Source: Desulfosudis oleivorans Hxd3 (GTDB lineage: Bacteria > Desulfobacterota > Desulfobacteria > Desulfobacterales > Desulfosudaceae). From it: a stretch of 64,000 bases of DNA. Under the pieces are notes generated by a model that did not search any database, had not been told where the DNA came from, and saw only the letters and a list, made by a program, of their open reading frames with translations. The stretch is taken from assembly GCF_000018405.1 (NCBI RefSeq), contig NC_009943.1:3227001-3291000 (forward strand), given 5' to 3'. Shown here piece after piece: positions 1-64,000 of the stretch; position 1 is the stretch's first letter, and each line of letters starts with the position of its first letter. The position numbers and the translations under genes are program-made.

Positions 1-530
1 TACTGGTTGTAGGTCAGTTCATGGTCAAACACCGCCAGCAAAAGGTCCAGGTAGGCAAGGCCGGCGTCCGCGGCCTTGCCGCTCACCAGTTCACCGATGA
101 TCTCCATGGGCTCGGCGGTCAGGGCATAAAGCCACCGGGCCTTGATCCGGTTCACGGCGGCCATGAACCGGTCAAACAGCCGGGAATCGGGGTGAAGCAG
201 CACCGGGGGCAGGCTGATGGCCAGAATCCGGCCAAACGTGGGCCCCTCTTTAATGGCCGCCTGAAGGGATCGGCTGTAACAATCAATGGCCTTCCGGTCC
301 GCGCCCCCGGTGATCAGTGCCAGGTAGCCGTCGGCCAGGGCCCGGCCCAGGGCGGATTCAATGGAAAGGCCGTACACCACGTCACCGGCCAGAACGCTTA
401 CCGCCTTCGCCTTCAAATCGCATCCGGCCTTGTCCAGCCGGTTTTTTACCCGGCGGGCCAGGTCGGGATCGGCCAGGGCCAGGACCTCCAGGGGGGAGTC
501 TCCATTATTTATGTATGAGAATTGGTTCAT
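1..530 (-). CDS. N-terminal part of a NorD/CbbO-like MoxR partner protein (partial)
   Basis: The reading frame starts at ATG 530 (MNQFSYINNG) and stays open for 176 codons to the left edge, so only the N-terminus is visible. The visible part is helical and rich in Ala and Leu, with no recognisable motif and no VWA domain yet. The gene lies downstream of, and on the same strand as, a NorQ/CbbQ-type ATPase. In known pairs such as NorQ-NorD and CbbQ-CbbO the partner is a VWA protein that carries its MIDAS domain at the C-terminus. By context this is probably that partner, which helps the ATPase insert metal into or remodel a target enzyme. That it is coding is well supported; the role is inference from position. 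Confidence 0.6.
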   Translation of the reverse strand, partial: MNQFSYINNGDSPLEVLALADPDLARRVKNRLDKAGCDLKAKAVSVLAGDVVYGLSIESALGRALADGYLALITGGADRKAIDCYSRSLQAAIKEGPTFGRILAISLPPVLLHPDSRLFDRFMAAVNRIKARWLYALTAEPMEIIGELVSGKAADAGLAYLDLLLAVFDHELTYNQ

Positions 531-594
531 GAACGTAAGCGGTATTGCCCCACGCCGTATCCGGTCCGATAAGGCATTCTATCCACCGATTCAG

Positions 595-719
595 GATGGC
601 TTCGTAAAAAGGTCAAGATCAAGGCGCCGCAAAGCCCGAGGAATGAGGCGTACTGAATGTACGCCGCAGTGACGAGGGATGCCGCGCAACGCAGAGATTG
701 GGCTTTTTACGGAGCCATC
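595..719. repeat. Palindromic MITE-like element with terminal inverted repeats
   Basis: The left end (GATGGCTTCGTAAAAAG) and the inverted right end (GATGGCTCCGTAAAAAG) match at 16 of 17 bases. A central palindrome at 645-668 has arms GGCGTAC and GTACGCC. The right end overlaps the NorQ-like stop codon by two bases. A second element with the same central core lies at 30186-30326. It codes for nothing visible, so it fits a short non-autonomous mobile or palindromic intergenic repeat. Confidence 0.75.
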
Positions 720-1539
720 AAAACAGATCTTTTACCAAATCATCCAGCGTCTCCTGCAACCCCTCATCATCGGTCAGGGGCTGGCAGATGGCGGCCCGGC
801 AGGCGTCCGCCCCGGCCACGCCCTGGCGGATCAGGCGGGCGGCATAGATAAGGAGCCGGGTGCTGGCCCCCTCGGTCAGGCCGTGCTCCCGAATGTTGCG
901 AATCCGGGTCCCCAGCCGCACCAGCCGGTCAGCGGTCTCCTGGTCCACGCCCGCCTCCTTGCAAATGATGGTAATTTCATGTTCAGCCGCCGGATAGTCA
1001 AAGGTCAGGGCCGTAAACCGCTGGCGCGTGCTCTGCTTCATGTCTTTAAGCACGGACTGGTATCCGGGGTTATAGGAGATCACCAGCAGAAAGTCGGGGT
1101 GGGCGGGAATCACCTCTCCTTTTTTGTCGATATAGAGGGTGCGGCGGTCGTCGGTCAGCGGGTGAATCACCACGGTGGTGTCTTTCCGGGCCTCCACGAT
1201 CTCGTCAAAATAGCAGATAGCGCCCATACGCACCGCCGTGGTCAGGGGGCCGTCCCGCCACACGGTTTCATCGTTTTTCAGAATGTAGCGGCCCACCAGG
1301 TCGGAGACAAACAGGTCCTCGTGGCAGGCCACGGTGATCAGGGGCCGGCCCAGACGAAAGGACATGTGCTGCACGAACCGGGTCTTGCCGCAGCCGGTGG
1401 GGCCCTTGAGCATAACGGGCAGCCGGGCGTCGTAAGCCGCCTGAAACAGAACCGCCTCGTTTCCCGCCGGCAGGTAGAAGGGTTCTTCCGTAATTCGGAA
1501 ATCTTCGGCCCTGATTTCCGTGTTCTGCTGCTTTTTCAC
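718..1539 (-). CDS. NorQ/CbbQ-type MoxR AAA+ ATPase
   Basis: A MoxR-family AAA+ ATPase of the NorQ/NirQ/CbbQ branch. It has Walker A GPTGCGKT, Walker B CYFDEI and sensor-type SYNPGYQ. Family members are cytoplasmic chaperone ATPases that act with a VWA protein to activate metalloenzymes such as nitric oxide reductase or RuBisCO. No such enzyme is in view, so the client is unknown. The start was set at GTG 1539 because GAGGAG lies six bases upstream. An in-frame ATG at 1557 lacks a ribosome site but would add six residues. The stop codon lies in the end of a repeat element. The downstream gene on the same strand is the presumed VWA partner. Confidence 0.85.
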
Positions 1540-1580
1540 CGGTATCTCCTCAACCATGAATTTATGTTATCCAAACCCAA

Positions 1581-1607
1581 ATCGCTACCGGGATCGGTAT
1601 CGGTATC
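1581..1607. repeat. Short ATCGGT-rich intergenic repeat, copy 1
   Basis: This 27-bp stretch in the gap between the NorQ-like gene and the TraB gene is built from ATCGGG/ATCGGT hexamers. It matches 23784-23810 at 24 of 27 positions. Both copies are intergenic and on the same strand. Its function is unknown. Confidence 0.5.
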
Positions 1608-1749
1608 GAAATCAAAACATACATGGCACTTTCAACAAAAACGAGCCTGTTGGACATCTTCCTTGACACGGCACGGAATTCGATATATCCGGCGGTATCA
1701 GGGCGATAATTTAACACGTCAGGCCGCATATTTCACGAAAAGAATAATA

Positions 1750-2913
1750 ATGACCAGTGACGACAACATTCATCACCTGCATGCAGGTGACAAAGAGATC
1801 CTTCTGGTGGGCACCGCCCATGTCTCCCGCCAGAGCGCCGAACAGGTCACTCAGGTGATTGAGGCAGAGCAGCCGGACACGGTGTGCGTGGAGCTTTGCC
1901 GGCCCAGGTTTGAGGCTGTCCGCAACCGGGAGCACTGGCGACAGATGGACATCCTGAAGGTGGTCCGGGACAAGAAGGCCTTTATGCTGCTGGCCAACCT
2001 GCTGCTGGCCGCCTTTCAGAAAAAGATCGCGGAAAAGTTCGGCATTGCGCCGGGCCAGGACATGATCAGTGCTATTGAAACCGCGGAAAAAATCGGGGCA
2101 AAGATCCACCTGGCCGACCGGGAAATCCGCGCCACCCTTGCCCGGGCCTGGCGTTCCATGGGGCTCTGGGGAAAAAGCAAGCTCCTGTTCCAACTGGTGG
2201 GCTCCCTTGCAGGTGCCGATGAAATCTCTGAAGAGGAGATCGAAAAGCTCAAGCAGGAGGACATGCTGCACATGGTGCTGGCCGAGCTGGAGGCATCCCA
2301 CCCCATGCTGCGAAAAATCATCATCGATGAACGGGACCAGTACCTGGCCCACTCCATTTACAACGCCCCCGGAAAAAAGATCGTGGCTGTGGTGGGTGCG
2401 GGCCATGTAGCCGGCATCAAACGGTACTGGAACACGGCCATCGATATTCAGGCGCTGGAGACCGTTCCACCGCCCGGTATATCCGGGAAAGTGATAAAGT
2501 GGGGTATTCCCGCCCTTATCATCGCGGTGTTTGTGCTGGGGTTTGCCCTGGGCGGCAGGGATACCGGCATGCACCTTCTGGGGCTCTGGATTCTTGCCAA
2601 CAGCACCCTGGCCGGCCTGGGCGCCCTGGCCGCATGGGGCCATCCGCTCACCATCCTGGCGGCCGCGGTATCGGCCCCCATCACATCGGTCAACCCCGCC
2701 ATTGGCGCCGGATGGGTGGCCGGGCTGGTGGAAGCCCTGGTGCGGCGGCCCACCGTGGGAGACCTGGAAGACCTCTCTTCCGATATCACCTCCTTTGGCG
2801 GTTTCTGGCGCAACCGGGTCACCCGGGTGCTGCTGGTTGTGGTGCTGGTCAATCTGGGCAGCACGCTGGGCACCTTTGGTGCCCTGCCCCTGATGGCCCG
2901 GCTGTTCCACTGA
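1750..2913 (+). CDS. TraB/PrgY-family membrane protein
   Basis: A 387-residue TraB/PrgY family protein. The N-terminal half has the two GxxH motifs of the TIKI/TraB/PrgY superfamily (LLVGTAHVS near residue 20 and VVGAGHVAG near 216) and the conserved VCVELCRPRF. The C-terminal part has several hydrophobic segments and a polar VNPAIGAGWVAG loop. Bacterial relatives such as enterococcal PrgY reduce pheromone activity, and the superfamily is predicted to be metal-dependent peptidases. The role here is unknown. The frame is open upstream as far as 679, but that stretch is the antisense of the NorQ-like gene, so ATG 1750 was taken. No clear ribosome site precedes it. Confidence 0.85.
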   Translation: MTSDDNIHHLHAGDKEILLVGTAHVSRQSAEQVTQVIEAEQPDTVCVELCRPRFEAVRNREHWRQMDILKVVRDKKAFMLLANLLLAAFQKKIAEKFGIAPGQDMISAIETAEKIGAKIHLADREIRATLARAWRSMGLWGKSKLLFQLVGSLAGADEISEEEIEKLKQEDMLHMVLAELEASHPMLRKIIIDERDQYLAHSIYNAPGKKIVAVVGAGHVAGIKRYWNTAIDIQALETVPPPGISGKVIKWGIPALIIAVFVLGFALGGRDTGMHLLGLWILANSTLAGLGALAAWGHPLTILAAAVSAPITSVNPAIGAGWVAGLVEALVRRPTVGDLEDLSSDITSFGGFWRNRVTRVLLVVVLVNLGSTLGTFGALPLMARLFH

Positions 2914-3123
2914 TCTCCGCCCAAACATCAATTCGATAAACACCTTTCGGCGGCGCATACACCAGCGGTAGTGGTCCTCACAGCCAAAACGCAAAGATAT
3001 GGTGGCATGTCTACTGCGACCGGTTTTTCCCTCGATATTGTCCCGGTGATATGGTACTACATTTTCAGTAAATATTTCACTGTGCTTCAATAAACTCCGC
3101 AATCAGGGCGTGGAATCATATTC

Positions 3124-5325
3124 GTGGATGCTCCAGGCAAACGGCACATCATTTACAAGCCGATTCACAGCGGCAATGCCAAGAAGGTCAAAGTCTTTCC
3201 CAACCCGTCGGCCACCAGCCGGCTCAAGGTGGCGCCCGGCTCCCGGCTGATCAACCTCAATGAAAAGACCGACGCCACCACAGGCAAAAAAAGCGGCAAA
3301 GTCAAGTATCTCATCGACCGGCTCAACTATATCAACTTCCAGGATGAGACCATTCTCATCAACTTCCATCACAAGAAGTACGACCACAAGGTGACCAAGC
3401 ACGTCCTGCCCATGCCCTGCAAGGATGCCCGGCTGGAGTGCACCTGGACCGACATATCGGACCTGGTCCCCGTGTTCCGCAACTACCGGCTTGAAGAGGT
3501 GTTGATTCCGGACAACAACAAGGTGCTGATGGTCAAGCCCGAAATTATCAGCGCCAGCCGCAGGCGGATCATCATGAAGCTGCCGCGGCAGTACCAGGAG
3601 GTCAACAAGCGGCGGGTCAAGCGGTACGACTGTCACGGCATCGATGTACGCATGGTGCAGAACAGCGTGGTCTACCGGGGCGAACTGCTGGACTTTTCCA
3701 CCATGGCCTTTCATATCCGGCTTATCAGCAAGATATCCCCGACCTTCAAGTGGATCAACCCGGATGTGAAGGTCAACATCATTCTCCGTTCCGGCAAGGA
3801 TACCATCTATTCAGGGGAGTGCCTGATATTTAAACAGACCGGGGACAAGGAGTACCGGGACATCGTACTGGAACCGTTGAACTTCGAGATTCAGCGGTTC
3901 AAGCCCAGGGAGTACCGCAGCGCCCGTCAGCAGCTGGTTCCCTCTCCGGACGCAGTGATCCGGCACCCGCTGACCGGCAAGGATGTCCAGCTCAAAATTC
4001 ACGACATGTCGGGTTCCGGGTTCTCCGTGGAGGAACACGAGGAAGACGCGGTGCTGCTCCCCGGCCTGGTCACGCCGGAGACCACCCTCAAGTTTGCCAG
4101 CAACTTCGTGCTCCGGTGCCGGGGCCAGGTGATCTACAGCATACCGGAAGAGGATGACCAGCACGGGGTCAAGTGCGGCATCACCATCCTGGACATGGCC
4201 ATCAACGACCACATGAACCTGCTGGCCATCCTGGGGCAGGCCGAGGACGGCAACTCCTACCTCTGCGACTCGGTGAACATGGACCTGCTGTGGGAGTTCT
4301 TTTTCCGCAACGGCATCATCTATTCGGACAGCTACGAACTGGTGCACGAGCACAAGGACCAGGTCAAGCGGACCTACGAAAACCTCTACACGCAAAACCC
4401 CCACATCGCCCGCCACTTCATCTACCAGGACAAGGGCATGATTCTGGGGCATCTGGCCATGCTGCGGTTTTATGAAAGGTCCTGGATTCTCTGCCTTCAC
4501 TCCTCCCAGAACACCATTCCCCAGTTGAGTCAGAAGCTCTCCCTGCTCAACCAGGCGGCCCGGTATGTGTACGAGTCCTACTCCTTTGCCTCGGCCCACC
4601 TGGACTACCTGGTCAGCTACTACGACTCCAACGACAAGTTCGCCATTTCGGTATTCGGCAGCATCGCCCGCAACACCCAGAGCCCCAAGGGATGCTCCAT
4701 TGATTCTTTGGCCTATTTCCGTCACCGGCGGGAGGAGCACAAGGATTGCGTTCTGCCGGAAGGGTATTACCTGGCGTCCACCACCCACGAAGACCTGGCG
4801 GTGCTGGAGAGTTTTTACGAACACAAATCCGGGGGCCTGATGATGCAGGCCTTTGACCTGGTGTCCGGGTCCAGCAATATCCGCAAGCTTTCCAACGAGT
4901 ATCTGCAGCTCGGGTTTCAGCGGAAGCGGTATCTCTTCTCCCTGAAAACCAAAGACCAGATCAAGGCGGTGCTGATGATCAACAGCTCGGACATCGGCCT
5001 GAACATGGCCGACCTGACCAGCTGCATCAAGATCTTTATCACCGACCACCGGGCACTGCCGGCACCGGCCATTCATGCCTCCCTGGCCCGTATCTGCAAA
5101 AACTTGAAAAAGAAAAGCATGCCGGTCTTTATCTACCCCTCCAACTATGCCGGAGAGATAGGACTTTCCTACGAACAGACCTTCAACCTCTGGGTCCTGG
5201 ACACCCAGTACACCGACCAGTTTGCCAAACAGGTCAAGTCCCTGGTCCGGAATGCCGAAGAAAAAAACAGCCCGCCCAAAGCACCGGCCCGCCAGCGGCC
5301 CGTTTCCCAGTCCGAGGCCCGCTGA
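3124..5325 (+). CDS. Large PilZ-domain protein, likely c-di-GMP responsive
   Basis: A 733-residue cytoplasmic protein without signal peptide or membrane segments. A PilZ signature is visible at about residues 265-300: an Arg-rich REYRSAR stretch followed by HDMSGSGF, the D/NxSxxG box. An earlier, degenerate PilZ-like segment (RRVKRYD then LDFSTMAF) lies near 160-195, as in YcgR-type proteins. The C-terminal 300 residues are unassigned, with weak GNAT-like features that are a guess. The start is GTG 3124. A STAS protein follows 176 bp downstream on the same strand. PilZ proteins bind cyclic di-GMP; the output here cannot be told from the sequence. Confidence 0.75.
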   Translation: MDAPGKRHIIYKPIHSGNAKKVKVFPNPSATSRLKVAPGSRLINLNEKTDATTGKKSGKVKYLIDRLNYINFQDETILINFHHKKYDHKVTKHVLPMPCKDARLECTWTDISDLVPVFRNYRLEEVLIPDNNKVLMVKPEIISASRRRIIMKLPRQYQEVNKRRVKRYDCHGIDVRMVQNSVVYRGELLDFSTMAFHIRLISKISPTFKWINPDVKVNIILRSGKDTIYSGECLIFKQTGDKEYRDIVLEPLNFEIQRFKPREYRSARQQLVPSPDAVIRHPLTGKDVQLKIHDMSGSGFSVEEHEEDAVLLPGLVTPETTLKFASNFVLRCRGQVIYSIPEEDDQHGVKCGITILDMAINDHMNLLAILGQAEDGNSYLCDSVNMDLLWEFFFRNGIIYSDSYELVHEHKDQVKRTYENLYTQNPHIARHFIYQDKGMILGHLAMLRFYERSWILCLHSSQNTIPQLSQKLSLLNQAARYVYESYSFASAHLDYLVSYYDSNDKFAISVFGSIARNTQSPKGCSIDSLAYFRHRREEHKDCVLPEGYYLASTTHEDLAVLESFYEHKSGGLMMQAFDLVSGSSNIRKLSNEYLQLGFQRKRYLFSLKTKDQIKAVLMINSSDIGLNMADLTSCIKIFITDHRALPAPAIHASLARICKNLKKKSMPVFIYPSNYAGEIGLSYEQTFNLWVLDTQYTDQFAKQVKSLVRNAEEKNSPPKAPARQRPVSQSEAR

Positions 5326-5501
5326 CCCGAACAGGCCCCCTTCCAGCCGGTCTTGCTTGCGGCCTCCGCGATCGGCACACATGGATCTGCGCCATCTTTT
5401 TGTTTGCGCTTTCGGCAAAGCGGTGCTAGAGTAATAACCATAGCAGAACCCGTTGTTGAACATGTGTTCTTAATTAATTCTAACAGATGGAGCGGCTTCG
5501 A

Positions 5502-5816
5502 ATGGCTCAGAGTGAAATCACCCGGCAGGCCAGGCAGGTGATCGTGAAGCCCGGGACCGACCTGGTGGCCTCCATGGCCGATGGTTTCCGGGAGGAGTTG
5601 CAGCAGGTGATTCGGGAATCACCCGAGTCGGTCACCATTGACCTGACCGGCGTGGAGATGGTGGACTCCGTGGGCATCGGCGTCATGATTGCTGTCTATA
5701 ACTCGCTGGCCAAAGTGGAAGGCATGCTCAAGGTCATCAACGCCAATAAAAACATTTTAAACCTCTTTCGCACCATGCGGCTGGACCGGCACTTTACCGT
5801 CGAAGGTACGGCGTAA
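5502..5816 (+). CDS. STAS-domain anti-sigma-factor antagonist-like protein
   Basis: A 104-residue single STAS domain of the SpoIIAA/RsbV type. The core reads IDLTGVEMVDSVGIGVMIA, so the phosphorylatable Ser of the DSxGxG motif is present. Such proteins switch partner by phosphorylation by an anti-sigma kinase. No kinase or phosphatase gene is nearby. ATG 5502 has GGAG nine bases upstream, whereas ATG 5487 has none. The gene follows the PilZ gene on the same strand and is followed by a hairpin terminator, so the two may form a signalling pair. Confidence 0.85.
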   Translation: MAQSEITRQARQVIVKPGTDLVASMADGFREELQQVIRESPESVTIDLTGVEMVDSVGIGVMIAVYNSLAKVEGMLKVINANKNILNLFRTMRLDRHFTVEGTA

Positions 5817-5860
5817 ATCCAGCCTGTTCAGGCCCTCAGTCCCCGGAAAATACCTAAAAA

Positions 5861-5893
5861 AAACGCCGCCGGCATATGATGCCTGCGGCGTTT
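5861..5893. terminator. Bidirectional hairpin terminator
   Basis: Arms AAACGCCGC and GCGGCGTTT are flanked by A- and T-rich ends. The hairpin lies between the STAS gene and the end of the convergent acyltransferase gene, so it can serve both. Confidence 0.75.
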
Positions 5894-5948
5894 CCTGTTT
5901 CCATGATTTCTCTGGTGTATTATCCTTCCATGGATTAGTCCCGGCATT

Positions 5949-7136
5949 CTACTCCAGGTTTTCGGCAAGAAACTCCATAAATGCCCTGTCCCGGTTGCCG
6001 GTGGCCAGATGGGAGGGCATGGACAAAAGAATGGAAATGGTCTTGTTAAATCCCATCATACCGATAAAAAACGGCGTCATCATGCCGCAGGGGGGGACGG
6101 CAAACATCATGTCTGGGATAAACGTATCAAGGGTCACCAGGGGGGCGGGGATCCGGCCCATATTGGACATAAATCCCGAAACCCAGTACCGGCCGGTTTT
6201 CAGGCCTTTTTTGATGTCGTTTTCCAGGTAGCGGCGCAACACCCACAGGGGAAGGCGCGGTATGATTTTCTCCGCAAATGCCGGCTTTCCGTCCTGCTCC
6301 ATGTAGGCCTGAATGCGCTGTTGAATCGCCTCAATGGTGGTTTCCCGGGTGATTTCAATATACAGGGCACGGGACAGGTTGCTGGCAGATTTAATGTCCG
6401 GCCGCCGGGGCCGCAGGGATAATGGAATCCCGAAGATTACCTTTCCATCCGGGTTCTTTTGCCATGCCGCCTGTGCCGACAGCAGCGCGACTTTGGGCAG
6501 GAGTTTGGAGATCGGCCCTTTCACATCCATGCGGCAAAAGGAGATGTCGGGCGATGCCGCTCCCGGGTTTCCCGTGGGCGCAACGCACTGCCCGCCCTTC
6601 CATTTGGGCTCATGCATGCCGGTGACGTTCCGGAACTGGTCGATGGACTCGGCATAGCCCGACCCCTCGGGTGCTTCGCCGCGCAGAATACGAAACACAT
6701 CCGCAATCCACATGAAGGTCCCCTGCCCGTCGGTAATTCCGTGGTGGGTCCGGAATACCAGCCGCAGGGGGTCGCCCCTGAACACCAGCACTTCACTGGT
6801 GGGGCCGGTTTTTATCGGCAGGGGCCGCTTGTAAAAAGAGGTGCCCTGAAAATTCAACCCGGACCATTGGGCGCCGTCCAGTTCGGTGACCGGTGGGGCC
6901 ACACCGGAATCCACAAGCCGGGAGGCGCTCAGCCAGCCCCTATAGACCAGCCGGGTGCTGGGATTGGCTGCAGCGGCAGCATGTACCGCATGGGTCAATG
7001 CCTGCAAATCAATATTCCCCCGTCCTTCCACAATAAATTGATTGCAGATGGGAAACCGGTAGGCTTTATCAATGTAGTCCGACGCGATATAAACCCTTGG
7101 TCCGTTGGTTACTTTTCTGGATTGATTCTTCGGCAT
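5949..7136 (-). CDS. Stand-alone condensation-fold acyltransferase
   Basis: A 395-residue protein with the HHxxxDG catalytic motif (HHGITDG, residues 131-137) of the condensation/wax-ester synthase/PapA superfamily. The length fits a single two-lobed chloramphenicol-acetyltransferase-like unit, with no adenylation or carrier domain. A second conserved-looking block, SNMGRI, in the C-terminal lobe resembles the floor-loop region. Members join an acyl-CoA or carrier-bound acyl group to an alcohol or amine. There is no biosynthetic cluster around it, so the substrate is open. The ATG has a G-rich ribosome site about 10 bp upstream. Confidence 0.75.
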   Translation of the reverse strand: MPKNQSRKVTNGPRVYIASDYIDKAYRFPICNQFIVEGRGNIDLQALTHAVHAAAAANPSTRLVYRGWLSASRLVDSGVAPPVTELDGAQWSGLNFQGTSFYKRPLPIKTGPTSEVLVFRGDPLRLVFRTHHGITDGQGTFMWIADVFRILRGEAPEGSGYAESIDQFRNVTGMHEPKWKGGQCVAPTGNPGAASPDISFCRMDVKGPISKLLPKVALLSAQAAWQKNPDGKVIFGIPLSLRPRRPDIKSASNLSRALYIEITRETTIEAIQQRIQAYMEQDGKPAFAEKIIPRLPLWVLRRYLENDIKKGLKTGRYWVSGFMSNMGRIPAPLVTLDTFIPDMMFAVPPCGMMTPFFIGMMGFNKTISILLSMPSHLATGNRDRAFMEFLAENLE

Positions 7137-7285
7137 CTTTGATTGTCCCCCTTGAAAAGCAGTGCAAAAAATGAAATAGTCCTCATTAATTCACCATAAA
7201 CAATTCTTTATCAGTGTTTAAGGGGAAAAACAAGAATCATCACATATAGGGACTTCACCCGGATACGGGAGCCAGAAGAGGGCAC

Positions 7286-9391
7286 ATGCGGATAAACCGG
7301 CGCAATGGAGTGTGGGGCCTGCTGTATTTTTTTATGATATGGGGTGTTCCCTTCTTTACAATGGCCGCGGACACCGCAGGCAGGCAGCAGGCCGTTGAGA
7401 TTCAATCCACCGTGCCGGTGCTGAATATCAGAAGCCGGCCCGGCCTGAATGCCGGGGTCGTGGGGAAACTGACCGCTTCGGAAACATCAACGGCCCTGGA
7501 AGTTCTGGAAAAGTGGGTCAAAATCCGCAAATCCGATGGCACGGAAGGGTTTGTGTTCAAAGAATACACCGCCGTCATACAACCGGAACAGGCGCCTGAA
7601 GAGGCGTTGATGCCGGACCCGCCTTCAGAGAAACCCGTGTTGCTCACCGCCACCGTGCCGGTGCTGAATATCAGAAGCCGGCCTGGCCTGAATGCCGATG
7701 TCGTGGGGAAACTGACCGCTTCGGAAACATCGACGGTCCTGGAAGTCCTGGAAGCGTGGGTCAAAATCCGCAAGTCCGACGGCACCGAAGGGTTTGTGTT
7801 CAAACAGTATGCCCGCCTGTCAGAGCGACACCCGGAAAAACGCTCTGCCGATCAAAAAACGAATAAAGGTTCGGATGCCGGCACTTTGCAGGAAGACCGG
7901 CTGGCCGGCGCGGACACCGACGGCACCGGTGATCCCGCCCTGGATGATGTGCTTTCAGGGTTTGATGATGGCGGGACATCCGCTGATGGCCTGGACGGTG
8001 TTCTGGCAGGGTTTGACGGCGATGGGGAAACTTCCGGCGACCTCGGCGATGTACTGTCCGGGTTTGAGGACGAGACATCTTCGCTTGAGCTTGACGCCGC
8101 GGACACAACCGCCTCTCCCTGGGATGTGGGCGGTTCGGTAAAGCTCTCCACTGTCTTTAACGTCAACCATGATCCCCCTGAACCCGGCTGGACCGATCAC
8201 CGCGGCCTGTCGCGCATGCGATCGGAACTTGACCTGCAAATTGATCGGGATATTTATCACTCCTGGAAGGCTCGCGTCAGCGGCCGGGCGTTCTATGATT
8301 TTGCATACGCCATCCAGGGCCGTGACAACTACACCAGCCAGGTGCTGGACGTGTATGAAGACGAGGCTGAAATCCGGGAGGCCTATGTGCAGGGCTCTCT
8401 TTTGCCGTCCCTTGACCTGAAGGTGGGCCGCCAGATAGTGGTCTGGGGACGGTCGGAGAACTTTCGTGTCACTGATGTGCTGAATCCCGTTGACAGCCGC
8501 ACCCCCGGCCTGGTGGATATCGAAGACATTCGCCTGCCGGTGTGCATGACCCGGCTGGATTATTACACAGGCGCCTTTTCCATCACCGGCATTGCCATTC
8601 CAGAAATCCGGTTCAACAAAATGCCGGTGGTCGGCAACGACTTTTATCCCTTAAACGAAGCCCAGCCCGGCGAGGTAGTGCCCAGTCCGAGCCTTGCCAA
8701 TACAGAACTGGCAATGGCGATAAAAGGCATCTTTCACGGGTGGGACGCGTCTTTATACGGCGCCTATCTGTTTGATGACGACACTTACTATGAACTGCTG
8801 GGCTATGAATACACCCTCGTGGATACCATTCCGCTGCCCGGGGGCGGGACCCAGCCGGTTTATGAACAGGATATTGTGGCCGTGCGCCGTCATGCCAGGC
8901 TGTACATGGTGGGCGGGGCCGCCAATGTCACCACCGGCAGCTGGCTTTTCAAGACGGAGCTCTCCTATACCGATGGTTACCGGTACACCAGCACGGAGGA
9001 TGAAAAAGGGAAGTTGAGGTGGCTGGTCGGCCTGGAGTATTCAGGCCTGAAAAACACTACTGTTTCCCTGGATCTTTTACAAACATGGGTGGACGACTTT
9101 GAGCCGGCCATGAAAAAGATGCCGGACTACGCCGTGGAAACACAGTTCGAAGCAGCCCTTCGGGTCTCCCGGACCTTTCTGCGTGAACGGCTTGAGCTGG
9201 TCTTTTTCGGCCTTTTAAGGGGCGGCCAGGGAGAAGACGGCGCCTTTGAGCGCCTTTCCGCGTCTTATGATTTTACCGACCGCCTCACCGGCGGCATCGG
9301 CGCCCTCTTCTACCAGGACGGTGACAGCATCACCTATGACAACATTCACGACAACAACCGGGTGTACGCGGACTTAACTTACAATTTTTAA
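7286..9391 (+). CDS. Outer-membrane beta-barrel (DUF1302-like) with two SH3 domains
   Basis: A 701-residue envelope protein. After a signal peptide (residues 1-28, FFTMAADT) come two nearly identical bacterial SH3-type domains at about 40-95 and 120-175. A linker follows with three repeats of the form LDDVLSGFD, LDGVLAGFD and LGDVLSGFE. From about residue 275 a long beta-barrel follows with alternating hydrophobic strands, ending in a terminal Phe (LTYNF), typical of outer-membrane insertion. The barrel resembles DUF1302/DUF1302-like families. The two SH3 units come from a 152-bp DNA duplication. The gene converges on the repeat lipoprotein gene and their stop codons overlap. Its role may be cell-wall anchoring of the barrel, which is inference. 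Confidence 0.75.
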   Translation: MRINRRNGVWGLLYFFMIWGVPFFTMAADTAGRQQAVEIQSTVPVLNIRSRPGLNAGVVGKLTASETSTALEVLEKWVKIRKSDGTEGFVFKEYTAVIQPEQAPEEALMPDPPSEKPVLLTATVPVLNIRSRPGLNADVVGKLTASETSTVLEVLEAWVKIRKSDGTEGFVFKQYARLSERHPEKRSADQKTNKGSDAGTLQEDRLAGADTDGTGDPALDDVLSGFDDGGTSADGLDGVLAGFDGDGETSGDLGDVLSGFEDETSSLELDAADTTASPWDVGGSVKLSTVFNVNHDPPEPGWTDHRGLSRMRSELDLQIDRDIYHSWKARVSGRAFYDFAYAIQGRDNYTSQVLDVYEDEAEIREAYVQGSLLPSLDLKVGRQIVVWGRSENFRVTDVLNPVDSRTPGLVDIEDIRLPVCMTRLDYYTGAFSITGIAIPEIRFNKMPVVGNDFYPLNEAQPGEVVPSPSLANTELAMAIKGIFHGWDASLYGAYLFDDDTYYELLGYEYTLVDTIPLPGGGTQPVYEQDIVAVRRHARLYMVGGAANVTTGSWLFKTELSYTDGYRYTSTEDEKGKLRWLVGLEYSGLKNTTVSLDLLQTWVDDFEPAMKKMPDYAVETQFEAALRVSRTFLRERLELVFFGLLRGGQGEDGAFERLSASYDFTDRLTGGIGALFYQDGDSITYDNIHDNNRVYADLTYNF
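7409..7803 (+). repeat. 152-bp direct duplication encoding SH3 units
   Basis: 7409-7560 and 7652-7803 are near-identical direct copies at an offset of 243 bp. Each encodes one SH3-type unit of the beta-barrel protein. Few third-position differences remain, so the duplication or its homogenisation is recent. Confidence 0.85.
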
Positions 9392-12300
9392 TACGTCTGC
9401 CCCCAGAAAAGAACCCGGTTGCCCCCCAGCACGTTTGCGGTGTCAGACACCGCAAAATCAGAAGGGGCGCGAAGAAGCGGGAAAATAACCCATTCCCAGT
9501 AAAACCCCATGGCGTCGCCGGTATCCGGCTGGCCATCACCGTTGCTGTCCACAACGGCAAACAGGTAGACCGCGTCCATGGAAAAATCGCCGGCGGGAAA
9601 TGACGGGTCAGAGGGGTTGGGATGCACACCGGCCTGATCCCGCAGAATTTTTAAAAAATCCATCTCGTACCAGTAGTTAGTGTCTGCCTGCACAACGGCG
9701 GAGTCAAGGCCGACGACATAATCCAGGTCAAAGGTGTTGCCGGTGGGCTGAAATCCGCTGCCGCCGTTGACCCCCTGGCTGGTGATGGCCCCGAAAATAA
9801 GATCATCTCCTGTACCGCAGTTGCCATTACAGTTGATCTGAAAAAAGACCGACGCATCGTGGTCGTAATACCGCCGGTTCACGGCAAAGGACCAGTCCGC
9901 CTGGCCGGGATCCACAATGTTATCCCCGGTCTCAAGGGCCATGCCGAACTCAAGGCTGCCCGTGTTCATGTAGATGCCCAGCAGATCCACTACCGGTGTT
10001 AAAACCGGGAACCCGTTAAAGTCCTGGTCCCAGAGCGCCAGAATGGTCACCCGGTCACCGGGTGCCAGGGCAGTGCCGGACAGGTCAATATCAAAGTCGA
10101 TGGCCCCGGCGTCAAGCCTTTGGAAATAACGGATGGCGGACATGTCCGGCTCGGACAGCCCGTCCTGCTCGTCTGTAATAATAATATAGATCGGCGGTGC
10201 GTCCGCGTCATATCCATCCGGCGGCTCAATGCTGCCGGTGACCCACATGTTATACCCCCCGGGCTGAGGGATGGTCGTTGACATGGAGATTCCAACATCC
10301 GTGGTCGCCGCTGTCATGCCGCCGGTGATGGTGACAGGGGCGGGCATGCCGTTCTCATCCGCGTGATATCCGACAATGTCATCCGGGCCGGCCGCGCCGT
10401 CATCGTCCGCGTCCAGAAAGGCAATGACATGTACATTCTCGATGGGCACATCATACCCGTACGGCAGAATGGGAAGCGTATAATCCAGGGGAAAAGAGAC
10501 ATCGGTGTAGGTCGTGTAGCCGATCACACCGTCCGGGTCCAGTTCGGAAAAATCCAGTGAATTGACAGGTTCCGCATACGCCACAATGGTCAGGTCATGA
10601 CCGTTTTCGCAGGTAACCGCTCCACCGTCGCAGACGACCGTGCCGCCGATTTCAGCTTCAAAATTGTACACCGCCCGGTTGATATCAATGTCAATTCCCG
10701 GGTTAGAACCGTCCTCCAGGACAACGGTAAGCGACTGAACGCCGGTTGAATAAAAACCGACCACGTCCCCGGGCGTGAGTTCCGGAAAACAGCCCCCGTA
10801 ATCCCGGTCCCACAGGGCAAATACCATCACCTCGTCTCCCGGGACAAAACGGGTTCCGGAAAGGTCCAGTTCATAATCCAGTTCACCGGCGGGAATGGTT
10901 TTAAAGTAATCCACCGCCGCCAGGGTACTGCCGCCGGACAGCATGACAGCCGGATCGGCCACCGCCACCACCACCGGTTCATCGGCCCGGTTCTCGCCTC
11001 CAGGCGGCAGGGTGACGCTGCCGGACAGGGTGATGTCCCATCCGCCTGCCCCGGCAATCTCACTGATAAAGTAGATGGGAACATCTGTTTGCGGGGTCAT
11101 GCCGTCTACAATCGTGATACACCTCGGCATGCCGCCGGCCGCATCGGCATGGCTCCCCAGAATGTCACCGGCATCAATCATGCCGTTATCGTTGATGTCC
11201 AGAAACGCCACCACATGGACGTTTTCAATGGGCACGTCATAGCCGTACGGCAGAATGGGAAGCGTGTAAGTCAGGGGAAAAGCCGTACCGGCATATGTTT
11301 TAAATCCGATAATGGCGTCCGGGTCCAATTCATCAAAGTCCAGGGAGGTGATGGCCCCGGCATAGGCCACAACCGTAATATCATGCCCGCCGTCACAGTC
11401 AAACAGGCCGCTGTCGCAGAAAACGGTGCCGCCGATTTCCGCCTCAAAGTCAAACACCTCGCGGGTGATCGTGATATCAATCCCTGGAGTGTCACCGTCG
11501 GCCAGTACAACGGAAAACTGCTGGCTGCCTGCATCCGCGTAAAACCCCACCCAGTCCCCCGGGTTTACATCGGGAAAGCACCGGTTAAAATCCCGGTCCC
11601 ACAGGGCCGTCACCATCACCGCGTCGCCGGGAGCAAACCGGGTGGATGAAAGGTCCAGGGTAAACGCATATTCGCCGGGGGATAGTATCTGAAAGTAATC
11701 AAAGGCGTCAAACCCGCCACCGCCGTCACCCATGGCGCCGGGATCGCCCACGGCCAGCACCACCGGCATGTCCGCTGTGTTTTCCCCGCCAAACGGCATG
11801 GTGATGCTGCCCGAAATCGTGATATCGCTGCCGGCGGCCGAAGAACTCACCGTCTGCATCATGTAAATAGGAAACCGGTCTGTTGCCGGTGCCATGCCGT
11901 CATATATCGTCAGGCAGTCCGGCATGGCGTCAGCGGACGCGGCATAGCTGCCCACCACATCCCCGGTATTGACCTCTCCGTTGCCGTCAACATCCAGAAA
12001 CGCCACCAGGTGAATATTTTCAATGGGTACGTCATACCCGTAAGGCAGAATGGGAAGGGTGTAATCCAGGGGAAAAGAGACGTCTTCATAGGTTTTAAAG
12101 CCGATCACACCGTCCGGGTCCAGCCCGGTAAAGTTAGACGAGGTGATGGGTTCCGCATAGGCCACAATCGTAATATCATGCCCGCCCTCACAGTCAAACA
12201 GGCCGTTGTCGCAGAAAACGGTGCCGCCGATCTCGGCCTCAAAGTCAAACACCTCGCGACTGATCCTGATATCAATCCCCGGATTGTCACCATCTGCCAG

Positions 12301-13521
12301 CACAACGGAAAACTGCTGACTGCCGGCATCCGCGTAAAACCCCACCCAGTCCCCGGGGCTTACATCGGGAAAGCACCCGTCAAAGTCCCGGTCCCACAGG
12401 GCCGTCACCATCACCGCGTCGCCGGGGGCAAACCGGGTGGATGAAAGGTCCAGGGTAAAATCATATTCGCCGGGGGAAAGCATCTGAAAATACTCAAAGG
12501 CATCAAGCCCGCTCTCGCCGTCGTTCATGGCGTCGGGATCGCCCACCACCAGCACCACCGGCATGTCCGCTCTGTTTTCCCCGCCAAACGGCATGGTGAT
12601 GCTGCCTGAGACCGTGATGTCGCTGCCGCTCGCCGGGGCATTGACCATCTGCATCATGTAAACGGGAAACCGGTCTGTTTCCGGTGTCATGCCGCCGGTT
12701 ATCGTCAGGCAGGCCGGCATGGCATCGGCGGACGCGGCATAACTGCCCACCACATCCCCGGCATTCACCTCGCCGTTGCCGTCAACATCCAGAAACGCCA
12801 CCAGGTGAACATTTTCAATGGGCACATCATACCCGTACGGCAGAATGGGAAGCGTGTAATCCAGGGGAAAAGAGACGTCTTCATAGGTTTTAAACCCGAT
12901 CACACCGTCCGTGTCCAGCCCGGTAAAGTCCGACGAGGTAATGGGTGCCGCATAGGCCACGATGGTCAGGTCATGTCCGCCCTCACAGTCAAACAGGCCG
13001 TTGTCGCAGAAAACGGTGCCCCCGAGTTCCGCCTCAAAGTCGAACACCTCGCGGGTGATGGCGATATCCAGGTTTCTGTTCTGGCCCGCCCTGAGGGTAT
13101 AGGCGGTGTCAAAGGATTCCGGCGGCAGGTAAAACCCCAGAAAATCCCCGGTATCCAGGGCCGGGGAATCAGAAAAATTGTTGTCAATAAACGCGATCAG
13201 GTGAACGGTTTCCCCCGGCGACATGCCCAGCAGCGAGACATCCATGCGATAGCGGTTGTCCGCGTCCACGGGCTTGATATCCACCACCACGGATTCGGGG
13301 TCATTCTCCAGTTGTTCCATGTCCGCTGTCTTTGCCGCTGCCACAAAAATCGGCCCGCGCCGCTCACTTCCCGGGATGGCGGAGGCATCCACCTGCCCGC
13401 TCAGCACAATATCCGGTGAAGCGGCATCATCCGAGGTGCCACCGCCACAGCCTGTCAACAAAAGGCTGACAACAAATAACGCGCCCCACAGCGCGCGCCA
13501 TGTCCCGTTTGAATGTTTCAT
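9388..13521 (-). CDS. Giant repetitive lipoprotein with dockerin-like calcium loops
   Basis: A protein of 1377 residues beginning with a lipoprotein signal (LLLTGCGGG, lipobox LTGC), so it is probably anchored in the outer membrane or periplasm. Its body is four tandem repeats of about 264 residues. Each contains a Cys pair (TVFCDNGLFDC), the block LPILPYGYDVPIEN and an EF-hand-like loop of the form DVDGNGEVNAGD, similar to dockerin or thrombospondin type 3 calcium loops. A fifth, partial unit ends the protein. ATG 13521 was chosen because it starts a proper signal peptide; the upstream ATG 13554 would put 11 polar residues before it. The stop codon overlaps that of the convergent barrel gene. 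I recognise no named family; adhesion or a surface calcium-binding role is a guess. Confidence 0.75.
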   Translation of the reverse strand: MKHSNGTWRALWGALFVVSLLLTGCGGGTSDDAASPDIVLSGQVDASAIPGSERRGPIFVAAAKTADMEQLENDPESVVVDIKPVDADNRYRMDVSLLGMSPGETVHLIAFIDNNFSDSPALDTGDFLGFYLPPESFDTAYTLRAGQNRNLDIAITREVFDFEAELGGTVFCDNGLFDCEGGHDLTIVAYAAPITSSDFTGLDTDGVIGFKTYEDVSFPLDYTLPILPYGYDVPIENVHLVAFLDVDGNGEVNAGDVVGSYAASADAMPACLTITGGMTPETDRFPVYMMQMVNAPASGSDITVSGSITMPFGGENRADMPVVLVVGDPDAMNDGESGLDAFEYFQMLSPGEYDFTLDLSSTRFAPGDAVMVTALWDRDFDGCFPDVSPGDWVGFYADAGSQQFSVVLADGDNPGIDIRISREVFDFEAEIGGTVFCDNGLFDCEGGHDITIVAYAEPITSSNFTGLDPDGVIGFKTYEDVSFPLDYTLPILPYGYDVPIENIHLVAFLDVDGNGEVNTGDVVGSYAASADAMPDCLTIYDGMAPATDRFPIYMMQTVSSSAAGSDITISGSITMPFGGENTADMPVVLAVGDPGAMGDGGGGFDAFDYFQILSPGEYAFTLDLSSTRFAPGDAVMVTALWDRDFNRCFPDVNPGDWVGFYADAGSQQFSVVLADGDTPGIDITITREVFDFEAEIGGTVFCDSGLFDCDGGHDITVVAYAGAITSLDFDELDPDAIIGFKTYAGTAFPLTYTLPILPYGYDVPIENVHVVAFLDINDNGMIDAGDILGSHADAAGGMPRCITIVDGMTPQTDVPIYFISEIAGAGGWDITLSGSVTLPPGGENRADEPVVVAVADPAVMLSGGSTLAAVDYFKTIPAGELDYELDLSGTRFVPGDEVMVFALWDRDYGGCFPELTPGDVVGFYSTGVQSLTVVLEDGSNPGIDIDINRAVYNFEAEIGGTVVCDGGAVTCENGHDLTIVAYAEPVNSLDFSELDPDGVIGYTTYTDVSFPLDYTLPILPYGYDVPIENVHVIAFLDADDDGAAGPDDIVGYHADENGMPAPVTITGGMTAATTDVGISMSTTIPQPGGYNMWVTGSIEPPDGYDADAPPIYIIITDEQDGLSEPDMSAIRYFQRLDAGAIDFDIDLSGTALAPGDRVTILALWDQDFNGFPVLTPVVDLLGIYMNTGSLEFGMALETGDNIVDPGQADWSFAVNRRYYDHDASVFFQINCNGNCGTGDDLIFGAITSQGVNGGSGFQPTGNTFDLDYVVGLDSAVVQADTNYWYEMDFLKILRDQAGVHPNPSDPSFPAGDFSMDAVYLFAVVDSNGDGQPDTGDAMGFYWEWVIFPLLRAPSDFAVSDTANVLGGNRVLFWGQTY
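9872..13060 (-). repeat. Four tandem coding repeats of about 790-800 bp
   Basis: Unit boundaries taken at the ITREVFDFEAE-like block fall near 13052, 12251, 11459, 10671 and 9872. The two units between 13.05 and 11.46 kb are very similar at DNA level; the outer ones are more diverged. This suggests recent unequal crossing-over or gene conversion. Confidence 0.85.
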
Positions 13522-13759
13522 GCTGACTCCAGGCCCGGTTTCTACATGCGGCATCCGGCCAACCCCTTCATTACCGATGGTTTTCTTCGCCTGCTTTTTG
13601 TTTGTATTATCAATCCATTGTCACTGTGTCAAACCATTTGGACAAACCCGGGCAGGGTATTGCTTTTTTGTCGGAGGCAAACAGGGGTATAAAACACGAA
13701 AATTGGTATACCGGAAGCAGGAAACCGGATGACGGGTTTTACATCGTTATTGCTGTTTT

Positions 13760-13836
13760 TGGTCGGGGCGGCAGGATTTGAACCTGCGGCCCCCTGCTCC
13801 CAAAGCAGGTGCGCTACCAGGCTGCGCCACGCCCCG
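13760..13836 (-). tRNA. tRNA-Pro (TGG)
   Basis: Read on the minus strand, acceptor CGGGGCG pairs with CGCCCCG. The anticodon loop CTTTGGG has anticodon TGG, the T-arm carries GGTTCAAATCC, and CCA is encoded at 13760-13762. It lies 102 bp downstream of the amidase stop on the same strand. Confidence 0.95.
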
Positions 13837-13938
13837 ACAGGGTTTTAAACGCCCGGCCCGTCTCCCCTTCGAACCCGGCGAAAAAAGACAAAGGGTTGTT
13901 TAACACACCACGGCCGGTTATGCAAGGCCCCGGCGGTG

Positions 13939-14712
13939 TCAGGGGCCGAAGAACCGGTCCACGGCGGCACAGACAGCATCGGCCAGGGCGGAGAGATAAT
14001 CCGGGTCCCGGAACCGGTCCTCCACCGCCGGATGGGTGATGGCCCCAACCTCCACCAGCACGGCGGGCATGTGCATACCTGTCAGCGGCGCCAGGGGCGC
14101 CTGCCGGACAACGGCATCGCCGCTTACGGCCAGGGGGTCAAAGGACTCCCGCAGCAGGGATGCCAGGCTTCTGGCGGCATAAAACTGTTTTTCATCAACT
14201 CTGTCCCACAAACTGTAGGTATCGGCACTGCTCTCAGGAGAATCAGCAGTGGTCAGAAGGCTGTCGGGCGGCAGCCCCCTGTAAAACACGGTGATGCCGC
14301 CTGATGTGGAAGAAAAGCCGCCGCCGGCGTGAAGGCTGACAAACAGGTCTGCCTGCCGGCTGTTGGCCAGGGCCGCACGATCAACACCGTCCAGCCGGTA
14401 ATCGCCGGACCGTGTCAGAACCACGCCGTAGCGCGGCTCAAGGCAGGCCGCCACCCGGCGGGCCAGGGCCAGGGTGACCTCTTTTTCCAGCAGGCCGCCG
14501 CTGCCTTCAGTGCCGGTATCAGTGCCGCCATGGCCGGGATCCAGCGCAATAATTTTGGCGGAAGGCGCATCGGCCCGAACAGGCGGGCAGAGGGCCGTTC
14601 CGGCAATGGCCACAAACCCGGCCACCAGCAGCACCGCCAGGCGCTGTTTGGCACGAAACCTAATAATTATGGCTGTTTCCTGCATATTTGCCAGCCTTTT
14701 TTCCCTTGACAT
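13939..14712 (-). CDS. N-acetylmuramoyl-L-alanine amidase (AmiC type)
   Basis: A 257-residue Amidase_3 enzyme that cleaves the bond between N-acetylmuramate and L-alanine in peptidoglycan. An N-terminal signal segment (about residues 22-46) sends it to the periplasm. The zinc ligands are visible: His in LDPGHGGTD, Glu in LLEKEVTLA and His in FVSLHAGG. The catalytic Glu lies in VLVEVGAIT. There is no AMIN or SPOR domain, so septal targeting is not evident. ATG 14712 and ATG 14685 are both possible starts; neither has a strong ribosome site. tRNA-Pro follows downstream. Confidence 0.85.
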   Translation of the reverse strand: MSREKRLANMQETAIIIRFRAKQRLAVLLVAGFVAIAGTALCPPVRADAPSAKIIALDPGHGGTDTGTEGSGGLLEKEVTLALARRVAACLEPRYGVVLTRSGDYRLDGVDRAALANSRQADLFVSLHAGGGFSSTSGGITVFYRGLPPDSLLTTADSPESSADTYSLWDRVDEKQFYAARSLASLLRESFDPLAVSGDAVVRQAPLAPLTGMHMPAVLVEVGAITHPAVEDRFRDPDYLSALADAVCAAVDRFFGP

Positions 14713-14721
14713 AAATACCGG

Positions 14722-14750
14722 TTGACTTTAGAGTGTTCAGACTTTACATA
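14722..14750 (+). promoter_or_regulatory. Sigma-70 promoter for tRNA-Leu
   Basis: The -35 box TTGACT (14722-14727), a 17-bp spacer and the -10 box TACATA (14745-14750) point toward tRNA-Leu about 90 bp downstream. Confidence 0.65.
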
Positions 14751-14839
14751 CTTCAATATATAGCGAATGGTACCAGAAAGGCGTGGAAAACACATCAAAA
14801 AAACAGGTTACATCACTGGTCGCCCATCGTAATTACCAG

Positions 14840-14926
14840 GCGAGAGTGGCGGAATTGGTAGACGCACTGGACTTAGGATCCAGCTCTGGAAACAGAGTGG
14901 GAGTTCAAGTCTCCCCTCTCGCACCA
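14840..14926 (+). tRNA. tRNA-Leu (TAG)
   Basis: Acceptor GCGAGAG pairs with CTCTCGC. The anticodon loop CTTAGGA has anticodon TAG. A long variable arm is present (CTCTGG AAA CAGAG), and CCA is encoded at 14924-14926. The trigger factor gene starts 102 bp downstream. Confidence 0.95.
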
Positions 14927-15027
14927 CATAAGAAAAACAGTCAGTGGTTCATCCCCGCATGACGGTGAACCGTCGTGCGTCAAGGTATTTTTCTTTAAAA
15001 TTTTAGAAATGGAAAAGGACAGTCAAG

Positions 15028-16359
15028 ATGCATGTTACCGTAGAAGACCAGAGCACCATCAAAAAAGTGCTCCATGTTGAAATTCCCGTGGAGGTTGTCT
15101 CCCGGGAGCTGAACGCCGGATTTGACCAAATTCGAAAAACCGCAAAAATAAAAGGGTTTCGACCAGGCAAGGCCCCGATGTCAATGCTCAAAAGGCTTTA
15201 CAAGGACCAGGTACACGCTGATGTGAGTATTCAGCTGATCCAGAGCAGCCTGCCAAACGCGATTCGGGAAAAGGCGCTCAACATCATCGGCGACCCCCAG
15301 ATCAACCCGTCGGTCCTTTCCGAAGAAGGTCCTTTCACCTATTCGGCCACCATCGAAATCAAACCGGAAATCGACGATATCGATTTCAAGGGGCTGACCC
15401 TTAAAAAACCCCTCTACGCCTGCACCGACGAAGAGGTGGACCACCAGCTCACGCTGCTGCGCAAAAACCTGGCCAAGCTTCAGGACATTGCCGAACCCCG
15501 GCCCGCGCAGGAAAAAGACGCGGCCATCATCGACTACCAGGCCCGTCTTGACGGCCAGCCCGTGGCGGACCTGCCCGATGAGCAGGAATTTCACCTCAGG
15601 ATCGGTTCCGGCGCCATTGACAAAACGTTTGACCAGCAGGTAGTGGGCATGACCGTTGGTGAAACCCGCACGTTCGAGGTCACCTTTCCGGAAACCCATG
15701 GAAGCAAAACACTGGCCGGAAACACCATCAGCTTTACCGTCACCCTCAAAAGTCTGAAGGAAGAGATCCTGCCCGAGCTCAACGACGAGCTGGCCGCCCA
15801 GTTCGGCCCCTTTGACTCCCTGGACCAGCTCAAGACCGAGATTCGCAAGAACCTTCAGTCCGGCTATGACCGCCGCGGCGAGCAGGAACTCCACGAACAG
15901 GTGTTTACCGCCCTGCTGGAAAAGACCAGCTTTGAGGTGCCGGAAACCATGGTGCAGCATGAACTGGACGGCATTCTCGACGAAATCGATCGCACCTACT
16001 CGGCCTACAACCTCTCCCTGGAAGCCCTGGGCCAGACCAAGGAGGCCCTTTCTGAAAAATACCGCGACACAGCGGTCAAGCAGGCCAAACGCCACCTGAT
16101 TCTCAACAAGATCATCGACCAGGAAAAGATGGCGATTTCTGATGATGAACTGGCCGAAGGGTTTGAGTCTATTGCCAAAAGCATGGGCCAGCCCGCCGAC
16201 ATGGTCAAGCAGTACTACCAGGGCAACCCCGAGCAAATCGATGTGCTGCGGTACACGCTGCTTGAAAAAAAGGCAATGCGTATTATTATAGAGGGTAGCA
16301 CCGTTGAAGAAGTGACCCCGGATCCCTCGAGCCCCGACACCGCCGGGGATCAGGCATAA
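15028..16359 (+). CDS. tig: Trigger factor
   Basis: Ribosome-associated chaperone and peptidyl-prolyl isomerase, 443 residues, the usual length. The N-terminal ribosome-binding signature GFRPGKAP lies near residue 45. The FKBP-like domain follows (IIDYQARLDG to FTVTLKSL, about 165-245), then the helical C-terminal chaperone arms. It opens the tig-clpP-clpX-lon run, a common order that links folding of new chains to proteolysis. The ATG follows a GGAAAAGGA ribosome site. The acidic C-terminal tail is ordinary. Confidence 0.97.
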   Translation: MHVTVEDQSTIKKVLHVEIPVEVVSRELNAGFDQIRKTAKIKGFRPGKAPMSMLKRLYKDQVHADVSIQLIQSSLPNAIREKALNIIGDPQINPSVLSEEGPFTYSATIEIKPEIDDIDFKGLTLKKPLYACTDEEVDHQLTLLRKNLAKLQDIAEPRPAQEKDAAIIDYQARLDGQPVADLPDEQEFHLRIGSGAIDKTFDQQVVGMTVGETRTFEVTFPETHGSKTLAGNTISFTVTLKSLKEEILPELNDELAAQFGPFDSLDQLKTEIRKNLQSGYDRRGEQELHEQVFTALLEKTSFEVPETMVQHELDGILDEIDRTYSAYNLSLEALGQTKEALSEKYRDTAVKQAKRHLILNKIIDQEKMAISDDELAEGFESIAKSMGQPADMVKQYYQGNPEQIDVLRYTLLEKKAMRIIIEGSTVEEVTPDPSSPDTAGDQA

Positions 16360-16386
16360 ATCGAATTTGTAAACAGGAGGTATACA

Positions 16387-17004
16387 GTGCCCTTAATTCC
16401 CATGGTCATCGAGCAGACAAGCAGGGGCGAGCGCGCCTTTGATATCTACTCCCGGCTGCTCAAGGACCGTATCGTGTTCATCGGCAGCGCCATCGACGAC
16501 GAGACTGCCAACCTGCTCATCGCCCAGCTGCTGTTTCTTGAGTCGGAAGATCCGGACAAGGACATTAACTTCTATATCAATTCCCCCGGTGGAAAGGTTT
16601 CCGCCGGCATGGCAATCTATGATACAATGCAGTATATCAAATCGGACATTGCCACCGTGTGCATCGGCCATGCGGCCAGCATGGGCGCTTTTCTGCTGGC
16701 GGCCGGCGCCAAGGGCAAGCGGTTTTCCCTGCCCAACTCCCGCATCATGATCCACCAGCCCATGGGCGGGGCCCAGGGCCAGGCCTCGGACATCGCCATT
16801 CAGGCCAAGGAAATACTGAGGATGAAGGATATCCTGAACCAGATTCTGGCCCACCACACCGGCAAGCCCCTTGAGCAGATTCAGGTTGACACGGACCGCG
16901 ACTTTTTCATGTCCGGAGAAGAGGCCAAGGCCTATGGCATCGTGGACCACGTGATCACCGACAGAAGTGATCTGGACAAGCTGGAAAAACCCCAGGAGGC
17001 ATAA
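16387..17004 (+). CDS. clpP: ATP-dependent Clp protease proteolytic subunit
   Basis: Serine peptidase that forms the tetradecameric chamber fed by ClpX. It has 205 residues. The catalytic triad is in place: Ser98 in GHAASMGAF, His123 in MIHQP and Asp172 in DTDRDFF. The start is GTG 16387 with AGGAGG seven bases upstream. Only 27 bp separate it from tig, and clpX starts two bases after its stop, so the genes are co-transcribed and probably translationally coupled. Confidence 0.97.
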
Positions 17005-17006
17005 TC

Positions 17007-18260
17007 ATGAGCAAGCGTGACGAGGTCCATGAAAAGCTCATCTGCTCTTTCTGCGGCAAGACCCAGAAAGAGGTCAAAAAGCTTATCGCCGGCCCGGCCG
17101 TCTATATCTGCGATGAGTGCATTCACCTGTGCGGTGAGATCATCGAAGAGGAGTACGAGCGGGAAACCGAGGGCACCCGTGAACTGCTGGCGCCCAAGGA
17201 GATAAAAACCCTGCTGGACGACTACGTCATCGAGCAGGAGCGGGCCAAGAAGGCCCTGGCCGTGGCGGTTTACAACCACTACAAGCGGCTGGACACCTCG
17301 GTAAAAACCAGTGACGTGGAGATTCAGAAAAGCAACATTCTGCTGATCGGCCCCACCGGGTGCGGCAAGACCCTGCTGGCCCAGACCCTGGCCCGGTTTC
17401 TGAACGTGCCGTTTACCATTGCCGACGCCACCACCCTTACCGAGGCGGGTTACGTGGGCGAGGATGTGGAAAACATCATTCTCTCCCTGCTGCAGAACGC
17501 CGACTATGACGTGGAAAAGGCCCAGCGGGGCATTGTCTACGTGGACGAAATCGACAAAATCGCCCAGCGCTCCGACAACCCCTCCATCACCCGGGACGTC
17601 TCCGGCGAGGGCGTACAGCAGGCCCTGCTGAAGATCATGGAAGGCACCCTGGCCAGCGTGCCGCCCAAGGGCGGCCGCAAGCACCCGCAGCAGGACTTTG
17701 TCAAGGTGGACACCACCAACATTCTGTTCATCTGCGGCGGTACCTTTACGGGCCTGGACAAGCTCATCGAACGCCGGGTGGGAGAAAAGACCATCGGGTT
17801 CGGCAGCAAGGTCACCGGTGAGAAAGACAAAAACTACAACCAGTCGCTGCAGCTGGTGGAGCCCCAGGACCTGATCCGGTTCGGCCTGATTCCCGAATTT
17901 CTGGGCCGGTTGCCTATTATCGTGACCCTGGACGAATTGAGCGAAGAGTCCCTGGTCAAAATTCTCACCGAGCCAAAAAACGCCCTGATCAAGCAGTTTC
18001 AGAAGCTGTTTGAAATCGAAGGGGTCAACCTGCGGTTCACGGACAGCGCCCTGGCCACGGTGGCCTCCCTGGCCATGAAACGCAAGTCCGGCGCCCGGGG
18101 CCTGCGCTCCATTCTTGAAAGCTGCATGCTGGACCTGATGTACGAAATTCCCTCCCAGGAAGGCGTCAAGGAGTGCGTGATCGGCGAAGAGGTGATCAAA
18201 AAGAAGGAAGCGCCCATGCTCATTTTCGAGCAGGCCAAAAAACAGAAAAAGCAGGCATAA
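17007..18260 (+). CDS. clpX: ATP-dependent Clp protease ATP-binding subunit ClpX
   Basis: AAA+ unfoldase that delivers tagged proteins, including SsrA-tagged ones, to ClpP; 417 residues. The N-terminal C4 zinc finger has Cys13, 16, 35 and 38. Walker A reads GPTGCGKT and Walker B VYVDEIDK. The C-terminal D2 small domain carries the conserved [12 protein letters not shown]. The ATG is two bases beyond the clpP stop, with an AGGAGG ribosome site inside the clpP end. Confidence 0.97.
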
Positions 18261-18365
18261 CCCCCGTCCGGGTATGCCCCAGCTTCCGCGGACTCACATC
18301 CATACCAGACAGGCGATGACGCCATGATTCATATACCCAAGCTGTTCAGGCAGGAGGAGGAAGAG

Positions 18366-20759
18366 ATGTCCAGCCTGAGCCTCCCCCTGTTGCCTTTACG
18401 GGACATCGTTGTTTTTCCCTACATGGTGGTGCCGCTGTTCATCGGCCGGGAACGGTCTATCGCGGCCCTGGCAACGGCGATGGACCAGGACAAGCATATT
18501 TTCCTGGCCGTTCAGACCCGGCCCGACATCGACGATCCCGGTAAAAACGATATCAAGACCATCGGCACCATCGGCACGGTGCTTCAGATGCTGCGGCTTT
18601 CCGATGGAACGGTCAAGGCCCTGGTGGAGGGCTCCGTCCGGGGCCGCATCGTCAACTTCCTGCCCGGTGAAGATTTTTTCAAGGTTGAGGTCCGCCCGGT
18701 CATTGAAACCGGCCTTCCCCTGGCCGAAGAGACCGCCTTTACCCGGACGGTGCGAGAAAGTTTTGACGCCTTTGTAAAACACAACAAGGACGCCGTGCCC
18801 CCGGAGATTCAGGCCAACATCGCGACCATCACCAATGCCTCCCAGCTGGCCGATACCATCGCGGCCCATGTGCCATTCAACATCAAGAACAAACAGCGGC
18901 TGCTGGAAGAGGCGGACCTGAAACACCGCATGACCGAGCTGTCCGGGTTCATCCGCTCGGAGATCGAAATCGCCGGCATTGAGCAGAAGATCAAGCAGCG
19001 CGTCAAAAAGCAGATGGAGCAGCATCAGAAGAACTACTATCTCAACGAGCAGATGCGGGCCATCAAGAAGGAGATGGGCGGGGACAAGGACGAGGCCGGC
19101 GAAGAGCTGGCCGAGCTGGAGCGGCGCATCAAGCGCAAAAAGATGTCCAAAGAAGGGGCCCGCAAGGCCCGGCACGAGCTGAAAAAACTGAAGAACACGC
19201 CGCCCATGTCCGCCGAACACACCGTGATCCGAAATTACATTGACTGGATCATCAGCCTGCCCTGGCTCAGCAGAAGCAAGGTAAACAACAACATTGACGC
19301 GGCGGAGACGATTTTAAACGAGGACCACTACGGCCTGGAAAAACCAAAAGAGCGCATTCTGGAATACCTGGCGGTCCAGTCCCTGGTCAAAAAGGTCAAA
19401 GGCCCCATTCTCTGCCTGGTGGGTCCGCCGGGCGTGGGGAAAACCTCCCTGGCCAAGTCCGTTGCCCGGGCCACGGGCAGAAATTTTGTGCGCATCTCTC
19501 TGGGCGGCGTGCGGGATGAGGCCGAGATTCGGGGCCACCGGCGCACCTATATCGGCTCCATGCCCGGCAAGATCATTCAAGCCCTGCGCAAGACCAGCGT
19601 GAACAACCCGGTGTTCTGCCTGGACGAAGTGGACAAGATGAGCATGGATTTCCGGGGCGACCCGTCGGCGGCCCTGCTGGAGGTGCTGGACCCGGAGCAG
19701 AACTTCGCCTTTAACGACCACTACCTGGACATGGACTACGACCTGTCCGACATCCTGTTTGTCACCACGGCCAACAGCCTGCACAGCATTCCACTGCCCC
19801 TGCAGGACCGCATGGAGATCATCAAGCTGCCCGGTTACACCGAGTATGAAAAATACAATATCGCCACTCAGTTTTTGATTCCCAAGCAGCTCAAGGCCAA
19901 CGGCGTGGCCGACCGGGAGATCACCTTTTCCAAAAACGCGGTCTACACCATCATTCAGCGCTATACCCGGGAGGCCGGGGTCCGCAACCTGGAACGGGAG
20001 ATATCCACCATCTGCCGAAAAATCGCACGGGAGGTGGCAAAGGGCAACGGCCACCACAGTTTCCGCATCACCGCCGGAACAGTGGCCAAATACCTGGGCC
20101 CGCCCTCCTATCATCACGGCCAGATGGAAAACGACGATCGAGTGGGCCTGGTCACCGGCCTGGCCTGGACCCAGGTGGGCGGCGAACTGCTGAGCGTGGA
20201 GACGGCCATCATGCCGGGCAAGGGAGAGCTGACCATCACCGGCAAGCTGGGCGACGTGATGAAGGAATCGGCCCAGGCCGCCGTAAGCTACGTACGGTCC
20301 CGGTCCGATCAGTTTAAAATTGATTCGGACTTTCACAAAAAATTCGACATTCACATTCATGTGCCCGAAGGCGCCATTCCCAAGGATGGACCATCGGCCG
20401 GGGTCACCATGTGCACATCCCTGGTGTCGGCCCTGACCAAGAAACCGGTCTACCGGAACCTGGCCATGACCGGCGAGATCACCCTGCGGGGCCGGGTCCT
20501 GCCCGTGGGCGGCATTCGGGACAAGATCCTGGCTGCCCACCGGGGCGGCATTCACCGGATTATCATTCCCAAGGAGTGTGAAAAGGACTTGAATGAGATT
20601 CCGCCCACCATCGCCAAAAAGCTGGAGATCATCCTGTCCGAGCACATGGACGAAATCCTGGATCTGGCCTTAAAACCGGCGGATTCAGCCGCCGGCGACC
20701 CGGCACCGCCCGTCGCGGCGGCCCAGCCGGAGAACGGCGCGAAAAACAGCGCCAACTGA
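18366..20759 (+). CDS. lon: Lon ATP-dependent serine protease
   Basis: A Lon protease of 797 residues from ATG 18366. It has the N-terminal substrate domain ([13 protein letters not shown]), AAA+ Walker A GPPGVGKT and Walker [10 protein letters not shown]. The C-terminal protease has catalytic Ser in [10 protein letters not shown] and Lys in [10 protein letters not shown]. An upstream in-frame ATG at 18324 would add 14 residues ([14 protein letters not shown]). AGGAGG eight bases before 18366 and the family N-terminus favour the later start. It lies 105 bp after clpX on the same strand and degrades misfolded and some regulatory proteins in the cytoplasm. Confidence 0.97.
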
Positions 20760-20780
20760 TAAAAGACATCCCTTTTTGTC

Positions 20781-20809
20781 TTGACTTTGCCACAAGGGGT
20801 TGCTAAAAG
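20781..20809 (+). promoter_or_regulatory. Promoter of the tRNA-Val/tRNA-Asp pair
   Basis: TTGACT (20781-20786), a 17-bp spacer and TAAAAG (20804-20809) end about 20 bp before tRNA-Val. The -10 is off consensus. Confidence 0.5.
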
Positions 20810-20830
20810 ACCTTTTACGCAACACGGACA

Positions 20831-20906
20831 GGGCGGGTAGCTCAGTTGGGAGAGCATCGGCCTTACAAGCCGAGGGTCACAGGTTCAAGCCCTGTTCCGC
20901 CCACCA
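20831..20906 (+). tRNA. tRNA-Val (TAC)
   Basis: Acceptor GGGCGGG pairs with TCCGCCC. The anticodon loop CTTACAA has anticodon TAC, the T-loop is GGTTCAAGCC, and CCA is encoded at 20904-20906. Confidence 0.95.
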
Positions 20907-20929
20907 TGGGCGTTTAACCTGTCAGTTCC

Positions 20930-21007
<78 letters not shown>

Positions 21008-21015
21008 CAAAATCA

Positions 21016-21050
21016 AAAGGGCCTGGAGAATTACTCCAGGCCCTTTTTTG
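21016..21050. terminator. Bidirectional terminator between tRNA-Asp and clpB
   Basis: The stem GGGCCTGGAG / CTCCAGGCCC has a short loop and is followed by TTTTTT on the plus strand. On the minus strand it is followed by TTTTGATTTT. It ends the tRNA transcript and the convergent clpB transcript. Confidence 0.9.
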
Positions 21051-21070
21051 TTTAATGTCTGAAAAAGAAA

Positions 21071-23659
<2,589 letters not shown>

Positions 23660-23783
23660 TATTTTTACGCTCCTTTTTCCTTTTTCGCATGGTTGTCAAA
23701 CATACGGATTGGAATAAAAATAAGCACAAAAACAGCGGTTTCAACAGAGATTTTTTGTTTATTATGCAGATGCCCCTATCCGC

Positions 23784-23810
23784 ATCGCTATCGGGATCGG
23801 GTTCGGTATC
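23784..23810. repeat. Short ATCGGT-rich intergenic repeat, copy 2
   Basis: Matches 1581-1607 at 24 of 27 bases and lies in the 290-bp gap between clpB and smpB. Apart from this repeat the gap (23660-23949) shows no gene and no clear terminator for smpB. Confidence 0.5.
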
Positions 23811-23949
23811 AATGCGATTTATTGTTTCTTGGCTTTCGATCCCGATTCGGAGAGGCGGTAGAGGTATTTTGAATCAATTTATGCTGGGTTACCCGGTCCG
23901 GCCTTCGCCCCAGGGGCTACGGCCCGACGATGACGTGGGGGTGGGGGGG

Positions 23950-24438
23950 TTACCGCTGACTCTTTCTGGCCCGGTCCAGTTCCCGCTTGGCGTCTTTCTG
24001 CTTGAGGGATTCCCGCTTATCGAACTTGCGCTTGCCCTTGGCCAGGGCCACGGCCACCTTGGCCTTGCCGCCTTTAAAATAGACCTTGACCGGAATCAGG
24101 GAGTAGCCCTTTTCATTGATCTTGCCGATCAGTTTTTTCAGTTCCCGTTTGTGTACCAGCAGTTTCCGGGGCCGCTCGGGCTCGTGGTTGTCGTAGTGGG
24201 CAAAAGAATAGGCGCTGATGTGCATCTGGTAGAGAAAAAGCTCGCCGTTCTTTATTTTTGCATAGGCATCTTTGAGGTTGGCCCGGCCGCCCCGAAGAGA
24301 TTTCACCTCGGTTCCGGTGAGCACCATGCCGGCCTCAAACTCGTCTTCGAGAAAAAAGTCGTGACGGGCCTTTTTGTTTTCCGTAACAATTTTTATGCGT
24401 ACCGTTTCCACAGGGAGACTCCGATGGTATCGGCCCAT
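23950..24438 (-). CDS. smpB: SsrA-binding protein SmpB
   Basis: Carries tmRNA to stalled ribosomes for trans-translation; 162 residues. The conserved blocks are NKKARHDFF near the N-terminus, GTEVKSLRGG, HISAY and the Lys/Arg-rich C-terminal tail that inserts into the mRNA channel (KRKFDKRESLKQKDAKRE). ATG 24438 lies 13 bp after the ptsI stop. The frame is open upstream into ptsI, but that extension is not family sequence. Its products are tagged for ClpXP, whose genes are in this window. Confidence 0.95.
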   Translation of the reverse strand: MGRYHRSLPVETVRIKIVTENKKARHDFFLEDEFEAGMVLTGTEVKSLRGGRANLKDAYAKIKNGELFLYQMHISAYSFAHYDNHEPERPRKLLVHKRELKKLIGKINEKGYSLIPVKVYFKGGKAKVAVALAKGKRKFDKRESLKQKDAKRELDRARKSQR

Positions 24439-24451
24439 GCCGATGGCTTTG

Positions 24452-26227
24452 CTATTGCGTGATGTCGGGCAGGGAGGGGAAAAGATCGCCAAACCGCTGG
24501 TGTACCAGGTCACTGATCTGGGCGGCCGTGTTTTTCGTAAACACCTCATCCATAAAAGACTTGGTATCCCCGGCCTTCATGGACCGGATGGCGTTTTTCA
24601 TAATGGGAATGGCGGGCGGATTCATGCTCAGTCGCTCCAGGCCCAGGCCCAGCAGAATCGGCAGGTTGATCGGGAAACCGGCCATCTCGCCGCACATCAC
24701 CACATCCACGCCCTTGCTTTTACCCACCTCAATCACCTGCCGGATCATGCGAATCACCGCCGGGTGAAAGGTCTGAAACAGGTGGGCCACCTGGCGGTTG
24801 CCCCGGTCGATGGCCAGGGAATACTGCACCAGATCATTGGTGCCGATGCTGAAAAAGTCCACGATATCGGCCAGCATGTCGGCGATGATCACCGTGGCCG
24901 GGACCTCGATCATGGCCCCCACCTCGATATCGCCGTTGTACGCCAGGCCGTCCTTTTTCAGTGAATCAGCGGCCGTGTCCAGCGCCTCCCTTGCCTGTAC
25001 CATCTCTTCGTAGGCGGAGATCAGGGGAAACATCACCTTGACGTTGCCGAATGCCGAGGCCCGCAGAATGGCCCGCAGCTGGGTCTGAAACACCTCGGGC
25101 CGTTTCAGGCAGAACCGGATGGCCCGCAGCCCCAGGGCCGGATTGGCCTCTTCCTCGGTCTGGTCATAGGCCACCACCTTGTCGCCGTTGATGTCCAGTG
25201 TCCGAATGGTCACCGGCTTGGGGGCCATGGTCTCCACCACCTTGCGGTATTCTAAAAAGAGCTCCTCTTCAGTGGGAAACTCCTTGCGGCTCAGGTAGAG
25301 AAATTCGGTTCTGAAAAGACCAATACCGTCGGCGCCATACTCTTTTGCATGGCCGATTTCCGCGGGCAGCTCAATATTGGCCAGCACCTTAACGGAAACG
25401 CCGTCCACGGTCTGGACCGGCAGGTGACTGCTTTTGGCCACATCAATCTTGTAGGCCTCGTACTCCTGCTCCCGGTTCTGGTACTTGATGATCGATTCAT
25501 CGGTGGGGTTGACGATGACGATACCACTTTCACCGTCCACGATGATGATATCGTCGTTGCGGATCATCTTGGTGGCATTTTCCATACCCAGCACCGAAGG
25601 GATATCAAGCGTTTTGGCGATAATGGCGGTGTGGGAGGTGCGCCCCCCCCGGTCGGTGACAAACCCCTTGATCTTGTCAAGCTGAATCTGGCTGGTGTCG
25701 GCCGGGGAGAGGTCATGGGCCACCAGGATCACCCGCTTGTCGATCTTGCCGATATCCACCGTGGTGGTGCCCAGCAGCTGCTGCATGATCCGGTTGGTAA
25801 CCTGGGCGATATCGGTCACCCGGCCCTTGATGTAGGGGTCGGCGATATCCCGGAACATCTCCCGCACGTCGGCCACGGTTTTTTTCAGTGCCCACTCGGC
25901 GTTGACCTGCTCGTTCTCAATGGTTTCAATGGTCTTGCCGTAAAGCATCTTGTCCTTGAACATCACCATGTGGGTTTCAAGGATATGCACATGGTCCTGC
26001 AGGTCTTCCGGCACGTCCTTGATAATGGCGGACAATTCGTCCTTGGCTTTTTTGACCGCGGCCTTGAACCGGTTGACCTCCTTTGAGATATTTTTGCTGT
26101 CAATGAAATACTTCTCCACCACCTCCACACCGGACGTATCCGTATCGATAAGATAGGCCTTGCCGATACAGATGCCGGGTGAACCGGCCACACCCACCAG
26201 TTTGATTTCGTTCCTGCCGTCCGTCAT
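24452..26227 (-). CDS. ptsI: Phosphoenolpyruvate-protein phosphotransferase (Enzyme I)
   Basis: Enzyme I of the phosphotransferase system, 591 residues. It takes phosphate from phosphoenolpyruvate onto an active-site His (GGRTSHTAIIAK) and passes it to HPr. The catalytic Cys of the PEP-binding domain is in VVMCGEMAG. It is in an operon with ptsH (6-bp gap) and ahead of smpB. No sugar-specific EIIB/C permease is in view, so the pair may serve regulation, as in many Deltaproteobacteria. Confidence 0.95.
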   Translation of the reverse strand: MTDGRNEIKLVGVAGSPGICIGKAYLIDTDTSGVEVVEKYFIDSKNISKEVNRFKAAVKKAKDELSAIIKDVPEDLQDHVHILETHMVMFKDKMLYGKTIETIENEQVNAEWALKKTVADVREMFRDIADPYIKGRVTDIAQVTNRIMQQLLGTTTVDIGKIDKRVILVAHDLSPADTSQIQLDKIKGFVTDRGGRTSHTAIIAKTLDIPSVLGMENATKMIRNDDIIIVDGESGIVIVNPTDESIIKYQNREQEYEAYKIDVAKSSHLPVQTVDGVSVKVLANIELPAEIGHAKEYGADGIGLFRTEFLYLSRKEFPTEEELFLEYRKVVETMAPKPVTIRTLDINGDKVVAYDQTEEEANPALGLRAIRFCLKRPEVFQTQLRAILRASAFGNVKVMFPLISAYEEMVQAREALDTAADSLKKDGLAYNGDIEVGAMIEVPATVIIADMLADIVDFFSIGTNDLVQYSLAIDRGNRQVAHLFQTFHPAVIRMIRQVIEVGKSKGVDVVMCGEMAGFPINLPILLGLGLERLSMNPPAIPIMKNAIRSMKAGDTKSFMDEVFTKNTAAQISDLVHQRFGDLFPSLPDITQ

Positions 26228-26233
26228 GGGTGT

Positions 26234-26515
26234 CTATTCTCCAAACCCGTTGTTCACCAGAACCGCCATCTCTTCAAGTATATGACTGTCCGCCGCGGAA
26301 TCCACTTTCAGTGTCACGGTCATACCCCTGGAACAGGCCAGGGTCAGAATATCAATCACACTGGTGGCGTCCACCGCCTGCCTATTGCTTATCAGCCACG
26401 CACCGCCGCTTGCCCGGCCCGCCACTGCCGCCAGTTTGGCCGCAGCCCTGGCGTGAAGCCCGAGTTCATTGACAATGGATACGGTTTTTTCAAGTGTGTG
26501 AGTAGAATTGTCCAT
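26234..26515 (-). CDS. ptsH: Phosphocarrier protein HPr
   Basis: A 93-residue HPr. The phosphorylated His21 is in NELGLHARAAAKLA. Ser52 (VDATSVIDIL) occupies the regulatory Ser position, but its surroundings differ from the usual AKSIMGVM. The N-terminus is about six residues longer than E. coli HPr. It is first in the ptsH-ptsI-smpB operon. The 259 bp between it and the divergent kinase gene must hold both promoters, but no strong one could be assigned. Confidence 0.93.
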   Translation of the reverse strand: MDNSTHTLEKTVSIVNELGLHARAAAKLAAVAGRASGGAWLISNRQAVDATSVIDILTLACSRGMTVTLKVDSAADSHILEEMAVLVNNGFGE

Positions 26516-26774
26516 TACGCAAGGGGTGTTTATAGCACACCCGGAGCGGACGTGTCAATTGCAGAACCAAAGCCAAATCAAAAGATTTAAAAGGGTTGCG
26601 GGCCATCAGGTAAGGATTTTACCGGGTTTTCGGCATCGCGAATCCCGGAACAAAAGGTTGTTTTGCATTGCCACAGGACCGGGGAATGGTCTATAGTATA
26701 AAGACTTCAGCCATATAATCCTCAACCCGCTAAACGATGGTGTATTGGATATCCGGACCGGCAGAGAGGCATTC

Positions 26775-29700
26775 ATGAACCACGGATTGCGACTTTCAAA
26801 ACAGCTGTACCTGGCAGCGTTTCTGCTGCTCTCTATTTCCCTGTTGTCCGTACCCTTTACCCTTGCCGGCGGCGACAAACACGGTGCCCTGGAGTTGACT
26901 CCGGAAGAACGGATATGGCTTGATGAAAACCCGGATAAGCTGGCCCTCTGGTTTAACACCGAATTCCCTCCCATTGAATTTGCTTCCGACACCGGCGTTT
27001 TTACCGGCATGGGCGCGGACGTGATCGCCCTTGTGGAAGACCTGCTGGATGTTGCCTTTATCAGGCAGCCCTGCGAAGACTGGAACCGGCACCTGACAGC
27101 CCTGGCCTCCGGGGAGTGCGCCATTGCGCCCACCATCGTGGCCACTCCTGAAAGAGAAGCGTACGCCTTTTTCACCCAGCCCTATGCCACGGTGCCTGTG
27201 GTGATCATCACCCGCCGGGGCGCTTCCCATGACATGACCATAAACGATCTGCTGGGCAAGCGGGTGGCCGTTGTGTCCGGGTATGCCACAGAAAGCTACG
27301 CTTCGAGGCATTCCCTGCGGGTGGGGTTTAACGTGGTGCCGGTGTCCAATGTGGTCGAAGGGCTTCACACCGTCTCCCTGGGCCACGTGGACGCATTTCT
27401 GGAAAACCTGGCGGTGGCCGCCTACTACATCGACAGGGAGGGCATCTCCAACCTGTCCGTGGCCGGCGCCACGGACTACGCTTTTGCCTGGAGCATCGGC
27501 GTCAGCCGCCGGTATCCGCTGCTGTTCAGCGCCATTCAGAAGGCCATTGATGCGATCCCCGCAAACGAGATGCAGGCCGCCCACCGAAAATGGATATCCC
27601 TGGAGGTGTCCAACTGGCTGAGCCCGGAAACATGGCGCCTGATCTGGGTGATCGCCGGGTTCGGTGTCTTGCTGATTGCGGGGCTGATTGTTATCACCTA
27701 TGCGCTGCGCCGCCGGCTCAGGGAAAAGGTCGCCAACCTGGAACAGGCCCAGCAGAAAATCATTGAGCAGGCCGACCGGCTGCGTCTGGCCACTGAAGCC
27801 CTTCAGGCCGGTGTGTGGGACTCCTACCCGATTCAGCAAAAAACCCATTTAAGCCGGCAGTGGTGTGCCATGCTGGGTTATCCGGACGCGGCCAGAGAAT
27901 TCCCCGAGGAGGAATTTATCAGGACCTTTATTCATCCCGACGATCTTCCGGCAGCAGACAAAGCCTTTCAGGGGCACATTGCTTCCGGCGGACATGGACA
28001 GTTTGAGGCCGAATTCCGGCTGCGCAGGGCCGACGGTACCTGGTGCTGGGTGCTCTGCAACGGCCGGGCCGTTGAGTGGGATGAAAACGGGGCCGTCTCC
28101 CGTATCATCGGCCTGGATGTCAACATCCAGAGCATCAAAGAGAACCAGGAGCGGCTGGCTGCAAGCGAGGCCCGATTCCGGGCTGTTTTCGAAAACGCGC
28201 CCTACGCCATTGTGATCAGCGATTCTGAAACCGGGCAACTGCTGTCGGCCAACAATGAGTTTCTCCAACGCCGGGGCCTTGACCGGACGGCGCTGTCTAC
28301 CGCCAATATCTGGGATTTTTCTTCCCTTCCTGAAGAGGAAGCTATCGATATCATCAACACCCTGTGGACCACCGGGTCGATAAAAAACCGTGAGGCCACG
28401 GTGACACGAAAGGACGGAAGCCTCGGACACCTTCTGTACTCGTCGGTAATACTGGAGATCGAGGACAAAAAACAGATCCTTACCATGACAGTGGATGTGA
28501 CGGAAAAACGGCAGGCCGAGGAGGCTTTAAAGCAAAGTGAAGCCCGCTTTCGATCGCTTTTCAAAATGGCGCCGGTTCCCCTGGCCGCCATTTCCCTGAA
28601 TGGCGAGATACTGGATGTCAATGACCGTCTCACCGAGGTGGTGGGCTACACCATGGACGATGCCCCTACCATGGATCACTGGTGGCGCCTGGCCTATCCC
28701 GATCCCGATTACCGGAAGCGGCTGATGGCGGGCTGGCAGGACACGATTGATCGGGCCGCGAAAAGCGCCACACCGGTCACCATGGGTGAAATCCGGGTGA
28801 CCTGCAAAAACGGCATCGAACGGACCATGATCATCGGCGCCAACCGCATCGAAGAAAGCCTGCTGATCAGTTTTTTTGACATCACGGCCCGAAAAAAAGC
28901 GGAGGCGGAGCGGGAAAAACTCCAGGAGCAGCTGCTTCAGGCCCAGAAGCTGGAGGCGGTGGGAGTTCTGGCCGGAGGCGTGGCCCATGATTTTAACAAC
29001 ATGCTGGGCGCCATCATCGGGTTTGCAGAACTGGCCATCGAGGCAACAGACAGCGACAGCCCGCAATACAAGTACCTGGAAAACATACTTCAGGCGGCCC
29101 GCCACTCCGCCGATCTCACCGGCCAGCTTCTGGCCTTTGCCCGCAAACAGACCATTGTGCCTACTGTGCTGGACCTCAACGCGTCGGTGGAGGGCCTGCT
29201 TAAAATTCTTTCCCGGCTCATGGGGGAAAACATCGAACTGGCGTGGCAACCCGGACCCGGGCACTGTACCGTCCGGCTGGACCCCTCCCAGTTAAACCAG
29301 GTGGTGACAAACCTCTGCATTAATGCCAGGGACGCCATTGTGGATGTGGGCAACATCACACTTGAAACCGACACGCTCTTTTTTGACCAGGACTATTGCG
29401 ATACCCATGCCGAATTTACACCGGGTGAGTATGTGATGCTGGCGGTGAGTGACAACGGGGTCGGCATGGACCGCCAGACCATGGACCATGTGTTTGACCC
29501 CTTTTTCACCACCAAAAAACAGGGCAAGGGAACCGGCCTGGGCCTGGCCACGGTGTACGGCATCGTCAAACAGAACAATGGGTTTATCAGCGTATACAGT
29601 GAACCTGGTAACGGGTCCACCTTTCGAGTCTATTTCCCGCGGCACAGGGCCGAGGAGGAGGAGGAGCCGGACCGGCCGGAATCAGCGGAAGAACCGTTCA

Positions 29701-30083
29701 CCACCGGCCGCAAGGAGACCATCCTGATCGTGGAGGATGATCCGGTGCTTTTGGAAATGGGAACCATTATGGTGCAACGGCTGGGATACTCGGTCATGGC
29801 GGCAGCCACTCCCCAGGAAGCACTGGAAATGGTGGATACGCACGGCACGGCCATTGACCTGATGATCACCGATGTGGTGATGCCGGAAATGAACGGTAAA
29901 TATCTGGCAGACCAGATTCAGGAGATCTGCCCCGAGATCCGGCTGATTTTCATGTCCGGCTACACCGCCAATGTCATTGTTCACCAGGGTGTGCTGGAAG
30001 AAGGCATCGATTTCATACAGAAGCCCTTTTCTCTGCAGAACCTGGCCGCCAAGATCCGTGAGGTGCTGAAGCGGACGGTGTGA
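26775..30083 (+). CDS. Hybrid sensor histidine kinase with periplasmic binding domain
   Basis: A kinase of 1102 residues. In order: signal-anchor, periplasmic SBP_bac_3-type solute-binding domain (about residues 40-280), one membrane segment (about 295-315), a short coiled coil and three PAS domains with PAC tails (about 335-470, 475-590, 600-715). Next come HisKA with the phospho-His in GGVAHDFNNML (near 737), HATPase_c (DNGVGM, GKGTGLGLA) and a receiver with Asp in MITDVVMPE (near 1031). It probably senses an amino-acid-like ligand outside and relays phosphate to an unseen partner. ATG 26775 has GAGAGG six bases upstream; a TTG at 26745 is a weaker alternative. A hairpin terminator follows. 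Confidence 0.92.
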   Translation: MNHGLRLSKQLYLAAFLLLSISLLSVPFTLAGGDKHGALELTPEERIWLDENPDKLALWFNTEFPPIEFASDTGVFTGMGADVIALVEDLLDVAFIRQPCEDWNRHLTALASGECAIAPTIVATPEREAYAFFTQPYATVPVVIITRRGASHDMTINDLLGKRVAVVSGYATESYASRHSLRVGFNVVPVSNVVEGLHTVSLGHVDAFLENLAVAAYYIDREGISNLSVAGATDYAFAWSIGVSRRYPLLFSAIQKAIDAIPANEMQAAHRKWISLEVSNWLSPETWRLIWVIAGFGVLLIAGLIVITYALRRRLREKVANLEQAQQKIIEQADRLRLATEALQAGVWDSYPIQQKTHLSRQWCAMLGYPDAAREFPEEEFIRTFIHPDDLPAADKAFQGHIASGGHGQFEAEFRLRRADGTWCWVLCNGRAVEWDENGAVSRIIGLDVNIQSIKENQERLAASEARFRAVFENAPYAIVISDSETGQLLSANNEFLQRRGLDRTALSTANIWDFSSLPEEEAIDIINTLWTTGSIKNREATVTRKDGSLGHLLYSSVILEIEDKKQILTMTVDVTEKRQAEEALKQSEARFRSLFKMAPVPLAAISLNGEILDVNDRLTEVVGYTMDDAPTMDHWWRLAYPDPDYRKRLMAGWQDTIDRAAKSATPVTMGEIRVTCKNGIERTMIIGANRIEESLLISFFDITARKKAEAEREKLQEQLLQAQKLEAVGVLAGGVAHDFNNMLGAIIGFAELAIEATDSDSPQYKYLENILQAARHSADLTGQLLAFARKQTIVPTVLDLNASVEGLLKILSRLMGENIELAWQPGPGHCTVRLDPSQLNQVVTNLCINARDAIVDVGNITLETDTLFFDQDYCDTHAEFTPGEYVMLAVSDNGVGMDRQTMDHVFDPFFTTKKQGKGTGLGLATVYGIVKQNNGFISVYSEPGNGSTFRVYFPRHRAEEEEEPDRPESAEEPFTTGRKETILIVEDDPVLLEMGTIMVQRLGYSVMAAATPQEALEMVDTHGTAIDLMITDVVMPEMNGKYLADQIQEICPEIRLIFMSGYTANVIVHQGVLEEGIDFIQKPFSLQNLAAKIREVLKRTV

Positions 30084-30115
30084 TATAAATTTTCAGAGGT
30101 GTCCTTTCGTATTTC

Positions 30116-30144
30116 AAGCCGGCATTCAGGACGCCGGCTTTTTT
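30116..30144 (+). terminator. Terminator of the hybrid kinase gene
   Basis: The stem AAGCCGGC / GCCGGCTT is followed by TTTT, 33 bp after the kinase stop codon. Confidence 0.85.
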
Positions 30145-30185
30145 ATAGACAGTGTCCATCCATTGATTATGAGGACACGACAAAG

Positions 30186-30326
30186 GTTTCCAATCCAGAA
30201 ATGAGAATTTTTTCGCAAGATCAAGGAAAACAAGGACTGACGCGGAGGCGTACTGTTGTACGCCGCACAAGGAAGCCCGCAGTTTGACGCGGAGATTGCG
30301 GGAAAAGGCCATTTATGGATGGAAAC
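30186..30326. repeat. Palindromic MITE-like element, second copy
   Basis: The ends GTTTCCAATCCAGAAATG and inverted GTTTCCATCCATAAATG match with one indel and one mismatch. The centre (30245-30267, GAGGCGTAC TGTT GTACGCCGCA) is nearly the same as 645-668. It sits between the kinase terminator and the ATPase gene, just ahead of the ATPase ribosome site. Confidence 0.7.
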
Positions 30327-30354
30327 TAGACAACAGGCAGTAAAGGAGAGGACC

Positions 30355-33078
30355 ATGCGCAGTCTTCCTGAAAAAACATGGCACGCGATAGATGCGCGGG
30401 AGGCGGTTTCCGTCCTTGAGTCCCATGAAACCAACGGCCTTTCCCGAACAGCGGCCGATGAGCGGGCAACCCGGTTCGGCCTCAATGAGCTGACCCGGGC
30501 AAAGGGCCAGGGAGCCCTTATCCGGTTTCTGCTGCAGTTCAAGCAGCCCCTGGTAATCATCCTTATGGCCGCGGCCCTGATCACCCTGCTGCTGGCCGAA
30601 TATGTGGACTCGGCGGTCATTTTTGCCGTGGTGCTGGTCAATGCCGTCATCGGTTTTGTACAGGAGTCCAAGGCCATGAAGGCCATCGAAGCCCTGGCCG
30701 ACGCCATGATCAGCGAGGCCACGGTGATCCGGGACGGTGAAAAACAGCGTCTCCCCTCCCGCCTGCTGGTACCCGGGGACCTGGTGCTGCTGCAATCCGG
30801 GGACAAAGTGCCGGCCGACATGAGACTGATAAAAATCCGGGAACTGCAGGTCGATGAAAGCGCGCTGACCGGTGAAAGCGTTCCGGTTCAGAAAGCGGAA
30901 GGCAAACTGGATCCCGAAATGAGCATCGGAGACCGGCGCAACATGGCCTACTCCTCCACCCTGGTCACCTACGGCACCGGTCAGGGTGTGGTGGTGGCCA
31001 CCGGGGATGGCACCGAGATCGGCCGTATCAACCAGCTCATTGCATCGGCCGATGTGCTGGAAACCCCTCTGACAAAAAAGATTCACCACTTTTCCAATAT
31101 TCTCCTCTATGCCATCCTGGCCATGGCGGCCCTGACCTTTGTGGTGGGGTTTGTCCGGGGCCAGGACCTGGTGGAGATGTTTATGGCGTCTGTGGCCCTG
31201 GCCGTGGGCGCCATTCCCGAGGGTCTGCCGGCGGCCATCACCATCACCCTGGCCATCGGTGTTTCCCGTATGGCCAAACGCAACGCCATTATCCGCAAAC
31301 TGCCGGCCGTGGAAACCCTGGGCTCCACCATGGTGATCTGTTCGGACAAGACCGGTACCCTGACCCAGAACCAGATGACGGTACTGGATATCGTGGCTGG
31401 AGGGCCCCGCTACGAGGTATCGGGCGGCGGGTATGATCCGGAGGGCGTTATTTCGTCTGTTAAGGACGGGACTGATCCGGCATCCAACATCGCCCTTTCC
31501 GAGCTTTTAAAGGCAGGGCTGCTGTGCAACGATTCGCGCCTGAAAAAAACCGACACCGGCTGGCGGGTGGAGGGAGACCCCACGGAAGGTGCCCTGATCG
31601 CGGCTGCGGCCAAGGCCGGTTTTGATCCCCGTCAACTGGAAAAAGAGATGCCCCGGCTTGACACCATTCCCTTTGAGTCGGCCCGCCAGTACATGGCCAC
31701 CCTGCACGACCGGGGAGAAGGCAAACCGCCGGTACTTTATGTCAAGGGATCGATTGAAAGCGTCTGCGTGGAGTGCGCCACTATTTTAGGCCCGGACGGC
31801 GAACCGGATATTGCCGGGCCGGGGGCCATTTCCGGATGGGTGGAATCCATGGCCGAAAAGGGGCTGCGGGTTCTGGCCTTTGCCCGCAAGGAGATGCCGG
31901 CGGGCACCACCACAATCACCCACGCGGACGTGGAGGAGGGCATTGTGTTTATCGGCCTTCAGGGCATGATCGATCCGCCCCGTCCCGAGGCGATAGAGGC
32001 GGTGGCTGCCTGCCAGGCAGCGGGTATCCGGGTCAAGATGATCACCGGGGACCATGCCGGCACGGCCGGGGCCATTGCCCGGCAGATCGGCCTGTGCGGC
32101 GACACCTGCTTCTACCACACCCGCGAGGTCCTCACCGGAAAGGAGATTGCCGCGCTTGAGGCCCAACAACTGGTGGAGACCGCGGACAGCACCGCCGTGT
32201 TTGCCCGGGTATCGCCGGAGCAGAAACTGCGGCTGGTGGAGGCCCTTCAGCAAAGGGACTACGTGGTGGCCATGACCGGGGACGGGGTCAATGATGCCCC
32301 GGCCCTGCGCCAGGCCGACATCGGCGTGGCCATGGGCATGACCGGCACCGAGGTTTCCAAGGAGGCGGCCGACATGGTACTCACCGACGACAACTTTGCC
32401 ACCATCAAGGCCGCGGTGGAAGAGGGCCGGGGCGTGTTTGACAACCTGATCAAGTTCATCACCTGGACCCTGCCCACCAATGGCGGCGAGGGCATGATCA
32501 TCCTGCTCGCCATTCTCCTGGGCACCCGCCTGCCCATTCTGCCCCTTCAGATTCTCTGGATCAACATGACCACCGCCCTGCTGCTGGGGCTGATGCTGGC
32601 CTTTGAGCCCAAGGAGGCGGGCATCATGGCCCGTCCGCCCCGGGACCCGGGCATGCCCATTCTTACACGGCCCCTGATCCTGCGCATTCTGATGGTCAGC
32701 CTGCTACTGGTGATCTGCGCCTTTGGCCTGTTTAAAATCGAACTGGCGCTGGCCGGCAATGACGAGGCCCTGGCCCGAACCCTGGCGGTTAATGTCTTTG
32801 TGTTCGGTGAAATGTTTTACCTGTTCAACTGCCGCTCCATGACCCGCCCGGTGTGGTCCCTTGGTCTTTTCAGCAATCCCCTGCTCTGGGCCGGGGTGGC
32901 GGTGATGACCCTGCTGCAGATGCTTTACACCTACCTGCCCGCGCTCAACACCGTTTTCCAGAGCGCGCCCATGGGGCTGACCGAGTGGGCCATGGTGATA
33001 GGCGCCGGACTGATGATCTTCACGGTGGTGGAATGTGAGAAATGGGTGGGCCGCAAGCGACGCTTTCAAGAGGTATAA
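30355..33078 (+). CDS. P2-type cation-transporting ATPase
   Basis: A P-type ATPase of 907 residues. The N-terminal cation_ATPase_N domain is followed by the actuator with LTGES, the phosphorylation site CSDKTGTLTQ (Asp near residue 331) and the hinge GDGVNDAPALRQADIG. There are about ten membrane segments. The fourth carries GAIPEGLPAA, as in SERCA/PMR1-type calcium pumps, and the sixth has WINMTTALLLG, lacking the classic TD of SERCA. Calcium or a related divalent or monovalent ion is the likely substrate; the ion is inference. ATG 30355 was chosen for its AAGGAGAGG ribosome site. The open frame upstream is the palindromic repeat. Confidence 0.93.
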   Translation: MRSLPEKTWHAIDAREAVSVLESHETNGLSRTAADERATRFGLNELTRAKGQGALIRFLLQFKQPLVIILMAAALITLLLAEYVDSAVIFAVVLVNAVIGFVQESKAMKAIEALADAMISEATVIRDGEKQRLPSRLLVPGDLVLLQSGDKVPADMRLIKIRELQVDESALTGESVPVQKAEGKLDPEMSIGDRRNMAYSSTLVTYGTGQGVVVATGDGTEIGRINQLIASADVLETPLTKKIHHFSNILLYAILAMAALTFVVGFVRGQDLVEMFMASVALAVGAIPEGLPAAITITLAIGVSRMAKRNAIIRKLPAVETLGSTMVICSDKTGTLTQNQMTVLDIVAGGPRYEVSGGGYDPEGVISSVKDGTDPASNIALSELLKAGLLCNDSRLKKTDTGWRVEGDPTEGALIAAAAKAGFDPRQLEKEMPRLDTIPFESARQYMATLHDRGEGKPPVLYVKGSIESVCVECATILGPDGEPDIAGPGAISGWVESMAEKGLRVLAFARKEMPAGTTTITHADVEEGIVFIGLQGMIDPPRPEAIEAVAACQAAGIRVKMITGDHAGTAGAIARQIGLCGDTCFYHTREVLTGKEIAALEAQQLVETADSTAVFARVSPEQKLRLVEALQQRDYVVAMTGDGVNDAPALRQADIGVAMGMTGTEVSKEAADMVLTDDNFATIKAAVEEGRGVFDNLIKFITWTLPTNGGEGMIILLAILLGTRLPILPLQILWINMTTALLLGLMLAFEPKEAGIMARPPRDPGMPILTRPLILRILMVSLLLVICAFGLFKIELALAGNDEALARTLAVNVFVFGEMFYLFNCRSMTRPVWSLGLFSNPLLWAGVAVMTLLQMLYTYLPALNTVFQSAPMGLTEWAMVIGAGLMIFTVVECEKWVGRKRRFQEV

Positions 33079-33129
33079 TCGGCGCTGGTCCGAATATGTC
33101 ATGACATTTTTCAACATGTGCCGGCCGAA

Positions 33130-34581
33130 TCAACCGTTGAAAGGCCCGGACTCGGAAATGGAAGATTCGGCCCTGTGCTTACTGAATAGTCCCTGAATCA
33201 TGGACATCAGAATCGCCAGAGACCAGGTAGCGCACAGATAGAACTGGGGACGGAGGGGAATTGAATAGCGGGGCCACGGCGCAAACACCATGTAAAGCAG
33301 CGTAAAATAAAGCAACGTAATCAAAACCAGTTGCGGCGAAAGGGTTTGCCGAACCTGGGGAAAGTAGGTCTCTGTTCTCCTTTTAAAAAGGAGCAGCGGC
33401 AGGGCCAGTGCCGCGGTAACCATCAGCCAGGGATGCAGCAACCGCATGGTTGTCGCCATCACACCCAGCAGCGGGGATATCTCTTCCAGCCGGCGGTTTA
33501 CCGGATAGATATAAGCGTCCCCCTTTCCCTGAATGATGCTCCACCGCCACAGGTACAGGGGTTTTTCGAAAAAATACCAGGAAACATAGCGCCACGGCTC
33601 CGCCTTTGCCCGTTGCCAGAGAATGCGGGTAAAATTTTCCATGGAAGATCCGAACGCCGGCTGCTGCGGATCTTCCCGGTAGGGAAAGGGCATGAAGAAG
33701 CGTGTTTTGTAAATAAAGCCGGGATAGGCGCCGTGGCTCAGTGTAGCAATGGCCCTATCCGTCCCCCGTGCCGCAACGGGCGGCAGCAGGACGTGGGACC
33801 GGAACATCCAGACGCATGGAAAAATCGCGAACACCAGCACAAAAATTCGCAGACCCCGTTTCATAGCACGGCGATAATCAGAATCTTCATAGCGATTTAA
33901 ACGCCACCGAATGGCCGCCGCGATGATAAAGGGCAGGAACAGGACCGTTTCATTAACCAGGTAGGCACAGCCGAACAACAGCGCGGATACTGGTAAAACA
34001 CGAACGGTTCCACGGATGGCCCACTGAAAGGCGCACAGTCCGGCCAGCAGGCAGAAAGCGAACAGGGTCTCACTCAGCATACATCCACCCACGGAAATCA
34101 GATGGGGGCTGAAGGCGGTCAATAGGCCGGCCGTCACCGCCGCCGCGGGATGGAGAAAAAAAACGCCGAGCGCGTAGGTAAGGGGCGTTAGCAGAGCCCC
34201 GGCCACCTGCTGGACCGTTAGCGCGTTTTCTAAAAACCGTTGTTCGCCGGAAATTCGCAGCACCAGGGACAGCAGCAATGGATATCCCGGGGACCGGAAG
34301 GCATCAGGCGCGGCAGCGGCGATGCCGGGCGGGGCTTTTGAAAAAACATTAAAATAAGCCAGGTTGCGTGCATAGTTGAGATATTCGCCAGCGTCACGCT
34401 GCATAAAAACATTGCTGTGATTGGCCTGCAGAAAGGCAAGACGGATCGTCAGGGCCATGATAAAAAGCAGGCCCATGGCCGTCACATGCACAACAACCTT
34501 TCTGAAATGACTGGAATTGGTCACGTAGGCCTTGTCAACAATATTTTTGCCGGCCGAAGAGCTCCCTGGAAGGAAATTCAA
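33130..34581 (-). CDS. GT39/ArnT-like membrane glycosyltransferase
   Basis: A 483-residue polytopic membrane protein with about ten hydrophobic segments. The first periplasmic loop carries the acidic motif QRDAGEYLNYAR, placed as in the dolichyl-phosphate-mannose and ArnT-type GT-C families, followed by RSPGYPLLL. Such enzymes move a sugar from a lipid carrier to a protein or glycan outside the membrane. The substrate is unknown. It is the last core gene; its start lies 8 bp from the tRNA-Glu scar that begins the island. The opposite neighbour, the cation ATPase, is convergent. Confidence 0.78.
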   Translation of the reverse strand: MNFLPGSSSAGKNIVDKAYVTNSSHFRKVVVHVTAMGLLFIMALTIRLAFLQANHSNVFMQRDAGEYLNYARNLAYFNVFSKAPPGIAAAAPDAFRSPGYPLLLSLVLRISGEQRFLENALTVQQVAGALLTPLTYALGVFFLHPAAAVTAGLLTAFSPHLISVGGCMLSETLFAFCLLAGLCAFQWAIRGTVRVLPVSALLFGCAYLVNETVLFLPFIIAAAIRWRLNRYEDSDYRRAMKRGLRIFVLVFAIFPCVWMFRSHVLLPPVAARGTDRAIATLSHGAYPGFIYKTRFFMPFPYREDPQQPAFGSSMENFTRILWQRAKAEPWRYVSWYFFEKPLYLWRWSIIQGKGDAYIYPVNRRLEEISPLLGVMATTMRLLHPWLMVTAALALPLLLFKRRTETYFPQVRQTLSPQLVLITLLYFTLLYMVFAPWPRYSIPLRPQFYLCATWSLAILMSMIQGLFSKHRAESSISESGPFNG

Positions 34582-34588
34582 TTGTCTG

Positions 34589-34632
34589 TGGTGATCCCAG
34601 GGGGAATCGAACCCCCGTTACCGGCGTGAGAG
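34589..34632 (-). other. tRNA-Glu (CTC) 3' fragment, island attachment site
   Basis: Read on the minus strand: an anticodon-loop remnant CTCTCAC, stem GCCGG, a complete T-arm (GGGGG TTCGATT CCCCC), the acceptor 3' half TGGGATCA and CCA at 34591-34589. The tRNA 5' half is absent. GC-rich core DNA lies to the left and AT-rich DNA to the right. This is the usual scar of an element integrated at a tRNA 3' end; the intact tRNA-Glu should lie at the far end of the island, outside this window. Confidence 0.85.
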
Positions 34633-35116
34633 AAAGCACTTCAAAACATATAAAAGCCTATAATTTAAAGATCTTGTTAAATTTTCAGGTAATTACAACA
34701 AGAGTATTTATAAAAATTTATGATAAAAAATTTTAAAATGCCAGTATTAATTTTCATCTTTCACTCAGTTTTTCACTCAACTTCATTTCACGACACCTCC
34801 CGGTAAATCTCTGCCAAGTATAGTCGGATAAACGTCCATTTGTTTTTCTATCTCTATCATCTGTACTCGGAAAAACTTATCACCGGCTGAAGCCTCTGCC
34901 TAATTTTAGCCACCCACATAATGCCGACTTTCTGGAAAAATGACAATAAAAGATTTGAAATCAAAAATCCATTTTGAATTTTATCTTTAACTCCAGAACG
35001 TCGAAACTAACCACTTGAATCGTTTGACAATACCATCAGGTCCTGTATCCTGATTACAGTTCAAGAATGTGTGAAGGAATCATTCCAAAACCGCAACTTA
35101 AATAAGGAGGATCAGG
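34633..35116. other. Left end of island A, non-coding
   Basis: 484 bp with no gene. TTTCAC recurs at 34759, 34771 and 34786 (the first two as TTTCACTCA), which may be recombinase arm-type sites. The rest is plain AT-rich sequence up to the promoter at 35024. Confidence 0.45.
35024..35051 (+). promoter_or_regulatory. Sigma-70 promoter of the island replication genes
   Basis: The -35 box TTGACA (35024-35029), a 16-bp spacer and the -10 box TATCCT (35046-35051) lie 65 bp before the first island gene. Confidence 0.65.
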
Positions 35117-35782
35117 ATGACAAAGCAACACAAAAAACGAGAGTATTACGTCCAGGAAATTAAGGACATAGAGGCAAGGGTGATACCGGTAGAAGGTAAC
35201 CTAGTTGAACTTCGGCATGAACAAGGTTCGGTGGCCAACACGATCCAGCAAATCACGAAGGAAACGGGCTTAGATGATTTCGAAGAGTATATTCAAGAAC
35301 AACTGCCTGAAATGTCCTTCCGTACCATCCAGCGTTACATGCAAATAGCAACATATGTCGATATAAAAAACCATCCGCAACTCTGCTGCCTTGGTACGAC
35401 ACGGCTGTTAGACCTCATGGCAAAGGAAAAGGATAAAGACGTTGTTTCAATTTTACAGAAGAATAAATTAAAAATTCCAACACGAACGGCCACACCAGAC
35501 CAGCAAAAACAGTTTCGGAACAAGATCGACCGCCTTATAAATCGCAAAAAACAAAAAGGTGGAACCGGGAAAAAGAAAAAAACCGATACCGTTCAGGAGA
35601 AAGGGAAGACAGATAACAAGGCCACCATTGTCAAGCAAGCCAGTGCCGCAATAGACCTTTTAATAAAACATTCAGGCATTATCAAGAAGGAAGGTCTTTA
35701 TACGGAATTAGATCTCAATCGGATGCAGGAACTCCAGAAACGGATTAACTATTTTATAAGACACATAAACGATGAGGCTTGA
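35117..35782 (+). CDS. DUF3102-like small regulator of the replication module
   Basis: A 221-residue soluble protein, rich in Lys and Gln. Residues 40-95 (TKETGLDDFEEYIQE to MSFRTIQRYMQIA) resemble the DUF3102-type helical segment found in plasmid and phage proteins near partition or replication genes. The middle is a charged linker (KKQKGGTGKKKKT) and the end is helical. AATAAGGAGG is a strong ribosome site. It is 36 bp upstream of the primase gene on the same strand, so a replication-accessory or copy-control role is likely but not shown. Confidence 0.6.
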   Translation: MTKQHKKREYYVQEIKDIEARVIPVEGNLVELRHEQGSVANTIQQITKETGLDDFEEYIQEQLPEMSFRTIQRYMQIATYVDIKNHPQLCCLGTTRLLDLMAKEKDKDVVSILQKNKLKIPTRTATPDQQKQFRNKIDRLINRKKQKGGTGKKKKTDTVQEKGKTDNKATIVKQASAAIDLLIKHSGIIKKEGLYTELDLNRMQELQKRINYFIRHINDEA

Positions 35783-35818
35783 TAAGCCCATGCAAACGAA
35801 TAAAAAGGAGATAACATT

Positions 35819-38059
35819 ATGAAACACAACGATAAATGGCAAGCCGTGAAACAATATTATAAAAAAGGATGGCCTATTTTCCCCCTGCACACCATTAAAG
35901 ACGGGAAATGCTCTTGTGACAAGCCTACATGCACAACACCTGGTAAACATCCTATGTATGATGCCGAGGATCTGACTGAAGGGTTTAAAAACGCCTCCAG
36001 CAGCCAACAACAATTAAAAAAATGGTGGTCGAGATGGCCAGATGCGAACATCGGTATCAGGACGGGGAAGGAGAGTTTTATAGCGATAGATATCGATCTG
36101 CCTGATGGCCCCGATAACATGAAAAAGCTTGAAAAAACATATGGCAATCTACCCAAAACGGTCAACCAAAAAACCGGTGGGGGAGGATACCAGCTATTTT
36201 TTAAACCACCGCACACCCGTATCCCATGTAAAACTGGTCTACTGGGCAATATTGATATCCGGGGCGAAGGAGGATACGTGGTAGCTCCTCCCTCTGACCA
36301 TATAAAAAACAAAAAATATAAATGGAGACATAGCCCTGACAGTATAGAGATAGCCGGTATGCCTGAATGGTTGACTGACCTTATTGAAAAAGGGGAAAAG
36401 TATTGTGATCTTGTCCACTCGTTAAAAAAAATACCTGAAGGTAAAAGAAACGACACGCTAGCAGAAATTGCCGGTAGCCTGCGAGGGGAAGGACGTGAGT
36501 TGGATGAGATCCATGGAGTCCTTCGTAAAGCCAATAAAAATAGGTGTACCCCTGCCCTAGAAGATGACGAGGTTAAAAAGATTGCAGAGAGTATTTCATC
36601 TTATCCCCCCAATGCATCGACTTCAGATAATAAAAACAAAAACGCCAAAACTGCTCAATTCAATAAATTTATTGAGACCTTTTTTGAGAAAAACGAGATA
36701 TTGCAGGATACCAATAGTGGTTTCTTCTACGCAATTATTAACGGTGAAGGAGGCGAGCAGGTATTAGATACCAGATCTGATAACTTTAAACGCCACTGCC
36801 GATCTTCAATCCGAAAAAGCAGTGATGCCCTTATCTCCCGCCAAGACATTGATCTGATCATTGATCATCTGGAAGCCAATGCTGTTGATCAGAATAAAAA
36901 AGGTGAAGTCTCTATAAGGATAGCTAGGGTTGATAACACCATTTATTTGGACCTGGCAGATGAAAAAAAGCAAGTTGTCAAAATAACATCTGAAGGCTGG
37001 ACAATTTGTCAAGAAACGCCAGTCCACTTTTACCGCCCTCAAGGAATGCTTCCCCTCCCCGTACCTGTGGAAGGTAAAGGCTTTGCAAAATTGAAGCATT
37101 TTCTTCCTGCTGGCAAACAGCATAAGCATACATGTAGACTCATACTGGCCTGGCTTGTTGGTGCTCTGAACCCTCAGGGGCCATATGTGGCATTAATACT
37201 AACCGGCCCCAAAGGCTCATCAAAAAGCACCTTGACTGAATTTTTAAAATTTTTGATTGACCCAGCAAAAGCGACCACAAGAGCATTATCTGGGAATGAA
37301 GAGACCTTGATGATATATTGCAAAAACAACTGGCTGGTGTCTTTTGACAATCTTTCTGTTTTATCCCAACCAATGTCTGATGCTCTTTGTCGTGTCAGTA
37401 CGGGAGGCGGTCTTTCAAAAAGAAAGCAGTACACGGATGATGAAGAGTATGTTTTTCAAGCCAATCGTCCAATAATCATGAATGGAATAAATAATTTTAT
37501 TAAAGCTGATGATTTAGTCGATAGGTCACTGATAATTGAACTGCCTTTTATTGATGACGCTAAACGCTTAACAAAAAAACGGTTGAATCAGGAATTTCAG
37601 GAAGCGCAACCATTGATCTTAGGCTCTCTCTTAAAAGCGGTCTCTTCAGCATTAAAAAATGAAAACATCAAGATTGATGTCCCTTTGCCACGCATGAGTG
37701 ATTTTGCGAGTTGGGTATGTGCTGCCGAAGAAGCCTTACCATGGAAAGGTAAAAAATTTTTAACTGACTATAACACCCATCTCAATAAGAATTTATCAAA
37801 GACATATCTTGAAAATCCCATTGTTTATTGTATAAAAAACTTCCTTGAGAAATGTAAAGATAAGCGGTGGGAAGGCAATGCAACAGATTTGGTTAATCAG
37901 TTAAAGAAAGCTTTCCCTGAAAAAAGCGCAGTTATCCCTAAACCCAACAAAATTCAACAAGAGATAGGAGCTTTTCCCGCCGCCCTTAACCATTTTAATA
38001 TAAAATTTAATAAGAAGAGGACATCTGAGAACAGATTAATAACATTAGAGATTAAATGA
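35819..38059 (+). CDS. Prim-pol primase/helicase replication protein
   Basis: A 746-residue replication protein. The N-terminus is a bifunctional primase-polymerase (prim-pol) domain, with Cys-rich CSCDKPTCTTPGKHP, metal-binding IAIDIDLPDG near residue 87 and GGGGYQLFF near 120. A PriCT-like segment (RNDTLAEIAGSLRGEG) follows near 220-270. The C-terminal half is a phage-type helicase ATPase, with Walker A LTGPKGSSKST near 465 and NRPIIMNGINNF as sensor-like block. Such fusions drive replication of satellites, integrative elements and plasmids. The stop codon is inside the left arm of the inverted repeat at 38057-38178, the likely origin. Confidence 0.85.
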   Translation: MKHNDKWQAVKQYYKKGWPIFPLHTIKDGKCSCDKPTCTTPGKHPMYDAEDLTEGFKNASSSQQQLKKWWSRWPDANIGIRTGKESFIAIDIDLPDGPDNMKKLEKTYGNLPKTVNQKTGGGGYQLFFKPPHTRIPCKTGLLGNIDIRGEGGYVVAPPSDHIKNKKYKWRHSPDSIEIAGMPEWLTDLIEKGEKYCDLVHSLKKIPEGKRNDTLAEIAGSLRGEGRELDEIHGVLRKANKNRCTPALEDDEVKKIAESISSYPPNASTSDNKNKNAKTAQFNKFIETFFEKNEILQDTNSGFFYAIINGEGGEQVLDTRSDNFKRHCRSSIRKSSDALISRQDIDLIIDHLEANAVDQNKKGEVSIRIARVDNTIYLDLADEKKQVVKITSEGWTICQETPVHFYRPQGMLPLPVPVEGKGFAKLKHFLPAGKQHKHTCRLILAWLVGALNPQGPYVALILTGPKGSSKSTLTEFLKFLIDPAKATTRALSGNEETLMIYCKNNWLVSFDNLSVLSQPMSDALCRVSTGGGLSKRKQYTDDEEYVFQANRPIIMNGINNFIKADDLVDRSLIIELPFIDDAKRLTKKRLNQEFQEAQPLILGSLLKAVSSALKNENIKIDVPLPRMSDFASWVCAAEEALPWKGKKFLTDYNTHLNKNLSKTYLENPIVYCIKNFLEKCKDKRWEGNATDLVNQLKKAFPEKSAVIPKPNKIQQEIGAFPAALNHFNIKFNKKRTSENRLITLEIK

Positions 38060-38178
38060 CGATAGTGACAGTAGTGACGATTATTGATGGTACTTTTTTT
38101 ATTTTATTATTATTTTTAAAATATATATAAATTAAAAAAACTTACTATTTTTTATCGTCATAACCGTCACTACTGTCA
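38057..38178. other. Putative replication origin of island A
   Basis: A perfect 14-bp inverted repeat, TGACAGTAGTGACG (38066-38079) and CGTCACTACTGTCA (38165-38178), flanks 85 bp that are almost entirely A and T. TGACGAT elements at 38057 and, inverted, at 38154 extend the symmetry. Position right after the replication gene plus an AT-rich unwinding-like core fit an origin. Function is inferred. Confidence 0.55.
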
Positions 38179-38259
38179 TTCTCTTAGTTCTAAAGGATTT
38201 TAAGGTATCTAAAAATGTATTTAGTTAAGAACAAGAATTTACCTTAAGAATAAATACGG

Positions 38260-38333
38260 AGAGGGGGTGCCAGGTATGGCCTATTTCTCGTGATCCTTTT
38301 CGTAGATAACAACCGCCTGTACCATAGATACGA
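38260..38333 (-). pseudogene. Remnant copy of the papain-fold gene 3' end
   Basis: Read on the minus strand, one frame gives SYLWYRRLLSTKRITRNRP. It aligns with the C-terminus of the protein at 38928-39443 (DSYYEKLWHRRKMSTKRISI and following). The frame is closed upstream by a stop. DNA similarity extends over about 60 bp. It is a decayed partial duplicate. Confidence 0.55.
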
Positions 38334-38374
38334 TTATTGCTTTCTCAGGTGTTTTTTCTGGAATAATATGGGAA

Positions 38375-38902
38375 TCAACACCATTCAAAATAGCAGAAAC
38401 CGATTCTCCTTTCTCCATTTTGATAATCCGCAAAAGAATAGGTCGCTCCAGTAAAATCTTTGGATTCGTATATTTTCCCGACCTCAAAATACGGATGTTC
38501 TTGACCATCCCCAATGAATTTCAACTTCCTTGTGCATGGCCTGACTTCAAAGATCCTTTCAGCTAGTTCCGGTAAAATAAAAGATAGGATTTTATCAACT
38601 GTTCTTGCTCTAAAACGATAGCATTCATCTACTGCCGCCCAAAGCACTTCGTCATATTTTTGTTCGTCTCGAAACCCCTCATATTGATCCTTCCCTAGGG
38701 TAAGGTTGCATCCACCTAAAACACATGATCTATCAATATTGGCAAAACGTAATGATGAAAAAGGATCGTTCTTATCAAAAAAGTCAGGGTCAAAATGATT
38801 AATGATTTTAACAACGGTTTCTTCCTCTATTTCAGGCGTTATTTTCTTTGCCTCGGTTAATATTTCTTGAAACTTTTCGACTTTATGGTTTTGATTTTTC
38901 AA
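38375..38902 (-). CDS. Hypothetical protein, last gene of the small-gene operon
   Basis: A 175-residue soluble protein of no family I recognise. It is acidic, with several Cys (SCVLGGCNLTLG, RPCTRKLKF). Start ATG 38902 follows GGAGG. It lies 25 bp after the papain-fold gene on the same strand. The end, GFCYFEWC, is abrupt. In another frame the DNA stays open past 38375 to 38281, so a frameshift that shortened the protein is possible but unproven. Confidence 0.6.
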   Translation of the reverse strand: MKNQNHKVEKFQEILTEAKKITPEIEEETVVKIINHFDPDFFDKNDPFSSLRFANIDRSCVLGGCNLTLGKDQYEGFRDEQKYDEVLWAAVDECYRFRARTVDKILSFILPELAERIFEVRPCTRKLKFIGDGQEHPYFEVGKIYESKDFTGATYSFADYQNGERRIGFCYFEWC

Positions 38903-38927
38903 AATAAACCTCCCTAAATGAAATGAT

Positions 38928-39443
38928 TTACCCTAAAAAGAAAGAATGTGTAGGTGCTACCAAGTATGGCCTGTTTATAGATATTCTTTTCGTAGACATC
39001 TTCCTTCTATGCCATAGTTTTTCATAATAAGAGTCCATCAAGTAAAAAGTCTTGGGAGTTGCTTTCACCACAACACTCCAGTGTCCTTCAGCGTTTTCGC
39101 AGTCTATGCCTGCCAACACAGCTCTTCCTGGGACTTCCAAGAAAGTAACGACATAATCCCAGTAACAACCTAAAGATACATCCTTTCTTTTGTGAAAAGG
39201 CCTTGTGCTTTTAATGCCGTACTGGATATCAACAATCTCGTTAAAGATGTTTATCAGTACGGGTAAAGAAGAGCCTTCTTTTACAATGGTTGAGAGCTTT
39301 CTTTTCTTTTCGGCTAGGCGCAAACACTTATAAAACAACTCTTCCGACTCTTCAGTGTTTAACTTTTTAATATATCTGACAGAGTTTACGATACTATAGA
39401 TACCGCATAATCCGTCTAAATCCCCTTGCCTGTATGGTTTCAT
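38928..39443 (-). CDS. Papain-fold (cysteine peptidase-like) protein
   Basis: A 171-residue protein with the order expected of a papain-like cysteine peptidase or transglutaminase fold: Cys13 in DLDGLCGIYSIVN, His121 in EGHWSVVV and Asp137 in FYLMDSYY. The length fits a bare catalytic domain with no signal peptide, so it acts in the cytoplasm or is delivered. The start ATG overlaps the stop of the upstream 54-residue gene (ATGA), which implies translational coupling. Peptidase, deamidase or acyltransferase activity are all possible. Given the operon it may be an effector or a maturation enzyme; both ideas are inference. Confidence 0.6.
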   Translation of the reverse strand: MKPYRQGDLDGLCGIYSIVNSVRYIKKLNTEESEELFYKCLRLAEKKRKLSTIVKEGSSLPVLINIFNEIVDIQYGIKSTRPFHKRKDVSLGCYWDYVVTFLEVPGRAVLAGIDCENAEGHWSVVVKATPKTFYLMDSYYEKLWHRRKMSTKRISINRPYLVAPTHSFFLG

Positions 39444-39604
39444 AGCGTTTCAATTAGGTTCAGTATTTCCGGTAGCATGTGCAAACCAGCTTTATTTGCT
39501 TGGTTTCGGAGGTCAGCTTGACGGCAGGTGAATTCAATATTTATGTCGTGACCGAAAACAAGGCCTTCTGCCAAATCAAGCTCAAAACCATAGTTTACGT
39601 TCAT
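39440..39604 (-). CDS. Small coupled protein of 54 residues
   Basis: ATG 39604 has a strong GGAGG ribosome site seven bases upstream. The product starts MNVNYGFELDLAEGLVFGHD and ends LNLIETL. Its stop TGA overlaps the start of the papain-fold gene, and its start is one base after the upstream stop. The tight coupling on both sides supports a real gene. Family unknown; a partner or substrate peptide of the papain-fold protein is one possibility. Confidence 0.7.
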   Translation of the reverse strand: MNVNYGFELDLAEGLVFGHDINIEFTCRQADLRNQANKAGLHMLPEILNLIETL

Positions 39605-39605
39605 A

Positions 39606-40139
39606 TTAAGCCTCCATATTGTTTACAAAGCTTTGGAGGGTGTTTTTAGCGGTTTCCGCTACTGATACATCTGCGTCACTGGCTAACTCAGTTAAATAAA
39701 AAACAGGGGTGTCTGGGTTATCCGCAAGAACCATTTTTACCTGAACATCATTAACTATCAGGTCTTCACACAAACACTCGACATTACAGACCTGAGCGTA
39801 GTCGTTGAGGTTTTGCGCCATGGATGCATATATTTCGCTGTCATGCGTCTCAATCAGTGTCCTAACGCACTTTCTGTTGAAAAACGGGATAGCATGCCTG
39901 TTGCCAACCAATACCCTTAAAACGTCAATAGATTGGGAGTTTATTAAGGAATAAACGATCTCCTTGGTAATGGTATGCTTGGATGCTATTGATTCTTTTA
40001 TCTCCACGGATTCCAGCTTCGAGAGTTCATAGAAAACTTCGCTATGTCGAGAGCTATCATTTAGCATGTCGGCAATGCATTCCAACTCATCAAGCCCCAA
40101 TTCAGTCTTGACGTTGTTAACAATAAGTAGGTTCTTCAT
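39606..40139 (-). CDS. HEAT-like repeat protein
   Basis: A 177-residue all-helical protein. Paired helices recur, with patterns such as VLRVLVGNRHAIP and VKMVLADNPDTPVFYLTELA DADVSVAETAKN. These look like HEAT or variant leucine-rich repeats with the NPDTP turn, a protein-protein interaction scaffold. It has no signal peptide. Its stop TAA is one base from the next start, with that gene's ribosome site inside its last codons. It is probably a binding partner within this operon. Confidence 0.6.
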   Translation of the reverse strand: MKNLLIVNNVKTELGLDELECIADMLNDSSRHSEVFYELSKLESVEIKESIASKHTITKEIVYSLINSQSIDVLRVLVGNRHAIPFFNRKCVRTLIETHDSEIYASMAQNLNDYAQVCNVECLCEDLIVNDVQVKMVLADNPDTPVFYLTELASDADVSVAETAKNTLQSFVNNMEA

Positions 40140-40149
40140 GGTATACCTC

Positions 40150-40467
40150 CTAATGGATTTTGATTTTGTCTACTTCGGAAGCCTTCTTTACTTCCCAAAA
40201 GGTATCTCTGTCGATTTCCGCCCAACCCTGTATTTTTATGGATTTGAGCTCAGATAAAGAAAAATACCCCCATTCCGCATTGTAATAGTCGTTGTTTAAA
40301 ATAGCGTAGCCAAAGAAAATATCATTGCCGTCGTACTCCGCTACAAACCAGTCACATCCTCCGATAAAGAAATGCATGTAGATCAACTTATCCGTTAACG
40401 GTACATGCTCTGTTTCATATAATTTCGGTATCCGCTGTAACATGTCTTCGTTAGGTTCATTCCACAT
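40150..40467 (-). CDS. DUF2958 family protein
   Basis: A 105-residue protein matching the DUF2958 pattern: IPKLYETEHVPLTDKLIYMHFF, then CDWFVAEYDG, FFGYAILN and AEWGYFSLSEL. DUF2958 proteins are found almost only on plasmids and integrative elements, and their function is unknown. It lies 10 bp downstream of the 62-residue gene and 10 bp upstream of the HEAT-like gene, on the same strand. AAGGAGGCA is its ribosome site. Confidence 0.8.
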   Translation of the reverse strand: MWNEPNEDMLQRIPKLYETEHVPLTDKLIYMHFFIGGCDWFVAEYDGNDIFFGYAILNNDYYNAEWGYFSLSELKSIKIQGWAEIDRDTFWEVKKASEVDKIKIH

Positions 40468-40477
40468 AAATGCCTCC

Positions 40478-40666
40478 TTAATCCCAACAGTCTGTACAAA
40501 TGATTTTGGGTTCCTTCTCGTTAATGATTACGATGTTGTTGGAAAGAAAGTATCCGAAAGTCACGTGATGGCCGCAGTCTAGGACAAACTTTCTGCCCTT
40601 AAGCTGTTTAAATAGGTCTTTCAGCGCATCAATGCTTTCGTATTTTTCTTTCTCGGCTTTCGTCAT
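40478..40666 (-). CDS. Small zinc-ribbon-like protein
   Basis: A 62-residue protein with LDCGHHVTFG and a C-terminal IICTDCWD, so Cys/His pairs are spaced as in a small metal-binding ribbon. It is first in the small-gene operon, preceded by a leader hairpin and AAGGAGG, though that ribosome site is about 15 bp from the ATG. Family not recognised. Confidence 0.55.
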   Translation of the reverse strand: MTKAEKEKYESIDALKDLFKQLKGRKFVLDCGHHVTFGYFLSNNIVIINEKEPKIICTDCWD

Positions 40667-40716
40667 GGTCGCTACCTTTCAACCTCCTTTCTTTTTGTTG
40701 CTTCCAAAACGCAGAA

Positions 40717-40743
40717 AGCCGCCCCAGACTATCTGGAACGGCT
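40717..40743 (-). promoter_or_regulatory. Leader or terminator hairpin, copy 1
   Basis: On the minus-strand RNA, AGCCGUUCCAGA pairs with UCUGGGGCGGCU (two wobbles), followed by UUUCUGCGUUUU. It ends the recombinase transcript and precedes the small-gene operon. The tail resembles those of the hairpins at 41439 and 42917. Confidence 0.6.
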
Positions 40744-40777
40744 CTTTCATTGCTCTAAACGTTTATCTACAGGGGTT

Positions 40778-41410
40778 TTACCACAACCCGTTTATTTGCT
40801 GCTGAATATCCTCCTTTGTAACATCTGCGTATATCTGTGTTGTTTGTATCGATGCATGCCCAAGTTGTTTCTGAACTGCTCTCAAATCACGTTTCTTTCG
40901 ATAGAGCTGAACAGCATAACTGTGTCTTAAAGCATGCACACTTTTGCCCCTTTCATACAAACCAAGCTTCTTTAGATACTTTTTAACAAGCTGCTGAATT
41001 GCCTGAGCAGTCCAAGGCCCTCTCTGGCCAACAAATAAATAGTTGCTTGGGCCTATCCTTTCTTGTTGCTCCTTTTTCCATTTTAAGTACTGGTTGAGGT
41101 GTGTTTTGAGGGATTGGGGGATTTCAACCGTTCTTGAACGCCCACCCTTCCCTCGACTCACAAAGACTTCACATTGCCCGTAACCAGCCTTTAGATCCCC
41201 ACAACGGAGATTGGATACTTCTTCAACCCTTAAGCCGGTACTGGTTATAAGGTCAATTACCATCCATTCTCGGATACCGGTTTTATTTTTTTTGCTCTGA
41301 TCGGCAACAGCCTTATCTTTGACGGTTCGCCTCAACAGCCTAACCTGGGCTTCTGTGAAATACTTTATGTCCATAATAGCTCTCAAATTCATAATAACCA
41401 TGCGATGCAT
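40778..41410 (-). CDS. Tyrosine recombinase, catalytic domain only
   Basis: A 210-residue XerC/D-family recombinase with all key residues visible: Arg61 in TSTGLRVEEV, the beta-hairpin Lys region GKGGRSRTVEIP, HALRHSYA, LGHASIQTTQ and the nucleophile Tyr in IYADV. It begins right at the catalytic domain, without the usual N-terminal core-binding domain of about 100 residues and without an arm-binding domain. ATG 41410 follows AGGAG. It may serve integration, dimer resolution or inversion. It is not next to either tRNA scar, so it may not be the island integrase. Confidence 0.82.
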   Translation of the reverse strand: MHRMVIMNLRAIMDIKYFTEAQVRLLRRTVKDKAVADQSKKNKTGIREWMVIDLITSTGLRVEEVSNLRCGDLKAGYGQCEVFVSRGKGGRSRTVEIPQSLKTHLNQYLKWKKEQQERIGPSNYLFVGQRGPWTAQAIQQLVKKYLKKLGLYERGKSVHALRHSYAVQLYRKKRDLRAVQKQLGHASIQTTQIYADVTKEDIQQQINGLW

Positions 41411-41438
41411 ATTTAACTCCTGCCCTATAAAACACAAA

Positions 41439-41467
41439 AGCCGCTACGACATTTCTGTCGTGCGGCT
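41439..41467 (-). promoter_or_regulatory. Leader hairpin of the recombinase gene, copy 2
   Basis: On the minus strand, AGCCGCACGACA pairs with TGTCGTAGCGGCT (one bulge) and is followed by TTTTGTGTTTTA. It lies between the promoter at 41499-41527 and the ribosome site. It looks like an intrinsic terminator inside a leader, so an attenuator is possible. Confidence 0.6.
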
Positions 41468-41498
41468 ATTTGGTAACAATTTCCTTTAATTTTAATAA

Positions 41499-41527
41499 AT
41501 TATACTAAAATTCGGCTATTTTGTCAA
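41499..41527 (-). promoter_or_regulatory. Consensus sigma-70 promoter of the recombinase
   Basis: On the minus strand, a perfect TTGACA (41527-41522), a 17-bp spacer and a perfect TATAAT (41504-41499). The sequence from here to the leader hairpin is repeated at 42898-43003. The rest of the gap to 41767 has no gene. Confidence 0.85.
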
Positions 41528-41767
41528 GTTAAAAAGTGTCAATATTGTTCAATATTTCAATGTGTTATAATATTTTTTCCGCAAGAAAAGCCTAAATATA
41601 GTCGAAATTGGGGATTTCAGGGCCGGAAGCCAATTTTTGACGACGGCAATCGGTTTTTTGTTCAACTGGGACCGTCAAACTGCCTGACAACTCTGGGAGG
41701 GTTTTTGAGACGATTTTTATCATTTTTGAGTTCTTCATAAAATATGCGGGTTAAATACTGTTCTTTC

Positions 41768-42823
41768 TCATAAGCCATAGGAGACAGGTATCTCACAACA
41801 AATGTGTTTATAAAACATTTCATAATCATCACCATATCTTTTGGATAATTTAATAAATCGACAGAGATTGATCTTGTCATTCCCTGTAAGATTGCATTTT
41901 CCCATCAGGTACAATGGAAGTATAGTTCGTATATCATCTATTGAATGGATAAAAAAAGTTACCCCCTCGAATCTATATATTCTTTCTGTTGCTTTTCTCT
42001 GGAGCCATAAATCCATTCCATCAAAAAAAGGAACTCCTGACGGAGAAGTTAAAATGAGTTTTTTTAAGCAATCATAATGGATATGCAATTTAGAAAGATA
42101 ACAAACGCTAAAATATAAAGCCCGAAAAGCCAAATCGAATATCACCCGTTCTTCTTTTGGTGTGCTCATAATGGGATCATAGACAACACCTGTACCTGAA
42201 AGAATTTCCTCAATGTATTGAGAATCACTTTTTTTTGAGTCACCATCCTGCAACCACCATAAAACATAACAATTTAAAATAAATGCACATTCTTTGGATA
42301 AATCGGCTTGATTCAGGAAAGTGTGCCACTTATCCTGATTGAAATATGTTTCTGCTTGATAAAGTGGATAAAAAAAACGAATATTTGGAAATCGCTTTTC
42401 GGCTTTCTGCATCGGATCATCTGAATCCCATCTATTTAAGTTGTAACAGGTTTGCAAGTGAGGTAAAAAAGATGCAATTCGGTTCAAAGTTTCAATCCGG
42501 CAGGTAGTCCCAAAGCTTTCACACACTATTGATTTTAGAATCCAATCATTGTGCAAAAGGCTGTCATAGTTGGTTGAATCTACCCCATGATCTATAAGAA
42601 TTTCTAATAAACGACATAAAATAATATGTGAATTTAATCGTTTTAATTTGTCTTTTTCTGTTTTTTCAGAATCAACAATCAAAGAAAGCACTGTATGAAT
42701 GCCCTGATTCAGATCGACTGTTTCCTGAATATAAAAATCCGAAAGAATTAGGTTCTCTTCGGTAAATTCTTCCCCTAATAAAAGATGCTTAACTCCAATA
42801 GATTCAATACAATAACCGCACAT
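41768..42823 (-). CDS. Hypothetical protein, 351 residues
   Basis: A soluble, Leu- and Cys-rich, mostly helical protein of no family I recognise. Notable stretches are MCGYCIESIGVKHLLLGEE at the start and ICCEIPVSYGL at the end. There are no signal peptide and no catalytic motif that I can defend. It has its own consensus promoter and leader hairpin nearly identical to those of the recombinase gene, so both may share a control circuit. The DNA is AT-rich like the rest of the island. A cargo gene is likely. Confidence 0.65.
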   Translation of the reverse strand: MCGYCIESIGVKHLLLGEEFTEENLILSDFYIQETVDLNQGIHTVLSLIVDSEKTEKDKLKRLNSHIILCRLLEILIDHGVDSTNYDSLLHNDWILKSIVCESFGTTCRIETLNRIASFLPHLQTCYNLNRWDSDDPMQKAEKRFPNIRFFYPLYQAETYFNQDKWHTFLNQADLSKECAFILNCYVLWWLQDGDSKKSDSQYIEEILSGTGVVYDPIMSTPKEERVIFDLAFRALYFSVCYLSKLHIHYDCLKKLILTSPSGVPFFDGMDLWLQRKATERIYRFEGVTFFIHSIDDIRTILPLYLMGKCNLTGNDKINLCRFIKLSKRYGDDYEMFYKHICCEIPVSYGL

Positions 42824-42916
42824 AATCTTGTATTCCCTCCCTCTATATCATGGGCCGAAAAATCTTTGCATCAATCTTGGTAAATCAAAGAAACGCCTGC
42901 CCCATAAACGCAAAAA

Positions 42917-42940
42917 GCCACACGGCAATAGTCGTGCGGC
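42917..42940 (-). promoter_or_regulatory. Leader hairpin, copy 3
   Basis: On the minus strand, GCCGCACGAC pairs with GCCGTGTGGC (one wobble, one mismatch) around a TATT loop and is followed by TTTTTGCGTTTA. It lies between the promoter at 42972-43000 and the 351-residue gene. Confidence 0.55.
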
Positions 42941-42971
42941 AAATAATAAAAATTGTGTATATTTTTAACTA

Positions 42972-43000
42972 ATTATACTAAAAACAGGCTGTTTTGTCAA
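42972..43000 (-). promoter_or_regulatory. Consensus sigma-70 promoter of the 351-residue gene
   Basis: On the minus strand, TTGACA, a 17-bp spacer and TATAAT, both boxes perfect. It is a copy of the promoter at 41499-41527. The remaining gap to 43158 holds no other signal that I can name. Confidence 0.85.
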
Positions 43001-43158
43001 CAGTAAAAATACCATAACATATTAATATGTTAGCTTATTCTTGTTATAGAGTGGGGCCAAATATAGTAAAAATAGAGGTTTTATGTTGTTGAAGGCGGGG
43101 AATACTTATCTATAAGTTGAGAGGAGATCTGAACAAAAAAACAGGATGGATGGGGATA

Positions 43159-43497
43159 TTATAAAATATCGTCGAGGAATATTTTTATCTTTTTCAGTTT
43201 GGCGGCACCGGCATTATTTAAAATCTGGGAAACTTTTACAGAGATAGACTCCCTTTCTGTACTCAGCTTATCGTCTGGGTTCAAAAATTGAAACAACGCT
43301 GCCAAGGAGACATCAAATATTTCACACAGCTTGTTAAGGGTTTCTAGGGATGGATTTATCTCTCCCCTCTCCAGCCTGCCATAGTATCGATAATTAAAGC
43401 CATGCTTCTTTTCAATATCTTCCTGCTTAAGATTTTTAGCAAGACGCAGTTCTTTCAGGCGGATACCCAGTCGTTTTTTCAGAAGTTCATTATCCAT
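43159..43497 (-). CDS. XRE-family repressor-like regulator
   Basis: A 112-residue DNA-binding protein. The Cro/CI helix-turn-helix spans residues 10-68: LGIRLKELRLAKNLKQEDIE, then YYGRLERGEINPSLETLNKLCEIF. A short helical tail may dimerise. It is divergent from the small membrane protein gene at 43688, and two palindromes lie in the gap between them. It probably controls itself and the divergent gene. Typical of phage or island maintenance control. Confidence 0.88.
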   Translation of the reverse strand: MDNELLKKRLGIRLKELRLAKNLKQEDIEKKHGFNYRYYGRLERGEINPSLETLNKLCEIFDVSLAALFQFLNPDDKLSTERESISVKVSQILNNAGAAKLKKIKIFLDDIL

Positions 43498-43524
43498 TCA
43501 TAAGCCCTCCGTAAGTGTTTATAC

Positions 43525-43549
43525 GGCAATATTGCCTTGCCTTAAAGGC
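43525..43549. promoter_or_regulatory. Twin palindromes, candidate operators
   Basis: The perfect palindrome GGCAATATTGCC (43525-43536) is followed by GCCTTAAAGGC (43539-43549), 28 bp upstream of the XRE start. A TTGAAC/TATAAT promoter-like pair (43604, 43629, 19-bp spacer) serves the divergent gene. Confidence 0.55.
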
Positions 43550-43687
43550 ACTCAAATGAATGGATAACTGTTGATAATGCTTCTTATATATGGTAAAAAA
43601 GACTTGAACATTCACTCAATGGCCCTTTTATAATTCACCAAAAGGGGAGTCACATCATTAACACACTTAGAAACAGGAGGAAAAAAC

Positions 43688-43957
43688 ATGGAAAAGAAGA
43701 CAGGCTTTAGTTGGATGGGGTTGATTTTTGGTGCCCATTACTATGCAGGCTATGGCAAAATTCCAAAAGCTTTTTTTCTGTCTGCGATTTCAGGGTTCCC
43801 ATTGATCGGTTTGATAGTCTGGATCTATTGTGGAAGAAAGGCTAACTCTGAGCTGCCAGTCGGAGAAATTGACTTTAAATGGGGCCTTGCAATCATCAGT
43901 GTTGTTATTCAGATGGTATCCTCCTCAATACTGATGAAAATCACGGGCTATGCCTAG
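43688..43957 (+). CDS. Small membrane protein (DUF2628-like)
   Basis: An 89-residue protein with two or three membrane segments. The start FSWMGLIFGAHYYAGYGKIPKA looks like the DUF2628 family of small membrane proteins of unknown role. AACAGGAGG is its ribosome site. It is divergent from the XRE regulator and is followed by a hairpin terminator, so it forms its own unit. Confidence 0.7.
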   Translation: MEKKTGFSWMGLIFGAHYYAGYGKIPKAFFLSAISGFPLIGLIVWIYCGRKANSELPVGEIDFKWGLAIISVVIQMVSSSILMKITGYA

Positions 43958-43971
43958 AGAAAAAGCAACTT

Positions 43972-44007
43972 AAAAAGTCGGACTGTCGTAGGATAGTCCG
44001 GCTTTTT
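43972..44007 (+). terminator. Hairpin terminator after the small membrane protein
   Basis: Arms AAAAAGTCGGACT and AGTCCGGCTTTTT pair with one wobble and end in a T-run. Confidence 0.85.
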
Positions 44008-44027
44008 CAATGAGAGGGAGGAGAGTC

Positions 44028-45623
44028 ATGGTCAAAAATTTATTATTTGTTATGGTCGTTATTTCCGTATTATCAAGTCAAAGCTATGCAGGATTTGGTG
44101 ATTTAATCAACAAGGCACAAAAGGCGGTTGAAAATAAAACCGAGCGAGCTGTATCAAATATTGGGAAGGACGATCCAATAAAAATTTTATCAGATGCCGG
44201 ATTCAGCAACTACCAGGAATTAAAGACGTTGACACAAGATATTCCAGTAGATAGGCCGGATGCTGATTTGAGCCGATTTGAAGACGAAGATTTATTCCAG
44301 AAGATTAGCCAAACCAGTGAAGCATTGAAACAACTTGAATCCGATAAATTGATTCAAGACACTTCTGATCAAAAATTAGCCGTAAGCTCCATCGAATCTT
44401 TTAATACGGCGGCTATTCAATATTTGCATGATAGAGACCGTGTTATTGAAAAATATCATGCCCAATTAGAGGAGAAGAAGCGTCAAAAGGAAGAAAAGGA
44501 GCGTCAAGAGAAAGAGAGCAAAAGGCTTGCTGCTGAACGTGAGAAAGAACGCTTGAAAAAAGAGGCCGCTCTTGAAAAGGAGCGTCAAGAACAAATGGCC
44601 TTGCTGGAAAAAGAAGGACAGGCGAAGGAGCAACCCAAGCAAGTTACAAATGAGGACGTCTCCCGAGATAATCCGCCAAGTATCGATCTCTCTGAATGTG
44701 AAAAAATAAAAAATTTTCCACTCCACGAAATCGATTATGCGGCTGATGCAAAAGAGCTTAATGTTATTATGTCGCAATATTTTAGGAAACCGTTGTCTGA
44801 TTGGGTTGAAGATGATTTCGACAAATATAAAAAAACAATGATATCTTGCCGGGAAAATGATTTTTTTAGGAACTACGGCGAAGAGGATTTCCCAGACACC
44901 ATAAATGAATCTATCAAAATATTAAAAAAGGAGCAGAAAGAAATATTTGTTAGCGATCAAGCAACACAGCAGTGGAACGCCCTGAGAAAAGAATCTGAAA
45001 AGCTTATAGAAAAAATAAAGGATTTTACAATTTCTGATGCTGAATTGGATCGGTTACGAGAGATAAAAAAGGTTATTCCCGAAGTGGAGTACAAATGCCA
45101 ATGCGCCAGAGACCTTGATTATCATAGCGTTGAGACAAACATACAAGATCACTTAAGGGAATATCAATACACCCTTGAGGAAAGGGCACGGCAAAAGGCA
45201 TGGCAAGAGGAAATGGATAAAGAAAAAGCCGCGCAAGAGAATAAAGACAGACAAAGATTAGAGGCAGAGACAAAAGAGGCCCAAGAACTAGTAAAAAAAT
45301 ACGGCAAGATTGGCCCACCATCAGATTTTCTTATGGCAAGGCTTCATACTTATGTTGGCGGAGAGCTTTCAGATATGTGCACAGTCATAAAATTCTATGA
45401 TGGCCTTAGTGGAAAGAAAAAATGGGACAAAAAGAGTGATCTGTGGGTGTTAACTCAAAATTTTAAGGGTGAACTGACAGGAGAAAAACATGAATTTTTA
45501 TATGCCTTTGAAGATTATCGTGTCGAACACAGTTTTGTCTTGCTCTCAAGAGCGGTAATGGATGATGAAGAGGTGCCCACTTCACAACTGTATAGGTTTA
45601 TTATGCCAATGTTGGGGGATTAA
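44028..45623 (+). CDS. Secreted coiled-coil protein
   Basis: A 531-residue protein with a clear signal peptide (MVKNLLFVMVVISVLSSQSYA, cleavage after AYA-like residues). Then comes a globular part, a long charged coiled coil at about residues 130-215 (EEKKRQKEEKERQEKES), a middle domain with CQCARD, a second coiled coil and a C-terminal folded region. Family not recognised. ATG 44028 was chosen for GGAGGAGAG and the signal peptide; ATG 44010 adds six residues. It is flanked by terminators on both sides, so it is a single-gene unit. Probably periplasmic. Confidence 0.72.
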   Translation: MVKNLLFVMVVISVLSSQSYAGFGDLINKAQKAVENKTERAVSNIGKDDPIKILSDAGFSNYQELKTLTQDIPVDRPDADLSRFEDEDLFQKISQTSEALKQLESDKLIQDTSDQKLAVSSIESFNTAAIQYLHDRDRVIEKYHAQLEEKKRQKEEKERQEKESKRLAAEREKERLKKEAALEKERQEQMALLEKEGQAKEQPKQVTNEDVSRDNPPSIDLSECEKIKNFPLHEIDYAADAKELNVIMSQYFRKPLSDWVEDDFDKYKKTMISCRENDFFRNYGEEDFPDTINESIKILKKEQKEIFVSDQATQQWNALRKESEKLIEKIKDFTISDAELDRLREIKKVIPEVEYKCQCARDLDYHSVETNIQDHLREYQYTLEERARQKAWQEEMDKEKAAQENKDRQRLEAETKEAQELVKKYGKIGPPSDFLMARLHTYVGGELSDMCTVIKFYDGLSGKKKWDKKSDLWVLTQNFKGELTGEKHEFLYAFEDYRVEHSFVLLSRAVMDDEEVPTSQLYRFIMPMLGD

Positions 45624-45685
45624 TATCAGTCATTATGGATACCTGTTGTACTGTGATTGGTTTTTTGGAAATATTTGTAAGGTGA

Positions 45686-45725
45686 AAAAAAAGCTGGGTT
45701 GTCTTTTCAGATAGCCCAGCTTTTT
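45686..45725. terminator. Hairpin terminator, usable on both strands
   Basis: AAAAAGCTGGG and CCCAGCTTTTT form the stem between two convergent genes. Confidence 0.88.
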
Positions 45726-45745
45726 AAATAATTTTAACACAGGTT

Positions 45746-46123
45746 TTATTTCGCTACGTACTTTCCTCGCCCCACCCGTTTGATCTTTCCGAGCTTGTGC
45801 AAACGAAAAATAATGTTTCTGATCTTCTTTTCATCAAACCCAGTTTTTTTCTGAATATTGGTAAACCCATCACCCTTCTTGCTTCTAGTGATGCTTGCAA
45901 AAACCATGTCTGTGGCAGAACCATGGCGTTTCCCTTTAGTTTGAGGACGCCCTGCTTTTGCCACAGCAATGTTTTGTCTGGCAGATATGTTTTTTACCAT
46001 TTTTTCAAGTCGGTCAATTTTTGCGTTAAGCGTGGCAATGTCTTTCTGGGTGGGAATTCCGCTGTCACGGAGTATCAACTTAAAAGCAGAATCTAAAGAA
46101 ATTTTCTTGGCTGGTCGTGGCAT
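45746..46123 (-). CDS. Small winged-helix-like DNA-binding protein
   Basis: A 125-residue basic protein. The C-terminal 60 residues (GFTNIQKKTGFDEKKIRNII to LGKIKRVGRGKYVAK) look like a winged helix, including a wing with a GRGKY tip as in replication and restriction control proteins. The middle (AGRPQTKGKRHGS) is an AT-hook-like GRP stretch, and the start is helical (DIATLNAKIDRLEKMV). ATG 46123 has AGGAGG. A silencing or regulatory role in the island is likely. Confidence 0.65.
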   Translation of the reverse strand: MPRPAKKISLDSAFKLILRDSGIPTQKDIATLNAKIDRLEKMVKNISARQNIAVAKAGRPQTKGKRHGSATDMVFASITRSKKGDGFTNIQKKTGFDEKKIRNIIFRLHKLGKIKRVGRGKYVAK

Positions 46124-46375
46124 GACGTACCTCCTGTATTTATCAAAACATTAAAATCCCCATCGGATCGAAAAACAAAACGAGAGGGGGAGAGGGTACA
46201 ATTGTCCTTCAATCTGATGAAAATGTTTTATATCACGTCAAGTAAAAGGAATGCAAGTTCGGGCAGGTTCTTTACAGACTGCGCACGTAGGATTATAATG
46301 TTCTATTCATTACAGACGCGGGTTGTGATTATCAGGATACTTATTGGGTTGGTTTATAACTTATGAGGGACAATA

Positions 46376-47812
46376 ATGGCCAGACGAATAGAAAATGAAG
46401 GTCTTTACAACACAATTAAGTTGTTTTTTGAGAAGTGTCTACTGGAGGATAAATCTCTCTTATGGCCTGATCAAAACTATTGGACTTTGGATAATGTGAA
46501 GTCATTAAAACGGCGCCTGATTGATTCCCCGTTACTTGGAAAGACTCTTGCCTTTGAAGAGAAGCTTGAAAAGCAAATGGATGGTGCGTCTCCTTCTGAA
46601 TGGGCGATTATTTGTGACATCTATTTTGTTTATTTCCTTCCCTCCATAAATATTACTCTGGATAAAATACGCAAAGATATAAGCTGGGCTGCATCACACG
46701 CAAGGGTTACCCCTCCGGTAGAATCAGACCCCATTTGGCAGGTACAACGCCATGGTTTTTCACGCACTGCATTTAAGTACCATACTAAATATAGCCAGTT
46801 CTGGTTTATTGTTCTTTTTACTCTGCATATTAAAGAACAAGAATCAGCCCAGAGTATCATTTCAGATCATACTGCAATGAAAAATGCTATGGATATGGTA
46901 TTGGAAAATATAGAACTCTGCAATGACCGAGGATATGATATGCGTCACGCCATACTTTATATGGCGTTTCCAGACTACTATGAGAGGATTATCAGTACAA
47001 GAGACAAGAAATGGATCGTTGATGCCTATCGAAAGAAAGTTGCCCTCCCGGTCCCTGCCGATTTAGATGACGCCATACTTTTGATTCGCAATGCTTTGAA
47101 GAAAGAGTACGACAAATCAGATCGCCAGTTTGATTTTTATACGGACCTTAAAGATGGATGGCGACCAAATACATCCGCATCGAAGGTGGACATTACTGTT
47201 GATACTGATAAAGGACCAGTAACCGTTCCACCTCCTGAGCCGGAGTCAGACACTGCAACAGATACAAAAAAAGAACACACCGAACATACAGAAATTCAGT
47301 GGATGCTGCTTAATCTTGGCAATGATATGGGGCTTGATCTTTGGGTGGCAAACAATGATCGCAATAAAGAGATCAATAACCAGCGCCTGGGGGACCTCCC
47401 GAGAGTAAAAAAATCCCTCCCCTTAACCTTCGATGAAGCGACCAACAAAACAATTCAGCTTATAGATGTGTTGTGGTTGAAACAGAACACTATTCTGGCG
47501 GCATTTGAGATTGAAAGTACAACTTCAATTTATTCTGGTATCCTCAGAATGGCTGATTTAATCGCAATGCAACCCCATATTAATATTCCGCTTTACATAG
47601 TGGCCCCAGATGAGCGACGTGAGAAAGTATATGCTGAAGTGAACCGTCCTGTTTTTTCCAGCCTGTCTACCCCGATGAACCAGATATGTAAATACATTCC
47701 TTTCTCAGGGCTGAGAAGCACCATCAAAAATACTGCTTCGATGACCAAGTACCTGAAGCCAGAATTTCTTGATGAAATTGCGGAAGATTGTGAAGTTGAT
47801 CAGAATGAATAA
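46376..47812 (+). CDS. Candidate PD-(D/E)XK nuclease-like defence protein
   Basis: A 478-residue cytoplasmic protein. The N-terminal 250 residues are helical (WAIICDIYFVYFLPSINITL, KYHTKYSQFWFIVLF) and may bind DNA or a partner. The C-terminal 170 residues contain HTEIQWMLLNLGNDMGLDLW, Asp364 in LIDVLWLK and E378-I-E380 in AAFEIEST, with SIYSGILRMADL after it. That order fits a restriction-endonuclease-like fold with an ExE instead of ExK. I recall similar uncharacterised proteins in mobile elements, but can give no name. It is a single gene, not paired with a methylase. Restriction-like action is inferred. Confidence 0.65.
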   Translation: MARRIENEGLYNTIKLFFEKCLLEDKSLLWPDQNYWTLDNVKSLKRRLIDSPLLGKTLAFEEKLEKQMDGASPSEWAIICDIYFVYFLPSINITLDKIRKDISWAASHARVTPPVESDPIWQVQRHGFSRTAFKYHTKYSQFWFIVLFTLHIKEQESAQSIISDHTAMKNAMDMVLENIELCNDRGYDMRHAILYMAFPDYYERIISTRDKKWIVDAYRKKVALPVPADLDDAILLIRNALKKEYDKSDRQFDFYTDLKDGWRPNTSASKVDITVDTDKGPVTVPPPEPESDTATDTKKEHTEHTEIQWMLLNLGNDMGLDLWVANNDRNKEINNQRLGDLPRVKKSLPLTFDEATNKTIQLIDVLWLKQNTILAAFEIESTTSIYSGILRMADLIAMQPHINIPLYIVAPDERREKVYAEVNRPVFSSLSTPMNQICKYIPFSGLRSTIKNTASMTKYLKPEFLDEIAEDCEVDQNE

Positions 47813-48209
47813 TTATAGATAAATAAGATGCTAAAACGAATCATCTTCCGGCAACAGAACAACGGAGACGACAAGCAGGAAGCACCCCACACGAGTCCGT
47901 AGAACAGTCCACCAAGAAGTTTTAAGTGTTAAAGCCAAGTGATTTCTCTTTCAATATTCGTTCTAAATTATATGACTCTATTTCCACCAGTCTTTCCTAA
48001 TTATTGTGGGTGAAGTTGTTTTTGTCAACCGATCAATTGTCGACCATTTAACCGGGCTTGCCGGACGTGAGTCAATAAAAAATCTCTGTCTTTCAAAAAG
48101 TTATCATAATTAAAGTTCCTTCTTGACTTAATGGCCGGAAATTTTTACCCTAACAAAAACTAAACGAAATTTAGTCAGCCGAACAACCCTAAGAAAAGAG
48201 GTTCTGGCT
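47813..48209. other. Intergenic region with candidate TetR operator
   Basis: 397 bp without a gene. TTGACT (48123) and TACCCT (48146) at 17-bp spacing may be the TetR promoter. The inverted repeat ACTAAA-CGAAA-TTTAGT at 48159-48175 lies just downstream and fits an autoregulatory operator. Confidence 0.45.
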
Positions 48210-48848
48210 ATGTTTAAGGAACTTAAAGAAAGAGAAAAACTGGCCCGGCAACAGCTGATTGTTGAGGTTGCTGAAAAACTTTTTCATAAAGAAGGATACG
48301 ATTCAGTGACCATCCGCCGGGTGGCGGAAACCATTGATGTGTCCCCCGGCACCATTTATACCTACTTCAAAAGCAAGGAAGAATTGATTGTCTGCGTGTT
48401 GATTCACAACATGAAGCTTCTGGAAGAAGAAATCACGAAAAGCCTGAAAATCAATGATCCAATAAAAGCCCTAATGGCCATTGCAGATGATTATAAGGCC
48501 TACTATTCCCGGTTCGGCCGGTACGTTAACGTGATGGACCTGCTGACCACCGACGAAAACGGATACGCGCTGGTTTCAAAAGAGCTTCGCAATGGACTGG
48601 GTGCTGTCGTGGAGCGTATTCTCGAAGGCATTGCGGAAAGAATGAACCGGGATAATGCATCCAGAAAGCTCTTAAAGGGCATTCCCCCTAAAAGGGTTAC
48701 CGCCGCCATGTGGGCCGTGGCCCATGGAATTTCTTATATCGCTCTGCCCCTTTCAACCCAGCCCGACCGAGGCTGGTTCGACTTTGATCAGGTACTGCCT
48801 GACGTGATACACTTGCTGCTGACGGACACAACAGCGAAACCCAAATAA
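48210..48848 (+). CDS. TetR/AcrR-family transcriptional regulator
   Basis: A 212-residue repressor. The N-terminal helix-turn-helix spans about residues 14-60 (VEVAEKLFHKEGYDSVTIRR, VSPGTIYTYFKSKEEL). The ligand-binding C-terminal domain is less conserved and its ligand unknown. No efflux or catabolic target gene adjoins it. Its base composition is nearer to the core genome than to its AT-rich neighbours. It probably controls itself through the palindrome at 48159-48175. Confidence 0.92.
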   Translation: MFKELKEREKLARQQLIVEVAEKLFHKEGYDSVTIRRVAETIDVSPGTIYTYFKSKEELIVCVLIHNMKLLEEEITKSLKINDPIKALMAIADDYKAYYSRFGRYVNVMDLLTTDENGYALVSKELRNGLGAVVERILEGIAERMNRDNASRKLLKGIPPKRVTAAMWAVAHGISYIALPLSTQPDRGWFDFDQVLPDVIHLLLTDTTAKPK

Positions 48849-49139
48849 ATGGAACAGCCGCACGGAATCTGTCAATGAAAAATGAGACACGCTATTCAAT
48901 AAACTAGACTCTTAATTCTGGCGTTTCTGTTTCTACAAAGCATTGGTATACAGGATTACTTTTGTGGTTGTTTGAGATGGGGTATTTTGTGTTGTGTTTG
49001 ATCCTTCCCATAGTAACGTGGAGGCAATGCACTAAAATTTCTGACAGATTATGGGAAGATGATAGCGAGTAGGATGTACTGCCTTTTTGTTTTTGATATA
49101 TCCCCAAAGGGGAATAATCGATTAATTATAGGGGGAATA

Positions 49140-49832
49140 ATGAACCAAGATAAAATAAACCCCAAAAGCAGTGTCCCTGTAGCAGCCATCATTGTAGCAG
49201 CGATCATTGCTATTGCTAGCCTTATTGGATGGTATATGTATCTTCAGAATTCACGCTTCTCCATTACGCCAACAGACAAGGGTCCTGCATATGAAATTGA
49301 CAGAAAAACTGGAGAGTCCTGGGTGCTTTATCCTGGAAGTCGTAAAAAAAATGAAATGAAAAATAATGAAAAAGAAACGGGGCGCTTTAAGCGGTTGCCT
49401 TCAGTTGAACAAGCTAAGATTTCTGCTACGATGATGCGTGAGTCTGGCAATAAATTTACTGTCCGCCTCTATAATGGAAGCACTTGGACGATTAAAGAAA
49501 TTACGATTGGGATCGAAACAAAAGACCTAAAGGCAGCCAGTGGCGAAGAAATCGAGAAAGTTGATCCCAATGCCTCTGAGTTCGACAAAAAGTGGAAAGA
49601 GATGATGGCTACCATCGCACAGGAGAGAGCCACACAGCAGCCACAGGCACCCGCAATGGAGCCGCCACAACAAGAGCAGAGGGTATTGCAAGAAGAAAAG
49701 ACAAATCCTGTACGCAGCTTTGCAACGATCACCCCACAGACAATAGGTACTTTCGAAATTGAGACATTCATCGAATATGATAATAACTACGAATGGTATA
49801 TAAAAGAAGTATATGGAATCCCCCAAAAGTAA
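49140..49832 (+). CDS. Single-pass membrane protein, unknown
   Basis: A 230-residue protein with one N-terminal membrane segment (VPVAAIIVAAIIAIASLIGW, about 13-32) and a soluble domain outside. A short beta-rich part (KFTVRLYNGSTWTIKEITIG) is followed by a Gln/Pro-rich linker and a final strand region. ATG 49140 has GGGGGA six bases upstream. The frame is open upstream to 49059 but that part is not membrane-protein-like. No family recognised. The 291 bp before it hold no gene that I can support. Confidence 0.7.
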   Translation: MNQDKINPKSSVPVAAIIVAAIIAIASLIGWYMYLQNSRFSITPTDKGPAYEIDRKTGESWVLYPGSRKKNEMKNNEKETGRFKRLPSVEQAKISATMMRESGNKFTVRLYNGSTWTIKEITIGIETKDLKAASGEEIEKVDPNASEFDKKWKEMMATIAQERATQQPQAPAMEPPQQEQRVLQEEKTNPVRSFATITPQTIGTFEIETFIEYDNNYEWYIKEVYGIPQK

Positions 49833-50262
49833 TCTCAACAAAACCGGGTCACCTATGACATAAAACACCTCGCTTGAACAAATGTCCTTAAACACAATTT
49901 AGGGTAAGTTTCTAAAAAATGTGTGCCCGCTATCTATCCTAAGTAAGCCACCCCCTTCCTTTGGATACCCCCACCCTGTTCCTGGCAGGAAAATTATTTT
50001 CGGCCTATCAACAAAGAACTGATATTAAAAGATTTATTCATTTTTTTGGGTGAAAAATCAAGAGAACGGGCCACCGCGTTTTTACAAAGAAGCTTTTGCA
50101 CCATGACCATGAAAAGGTTATTAGATTTTAGATAAGATCGGCAGGCAGATAGACTGCGTTCTGTCTTGTGCCGATGAAGTTTTAAGCGCCTTTTGCGTTT
50201 GGTGTTGCAAAGCTGGGATGAATTGATTTATAAAAAATGCATAATCTTAAAAAGGGGGGATT
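49833..50262. other. Intergenic region, nothing recognised
   Basis: 430 bp, AT-rich, with no open frame of note, no tRNA and no strong hairpin. It ends with the AAAGGGGGG ribosome site of the Sel1 gene. Confidence 0.4.
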
Positions 50263-51027
50263 ATGAAAAAAGCTCTATCACTCACACTCATTTTATTCTT
50301 TCTATTTGCCGCCAGCGTTAACGCTGAATCAGACGACTTCACCGAAACTTTAAAAAAAGCAGAGCAAGGTAAATGTTGGGCACAAACACTAATTGGATAT
50401 ATGTACTATCTGGGTGATGGTGTGGAACAAGATTTTGAAAAAGCCCTTTTTTGGACAAAAAAAGCGGCTGAACAGGGGGGGAAGGACGCACAAGAAAACC
50501 TTGGACTTTTTTATTATGTAGAAGGCTTGAAAGGAATGGAGGTAAATAAAGAAGAAAGCTTGCAATGGTTTGAGAAAGCCGCTGAGCAGGGGCATTCCGG
50601 TGCTCAGCTTGATCTTGGCAGAATGTATTATTTGGGTCATGGTGTGCCGCAAAACTATCAGAAGGCTTTTGAGTGGTTTACCAAAGCTGCTGAACAAGGT
50701 GAATCTGACGCTGAGTATCTTCTTGGTGGTATGTATTTTTATGGAACAGGTGTACCACAAGACTACAAGAAGGCTTTTGAATGGTATAGCAAGGCTGCTG
50801 AGCAGGGGCAGCCCGAAGCTCAAGCTAGCCTTGGTGCCATGTATTTTTTGGGACTAGGTGTGCCACAGAATTACAAAGCGGCATATAAGTGGGGGAGCTT
50901 GGCTGCTGCGAATGGTATTAAGGCAGGAAGGATGACCTTACAAGAGGCCCCAAAACAAATGACCCCGGAGCAAATCGCCCAGGCACAAAAAGAAGCCGCT
51001 GAGTGGTGGGAGAAACATAAAAAATAA
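50263..51027 (+). CDS. Secreted Sel1-repeat protein
   Basis: A 254-residue protein with signal peptide (FFLFAASVNAES, about 1-21). Five Sel1-like repeats follow, each of about 36 residues with the pattern AQ..LG.MYYLG.GVPQNYQKAFEW. The tail is a charged helix (EQIAQAQKEAAEWWEKHKK). Sel1 repeats form alpha-alpha solenoids that bind proteins, here in the periplasm. It has AAGGGGGG as ribosome site and is followed after 21 bp by a small membrane protein gene, so the two are probably co-transcribed. Confidence 0.88.
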   Translation: MKKALSLTLILFFLFAASVNAESDDFTETLKKAEQGKCWAQTLIGYMYYLGDGVEQDFEKALFWTKKAAEQGGKDAQENLGLFYYVEGLKGMEVNKEESLQWFEKAAEQGHSGAQLDLGRMYYLGHGVPQNYQKAFEWFTKAAEQGESDAEYLLGGMYFYGTGVPQDYKKAFEWYSKAAEQGQPEAQASLGAMYFLGLGVPQNYKAAYKWGSLAAANGIKAGRMTLQEAPKQMTPEQIAQAQKEAAEWWEKHKK

Positions 51028-51048
51028 TCACAAAAAAAGGGGGAGGGC

Positions 51049-51327
51049 ATGAAAAATTTTTTTGGTACGATATTTCAAATCTTCGGTGGCATTGCTCTTA
51101 TCGTTTTTGGCCTTTGGGGCCTCGGCATTGAAATAGCGATAGTTAATCATGTGGCTGGTTTTTGGGGTGTTGTCATTGGTCTTTTTTTCTTTCCAGTCAC
51201 ATTTGCCGTAGTCCCTTGGTATGCACTTGTGGTTATGGGGACATGGCTCCCCTTGGCAGTTACTTATGGGGGAGGGATAGTAGCCTTCGGTTTACTTGGT
51301 ATGGGAGGGGCAATTAAAGGCGATTAG
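51049..51327 (+). CDS. Small membrane protein
   Basis: A 92-residue, very hydrophobic protein with three membrane segments and few charges (FGGIALIVFGLWGLGIEIAI, GVVIGLFFFPVTFAVV). GGGGGAGGG precedes the ATG. No family recognised. It follows the Sel1 gene and precedes a small lipoprotein gene, which suggests a three-gene envelope unit. Confidence 0.7.
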   Translation: MKNFFGTIFQIFGGIALIVFGLWGLGIEIAIVNHVAGFWGVVIGLFFFPVTFAVVPWYALVVMGTWLPLAVTYGGGIVAFGLLGMGGAIKGD

Positions 51328-51370
51328 GTCTATCTGCCATGTTATACGTCCAAAGGGAAAGAGTGATATT

Positions 51371-51652
51371 ATGTTAAGAAAAATCCTATTTATTTGCCTC
51401 ACTTTATTCTTAGTCTCATGTGCATCCAATACTGGAATCATTAAAATTGGAGAAGAAAAATTGTTTATTGCTAAGCAGGCAGCAACGGGTTTTCCAGGAA
51501 CTGGTGGGATTAAAACTGAAGCTCTTAAAGAGGCATCAGAATATTGTACATCACAAAATAAAATTTTAAAGATCGTAGAGTTAAAAGAAAATGAAGGCCC
51601 TTACATATTGGGGAAATATCCAAGGGTTGAACTCACATTTATTTGTGAATAA
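51371..51652 (+). CDS. Small lipoprotein
   Basis: A 93-residue protein with a lipoprotein signal (CLTLFLVSCASN, lipobox LVSC). The mature part has conserved-looking GFPGTGGIKTEALKEASEYC and ends RVELTFIC, with two further Cys that could pair. ATG 51371 was chosen for the signal; the frame is open to 51296. An attC-like structure begins 19 bp after the stop. Confidence 0.72.
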   Translation: MLRKILFICLTLFLVSCASNTGIIKIGEEKLFIAKQAATGFPGTGGIKTEALKEASEYCTSQNKILKIVELKENEGPYILGKYPRVELTFICE

Positions 51653-51670
51653 CTATCATTTGCCCCGATG

Positions 51671-51795
51671 TATAACACCGCAGTCCGTTTGACAGCCGGG
51701 GCCGGGGCGTTTTTGTAAGTTTGTTCAAAATCGAAAAGCGTAGCTTTTTATAATGTTGGTGGAAGCCCGGCTGCCACTGACCGCAGGCGTTAGGG
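51671..51795. other. attC-like imperfect inverted repeat
   Basis: TATAAC near the left end and CGTTAGGG at the right end enclose imperfect arms: TAACACCGCAGTC then CAGCCGGG, facing CCCGGCTG then ACTGACCGCAGGCGTTA. Length (about 125 bp), core-like AAC/GTT ends and position right after a gene resemble an integron attC site. Each core box is one base off consensus. Confidence 0.35.
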
Positions 51796-51920
51796 GAGAG
51801 AACTAAAGCCCCTCTTGAAGTGTTCTTTCCAGTATGGGGCAAAATCCTACATCTGGTCCCCCTATGGTCCCCCCGGATAAAAAATGGAATTTATGAAAAC
51901 GTGTGAAGGCTTGATTTTAC

Positions 51921-51965
51921 TGGTGCCCCCGGCAGGAATCGGACCTGCGGCACATGGATTAGGAA
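51921..51965 (-). other. tRNA-Arg (CCT) 3' fragment, second attachment scar
   Basis: On the minus strand: the anticodon remnant TTCCTAA with CCT, stem TCCAT, T-arm GCAGG TCCGATT CCTGC, acceptor GGGGGCA and CCA at 51923-51921. The tRNA 5' half is missing. The T-loop has C where U55 is universal, so it is degenerate. GGGGGACCA-type direct repeats lie 50-70 bp to the left (51855-51877). This fits an att site of another element. Confidence 0.75.
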
Positions 51966-52229
51966 GAAGGTGTTGGTTCAGAGGATAGATCTGTTGTCCA
52001 ATACCTTGAAGCTGCCCTTCCAGGAGTACCCATGTTTTCTATCGGTCAGGTGATAGACTATAGCCCTGATACCTGTGACTTTACCAAACACTTTGCATCT
52101 ATACCCAGAGCAGTTGCACTAGACTGCAACGCTCATAGGTTTCCAGGCTGGAAGCTTGGTATTCTTGATCCTGTTGCCATAAAAGAGACCGAGGTATATA
52201 GGATATTAGATGGGCTGATTGTTTATTGA
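51963..52229 (+). pseudogene. 3' remnant of a truncated gene
   Basis: The frame is open from a TAG at 51960-51962 to the stop at 52227-52229 and reads EEGVGSEDRSVVQYLEAALP, then MFSIGQVIDYSPDTCDFTKH. Coding character starts exactly at the tRNA scar, without ribosome site or start. An internal ATG at 52032 would give 65 residues. It is best read as the tail of a gene cut by integration. Family unknown. Confidence 0.55.
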
Positions 52230-52236
52230 TTTTCTG

Positions 52237-53196
52237 TCAGTTCCCATCACTCACGCCCCATTGAAATCTTTCCGCAATAAGTGCATCTAAAATATCATCT
52301 ACGGATGATTTGATTTCCCGTATGCGTTGATATTTTTTCAACGCATCCTTTACAAGAGAAACACCTTCTGGATTAAATGCGTAAAAAACTAAACCGACTC
52401 CCGCGAGATCCGCAGCCAGCGTCTGGAGTATTGTCATTATTGTACGGTTCCCACCAAAAGCTCCACATCCCCAGAATCCCGTATGAATAATTGTATTTGG
52501 GGAGGATGCTTTAAGATGATGGCTTTCCTGGCGCGCAGCCGTATAACCCGTATAGGCGGCCGTCAGGACATATGCCATATCATTCATACCGTAGTCCCCC
52601 ATACCATATTCTGGAGCAGCCATAGCTAGAATGTTGCTGATAGAAGGTGGGTTGATCAGCCTGGTGGCATTCAAAACATCTTCCTTGGCAGCAACCGCAA
52701 AAGCATTGCCATATAAACCATGGCGTGTATCAACGGCGCAACATCGCTGTACTCCGGATATTGTAACCGGTGTCGGGCTGCCCTCCTCATTCACCGTTTC
52801 AGGACAATACCCCATGTCGTCTAGGGCCTCCCGCAAAGATCCGAGTACAGGATGTTCAAGAACCTGAAGTTCATCCTGAGCAAGGAGGGAGGAATCGTAT
52901 GCGATGAACAGGTGCCGATCTGCAAAGTTCATGTGCCAGTCTACGTCAGTATCATTCGAGGAAAGGGGGTAAGTGAATCTTTCTGCCTGGATTCTGGGCA
53001 TCGCCAGTGCTTCAACCGACCCGGGAATTTGCGCTGCCAGCCATCTGGTATATTCGACCTGACCTTTAAACTCACAGTTTGCAGAACAAATCAGATCAAA
53101 AACCGCTTGTTTGTTGGGATGTCCCCACTTTGGCGGATACTCTTTGATGAGCAGATCGGTTTGGAAAATTTTTTTATCAAGAGATATCAGGTTCAT
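52237..53196 (-). CDS. Divergent poly(ADP-ribose) glycohydrolase (PARG-like)
   Basis: A 319-residue PARG-family macrodomain protein. The block HTGFWGCGAFGGNRTIMTIL (239-258) followed by LAADLAGVGLVFYAF is the PARG ADP-ribose-binding core. NFADRHLF and AQDELQVLEHPVLG (106-119) correspond to the catalytic loop, where QEE is usual; here it is Q107-D108-E109, so the second Glu is kept. The Gly triplet that normally precedes it is missing (YDSSLL instead). It may be a hydrolase with altered specificity or only a binder. The ATG abuts the stop of the HhH-like gene (TAAATG), so the two are translationally coupled. Confidence 0.8.
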   Translation of the reverse strand: MNLISLDKKIFQTDLLIKEYPPKWGHPNKQAVFDLICSANCEFKGQVEYTRWLAAQIPGSVEALAMPRIQAERFTYPLSSNDTDVDWHMNFADRHLFIAYDSSLLAQDELQVLEHPVLGSLREALDDMGYCPETVNEEGSPTPVTISGVQRCCAVDTRHGLYGNAFAVAAKEDVLNATRLINPPSISNILAMAAPEYGMGDYGMNDMAYVLTAAYTGYTAARQESHHLKASSPNTIIHTGFWGCGAFGGNRTIMTILQTLAADLAGVGLVFYAFNPEGVSLVKDALKKYQRIREIKSSVDDILDALIAERFQWGVSDGN

Positions 53197-54297
53197 TTAG
53201 GTTGATCCTCCGGTGCTTTCATATTTCCATATTTCGTGGTCCAATTCACGTAGCGTTAATTCAGGGTAAGTTTCTTTGAGAATCTCCAATGCTTGTGACA
53301 GCAGCAACTGGGCATCTGAAAGACTCAAATCAATTCCGGTTATTTTTGTCAAAAATATTCTAATCCACCTATCCGGCTTGATCAGATTTTTTTCACCAGC
53401 AAGCATAAAAAAGTATTTTAAGGATATCCCGGATCTCTGACCAGGAATTAAACAAATGGCCGATTCAAAACGATCGCTTTTGATGACCGCCGGTATATCT
53501 TGATAGTAATTGACATGATGGTCCATCAGAACACGGGCAAACCTATGCACGGCCTCAGCTTTAAGAATACCATTTCTCGAGGAGGTTCTTTGTCTGTTGT
53601 TGAATACGTCCTCTGCAACCAAGGAATAGTCGTCATATCCAGATAATAATTTTTCAAAATCTGCTATCGAATATTGCTCTGATATATCCGGATATGGCGA
53701 ACCGTGTGCCCTTAATTTATGCAGGTTCTGTCTGTTGCAGAAATATTGTACGGTATTTCTTGTTCCGGTGTACGTCACACCAATAGAATAAACTGCGTCA
53801 ACAATACAAAAAGGCAGACTGTGATAGAAGTATTCTTCGCTTAGCCGCGCATCTTGAAGGTTCAGCTTTTTCAAGCAGTATTGTGCTATTTTTTCAGCCG
53901 TTGTAATCGAATTCCCTCCTGAATCATCCGGTCTGCACTGTACTTTATCCCTTGATGACAAAGAGTCCATTCGCTTCTCCTTACCTTTGTTTATGAAGTT
54001 ATGATCCCGACCCATACTCTCATCCAAAGCCTTGCAGTACATTCCAATGCGAGTTCTGTTGCAGTTATAATAATACCCCCAGCAACACGTATAGGATCGC
54101 GCATACTCCTTGTTTTCTTGCCTAAAAACAATTACCTGTTCACCGGCATGTTCCCCTTTCTTTGAGACATCGGCTTTTGTCGTAAAAAAAGTGCCTTGTG
54201 ATGTTTTCAATTTTACCCTGTTGTTGTGCTTAAGCCAGTTGTAGGCTGAAGAAAAAGAATGGTTTAAATCTACGATACCATCATGCGATTCATTCAT
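53197..54297 (-). CDS. HhH-glycosylase-like protein with extra N-terminal domain
   Basis: A 366-residue protein. Residues 1-100 form a small Cys/Trp/Tyr-rich module (SYTCCWGYYYNCNRTRIGMY). Residues 130-360 are helical with AVYSIGVTYTGTRNTVQYFC and CLIPGQRSGISLKYFFMLAG, then IKPDRWIRIFL and LRELDHEIWKYE. The IPGQRSGIS stretch sits like the hairpin of endonuclease III-type HhH glycosylases, though the hairpin is unusual. An internal ATG at 53970 (residue 110, MDSLSSRDK) has AAGGAG seven bases upstream, so a shorter product lacking the N-terminal module may also be made. It is coupled to the PARG-like gene downstream. A role on modified DNA is inferred. Confidence 0.6.
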   Translation of the reverse strand: MNESHDGIVDLNHSFSSAYNWLKHNNRVKLKTSQGTFFTTKADVSKKGEHAGEQVIVFRQENKEYARSYTCCWGYYYNCNRTRIGMYCKALDESMGRDHNFINKGKEKRMDSLSSRDKVQCRPDDSGGNSITTAEKIAQYCLKKLNLQDARLSEEYFYHSLPFCIVDAVYSIGVTYTGTRNTVQYFCNRQNLHKLRAHGSPYPDISEQYSIADFEKLLSGYDDYSLVAEDVFNNRQRTSSRNGILKAEAVHRFARVLMDHHVNYYQDIPAVIKSDRFESAICLIPGQRSGISLKYFFMLAGEKNLIKPDRWIRIFLTKITGIDLSLSDAQLLLSQALEILKETYPELTLRELDHEIWKYESTGGST

Positions 54298-54812
54298 TTT
54301 CTTCTCCTTATGCTCGCCTTGATATGTTCGGGTTTATTGATTCCCTTTAACCGCTTACAGCCACTGGAAACACGTCGCCCCCTTATTGGTTTGCAATCCA
54401 ATAATAACAAATACTTAAATATAGCTAGTGGGGGTTGTTTTTGAATGGCATTTTCATGCCAGATAATGCAATGCTCTTTTTAATATAGCACTCTGAATAT
54501 TTTTATAATTATAACAAATAACCCAAAAAAGATCAATAGGCATTTTCATAAAACATATCAAATAGATACAAAACAATTAGAAAACACATTAAATTCAAAC
54601 AGATATTAACTATGTGTTTATAAATATTTGAAATTAAAAATATTAATCAGAAAATGAGTTTATCTCTTGGTTTTTCTGTGTCCGCCACAATCTTTTACAG
54701 TGCTGTTTGAAGTGGAGAAAGCTTTAGAATACAGTTACAGAATTCCCCACACATGTCAGGCCGTCGCTACAGGTTGTGCCTAAAGATTCATCAGTTATAA
54801 TGGGGGAACAAC
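54298..54812. other. Divergent promoter region, AT-rich
   Basis: 515 bp between the HhH-like gene and the SLOG gene. It is very AT-rich in the middle (54480-54660) with no open frame. A small palindrome (GGCATTTTCATGCC) lies at about 54450-54463. Promoters for both directions must be here but none stands out. Confidence 0.4.
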
Positions 54813-55268
54813 ATGAATATGATGAGAATGGCATCGCTTAAAAAAATCATATCAGGCGGCCAGACCGGGGCTGACAGGGCAGGTCTTGATGCTGCTATGG
54901 ATGCTGGTATAGAATATGGCGGCTGGCTTCCAAAGGGCCGTAAAGCCGAAGATGGTATTGTTCCCGCCAGATATACCAAGCTTCAGGAACTGTCCAGGGG
55001 CGGATATCCGAAAAGAACCGAGCAGAACGTCATTGACTCTGATGGGACTATTATTTTCACGTTCGGCAGGCTTACAGGCGGTTCTGATCTGACACGGCAG
55101 CTTGCAGAAAAACATGGAAGGCCCTGGCTCCATATTGATTTAACTCGGATAGCCGATCCCGTGACAGAGATCCAAGACTGGCTGAGGACCAATAAAATTA
55201 AAGTCCTGAACATAGCTGGCTCAAGGGAAAGCAAATCCCCGGGCATTTATCGGGCCGTACGTTTTTAA
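54813..55268 (+). CDS. cpYpsA-type SLOG family protein (putative molybdenum carrier)
   Basis: A 151-residue Rossmann-like protein of the family once named putative molybdenum carrier, now the circularly permuted YpsA branch of the SLOG superfamily. Diagnostic are ISGGQTGADRAGLDAAMDAG (14-33), GGWLPKGRKAEDG and GTIIFTFGRLTGGSDLT. SLOG domains bind nucleotides such as NAD or ADP-ribose derivatives and recur in nucleotide-signalled defence systems. Being 515 bp from the PARG operon, it may use a related ligand; that is inference. ATG 54813 has GGGGGA seven bases upstream. Confidence 0.85.
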   Translation: MNMMRMASLKKIISGGQTGADRAGLDAAMDAGIEYGGWLPKGRKAEDGIVPARYTKLQELSRGGYPKRTEQNVIDSDGTIIFTFGRLTGGSDLTRQLAEKHGRPWLHIDLTRIADPVTEIQDWLRTNKIKVLNIAGSRESKSPGIYRAVRF

Positions 55269-55390
55269 TATGTAGATCAGGTTCACAGTGGCGGGGGCGG
55301 TGTAGGTGGTGCCCGGTGTGTTGCCATAGATGGCATTGGCCGGTGCAAGGCCGGATGAATATGAAAAACGATACGACCAATTAACCGTGT
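55269..55390 (-). pseudogene. GC-rich remnant of a beta-repeat protein gene
   Basis: On the minus strand, about 110 bp read YSSGLAPANAIYGNTPGTTY then TAPATVNLIYI, like a strand-turn piece of an extracellular repeat protein. Its composition is core-like, and both sides are unrelated. There is no start or stop context. It looks like a transferred scrap. Confidence 0.35.
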
Positions 55391-55423
55391 CAACTTTTTG
55401 TGGGTAAGACCAGGAGAAAAATA

Positions 55424-56032
55424 ATGATACTTAAACGGACTTTGATTTTTTTACTTATACTTTACAACATCTGTACATTTGTCACGGCATTTGCAGCTGA
55501 TGCGAGTAGTCTAATTGCAGGAGAATTTGACGCCACCTCCAAAAATGAAAGACAAAAAATAGCCAAAGATATTATCGGTCAAATTGAGAAACTTTCTTCA
55601 TATCTTTCAACACCTAAGCCATCCGAAATTAAATGGGTGAACAACGAACGGGTAGCGATAGATAAGCTGAAGGGAACTGATGCTTGGACTGAGAGAATTC
55701 AAAAATTATATGAAAGTCCTGAATTTCAGCAACAAAAACTCAAATCACACCTGGATAACATCATCGATAGTTTGCAGTGTGTTACTAATGAAAATGTAAA
55801 CCTTAAATCAGAGATTCTGTGTTGGGCAGTTGCAAGCCACCATCTTTCAGATGAGACAACTCTGAATGATTCCATTATGATACTCAAAAGAAGTGGCCTA
55901 TTGCCTGAAGATATTGTGAAAAAAGCTGATATAACCGAGTCGTTGGGATACGGTGCAAAGTACAATTGGTTTGCTCGAGGAATAAATGAATACATTATTA
56001 TCCCTTATCTGTCTGGAAGAATAAATGAATAG
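55424..56032 (+). CDS. Secreted protein, unknown
   Basis: A 202-residue protein with signal peptide (LILYNICTFVTAFAADAS, about 1-24). The mature part is helical and charged (SKNERQKIAKDIIGQIEKLS), with Cys at LQCVTN and ILCWAV, and ends in IIPYLSGRINE. Family not recognised. ATG 55424 has CAGGAG eight bases upstream; the frame is open to 55400. A strong hairpin with AAC/GTT ends follows its stop after 17 bp. Confidence 0.7.
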   Translation: MILKRTLIFLLILYNICTFVTAFAADASSLIAGEFDATSKNERQKIAKDIIGQIEKLSSYLSTPKPSEIKWVNNERVAIDKLKGTDAWTERIQKLYESPEFQQQKLKSHLDNIIDSLQCVTNENVNLKSEILCWAVASHHLSDETTLNDSIMILKRSGLLPEDIVKKADITESLGYGAKYNWFARGINEYIIIPYLSGRINE

Positions 56033-56049
56033 AAGATAAAACAAACATG

Positions 56050-56108
56050 CCCTAACGACCTGCTCAGTGGCGGCGCTTTTTGCCGTCCACTGGAGCAGGA
56101 AGGTTAGT
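56050..56108. other. attC-like or terminator hairpin
   Basis: CCTAAC, then CCTGCTC AGTGG C GGC pairs with GCCGTCCACTGGAGCAGG with one bulged and one mismatched base, then GGTTAG. Bulged bases and AAC/GTTA ends resemble an integron attC site. The position between convergent genes and the T-rich right side also fit a terminator. Confidence 0.4.
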
Positions 56109-56114
56109 AGCTTT

Positions 56115-56396
56115 TTATTTTTTTAGTTGTTTTATCTCTCTTATCAATATACCAACGCCCACAATTAAAAGCCCCATTTCTGCCTGAAGAAAAAAAGTTT
56201 CCTGAACTTGTTGCTGCATTACATTTTCAGCACCAACAAACAGAAATTGCAGTATTCCATACAAGAACCAAAAACCACCCAAACCTATCAAACCTGTACC
56301 AGATGTTAATTTAAGAAAGCCCAGTACTTTGATAATGAATTTATCGAACCCTTTTTCTTCTTCATCTGCTGTATGAACTTGTTTTTCTTCTGACAT
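56115..56396 (-). CDS. Small membrane protein
   Basis: A 93-residue protein with an acidic N-terminus (SEEKQVHTADEEEKGFDKF), then two membrane segments (SGTGLIGLGGFWFLYGIL and MGLLIVGVGILI) and a Lys-rich end. ATG 56396 was chosen for its GGAGG ribosome site; the frame is open to 56429. Family unknown. Confidence 0.68.
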   Translation of the reverse strand: MSEEKQVHTADEEEKGFDKFIIKVLGFLKLTSGTGLIGLGGFWFLYGILQFLFVGAENVMQQQVQETFFLQAEMGLLIVGVGILIREIKQLKK

Positions 56397-57304
56397 TTTG
56401 TGCCTCCTTTGTTTGGTTAGGCCCAACATTAATTATACGGCTGTTGTATTTCCCCCAGTCTCAGCCCAGTATCACGATATGGTCACACGCTGTCAACAAT
56501 AAATTGTTATAAAAAAAACGACTTGAGGGTTCTGCTGCTTTTTTTCCGGTTTTTCCTTCCCCTTAACTCTCATTTTAATACGACATAATTGAACTGTAAA
56601 GAAGGGGCAAAGGATGAAGGGGCCTTTGTGCTATTCGAAATACCGTCCAAACTCAATAGATACTGCTGATAATGTATTGAGTTCCGCCTGATTTTCGCCG
56701 TAAACGCCCGAAAGTTCGTTTGCAATCAGCATAAAAACTCAATAGAAACCGTTATTAAAATCCGTATTAATTGGTTTCCCCTTTATTGGCAGGTTTATAT
56801 GCAGCTGCTTTGGTCCAAGGGGTAATAAGCATGTACTCATTATTTATTGATTTTTCCCCGGCATGATGATTAATTGATACCTATTGAAAATCGGGTTGGG
56901 GGGACCAATCATTCTATTCCTTATCTTTAGAATCTTACATAGACTCCAAAACGGAATTAATGGCAAAATTTCTCAAGTGCCTGCCAAATCGTATCCCAAG
57001 CACATTAAAGCAGCTGGAAATTGCTGATATGACGTCCGCAATAGTTGGACAAAACGGTTAATCACCTGCTACTTCGGGCGTTCGTTCTTTGCGCCAGAGA
57101 GCAGCACGTTAATTTATTAGATATATTTATGAATTGATTATATGTTATGCGAAAATCAATACCATTCATTTCTATCCTCTTGCAGGAGACACACCAAGTG
57201 CTATAATCAATTTTTTGATGAATTTAACCAGCATTCGTACGTTTTCCGGGACAGACGGCGCCTGAGGACTTTCGCGCCAGGTAACCAACCACGAAAAGCT
57301 AAGC
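56397..57304. other. Long intergenic region before the restriction operon
   Basis: About 900 bp without a supported gene. ACTCAATAGA occurs at 56651 and 56738, with an inverted relative (ATTGAGTT) between them. A hairpin with AAC (57053) and GTTAAT (57108) ends surrounds CTGCT...AGCAG arms and an inner GGCG...GCGCC stem, again attC-like. The hsdR promoter could not be fixed. Confidence 0.4.
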
Positions 57305-60115
57305 ATGACTAAAACAGAGGCCCAAACCCGATCCGAACTTATCGATAAGCATCTGGCGCAATCGGGCTGGAATGTCAAAGACCCTATGCAGGTGGTTGAA
57401 GAGTTCGATATTTTGATGGCCCTCCCCGAAGGTATTGCCGAACCGCGCACCCCATACGAAGGGCATCAGTTCAGTGATTACGTGTTGCTTGGGAAAGATG
57501 GCAGACCGCTTGCCGTCGTAGAAGCTAAGAAGTCCAGCAAAGATGCCGCCATCGGCCGGGAACAAGCCAAACAGTACTGTTATAACATCCAAAAGCAGCT
57601 CGGTGGAGAATTGCCATTCTGCTTTTATACCAATGGCCTTGAAACCTATTTCTGGGACTTGGACAATTATCCGCCGCGCAAGGTCGTGGGCTTCCCCACT
57701 CGTGATGACCTGGAGCGGTTCCAATATATCCGCCGCAACCACAAGCCACTGACTCAGGAGCTGATCAACACCGCCATCGCCGGACGTGATTACCAGATCC
57801 GTGCCATCCGAGCAGTATTGGAAGGAATCGAGCAAAAGAAACGCGACTTCCTGCTGGTGATGGCTACCGGCACCGGCAAAACGCGCACCAGCATCGCCAT
57901 GGTCGACGCCCTGATGCGGGCAGGCCATGCCGAAAAAGCGCTGTTTCTAGTCGACCGCATTGCCCTTCGGGAACAGGCACTGGCCGCTTTTAAGGAACAC
58001 CTTCCCCACGAGCCCCGCTGGCCCAACGTCGGCGAAAAGCTGATCGCCAAGGACCGCCGCATATATATCTCAACCTATCCCACCATGCTCAACATCATCC
58101 GGGATGAGTCGCAGTATCTTTCGCCGCATTTCTTTGATTTTATCGTCATCGATGAAAGTCATCGTTCCATTTATAACACTTACGGCGAAATTCTCGACTA
58201 CTTCAAAACCATCACCCTGGGATTGACGGCAACACCCACCGACATCATCGACCATAACACTTTCCGGATTTTTCACTGTGAAGACGGTCTTCCCACCTTT
58301 GCGTATACTTTTGAGGAAGCTGCCAACAACGTGCCGCCGTACCTTTGTAGTTTTCAGGTGATGAAGATTCAGACCAAGTTCCAGAAAGAAGGGATCAGCA
58401 AGCGCACCATCTCGTTGGAGGATCAGAAAAAACTACTGCTGGAAGGTAAGGATGTTGCAGAGATTAACTTTGAAGGCACACAACTTGAAAAGACAGTCAT
58501 CAACAAGGGCACCAATACGCTGATTGTCAAGGAGTTCATGGAAGAGTGCATCAAGGATCACAATGGTGTTATGCCCGGCAAGACCATCTTTTTCTGTTCA
58601 ACCATAGCCCATGCCCGGCGTATGGAGGATATTTTCGACAAACTTTATCCCCAGCACAAAGGCGAACTGGCCAAAGTTTTGGTTTCCGAAGACCCGCGTG
58701 TTTACGGCAAGGGAGGGCTGCTTGACCAGTTTACCAATAGCGATATGCCCCGTGTCGCCATCAGCGTTGACATGCTTGATACCGGCATTGATGTACGCGA
58801 AATTGTTAACCTGGTCTTTGCCAAACCGGTCTATTCTTATACCAAGTTCTGGCAGATGATCGGGCGCGGCACCCGTCTGCTGGAAATCGCCAAGCCCAAA
58901 CCCTGGTGCATTGAAAAAGATGTTTTCCTGATTCTCGATTGCTGGGACAATTTTGAATATTTCAAGCTCCAACCAAAAGGCAAGGAGCTTAAGCAGCAAC
59001 TGCCCCTTCCGGTGCGTCTGGTGGGCTTGCGTCTCGACAAGATCGAAAAGGCCACCGACACTGCTCAAACAACGATCACCGAGCGCGAAATCGGAAAATT
59101 TCGCAAGCAGATAAGCGAGTTGCCGCAAACTTCCGTGGTTATCAAGGAAGCTGCCGCCGCGCTGGCCCGGCTTGAAGAAGAAAATTTCTGGATCACTCTC
59201 AACCATCAGAAGCTGGAATTCCTGCGTGCCGAGATCAAGCCCCTGTTCCGGACCGTGTCCGAGGCAGACTTTAAGGCCATGCGTTTTGAGCGCGATCTGC
59301 TGGAATATTCCCTGGCCCGATTGCGCCAAGAGAAAGAAAAGGCTGAAACCCTCAAGGCTGGAATCGTCGAGCAAATAAGCGACCTGCCGTTATCCGTCAA
59401 TTTTGTCAAAGCCGAGGAAACACTGATTCGTGCTTCCCAGACCAATCACTACTGGGCCAAGCAAGACTCCATTGAAACAGAGAACGCTCTGGATGAGCTG
59501 AACACCCGCCTTGGCCCCCTGATGAAATTTCGCGAGCAGGACACCGGCCCCGGCCCCATGAATCTGGACCTGACCGATACCTTGCACCATAAAGAGTGGG
59601 TAGAGTTCGGTCCGCAACACGAGGCGGTAAGCATCAGTCGCTACCGTGAGATGGTCGAGGCGCTGATCGCCGAGCTGACCGAACATAACCCCGTGCTGTT
59701 GAAGATAAAGAACGGCGAAGCGGTGACGCCGGATGAAGCCAATGCCCTGGCCGAACTACTCCATACCGAGCATCCGCACATTACCGAGGATTTACTGCGT
59801 CAGGCCTACAAGAACCGCAAGGCTCATTTTATTCAGTTTATCCGTCACATCCTCGGCATCGAAATTTTGAAGACCTTTCCTGAAACGGTCAGCGAAGCGT
59901 TTGAGCAGTTTATCCAGCAGCACAGCAGCCTCAGCAGCCGGCAGCTGGAGTTTTTGAACCTGCTCAAAAATTTTATCATCGAACGCGAAAAGGTGGAAAA
60001 GAAAGACCTGATAAACTCCCCCTTTACGGTCATTCACCCGCAAGGAATTCGCGGCGTTTTCAGCCCGGCGGAAATCAACGAAATATTACAACTTACCGAA
60101 AGGGTGGCAGCCTGA
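57305..60115 (+). CDS. hsdR: Type I restriction enzyme, R subunit
   Basis: Motor and nuclease subunit of a type I restriction system, 936 residues. The PD-(D/E)XK nuclease is at the N-terminus: Asp58 in GHQFSDYVLL, Glu73 and Lys75 in LAVVEAKK. The SF2 translocase has Walker A VMATGTGKTRT (near 190), a DEAD-type box IVIDESHRS, TLGLTATPT and the arginine-finger motif MIGRGTRL. The C-terminal helical part binds the methylase core. Length and order resemble the EcoAI-like group. It cuts unmodified DNA after ATP-driven translocation. First in the operon hsdR-hsdM-hsdS-ATPase; all motifs are intact. Confidence 0.95.
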   Translation: MTKTEAQTRSELIDKHLAQSGWNVKDPMQVVEEFDILMALPEGIAEPRTPYEGHQFSDYVLLGKDGRPLAVVEAKKSSKDAAIGREQAKQYCYNIQKQLGGELPFCFYTNGLETYFWDLDNYPPRKVVGFPTRDDLERFQYIRRNHKPLTQELINTAIAGRDYQIRAIRAVLEGIEQKKRDFLLVMATGTGKTRTSIAMVDALMRAGHAEKALFLVDRIALREQALAAFKEHLPHEPRWPNVGEKLIAKDRRIYISTYPTMLNIIRDESQYLSPHFFDFIVIDESHRSIYNTYGEILDYFKTITLGLTATPTDIIDHNTFRIFHCEDGLPTFAYTFEEAANNVPPYLCSFQVMKIQTKFQKEGISKRTISLEDQKKLLLEGKDVAEINFEGTQLEKTVINKGTNTLIVKEFMEECIKDHNGVMPGKTIFFCSTIAHARRMEDIFDKLYPQHKGELAKVLVSEDPRVYGKGGLLDQFTNSDMPRVAISVDMLDTGIDVREIVNLVFAKPVYSYTKFWQMIGRGTRLLEIAKPKPWCIEKDVFLILDCWDNFEYFKLQPKGKELKQQLPLPVRLVGLRLDKIEKATDTAQTTITEREIGKFRKQISELPQTSVVIKEAAAALARLEEENFWITLNHQKLEFLRAEIKPLFRTVSEADFKAMRFERDLLEYSLARLRQEKEKAETLKAGIVEQISDLPLSVNFVKAEETLIRASQTNHYWAKQDSIETENALDELNTRLGPLMKFREQDTGPGPMNLDLTDTLHHKEWVEFGPQHEAVSISRYREMVEALIAELTEHNPVLLKIKNGEAVTPDEANALAELLHTEHPHITEDLLRQAYKNRKAHFIQFIRHILGIEILKTFPETVSEAFEQFIQQHSSLSSRQLEFLNLLKNFIIEREKVEKKDLINSPFTVIHPQGIRGVFSPAEINEILQLTERVAA

Positions 60116-60158
60116 TATGCCCTTTGGCGAGCAACCAGGAACAAGGAATTTATAACCC

Positions 60159-61823
60159 ATGCTGCAAAACAACCCCGAACTTAAAAGCAAGATCGGCCAA
60201 CTCTGGAACAAATTCTGGTCCGGTGGCATCTCCAACCCGCTCACCGCCATCGAGCAGATCACCTATTTGTTGTTCATGAAGCGACTCGACGAGCTGGATC
60301 AGAAAAAACAGGCTGATGGAGAATGGGCTGGGGAAAAATATACCTCCAAATTTGCCGGCACCTGGATTCCGCCCGAACACCGCGACAAACCGGAAAAAGA
60401 GCAAAAGCCCTTTGCCGTCAAAAGACATACCCTGCGCTGGAGTGAGTTTAAGCGCATGCAGGCCGAGGAGATGCTTCAGCATGTCCAGACCAAGGTCTTT
60501 CCCTTCCTCAGAGACATGAACGGCGCCGAGTCCAACTTCACCCATCACATGAAAAACGCCGTGTTTATCATTCCCAAACCGGCCCTGCTGGTCGAAGCGG
60601 TCAAGACCATCGATGAAATTTTCGAAATCATGGAGAAAGATTCCCAGGAAAAGGGCCAGGCTTTTCAGGATATTCAGGGCGATGTCTATGAAATGCTTCT
60701 TTCTGAGATCGCCTCTGCCGGCAAAAACGGCCAGTTCCGCACTCCGCGCCACATCATCAAAATGATGGCCGAACTGGTGCAACCCCAACTGGGCCACCGC
60801 ATTGCCGACCCGGCCTGCGGCACCGGCGGCTTCCTGTTGGGGGCCTATCAGCACATTGTTACCCAGCTTGCTAAAAAGGCAGGGAAAAAAGATTTGCAGC
60901 CGGATGAAGACGGCTTTGTGCGTACCTCGGTGGCGGCCGGGCTGACCGAAAAAGCCCAAGCTATTCTGCAAAGCTCACTTTACGGCTACGACATTGACAG
61001 CACCATGGTGCGCCTGGGCCTGATGAACCTGATGATGCACGGCATTGACGAGCCGCAAATCGATTATAAAGATACCTTGAGCAAGGGCTACCTTGAAGAA
61101 GCCGAATATGACGTCGTTATGGCCAACCCGCCGTTTACCGGCAGCATCGACAAGGGCGACATCAACGAAAACCTGACCCTTTCCACCACCAAGACCGAAC
61201 TGCTCTTTGTCGAGAACATCTACCGTCTGCTGAAAAAAGGCGGCACCGCCTGCGTCATCGTGCCGCAAGGGGTGCTGTTCGGTTCTGGCAAGGCCTTTAA
61301 AAACCTGCGTCAGTTGCTGGTGGAGCGCTGCGAACTCAAGGCGGTGGTCACCATGCCCAGCGGCGTGTTTAAACCCTATGCCGGGGTCAGCACCGCTGTT
61401 CTGCTTTTCACCAAGGCCTGGGGGCCGAAAGATAAGGTCACCCAACCGGCCACCGAACATGTCTGGTTTTATGAGATGGCTGCCGACGGCTACTCCCTGG
61501 ACGACAAGCGCACCAAGCTGGCGGGGTATGGCGATTTGCAGGATATCATCACCAAATATCATGCTCGCAACCCCGAGACCGACACCGACCGCACCCAAAA
61601 AGGCTTTGTGGTGCCCCGGGCCGACATTGAAGCTAAGGGCTATGACCTTTCTCTGAGCCGTTACAAGGAAGATGTGTTTGAAGAGATCCAGTACGAAGCC
61701 CCGGCAAAGATTCTGGATAAGCTGCTCAAGTCGGAAGTGGGGGAGGCCGGCGATGACGACCTGGCCAAGGTGCAGCGCGGAATTGTTCGGGAACTGCTGG
61801 AGTTGCGGGGGATGATTGGATGA
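60159..61823 (+). CDS. hsdM: Type I restriction-modification, M subunit
   Basis: N6-adenine DNA methyltransferase subunit, 554 residues. The N-terminal HsdM_N helical domain (LWNKFWSGGISNPLTAIEQI) is followed by the SAM-binding motif DPACGTGGFLLG (near 217) and the catalytic motif ANPPFTGSID (near 322). Two copies with one HsdS methylate the target site. AAGGA lies about 11 bases before the ATG. It starts 43 bp after hsdR, and its stop overlaps the hsdS start by 4 bases. Confidence 0.95.
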   Translation: MLQNNPELKSKIGQLWNKFWSGGISNPLTAIEQITYLLFMKRLDELDQKKQADGEWAGEKYTSKFAGTWIPPEHRDKPEKEQKPFAVKRHTLRWSEFKRMQAEEMLQHVQTKVFPFLRDMNGAESNFTHHMKNAVFIIPKPALLVEAVKTIDEIFEIMEKDSQEKGQAFQDIQGDVYEMLLSEIASAGKNGQFRTPRHIIKMMAELVQPQLGHRIADPACGTGGFLLGAYQHIVTQLAKKAGKKDLQPDEDGFVRTSVAAGLTEKAQAILQSSLYGYDIDSTMVRLGLMNLMMHGIDEPQIDYKDTLSKGYLEEAEYDVVMANPPFTGSIDKGDINENLTLSTTKTELLFVENIYRLLKKGGTACVIVPQGVLFGSGKAFKNLRQLLVERCELKAVVTMPSGVFKPYAGVSTAVLLFTKAWGPKDKVTQPATEHVWFYEMAADGYSLDDKRTKLAGYGDLQDIITKYHARNPETDTDRTQKGFVVPRADIEAKGYDLSLSRYKEDVFEEIQYEAPAKILDKLLKSEVGEAGDDDLAKVQRGIVRELLELRGMIG

Positions 61824-63322
61824 AACAGGATAAACTTAACAACCTGTTTGACTTTCTCCCCAAGTCCAAGGTCAAAGCTGGCGATGGGCTTGAAGATGGC
61901 AAATACCCTTTTTATACATCCAGTGAGAACCAGGCAAAATATCTGGATGAATTTCAGCATGAGCCGGGCTGTCTTGTGTTTGGCACTGGCGGCAAGGCCA
62001 GCGTGCACTTTACAACCAGCCGTTTTGCCACCTCAACTGATTGCATCACCATAAGGCCCAAGCCAAATGCCAAAATCGATGCCAGCTATGTGTTCCAGTA
62101 TTTCAAGGGCAACATTCAGGTGCTTGAAAGCGGCTTTAAAGGGGCCGGTCTCAAGCATATTTCCAAGACCTATCTATCTGATATCCTAATTCCGTTTCCC
62201 AAAGAAATCGACGACCAAAAGCGCATTGCCCATCTGCTCGGCAAGGTGGAAGGGCTGATCGCCCAGCGCAAACAAAATCTCCAACAACTCGACGACCTGC
62301 TCAAAAGCGTCTTTCTGGAAATGTTTGGCGATCCGGTGCGGAATGAGAAAGGGTGGGAGACCGAGAGACTGGTAGAAATAGCCTCGATTGAACGTGGTCG
62401 TTTTTCGCCTCGCCCAAGAAACGATCCGAAGTATTATAACGGTGTGCACCCATTCATTCAAACTGGCGACATTAACCGTTCGAATGGAAGGTTGAGGGAA
62501 TATACACAAACCCTTAACGAGCTTGGCATAAAAGTGAGCAAGGAGTTCAAGGTCGGCACGATTGTAATTGCAATAGTTGGAGCAACGATTGGGGAAACAG
62601 CCATCCTTGAAATACCAACATATGCGCCTGATTCAGTTATCGGCATTACCCCAAAAGGTAATAATTCGGCCGCGGAATCAATTTTTATAGAGTACATATT
62701 GCGGTTTTGGAAGCCTATCCTTAGAGCGAAAGCACCCGAAGCTGCGCGGGCAAATATCAACATAGAAACATTGCGCCCGTTGCCAGTCATTAGACCACAA
62801 TCCGATGATCGGATTAAGTTTTCTGTAATTTCAACAAAGATCGAAGGCATCAAATCCAGCTACCAGCAAAGCCTTGCCGAGCTGGAAAACCTCTATGGCG
62901 CGCTGAGTCAAAAAGCCTTTAAGGGCGAGCTGGATTTATCACAAATTCCCTTAATCAGGGAACATACGGAAGACGTTGAAGACGCAGTCCATGTAACAGA
63001 CGACCTTGAAATTCAGGTTGGCATTGAACTGCCGGTACCATCAGACTTTACTGCACTTGCCAGCACCGAAGGCCGCAAAGAAATCATCGACCAATGGTTA
63101 GATTTCTACCTTGAGCTATCTGGCACCACACCGTTTTCCGCTCAGCAATTTATGGATATCGCACAGCAACGGTTGTTAAAATTGGTTGAAGACGAAACGC
63201 CGGACTGGGGTGTAGAAGAATATGATCAGCTTAAAGACTGGGTTTTCGAGGCATTAGAAGATGGTCGCCTGGCGCAAACCTATGACAATGACGAAAACAA
63301 AGTCCGGGTCAGCAAAAAATAA
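61820..63322 (+). CDS. hsdS: Type I restriction-modification, specificity subunit with C-terminal extension
   Basis: Target-recognition subunit, 500 residues. There are two target-recognition domains (about 1-145 and 180-330), each followed by a conserved helical spacer: FPKEIDDQKRIAHLLGKVEG and later SSYQQSLAELENLYGALSQK. The usual subunit ends near residue 375. Here about 125 residues follow (LASTEGRKEIIDQWLDFYLE, CVEEYDQL-like WGVEEYDQLKDWVFEAL), an acidic helical extension with no known domain. The start overlaps the hsdM stop (ATGA). The extension may link the complex to the downstream ATPase; this is inference. Confidence 0.9.
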   Translation: MKQDKLNNLFDFLPKSKVKAGDGLEDGKYPFYTSSENQAKYLDEFQHEPGCLVFGTGGKASVHFTTSRFATSTDCITIRPKPNAKIDASYVFQYFKGNIQVLESGFKGAGLKHISKTYLSDILIPFPKEIDDQKRIAHLLGKVEGLIAQRKQNLQQLDDLLKSVFLEMFGDPVRNEKGWETERLVEIASIERGRFSPRPRNDPKYYNGVHPFIQTGDINRSNGRLREYTQTLNELGIKVSKEFKVGTIVIAIVGATIGETAILEIPTYAPDSVIGITPKGNNSAAESIFIEYILRFWKPILRAKAPEAARANINIETLRPLPVIRPQSDDRIKFSVISTKIEGIKSSYQQSLAELENLYGALSQKAFKGELDLSQIPLIREHTEDVEDAVHVTDDLEIQVGIELPVPSDFTALASTEGRKEIIDQWLDFYLELSGTTPFSAQQFMDIAQQRLLKLVEDETPDWGVEEYDQLKDWVFEALEDGRLAQTYDNDENKVRVSKK

Positions 63323-63334
63323 GATTGATGTTTC

Positions 63335-64000
63335 ATGAAACTGGTACGCCTGAAAATAACGGATACTAAAGGCTTTCGTAGCCTGCAACCGGGCTTTGAG
63401 CACCACTTCCGCACGGCGTGGGAATTGGAGACCGAGTCACAGGAAGCGCAGGGCTTTGCCCCGTTTGTCTGTGCCGGCCCCAACGGCAGCGGCAAGTCGA
63501 ACCTGCTGGAAGCCCTGGTCGCAATCTTTTTTCAACTCGAAGTTTTGCGGGGTCGGCGCATTCTGCCGGAGACGTTTCTTTTCGATGAAGCGACCAATCC
63601 CAAAGGCTTTCAAGACGGTGATGGTATTCCCAATGGTTTTGAGCTGGAATATCTGATCCAGGTGCCGGACGAGTTTTGCTCTTCAGCATCCCCTGATTTT
63701 GCCCACGTTAAGATCGTCAAAAAACTCGACCAGTCCCCTAATATCAGTTGGATCAATCAGGAGTATTTTGAATTTGACGAGCTAGGAGAAATATCGGAGA
63801 GGGAGCGGGATTTTTTGCTGCCGCAGTATGTGCTGGGCTACTCCTCCGGTGAAAACGAAATTCTCAGCCTGCCCTTTTTCAAAATGCGCTTTGTCCAGTT
63901 TGACGAATACTGGCATGCGCTGAGCAATCAGCTGCCCTATTCCGGCCGGCCGGAAACCCGACTGGCGTTTCTGGACAGCGGTTTCAGCCAGGCGATCCTG
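63335..64000 (+). CDS. Restriction-system-associated AAA ATPase (partial)
   Basis: Starts at ATG 63335, 12 bp after hsdS, and runs 222 codons to the window edge without a stop. The N-terminus MKLVRLKITDTKGFRSL and Walker A AGPNGSGKSNLLEAL (about 47-61) are those of RecF/SMC-like ATPases, as in the annotated family of restriction-system-associated AAA ATPases and OLD-like proteins. The Q-loop and signature motif are beyond the edge. Being in the hsd operon, it probably adds a DNA-end-sensing or defence activity. Confidence 0.85.
   Translation, partial: MKLVRLKITDTKGFRSLQPGFEHHFRTAWELETESQEAQGFAPFVCAGPNGSGKSNLLEALVAIFFQLEVLRGRRILPETFLFDEATNPKGFQDGDGIPNGFELEYLIQVPDEFCSSASPDFAHVKIVKKLDQSPNISWINQEYFEFDELGEISERERDFLLPQYVLGYSSGENEILSLPFFKMRFVQFDEYWHALSNQLPYSGRPETRLAFLDSGFSQAIL

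Follow-up and report, generated by a model that had tools for sequence, protein, structure and literature searches.

A candidate iteron-type replication origin directly behind a PrimPol-helicase gene in an integrated island of Desulfosudis oleivorans Hxd3

PICIs are described, in the sections cited here, as carrying a primase and a helicase, sometimes fused, with the origin immediately after them; in E. coli PICIs two iteron sets always flank A+T-rich DNA on the 3' side of rep, and a PICI rep-ori kept a plasmid maintained (PMC6092414). For the archaeal plasmid pRN1, the cited part of the work describes the orf904 protein as a single chain that combines PrimPol, helicase and winged helix, and reports that no specific binding of this initiator to the pRN1 origin was seen (PMC4234260). 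The RepA of the Streptomyces theta plasmid pFP11 was reported to bind its iterons, the cited passages not assigning RepA to a particular ORF, and the same passages give for pWTY27 a RepA footprint on a long inverted repeat that overlaps copies of GTGGGAAC/TTCCCAC, and a locus capable of bidirectional replication (PMC3583192). In the SCCmec Cch2/CCPol operon, according to the section cited, the C-terminal domain of the helicase binds to repeats that closely follow its gene (PMC7581432).

Here we analysed a stretch of 64,000 nucleotides of D. oleivorans Hxd3 (the window), which contains one end of an integrated island of 39,882 bp (about 40 kb) bounded by 45-bp repeats of a tRNA-Glu gene. The features used in the following are, in window coordinates:

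34588 to 34632, minus strand: attL, a 45-bp repeat that matches the 3' part of the tRNA-Glu(CTC) gene exactly
35117 to 35782, plus strand: ORF of a 221-aa protein, separated by 36 bp from the initiator gene downstream of it
35819 to 38059, plus strand: 746-aa protein with PrimPol, PriCT_1, D5/SF3-type helicase and C-terminal domain, the presumed replication initiator
38057 to 38083, plus strand: three tandem 9-bp iterons, TGACGATAG TGACAGTAG TGACGATTA
38066 to 38079 and 38165 to 38178: perfect 14-bp inverted arms, spanning 38066 to 38178 with their spacer
38084 to 38151: 68-bp spacer between the iteron sets, 91% A+T, the presumed melting region
38152 to 38178, minus strand: three tandem 9-bp iterons in inverted orientation, TGACAGTAG TGACGGTTA TGACGATAA
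43159 to 43497: HTH protein, a candidate alternative binder of the repeats
about 74470, beyond the window (G000:C1:3301470-3301544): tRNA-Glu(CTC)

The tyrosine integrase gene lies at the far end of the island from the replication module and adjoins the tRNA-Glu repeat, so that an integrase with a specific attachment site is present as in PICIs and phage satellites. The island carries defence cargo. When 30 island proteins were scanned with Pfam, none was recognised as the product of a capsid or conjugation gene, of the relaxase or mating-pair genes of an ICE or mobilisable element, or of a packaging, terminase or capsid-redirecting gene, and PHROGs recognised none of this last group among 10 proteins; the only Rfam matches in the window at gathering thresholds were tRNAs. 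Packaging, terminase and capsid-redirecting genes are not present in every PICI. The data support a compact replicon, consisting of an initiator and an adjacent candidate origin, inside an integrated element, as an earlier note made from the letters of this DNA had proposed. Its term satellite is unsupported because no packaging gene was recognised, there being no recognised terminase, capsid or helper link in an island of 40 kb with defence cargo.

Both ORFs have the positions and lengths that the note gave. In the 746-aa protein Pfam finds Prim-Pol (PF09250, residues 12-184, E 2.2e-45) and PriCT_1 (PF08708, residues 203-264, E 5.5e-11), while the second half has no Pfam match at E 0.01. This half gave a good structure model whose fold resembles D5/SF3-type helicases, which bears out the reading as a prim-pol/helicase fusion, and Walker A is located at residue 463. 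The fold search took the place of a sequence search of solved structures, which was uninformative: the 60 of 120 matches listed were P-loop proteins, mostly ABC transporters, and apolipoprotein, with no informative relative among them. A single-protein pattern scan found no close relatives among genome contigs or viral contigs. From the secondary structure of the model we read the C-terminal domain as a winged helix, so that AEP PrimPol, helicase and a winged helix predicted by the model are combined in one protein, as in the pRN1 type. PrimPol motif II has Gln at residue 125 in place of His, a change which could lower priming. The 221-aa protein, named DUF3102-like by eye, has no match to this family by Pfam up to E 5 and no NCBIfam match at E 0.01, leaving the name without support; it matches one PHROG of unknown function (E 0.00098) and has a 28% identical paralogue near the right end of the island (L053:9029-9781).

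Behind the initiator gene, two opposed sets of three abutting 9-bp iterons each (consensus TGACRRTWR) surround 68 bp of A+T-rich DNA, the TGA of the first iteron (38057-38059) being the stop codon of the 746-aa gene. The perfect 14-bp arms reported before are a real inverted repeat with 85 bp between them, but they do not stand alone, being parts of the larger iteron arrays, and it is the array and not the arms that overlaps the stop codon; the description of their spacer as nearly pure A and T slightly overstates its 88% A+T. No other perfect inverted repeat of at least 14 bp with 20-120 bp between its arms occurs in the 64-kb window, and none of 240 dinucleotide shuffles of the 350-bp region produced a perfect inverted repeat of at least 14 bp within 120 bp. 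Opposed runs of 2 and 2 arose in 2/240 shuffles of the region, and runs of 3 and 2 in 0/240. When the 3.94-Mb genome was searched for two adjoining iteron copies with at most one mismatch, six matches were obtained, four of them at the island array (three without mismatch, one with one), the other two having one mismatch each and showing by eye no array in the surrounding ~370 bp. By plain 7-mer count the window is unremarkable (3 copies), the motif search recovered two of its three inverted iteron copies, and a pattern scan of 34500-39500 found no DnaA box. The locus shows direct repeats beside A+T-rich DNA next to an initiator gene, as in iteron-type theta origins, and agrees on anatomy alone with the PICI arrangement of rep followed by two iteron sets flanking A+T-rich DNA, as defined in the cited sections (PMC6092414).

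We propose, with a probability of about 0.82, that the island replicates from an origin at 38057-38178 and that the 746-aa protein acts as the initiator. In the working that we infer, the putative winged helix would bind the 9-bp iterons on either side, two helicase rings would assemble at the origin, the A+T-rich segment between them would melt and the helicases would run outward, priming being provided by the PrimPol domain or by a host primase. Excision at the tRNA-Glu repeats would yield a circle bringing the integrase next to the replication module and aligning integrase, attP, 221-aa gene, initiator and origin side by side, and the excised island would replicate from the candidate origin as a theta-type replicon.

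Judged from sequence and fold, we favour an origin of the kind described for PICI/SaPI islands, with iterons recognised by the C-terminal domain of the helicase itself; its anatomy also comes near that of archaeal pRN1. With the PICI/SaPI islands it shares the integrated state with an integrase, the order of rep and candidate origin, and a fold like that of the SaPI5 primase-helicase, although the SaPI5 matches in the fold search are modest (query TM 0.40-0.50, 12-15% identity); it differs in its AEP-type PrimPol domain, its 40 kb with defence cargo and no recognised packaging or terminase gene, and its 9-bp iterons with a TGAC core. In anatomy it resembles the pRN1 type, where inverted arms of ~20 bp enclose an A+T-rich loop shortly behind the gene (the window has an arm of 19 with 18 matches and a loop of 75), whereas pRN1 is a free archaeal plasmid with 2 + 2 instead of 3 + 3 copies, published in the cited part as a stem-loop and not as an iteron (PMC4234260). 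The pFP11 helicase is a homologue of the 746-aa protein (29%, E 1e-48) and is accompanied by a GGACGCA array, but this lies ~550 bp downstream, and PrimPol and helicase are encoded by separate genes. pWTY27 is likened here by its published description, and SCCmec Cch2/CCPol differs in having an A-family polymerase as primase and 5-nt repeats.

The pRN1 comparison raises the reading that the stem-loop, as a cruciform or nicking structure, is functional and the 9-bp periodicity a by-product. Folding of the window strand is much more favourable than that of its shuffles (z -6.1, 0/200 as good); in pRN1 a 100-bp stem-loop is reported in the cited part as essential, one stem mutation being tolerated only with symmetry restored (PMC4234260), the binding result for pRN1 given above points the same way, and a second group, in the part cited, interpreted the region as a rolling-circle origin (PMC3869888). 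However, in the perfect arms of the window iterons 2-3 are matched to the outer two of the inverted set while iteron 1 stays unpaired, and therefore more than one pairing register is possible; Pfam finds no rolling-circle Rep domain in the 746-aa protein; and the stems of pRN1 and pHEN7 are themselves two 9-mers per arm. Scored for a best period of 9 with at least 7 of 9 matching, period 9 was present in both arms of pRN1 and pHEN7 (2 x 9 bp) and in one arm of pRN2, absent from pDL10 and, in pSSVx, within an A/T tract only; of 2000 letter shuffles, between 12 and 52 scored as high as the real sequence for either arm of pRN1, either arm of pHEN7 and the left arm of pRN2, and 285 did so for the right arm of pRN2. 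In the relatives described below the oppositely oriented outer runs could also pair, but further copies in both orientations lie between them. We regard a functional stem-loop as unlikely.

Absence of the arms next to related primases had been set beforehand as a refutation test for the candidate origin. Of the loci surveyed, 103 reached the domain end, and after dropping L088 (too short) and merging near-identical ones 88 non-redundant loci remained, window included. Arrays of the relatives were found by 7-mer and motif counts, inverted-repeat detection on loci unturned to the gene strand having missed arrays. In the ~340 bp that follow the C-terminal domain, opposed tandem 9-bp runs with two or more copies each occur in 53/88 loci compared to 3/264 control stretches taken from the same loci, runs of at least 3 and 2 in 43/88 and of at least 3 and 3 in 20/88, both compared to 0/264; some control stretches contain other repeats, e.g. 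six with ten copies in L033. Opposed iterons thus recur beside related helicases, while the other 35 loci lack the pattern behind the C-terminal domain. Array-bearing relatives come from many bacteria and a few archaea, the first copy lying 1-20 bp past the end of the C-terminal domain in 40/53 and the array mostly within the helicase reading frame in 34/53. Repeated amino acids cannot explain the in-frame arrays, because 127/335 spacings cannot be divided by 3 and both strands carry copies.

This distribution bears on two further readings. That the repeats serve as operator or partition sites of the 221-aa or the HTH protein would suit tandem and inverted 9-mers, which also fit repressor or centromere sites, and the paralogues of the 221-aa protein near both island ends, but arrays following the helicase domain across many phyla, mostly inside its frame in those 34 loci, make it improbable. 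An inverted repeat immediately past a stop codon would also suit a transcription terminator, or a hairpin at the mRNA end of the operon, yet the long loop, the tandem copies inside the arms and the position within the reading frame in most of the 53 relatives leave this reading barely credible.

Among the named plasmid or phage loci the pattern is at the expected place in 2/9 (L141, L144) and missing in 7/9; whole-locus scans placed the arrays of L148 and L149 farther downstream and revealed a repeat of an unrelated kind in L146 and no array in L142, L143 and L145. In the archaeal plasmid pH6Ac (12 kb) the relative has the array inside its annotated CDS and is the only replication-type gene recognised among the 10 of 17 proteins scanned. 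The iteron order of the window (+++ ... ---) is opposite to the commonest order among relatives (--- ... +++), in which orders such as ---+++-+++ or ---++--+++ recur. In an aligned set of 56 loci, made up of the pattern-bearing 53 and three manual additions (L033, L090 and L101), GACG forms the core of the iteron consensus in 37 and the consensus is TGACGAT or TGACGGT in 14, window included, both counts leaning toward TGACGAT because the alignment was seeded with it.

Covariation was analysed in 52 of these 56 loci, L057, L101, L119 and L132 being dropped for poor motifs. Iteron sequence correlates with the winged helix at a Spearman coefficient of 0.20 (17 of 2000 permutations) and with the helicase at 0.15 (90 of 2000), the partial r being 0.14 (50 of 2000) for the winged helix compared to 0.055 (504 of 2000) for the helicase, which weakly suggests covariation of the C-terminal domain with iteron sequence. 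We claim no winged-helix code because the single columns of high z include helicase columns. His at profile column 371 occurs in three loci (L031, L050, L103), all with C at iteron column 7, a base present in 7/52 loci overall; this pairing may serve as a lead toward recognition.

Beyond the island, we lean slightly toward a model according to which bacteria and archaea share one portable replicon module, a winged-helix helicase with a 9-bp iteron dyad origin behind or inside its own gene, the order of iterons recurring while their sequences change; in this model the pRN1 'stem-loop' would represent a reduced version. With the origin behind or usually inside the initiator gene, both would travel and evolve together. 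If this is true, changing iteron sequences at constant order could give rise to compatible replicons, and the recognition code of the winged helix would be readable from sequence alone, for which some fifty initiator-iteron pairs now allow direct testing of winged-helix specificity. The findings also offer a simple origin search for unannotated islands and plasmids, namely to look directly behind the helicase C-terminal domain, even within the gene.

Six 9-bp repeats lie 3' of the gene of the 746-aa protein, three forward (38057-38083) and three inverted (38152-38178), separated by 68 bp with 91% A+T, and the stop codon of the gene is the TGA of the first repeat. The perfect 14-bp inverted arms reported here in the earlier note are real but were too narrowly drawn: they are pieces of two three-iteron sets, parts of iterons 2-3 being opposed to the outer two inverted iterons. 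These arms are the window's only perfect inverted repeat of such size and spacing, and none of 240 shuffles contained one; opposed tandem runs of at least three and two copies were equally absent from the 240 shuffles, and runs of at least two and two copies occurred in two. A long hairpin is also possible for the array strand (z -6.1). The sequence suggests the array being a well-formed candidate for an iteron origin, placed with its presumed initiator in an integrated island.

The genome is a single contig of 3,944,167 bases, in which the window covers positions 3227001-3291000. G+C content is about 57% at the left of the window and mostly 34-47% from 34 to 57 kb. The 45 bp at 34588-34632 occur again, unchanged, at a distance of 39,882 bp, where they form the 3' part of a complete tRNA-Glu(CTC) gene; the gene of a 383-aa tyrosine recombinase ends 3 bp ahead of this second copy. 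Both island ends look intact. Recombination of the repeats would yield a circle with the order integrase, attP, 221-aa gene, initiator and origin. Of the 58 kin genomes searched, one has an integrase with 64% identity. Both genes named in the earlier note are present, and the island carries defence-type cargo:

Putative replication module and defence-type cargo of the island
35117-35782, plus strand: gene of the 221-aa protein
35819-38059, plus strand: gene of the 746-aa PrimPol/PriCT/helicase protein (presumed initiator)
46376-47812: type II restriction-enzyme-like protein
57305-63322: type I restriction-modification (R, M, S)
336-3226 of L053, the stretch beyond the window holding the right island end: PtuA-like ATPase and a partner matching PDC-M01B/PtuB

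The 221-aa protein, earlier called DUF3102-like, has a 28% identical paralogue close to the integrase, and neither matched a credible family in Pfam or NCBIfam. Pfam recognised no relaxase, capsid, terminase or portal among 30 island proteins (several small ORFs left out), in agreement with the earlier description of an element devoid of capsid or conjugation genes; with capsid, terminase and portal all absent from these matches, the label 'satellite' is not supported. The island looks like an integrated element with its own replication module. It further contains a second tRNA-like 3' fragment (51921-51946), which resembles part of the attL repeat at 73% and may be left over from a different insertion. 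A short 219-aa tyrosine recombinase on the minus strand, with a 54-bp direct repeat (41474-41527 and 42947-43000; 78% alike), perhaps makes up a smaller nested mobile unit at 40778-43000. At 52237-54297, a PARG-like macro-domain protein adjoins a 366-aa protein, possibly as a functional pair; the latter had no credible Pfam family and no PADLOC match.

The 746-aa protein contains Prim-Pol and PriCT_1 domains (Pfam) and is the sole PF09250 match in the genome. Residues 300-746 were modelled with a mean pLDDT of 90 and a pTM of 0.88, and the best solved structures matching this model are the C-terminal region of the NrS-1 phage protein, other D5-type primase-helicases and the SaPI5 primase-helicase. 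Identity to these is about 9-15%, and their TM-scores are modest, 0.28-0.50 by query length among the matches listed. The best match in a viral library is an uncultured Caudovirales protein (TM 0.89, 26% identity). We read the last 80 residues as a predicted winged helix, judging from the secondary structure of the model and the family pattern. Priming by the PrimPol domain is not assured since the motif II His is replaced by Gln at residue 125 (36191-36193), a change shared by two other loci (L015/L047 and L016/L048); 31 aligned rows, including some duplicates, show 24 His, four Gln (two distinct loci) and three with another residue or a gap.

Querying with the 746-aa protein, or with its alignment, gave matches in 29 of 395 phylum-sample and 17 of 389 class-sample genomes (the source genome counted in both), 63 loci in genome_contigs, five in viral contigs, 28 plasmid records and two phage records, both from one phage. 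The C-terminal domain end was reached in 103 loci, 88 being non-redundant, the window included. When occurrences of a single 7-mer were counted over 260 bp and both strands, at -60 to +700 around the domain end, 42/88 loci had at least five copies, compared to 31/768 stretches elsewhere in these loci and 4/2640 shuffles; the window scores just three because its copies differ. A 9-bp motif search scoring opposed runs of tandem copies found at least two copies in each run in 53/88 loci versus 3/264 control stretches, at least three and two in 43/88, including the window, versus 0/264, and at least three and three in 20/88 versus 0/264, the window falling outside these 20 because the search missed one inverted copy. 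Conservation beside related primases, the check proposed in the earlier note, holds for opposed tandem iterons in the 53 loci, the pattern being absent from the other 35. Neighbouring copies are most commonly spaced by 9 bp (168 cases), followed by 12 (34), 10 (25) and 11 bp (24), and in 40/53 loci the first copy follows the domain end by 1-20 bp. Across 56 aligned loci, in an alignment seeded with TGACGAT, GACG occupies the consensus core in 37 and TGACGAT or TGACGGT occurs in 14. Orientation orders recur, i.e. ---+++-+++ in three loci (L058, L085, L087) and ---++--+++ in one (L100); the order +++ ... --- of the window is shorter and of opposite direction. The C-terminal domain and the iteron sequence matched weakly. 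Two PrimPol relatives whose second half is unmatched by the helicase profile (L046, L047) carry seven-copy arrays (GCCGCCA, AACCGGA) 3' of the primase stop codon, and six control stretches beyond the gene in locus L033 each contain a single 7-mer ten times per 260 bp and may represent a CRISPR array.

Judged by copies within 260 bp, the array lies mostly inside the helicase frame in 34 of the 53 loci, across the stop codon in five and behind it in 14, the window belonging to the last group. As 127 of 335 spacings of in-frame arrays are not multiples of 3 and copies occur on both strands, the natural reading would be selection on these arrays as DNA and not as protein tail. Two of the 53 are archaeal, a Nitrososphaerales contig (L132) and the annotated 12-kb plasmid pH6Ac (L141), in which the array (4331-4584) falls within the CDS 1608-4982; a scan of 10 of the plasmid's 17 proteins recognised no further replication protein. 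The open-access literature searched yielded no description of an array nested within a helicase gene.

Related arrangements are known. In the accessible text of PMC6092414, PICI islands have the origin 3' of rep, those of E. coli are always drawn with an A+T-rich region that two iteron sets flank, the rep-ori maintains a plasmid, and the organisation is stated to be unshared by any other known bacterial replicon. According to the available part of PMC7581432, the helicase C-terminal domain recognises SaPI origins, which lie directly 3' of the helicase gene. Among nine named plasmid/phage loci, pH6Ac and a Chlorohelix plasmid alone show the pattern at the domain end; arrays lie farther downstream in two Streptomyces plasmids, and no array was found in the stretches examined of two Methylobacterium plasmids and one Stanieria plasmid. 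For Streptomyces, PMC3583192 (accessible text) describes RepA-bound rep/iteron loci in pFP11 and pWTY27; the pFP11 helicase is homologous to the 746-aa protein, and its GGACGCA array lies about 550 bp behind the helicase gene.

The archaeal plasmid pRN1 requires a 100-bp stem-loop 3' of its PrimPol-helicase gene and, in the accessible parts of PMC4234260, is described by its authors as lacking iterons, specific binding not being detected by gel shift or footprint. These failed tests speak against a simple model of binding. Rolling-circle replication was proposed by a second group, who made eight 3-bp deletions in the loop and found that every one abolished replication (PMC3869888, accessible text), a result that would also be expected if two iteron arms had to keep a set distance. 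Each arm of the pRN1 stem consists of two 9-mers, TTATGTCCA-TAGTGTCCA, as does the left arm of pHEN7, GTCACCACT-GTCACAACT; pRN2 has such a pair in one arm, and the stems examined in pDL10 and pSSVx showed no two-9-mer arms. Neither the accessible text of PMC4234260 and PMC3869888 nor a literature search gave a description of the pRN1 stem as built from 9-mers. The Desulfosudis case is of interest mainly as a pointer to the family-wide iteron pattern.
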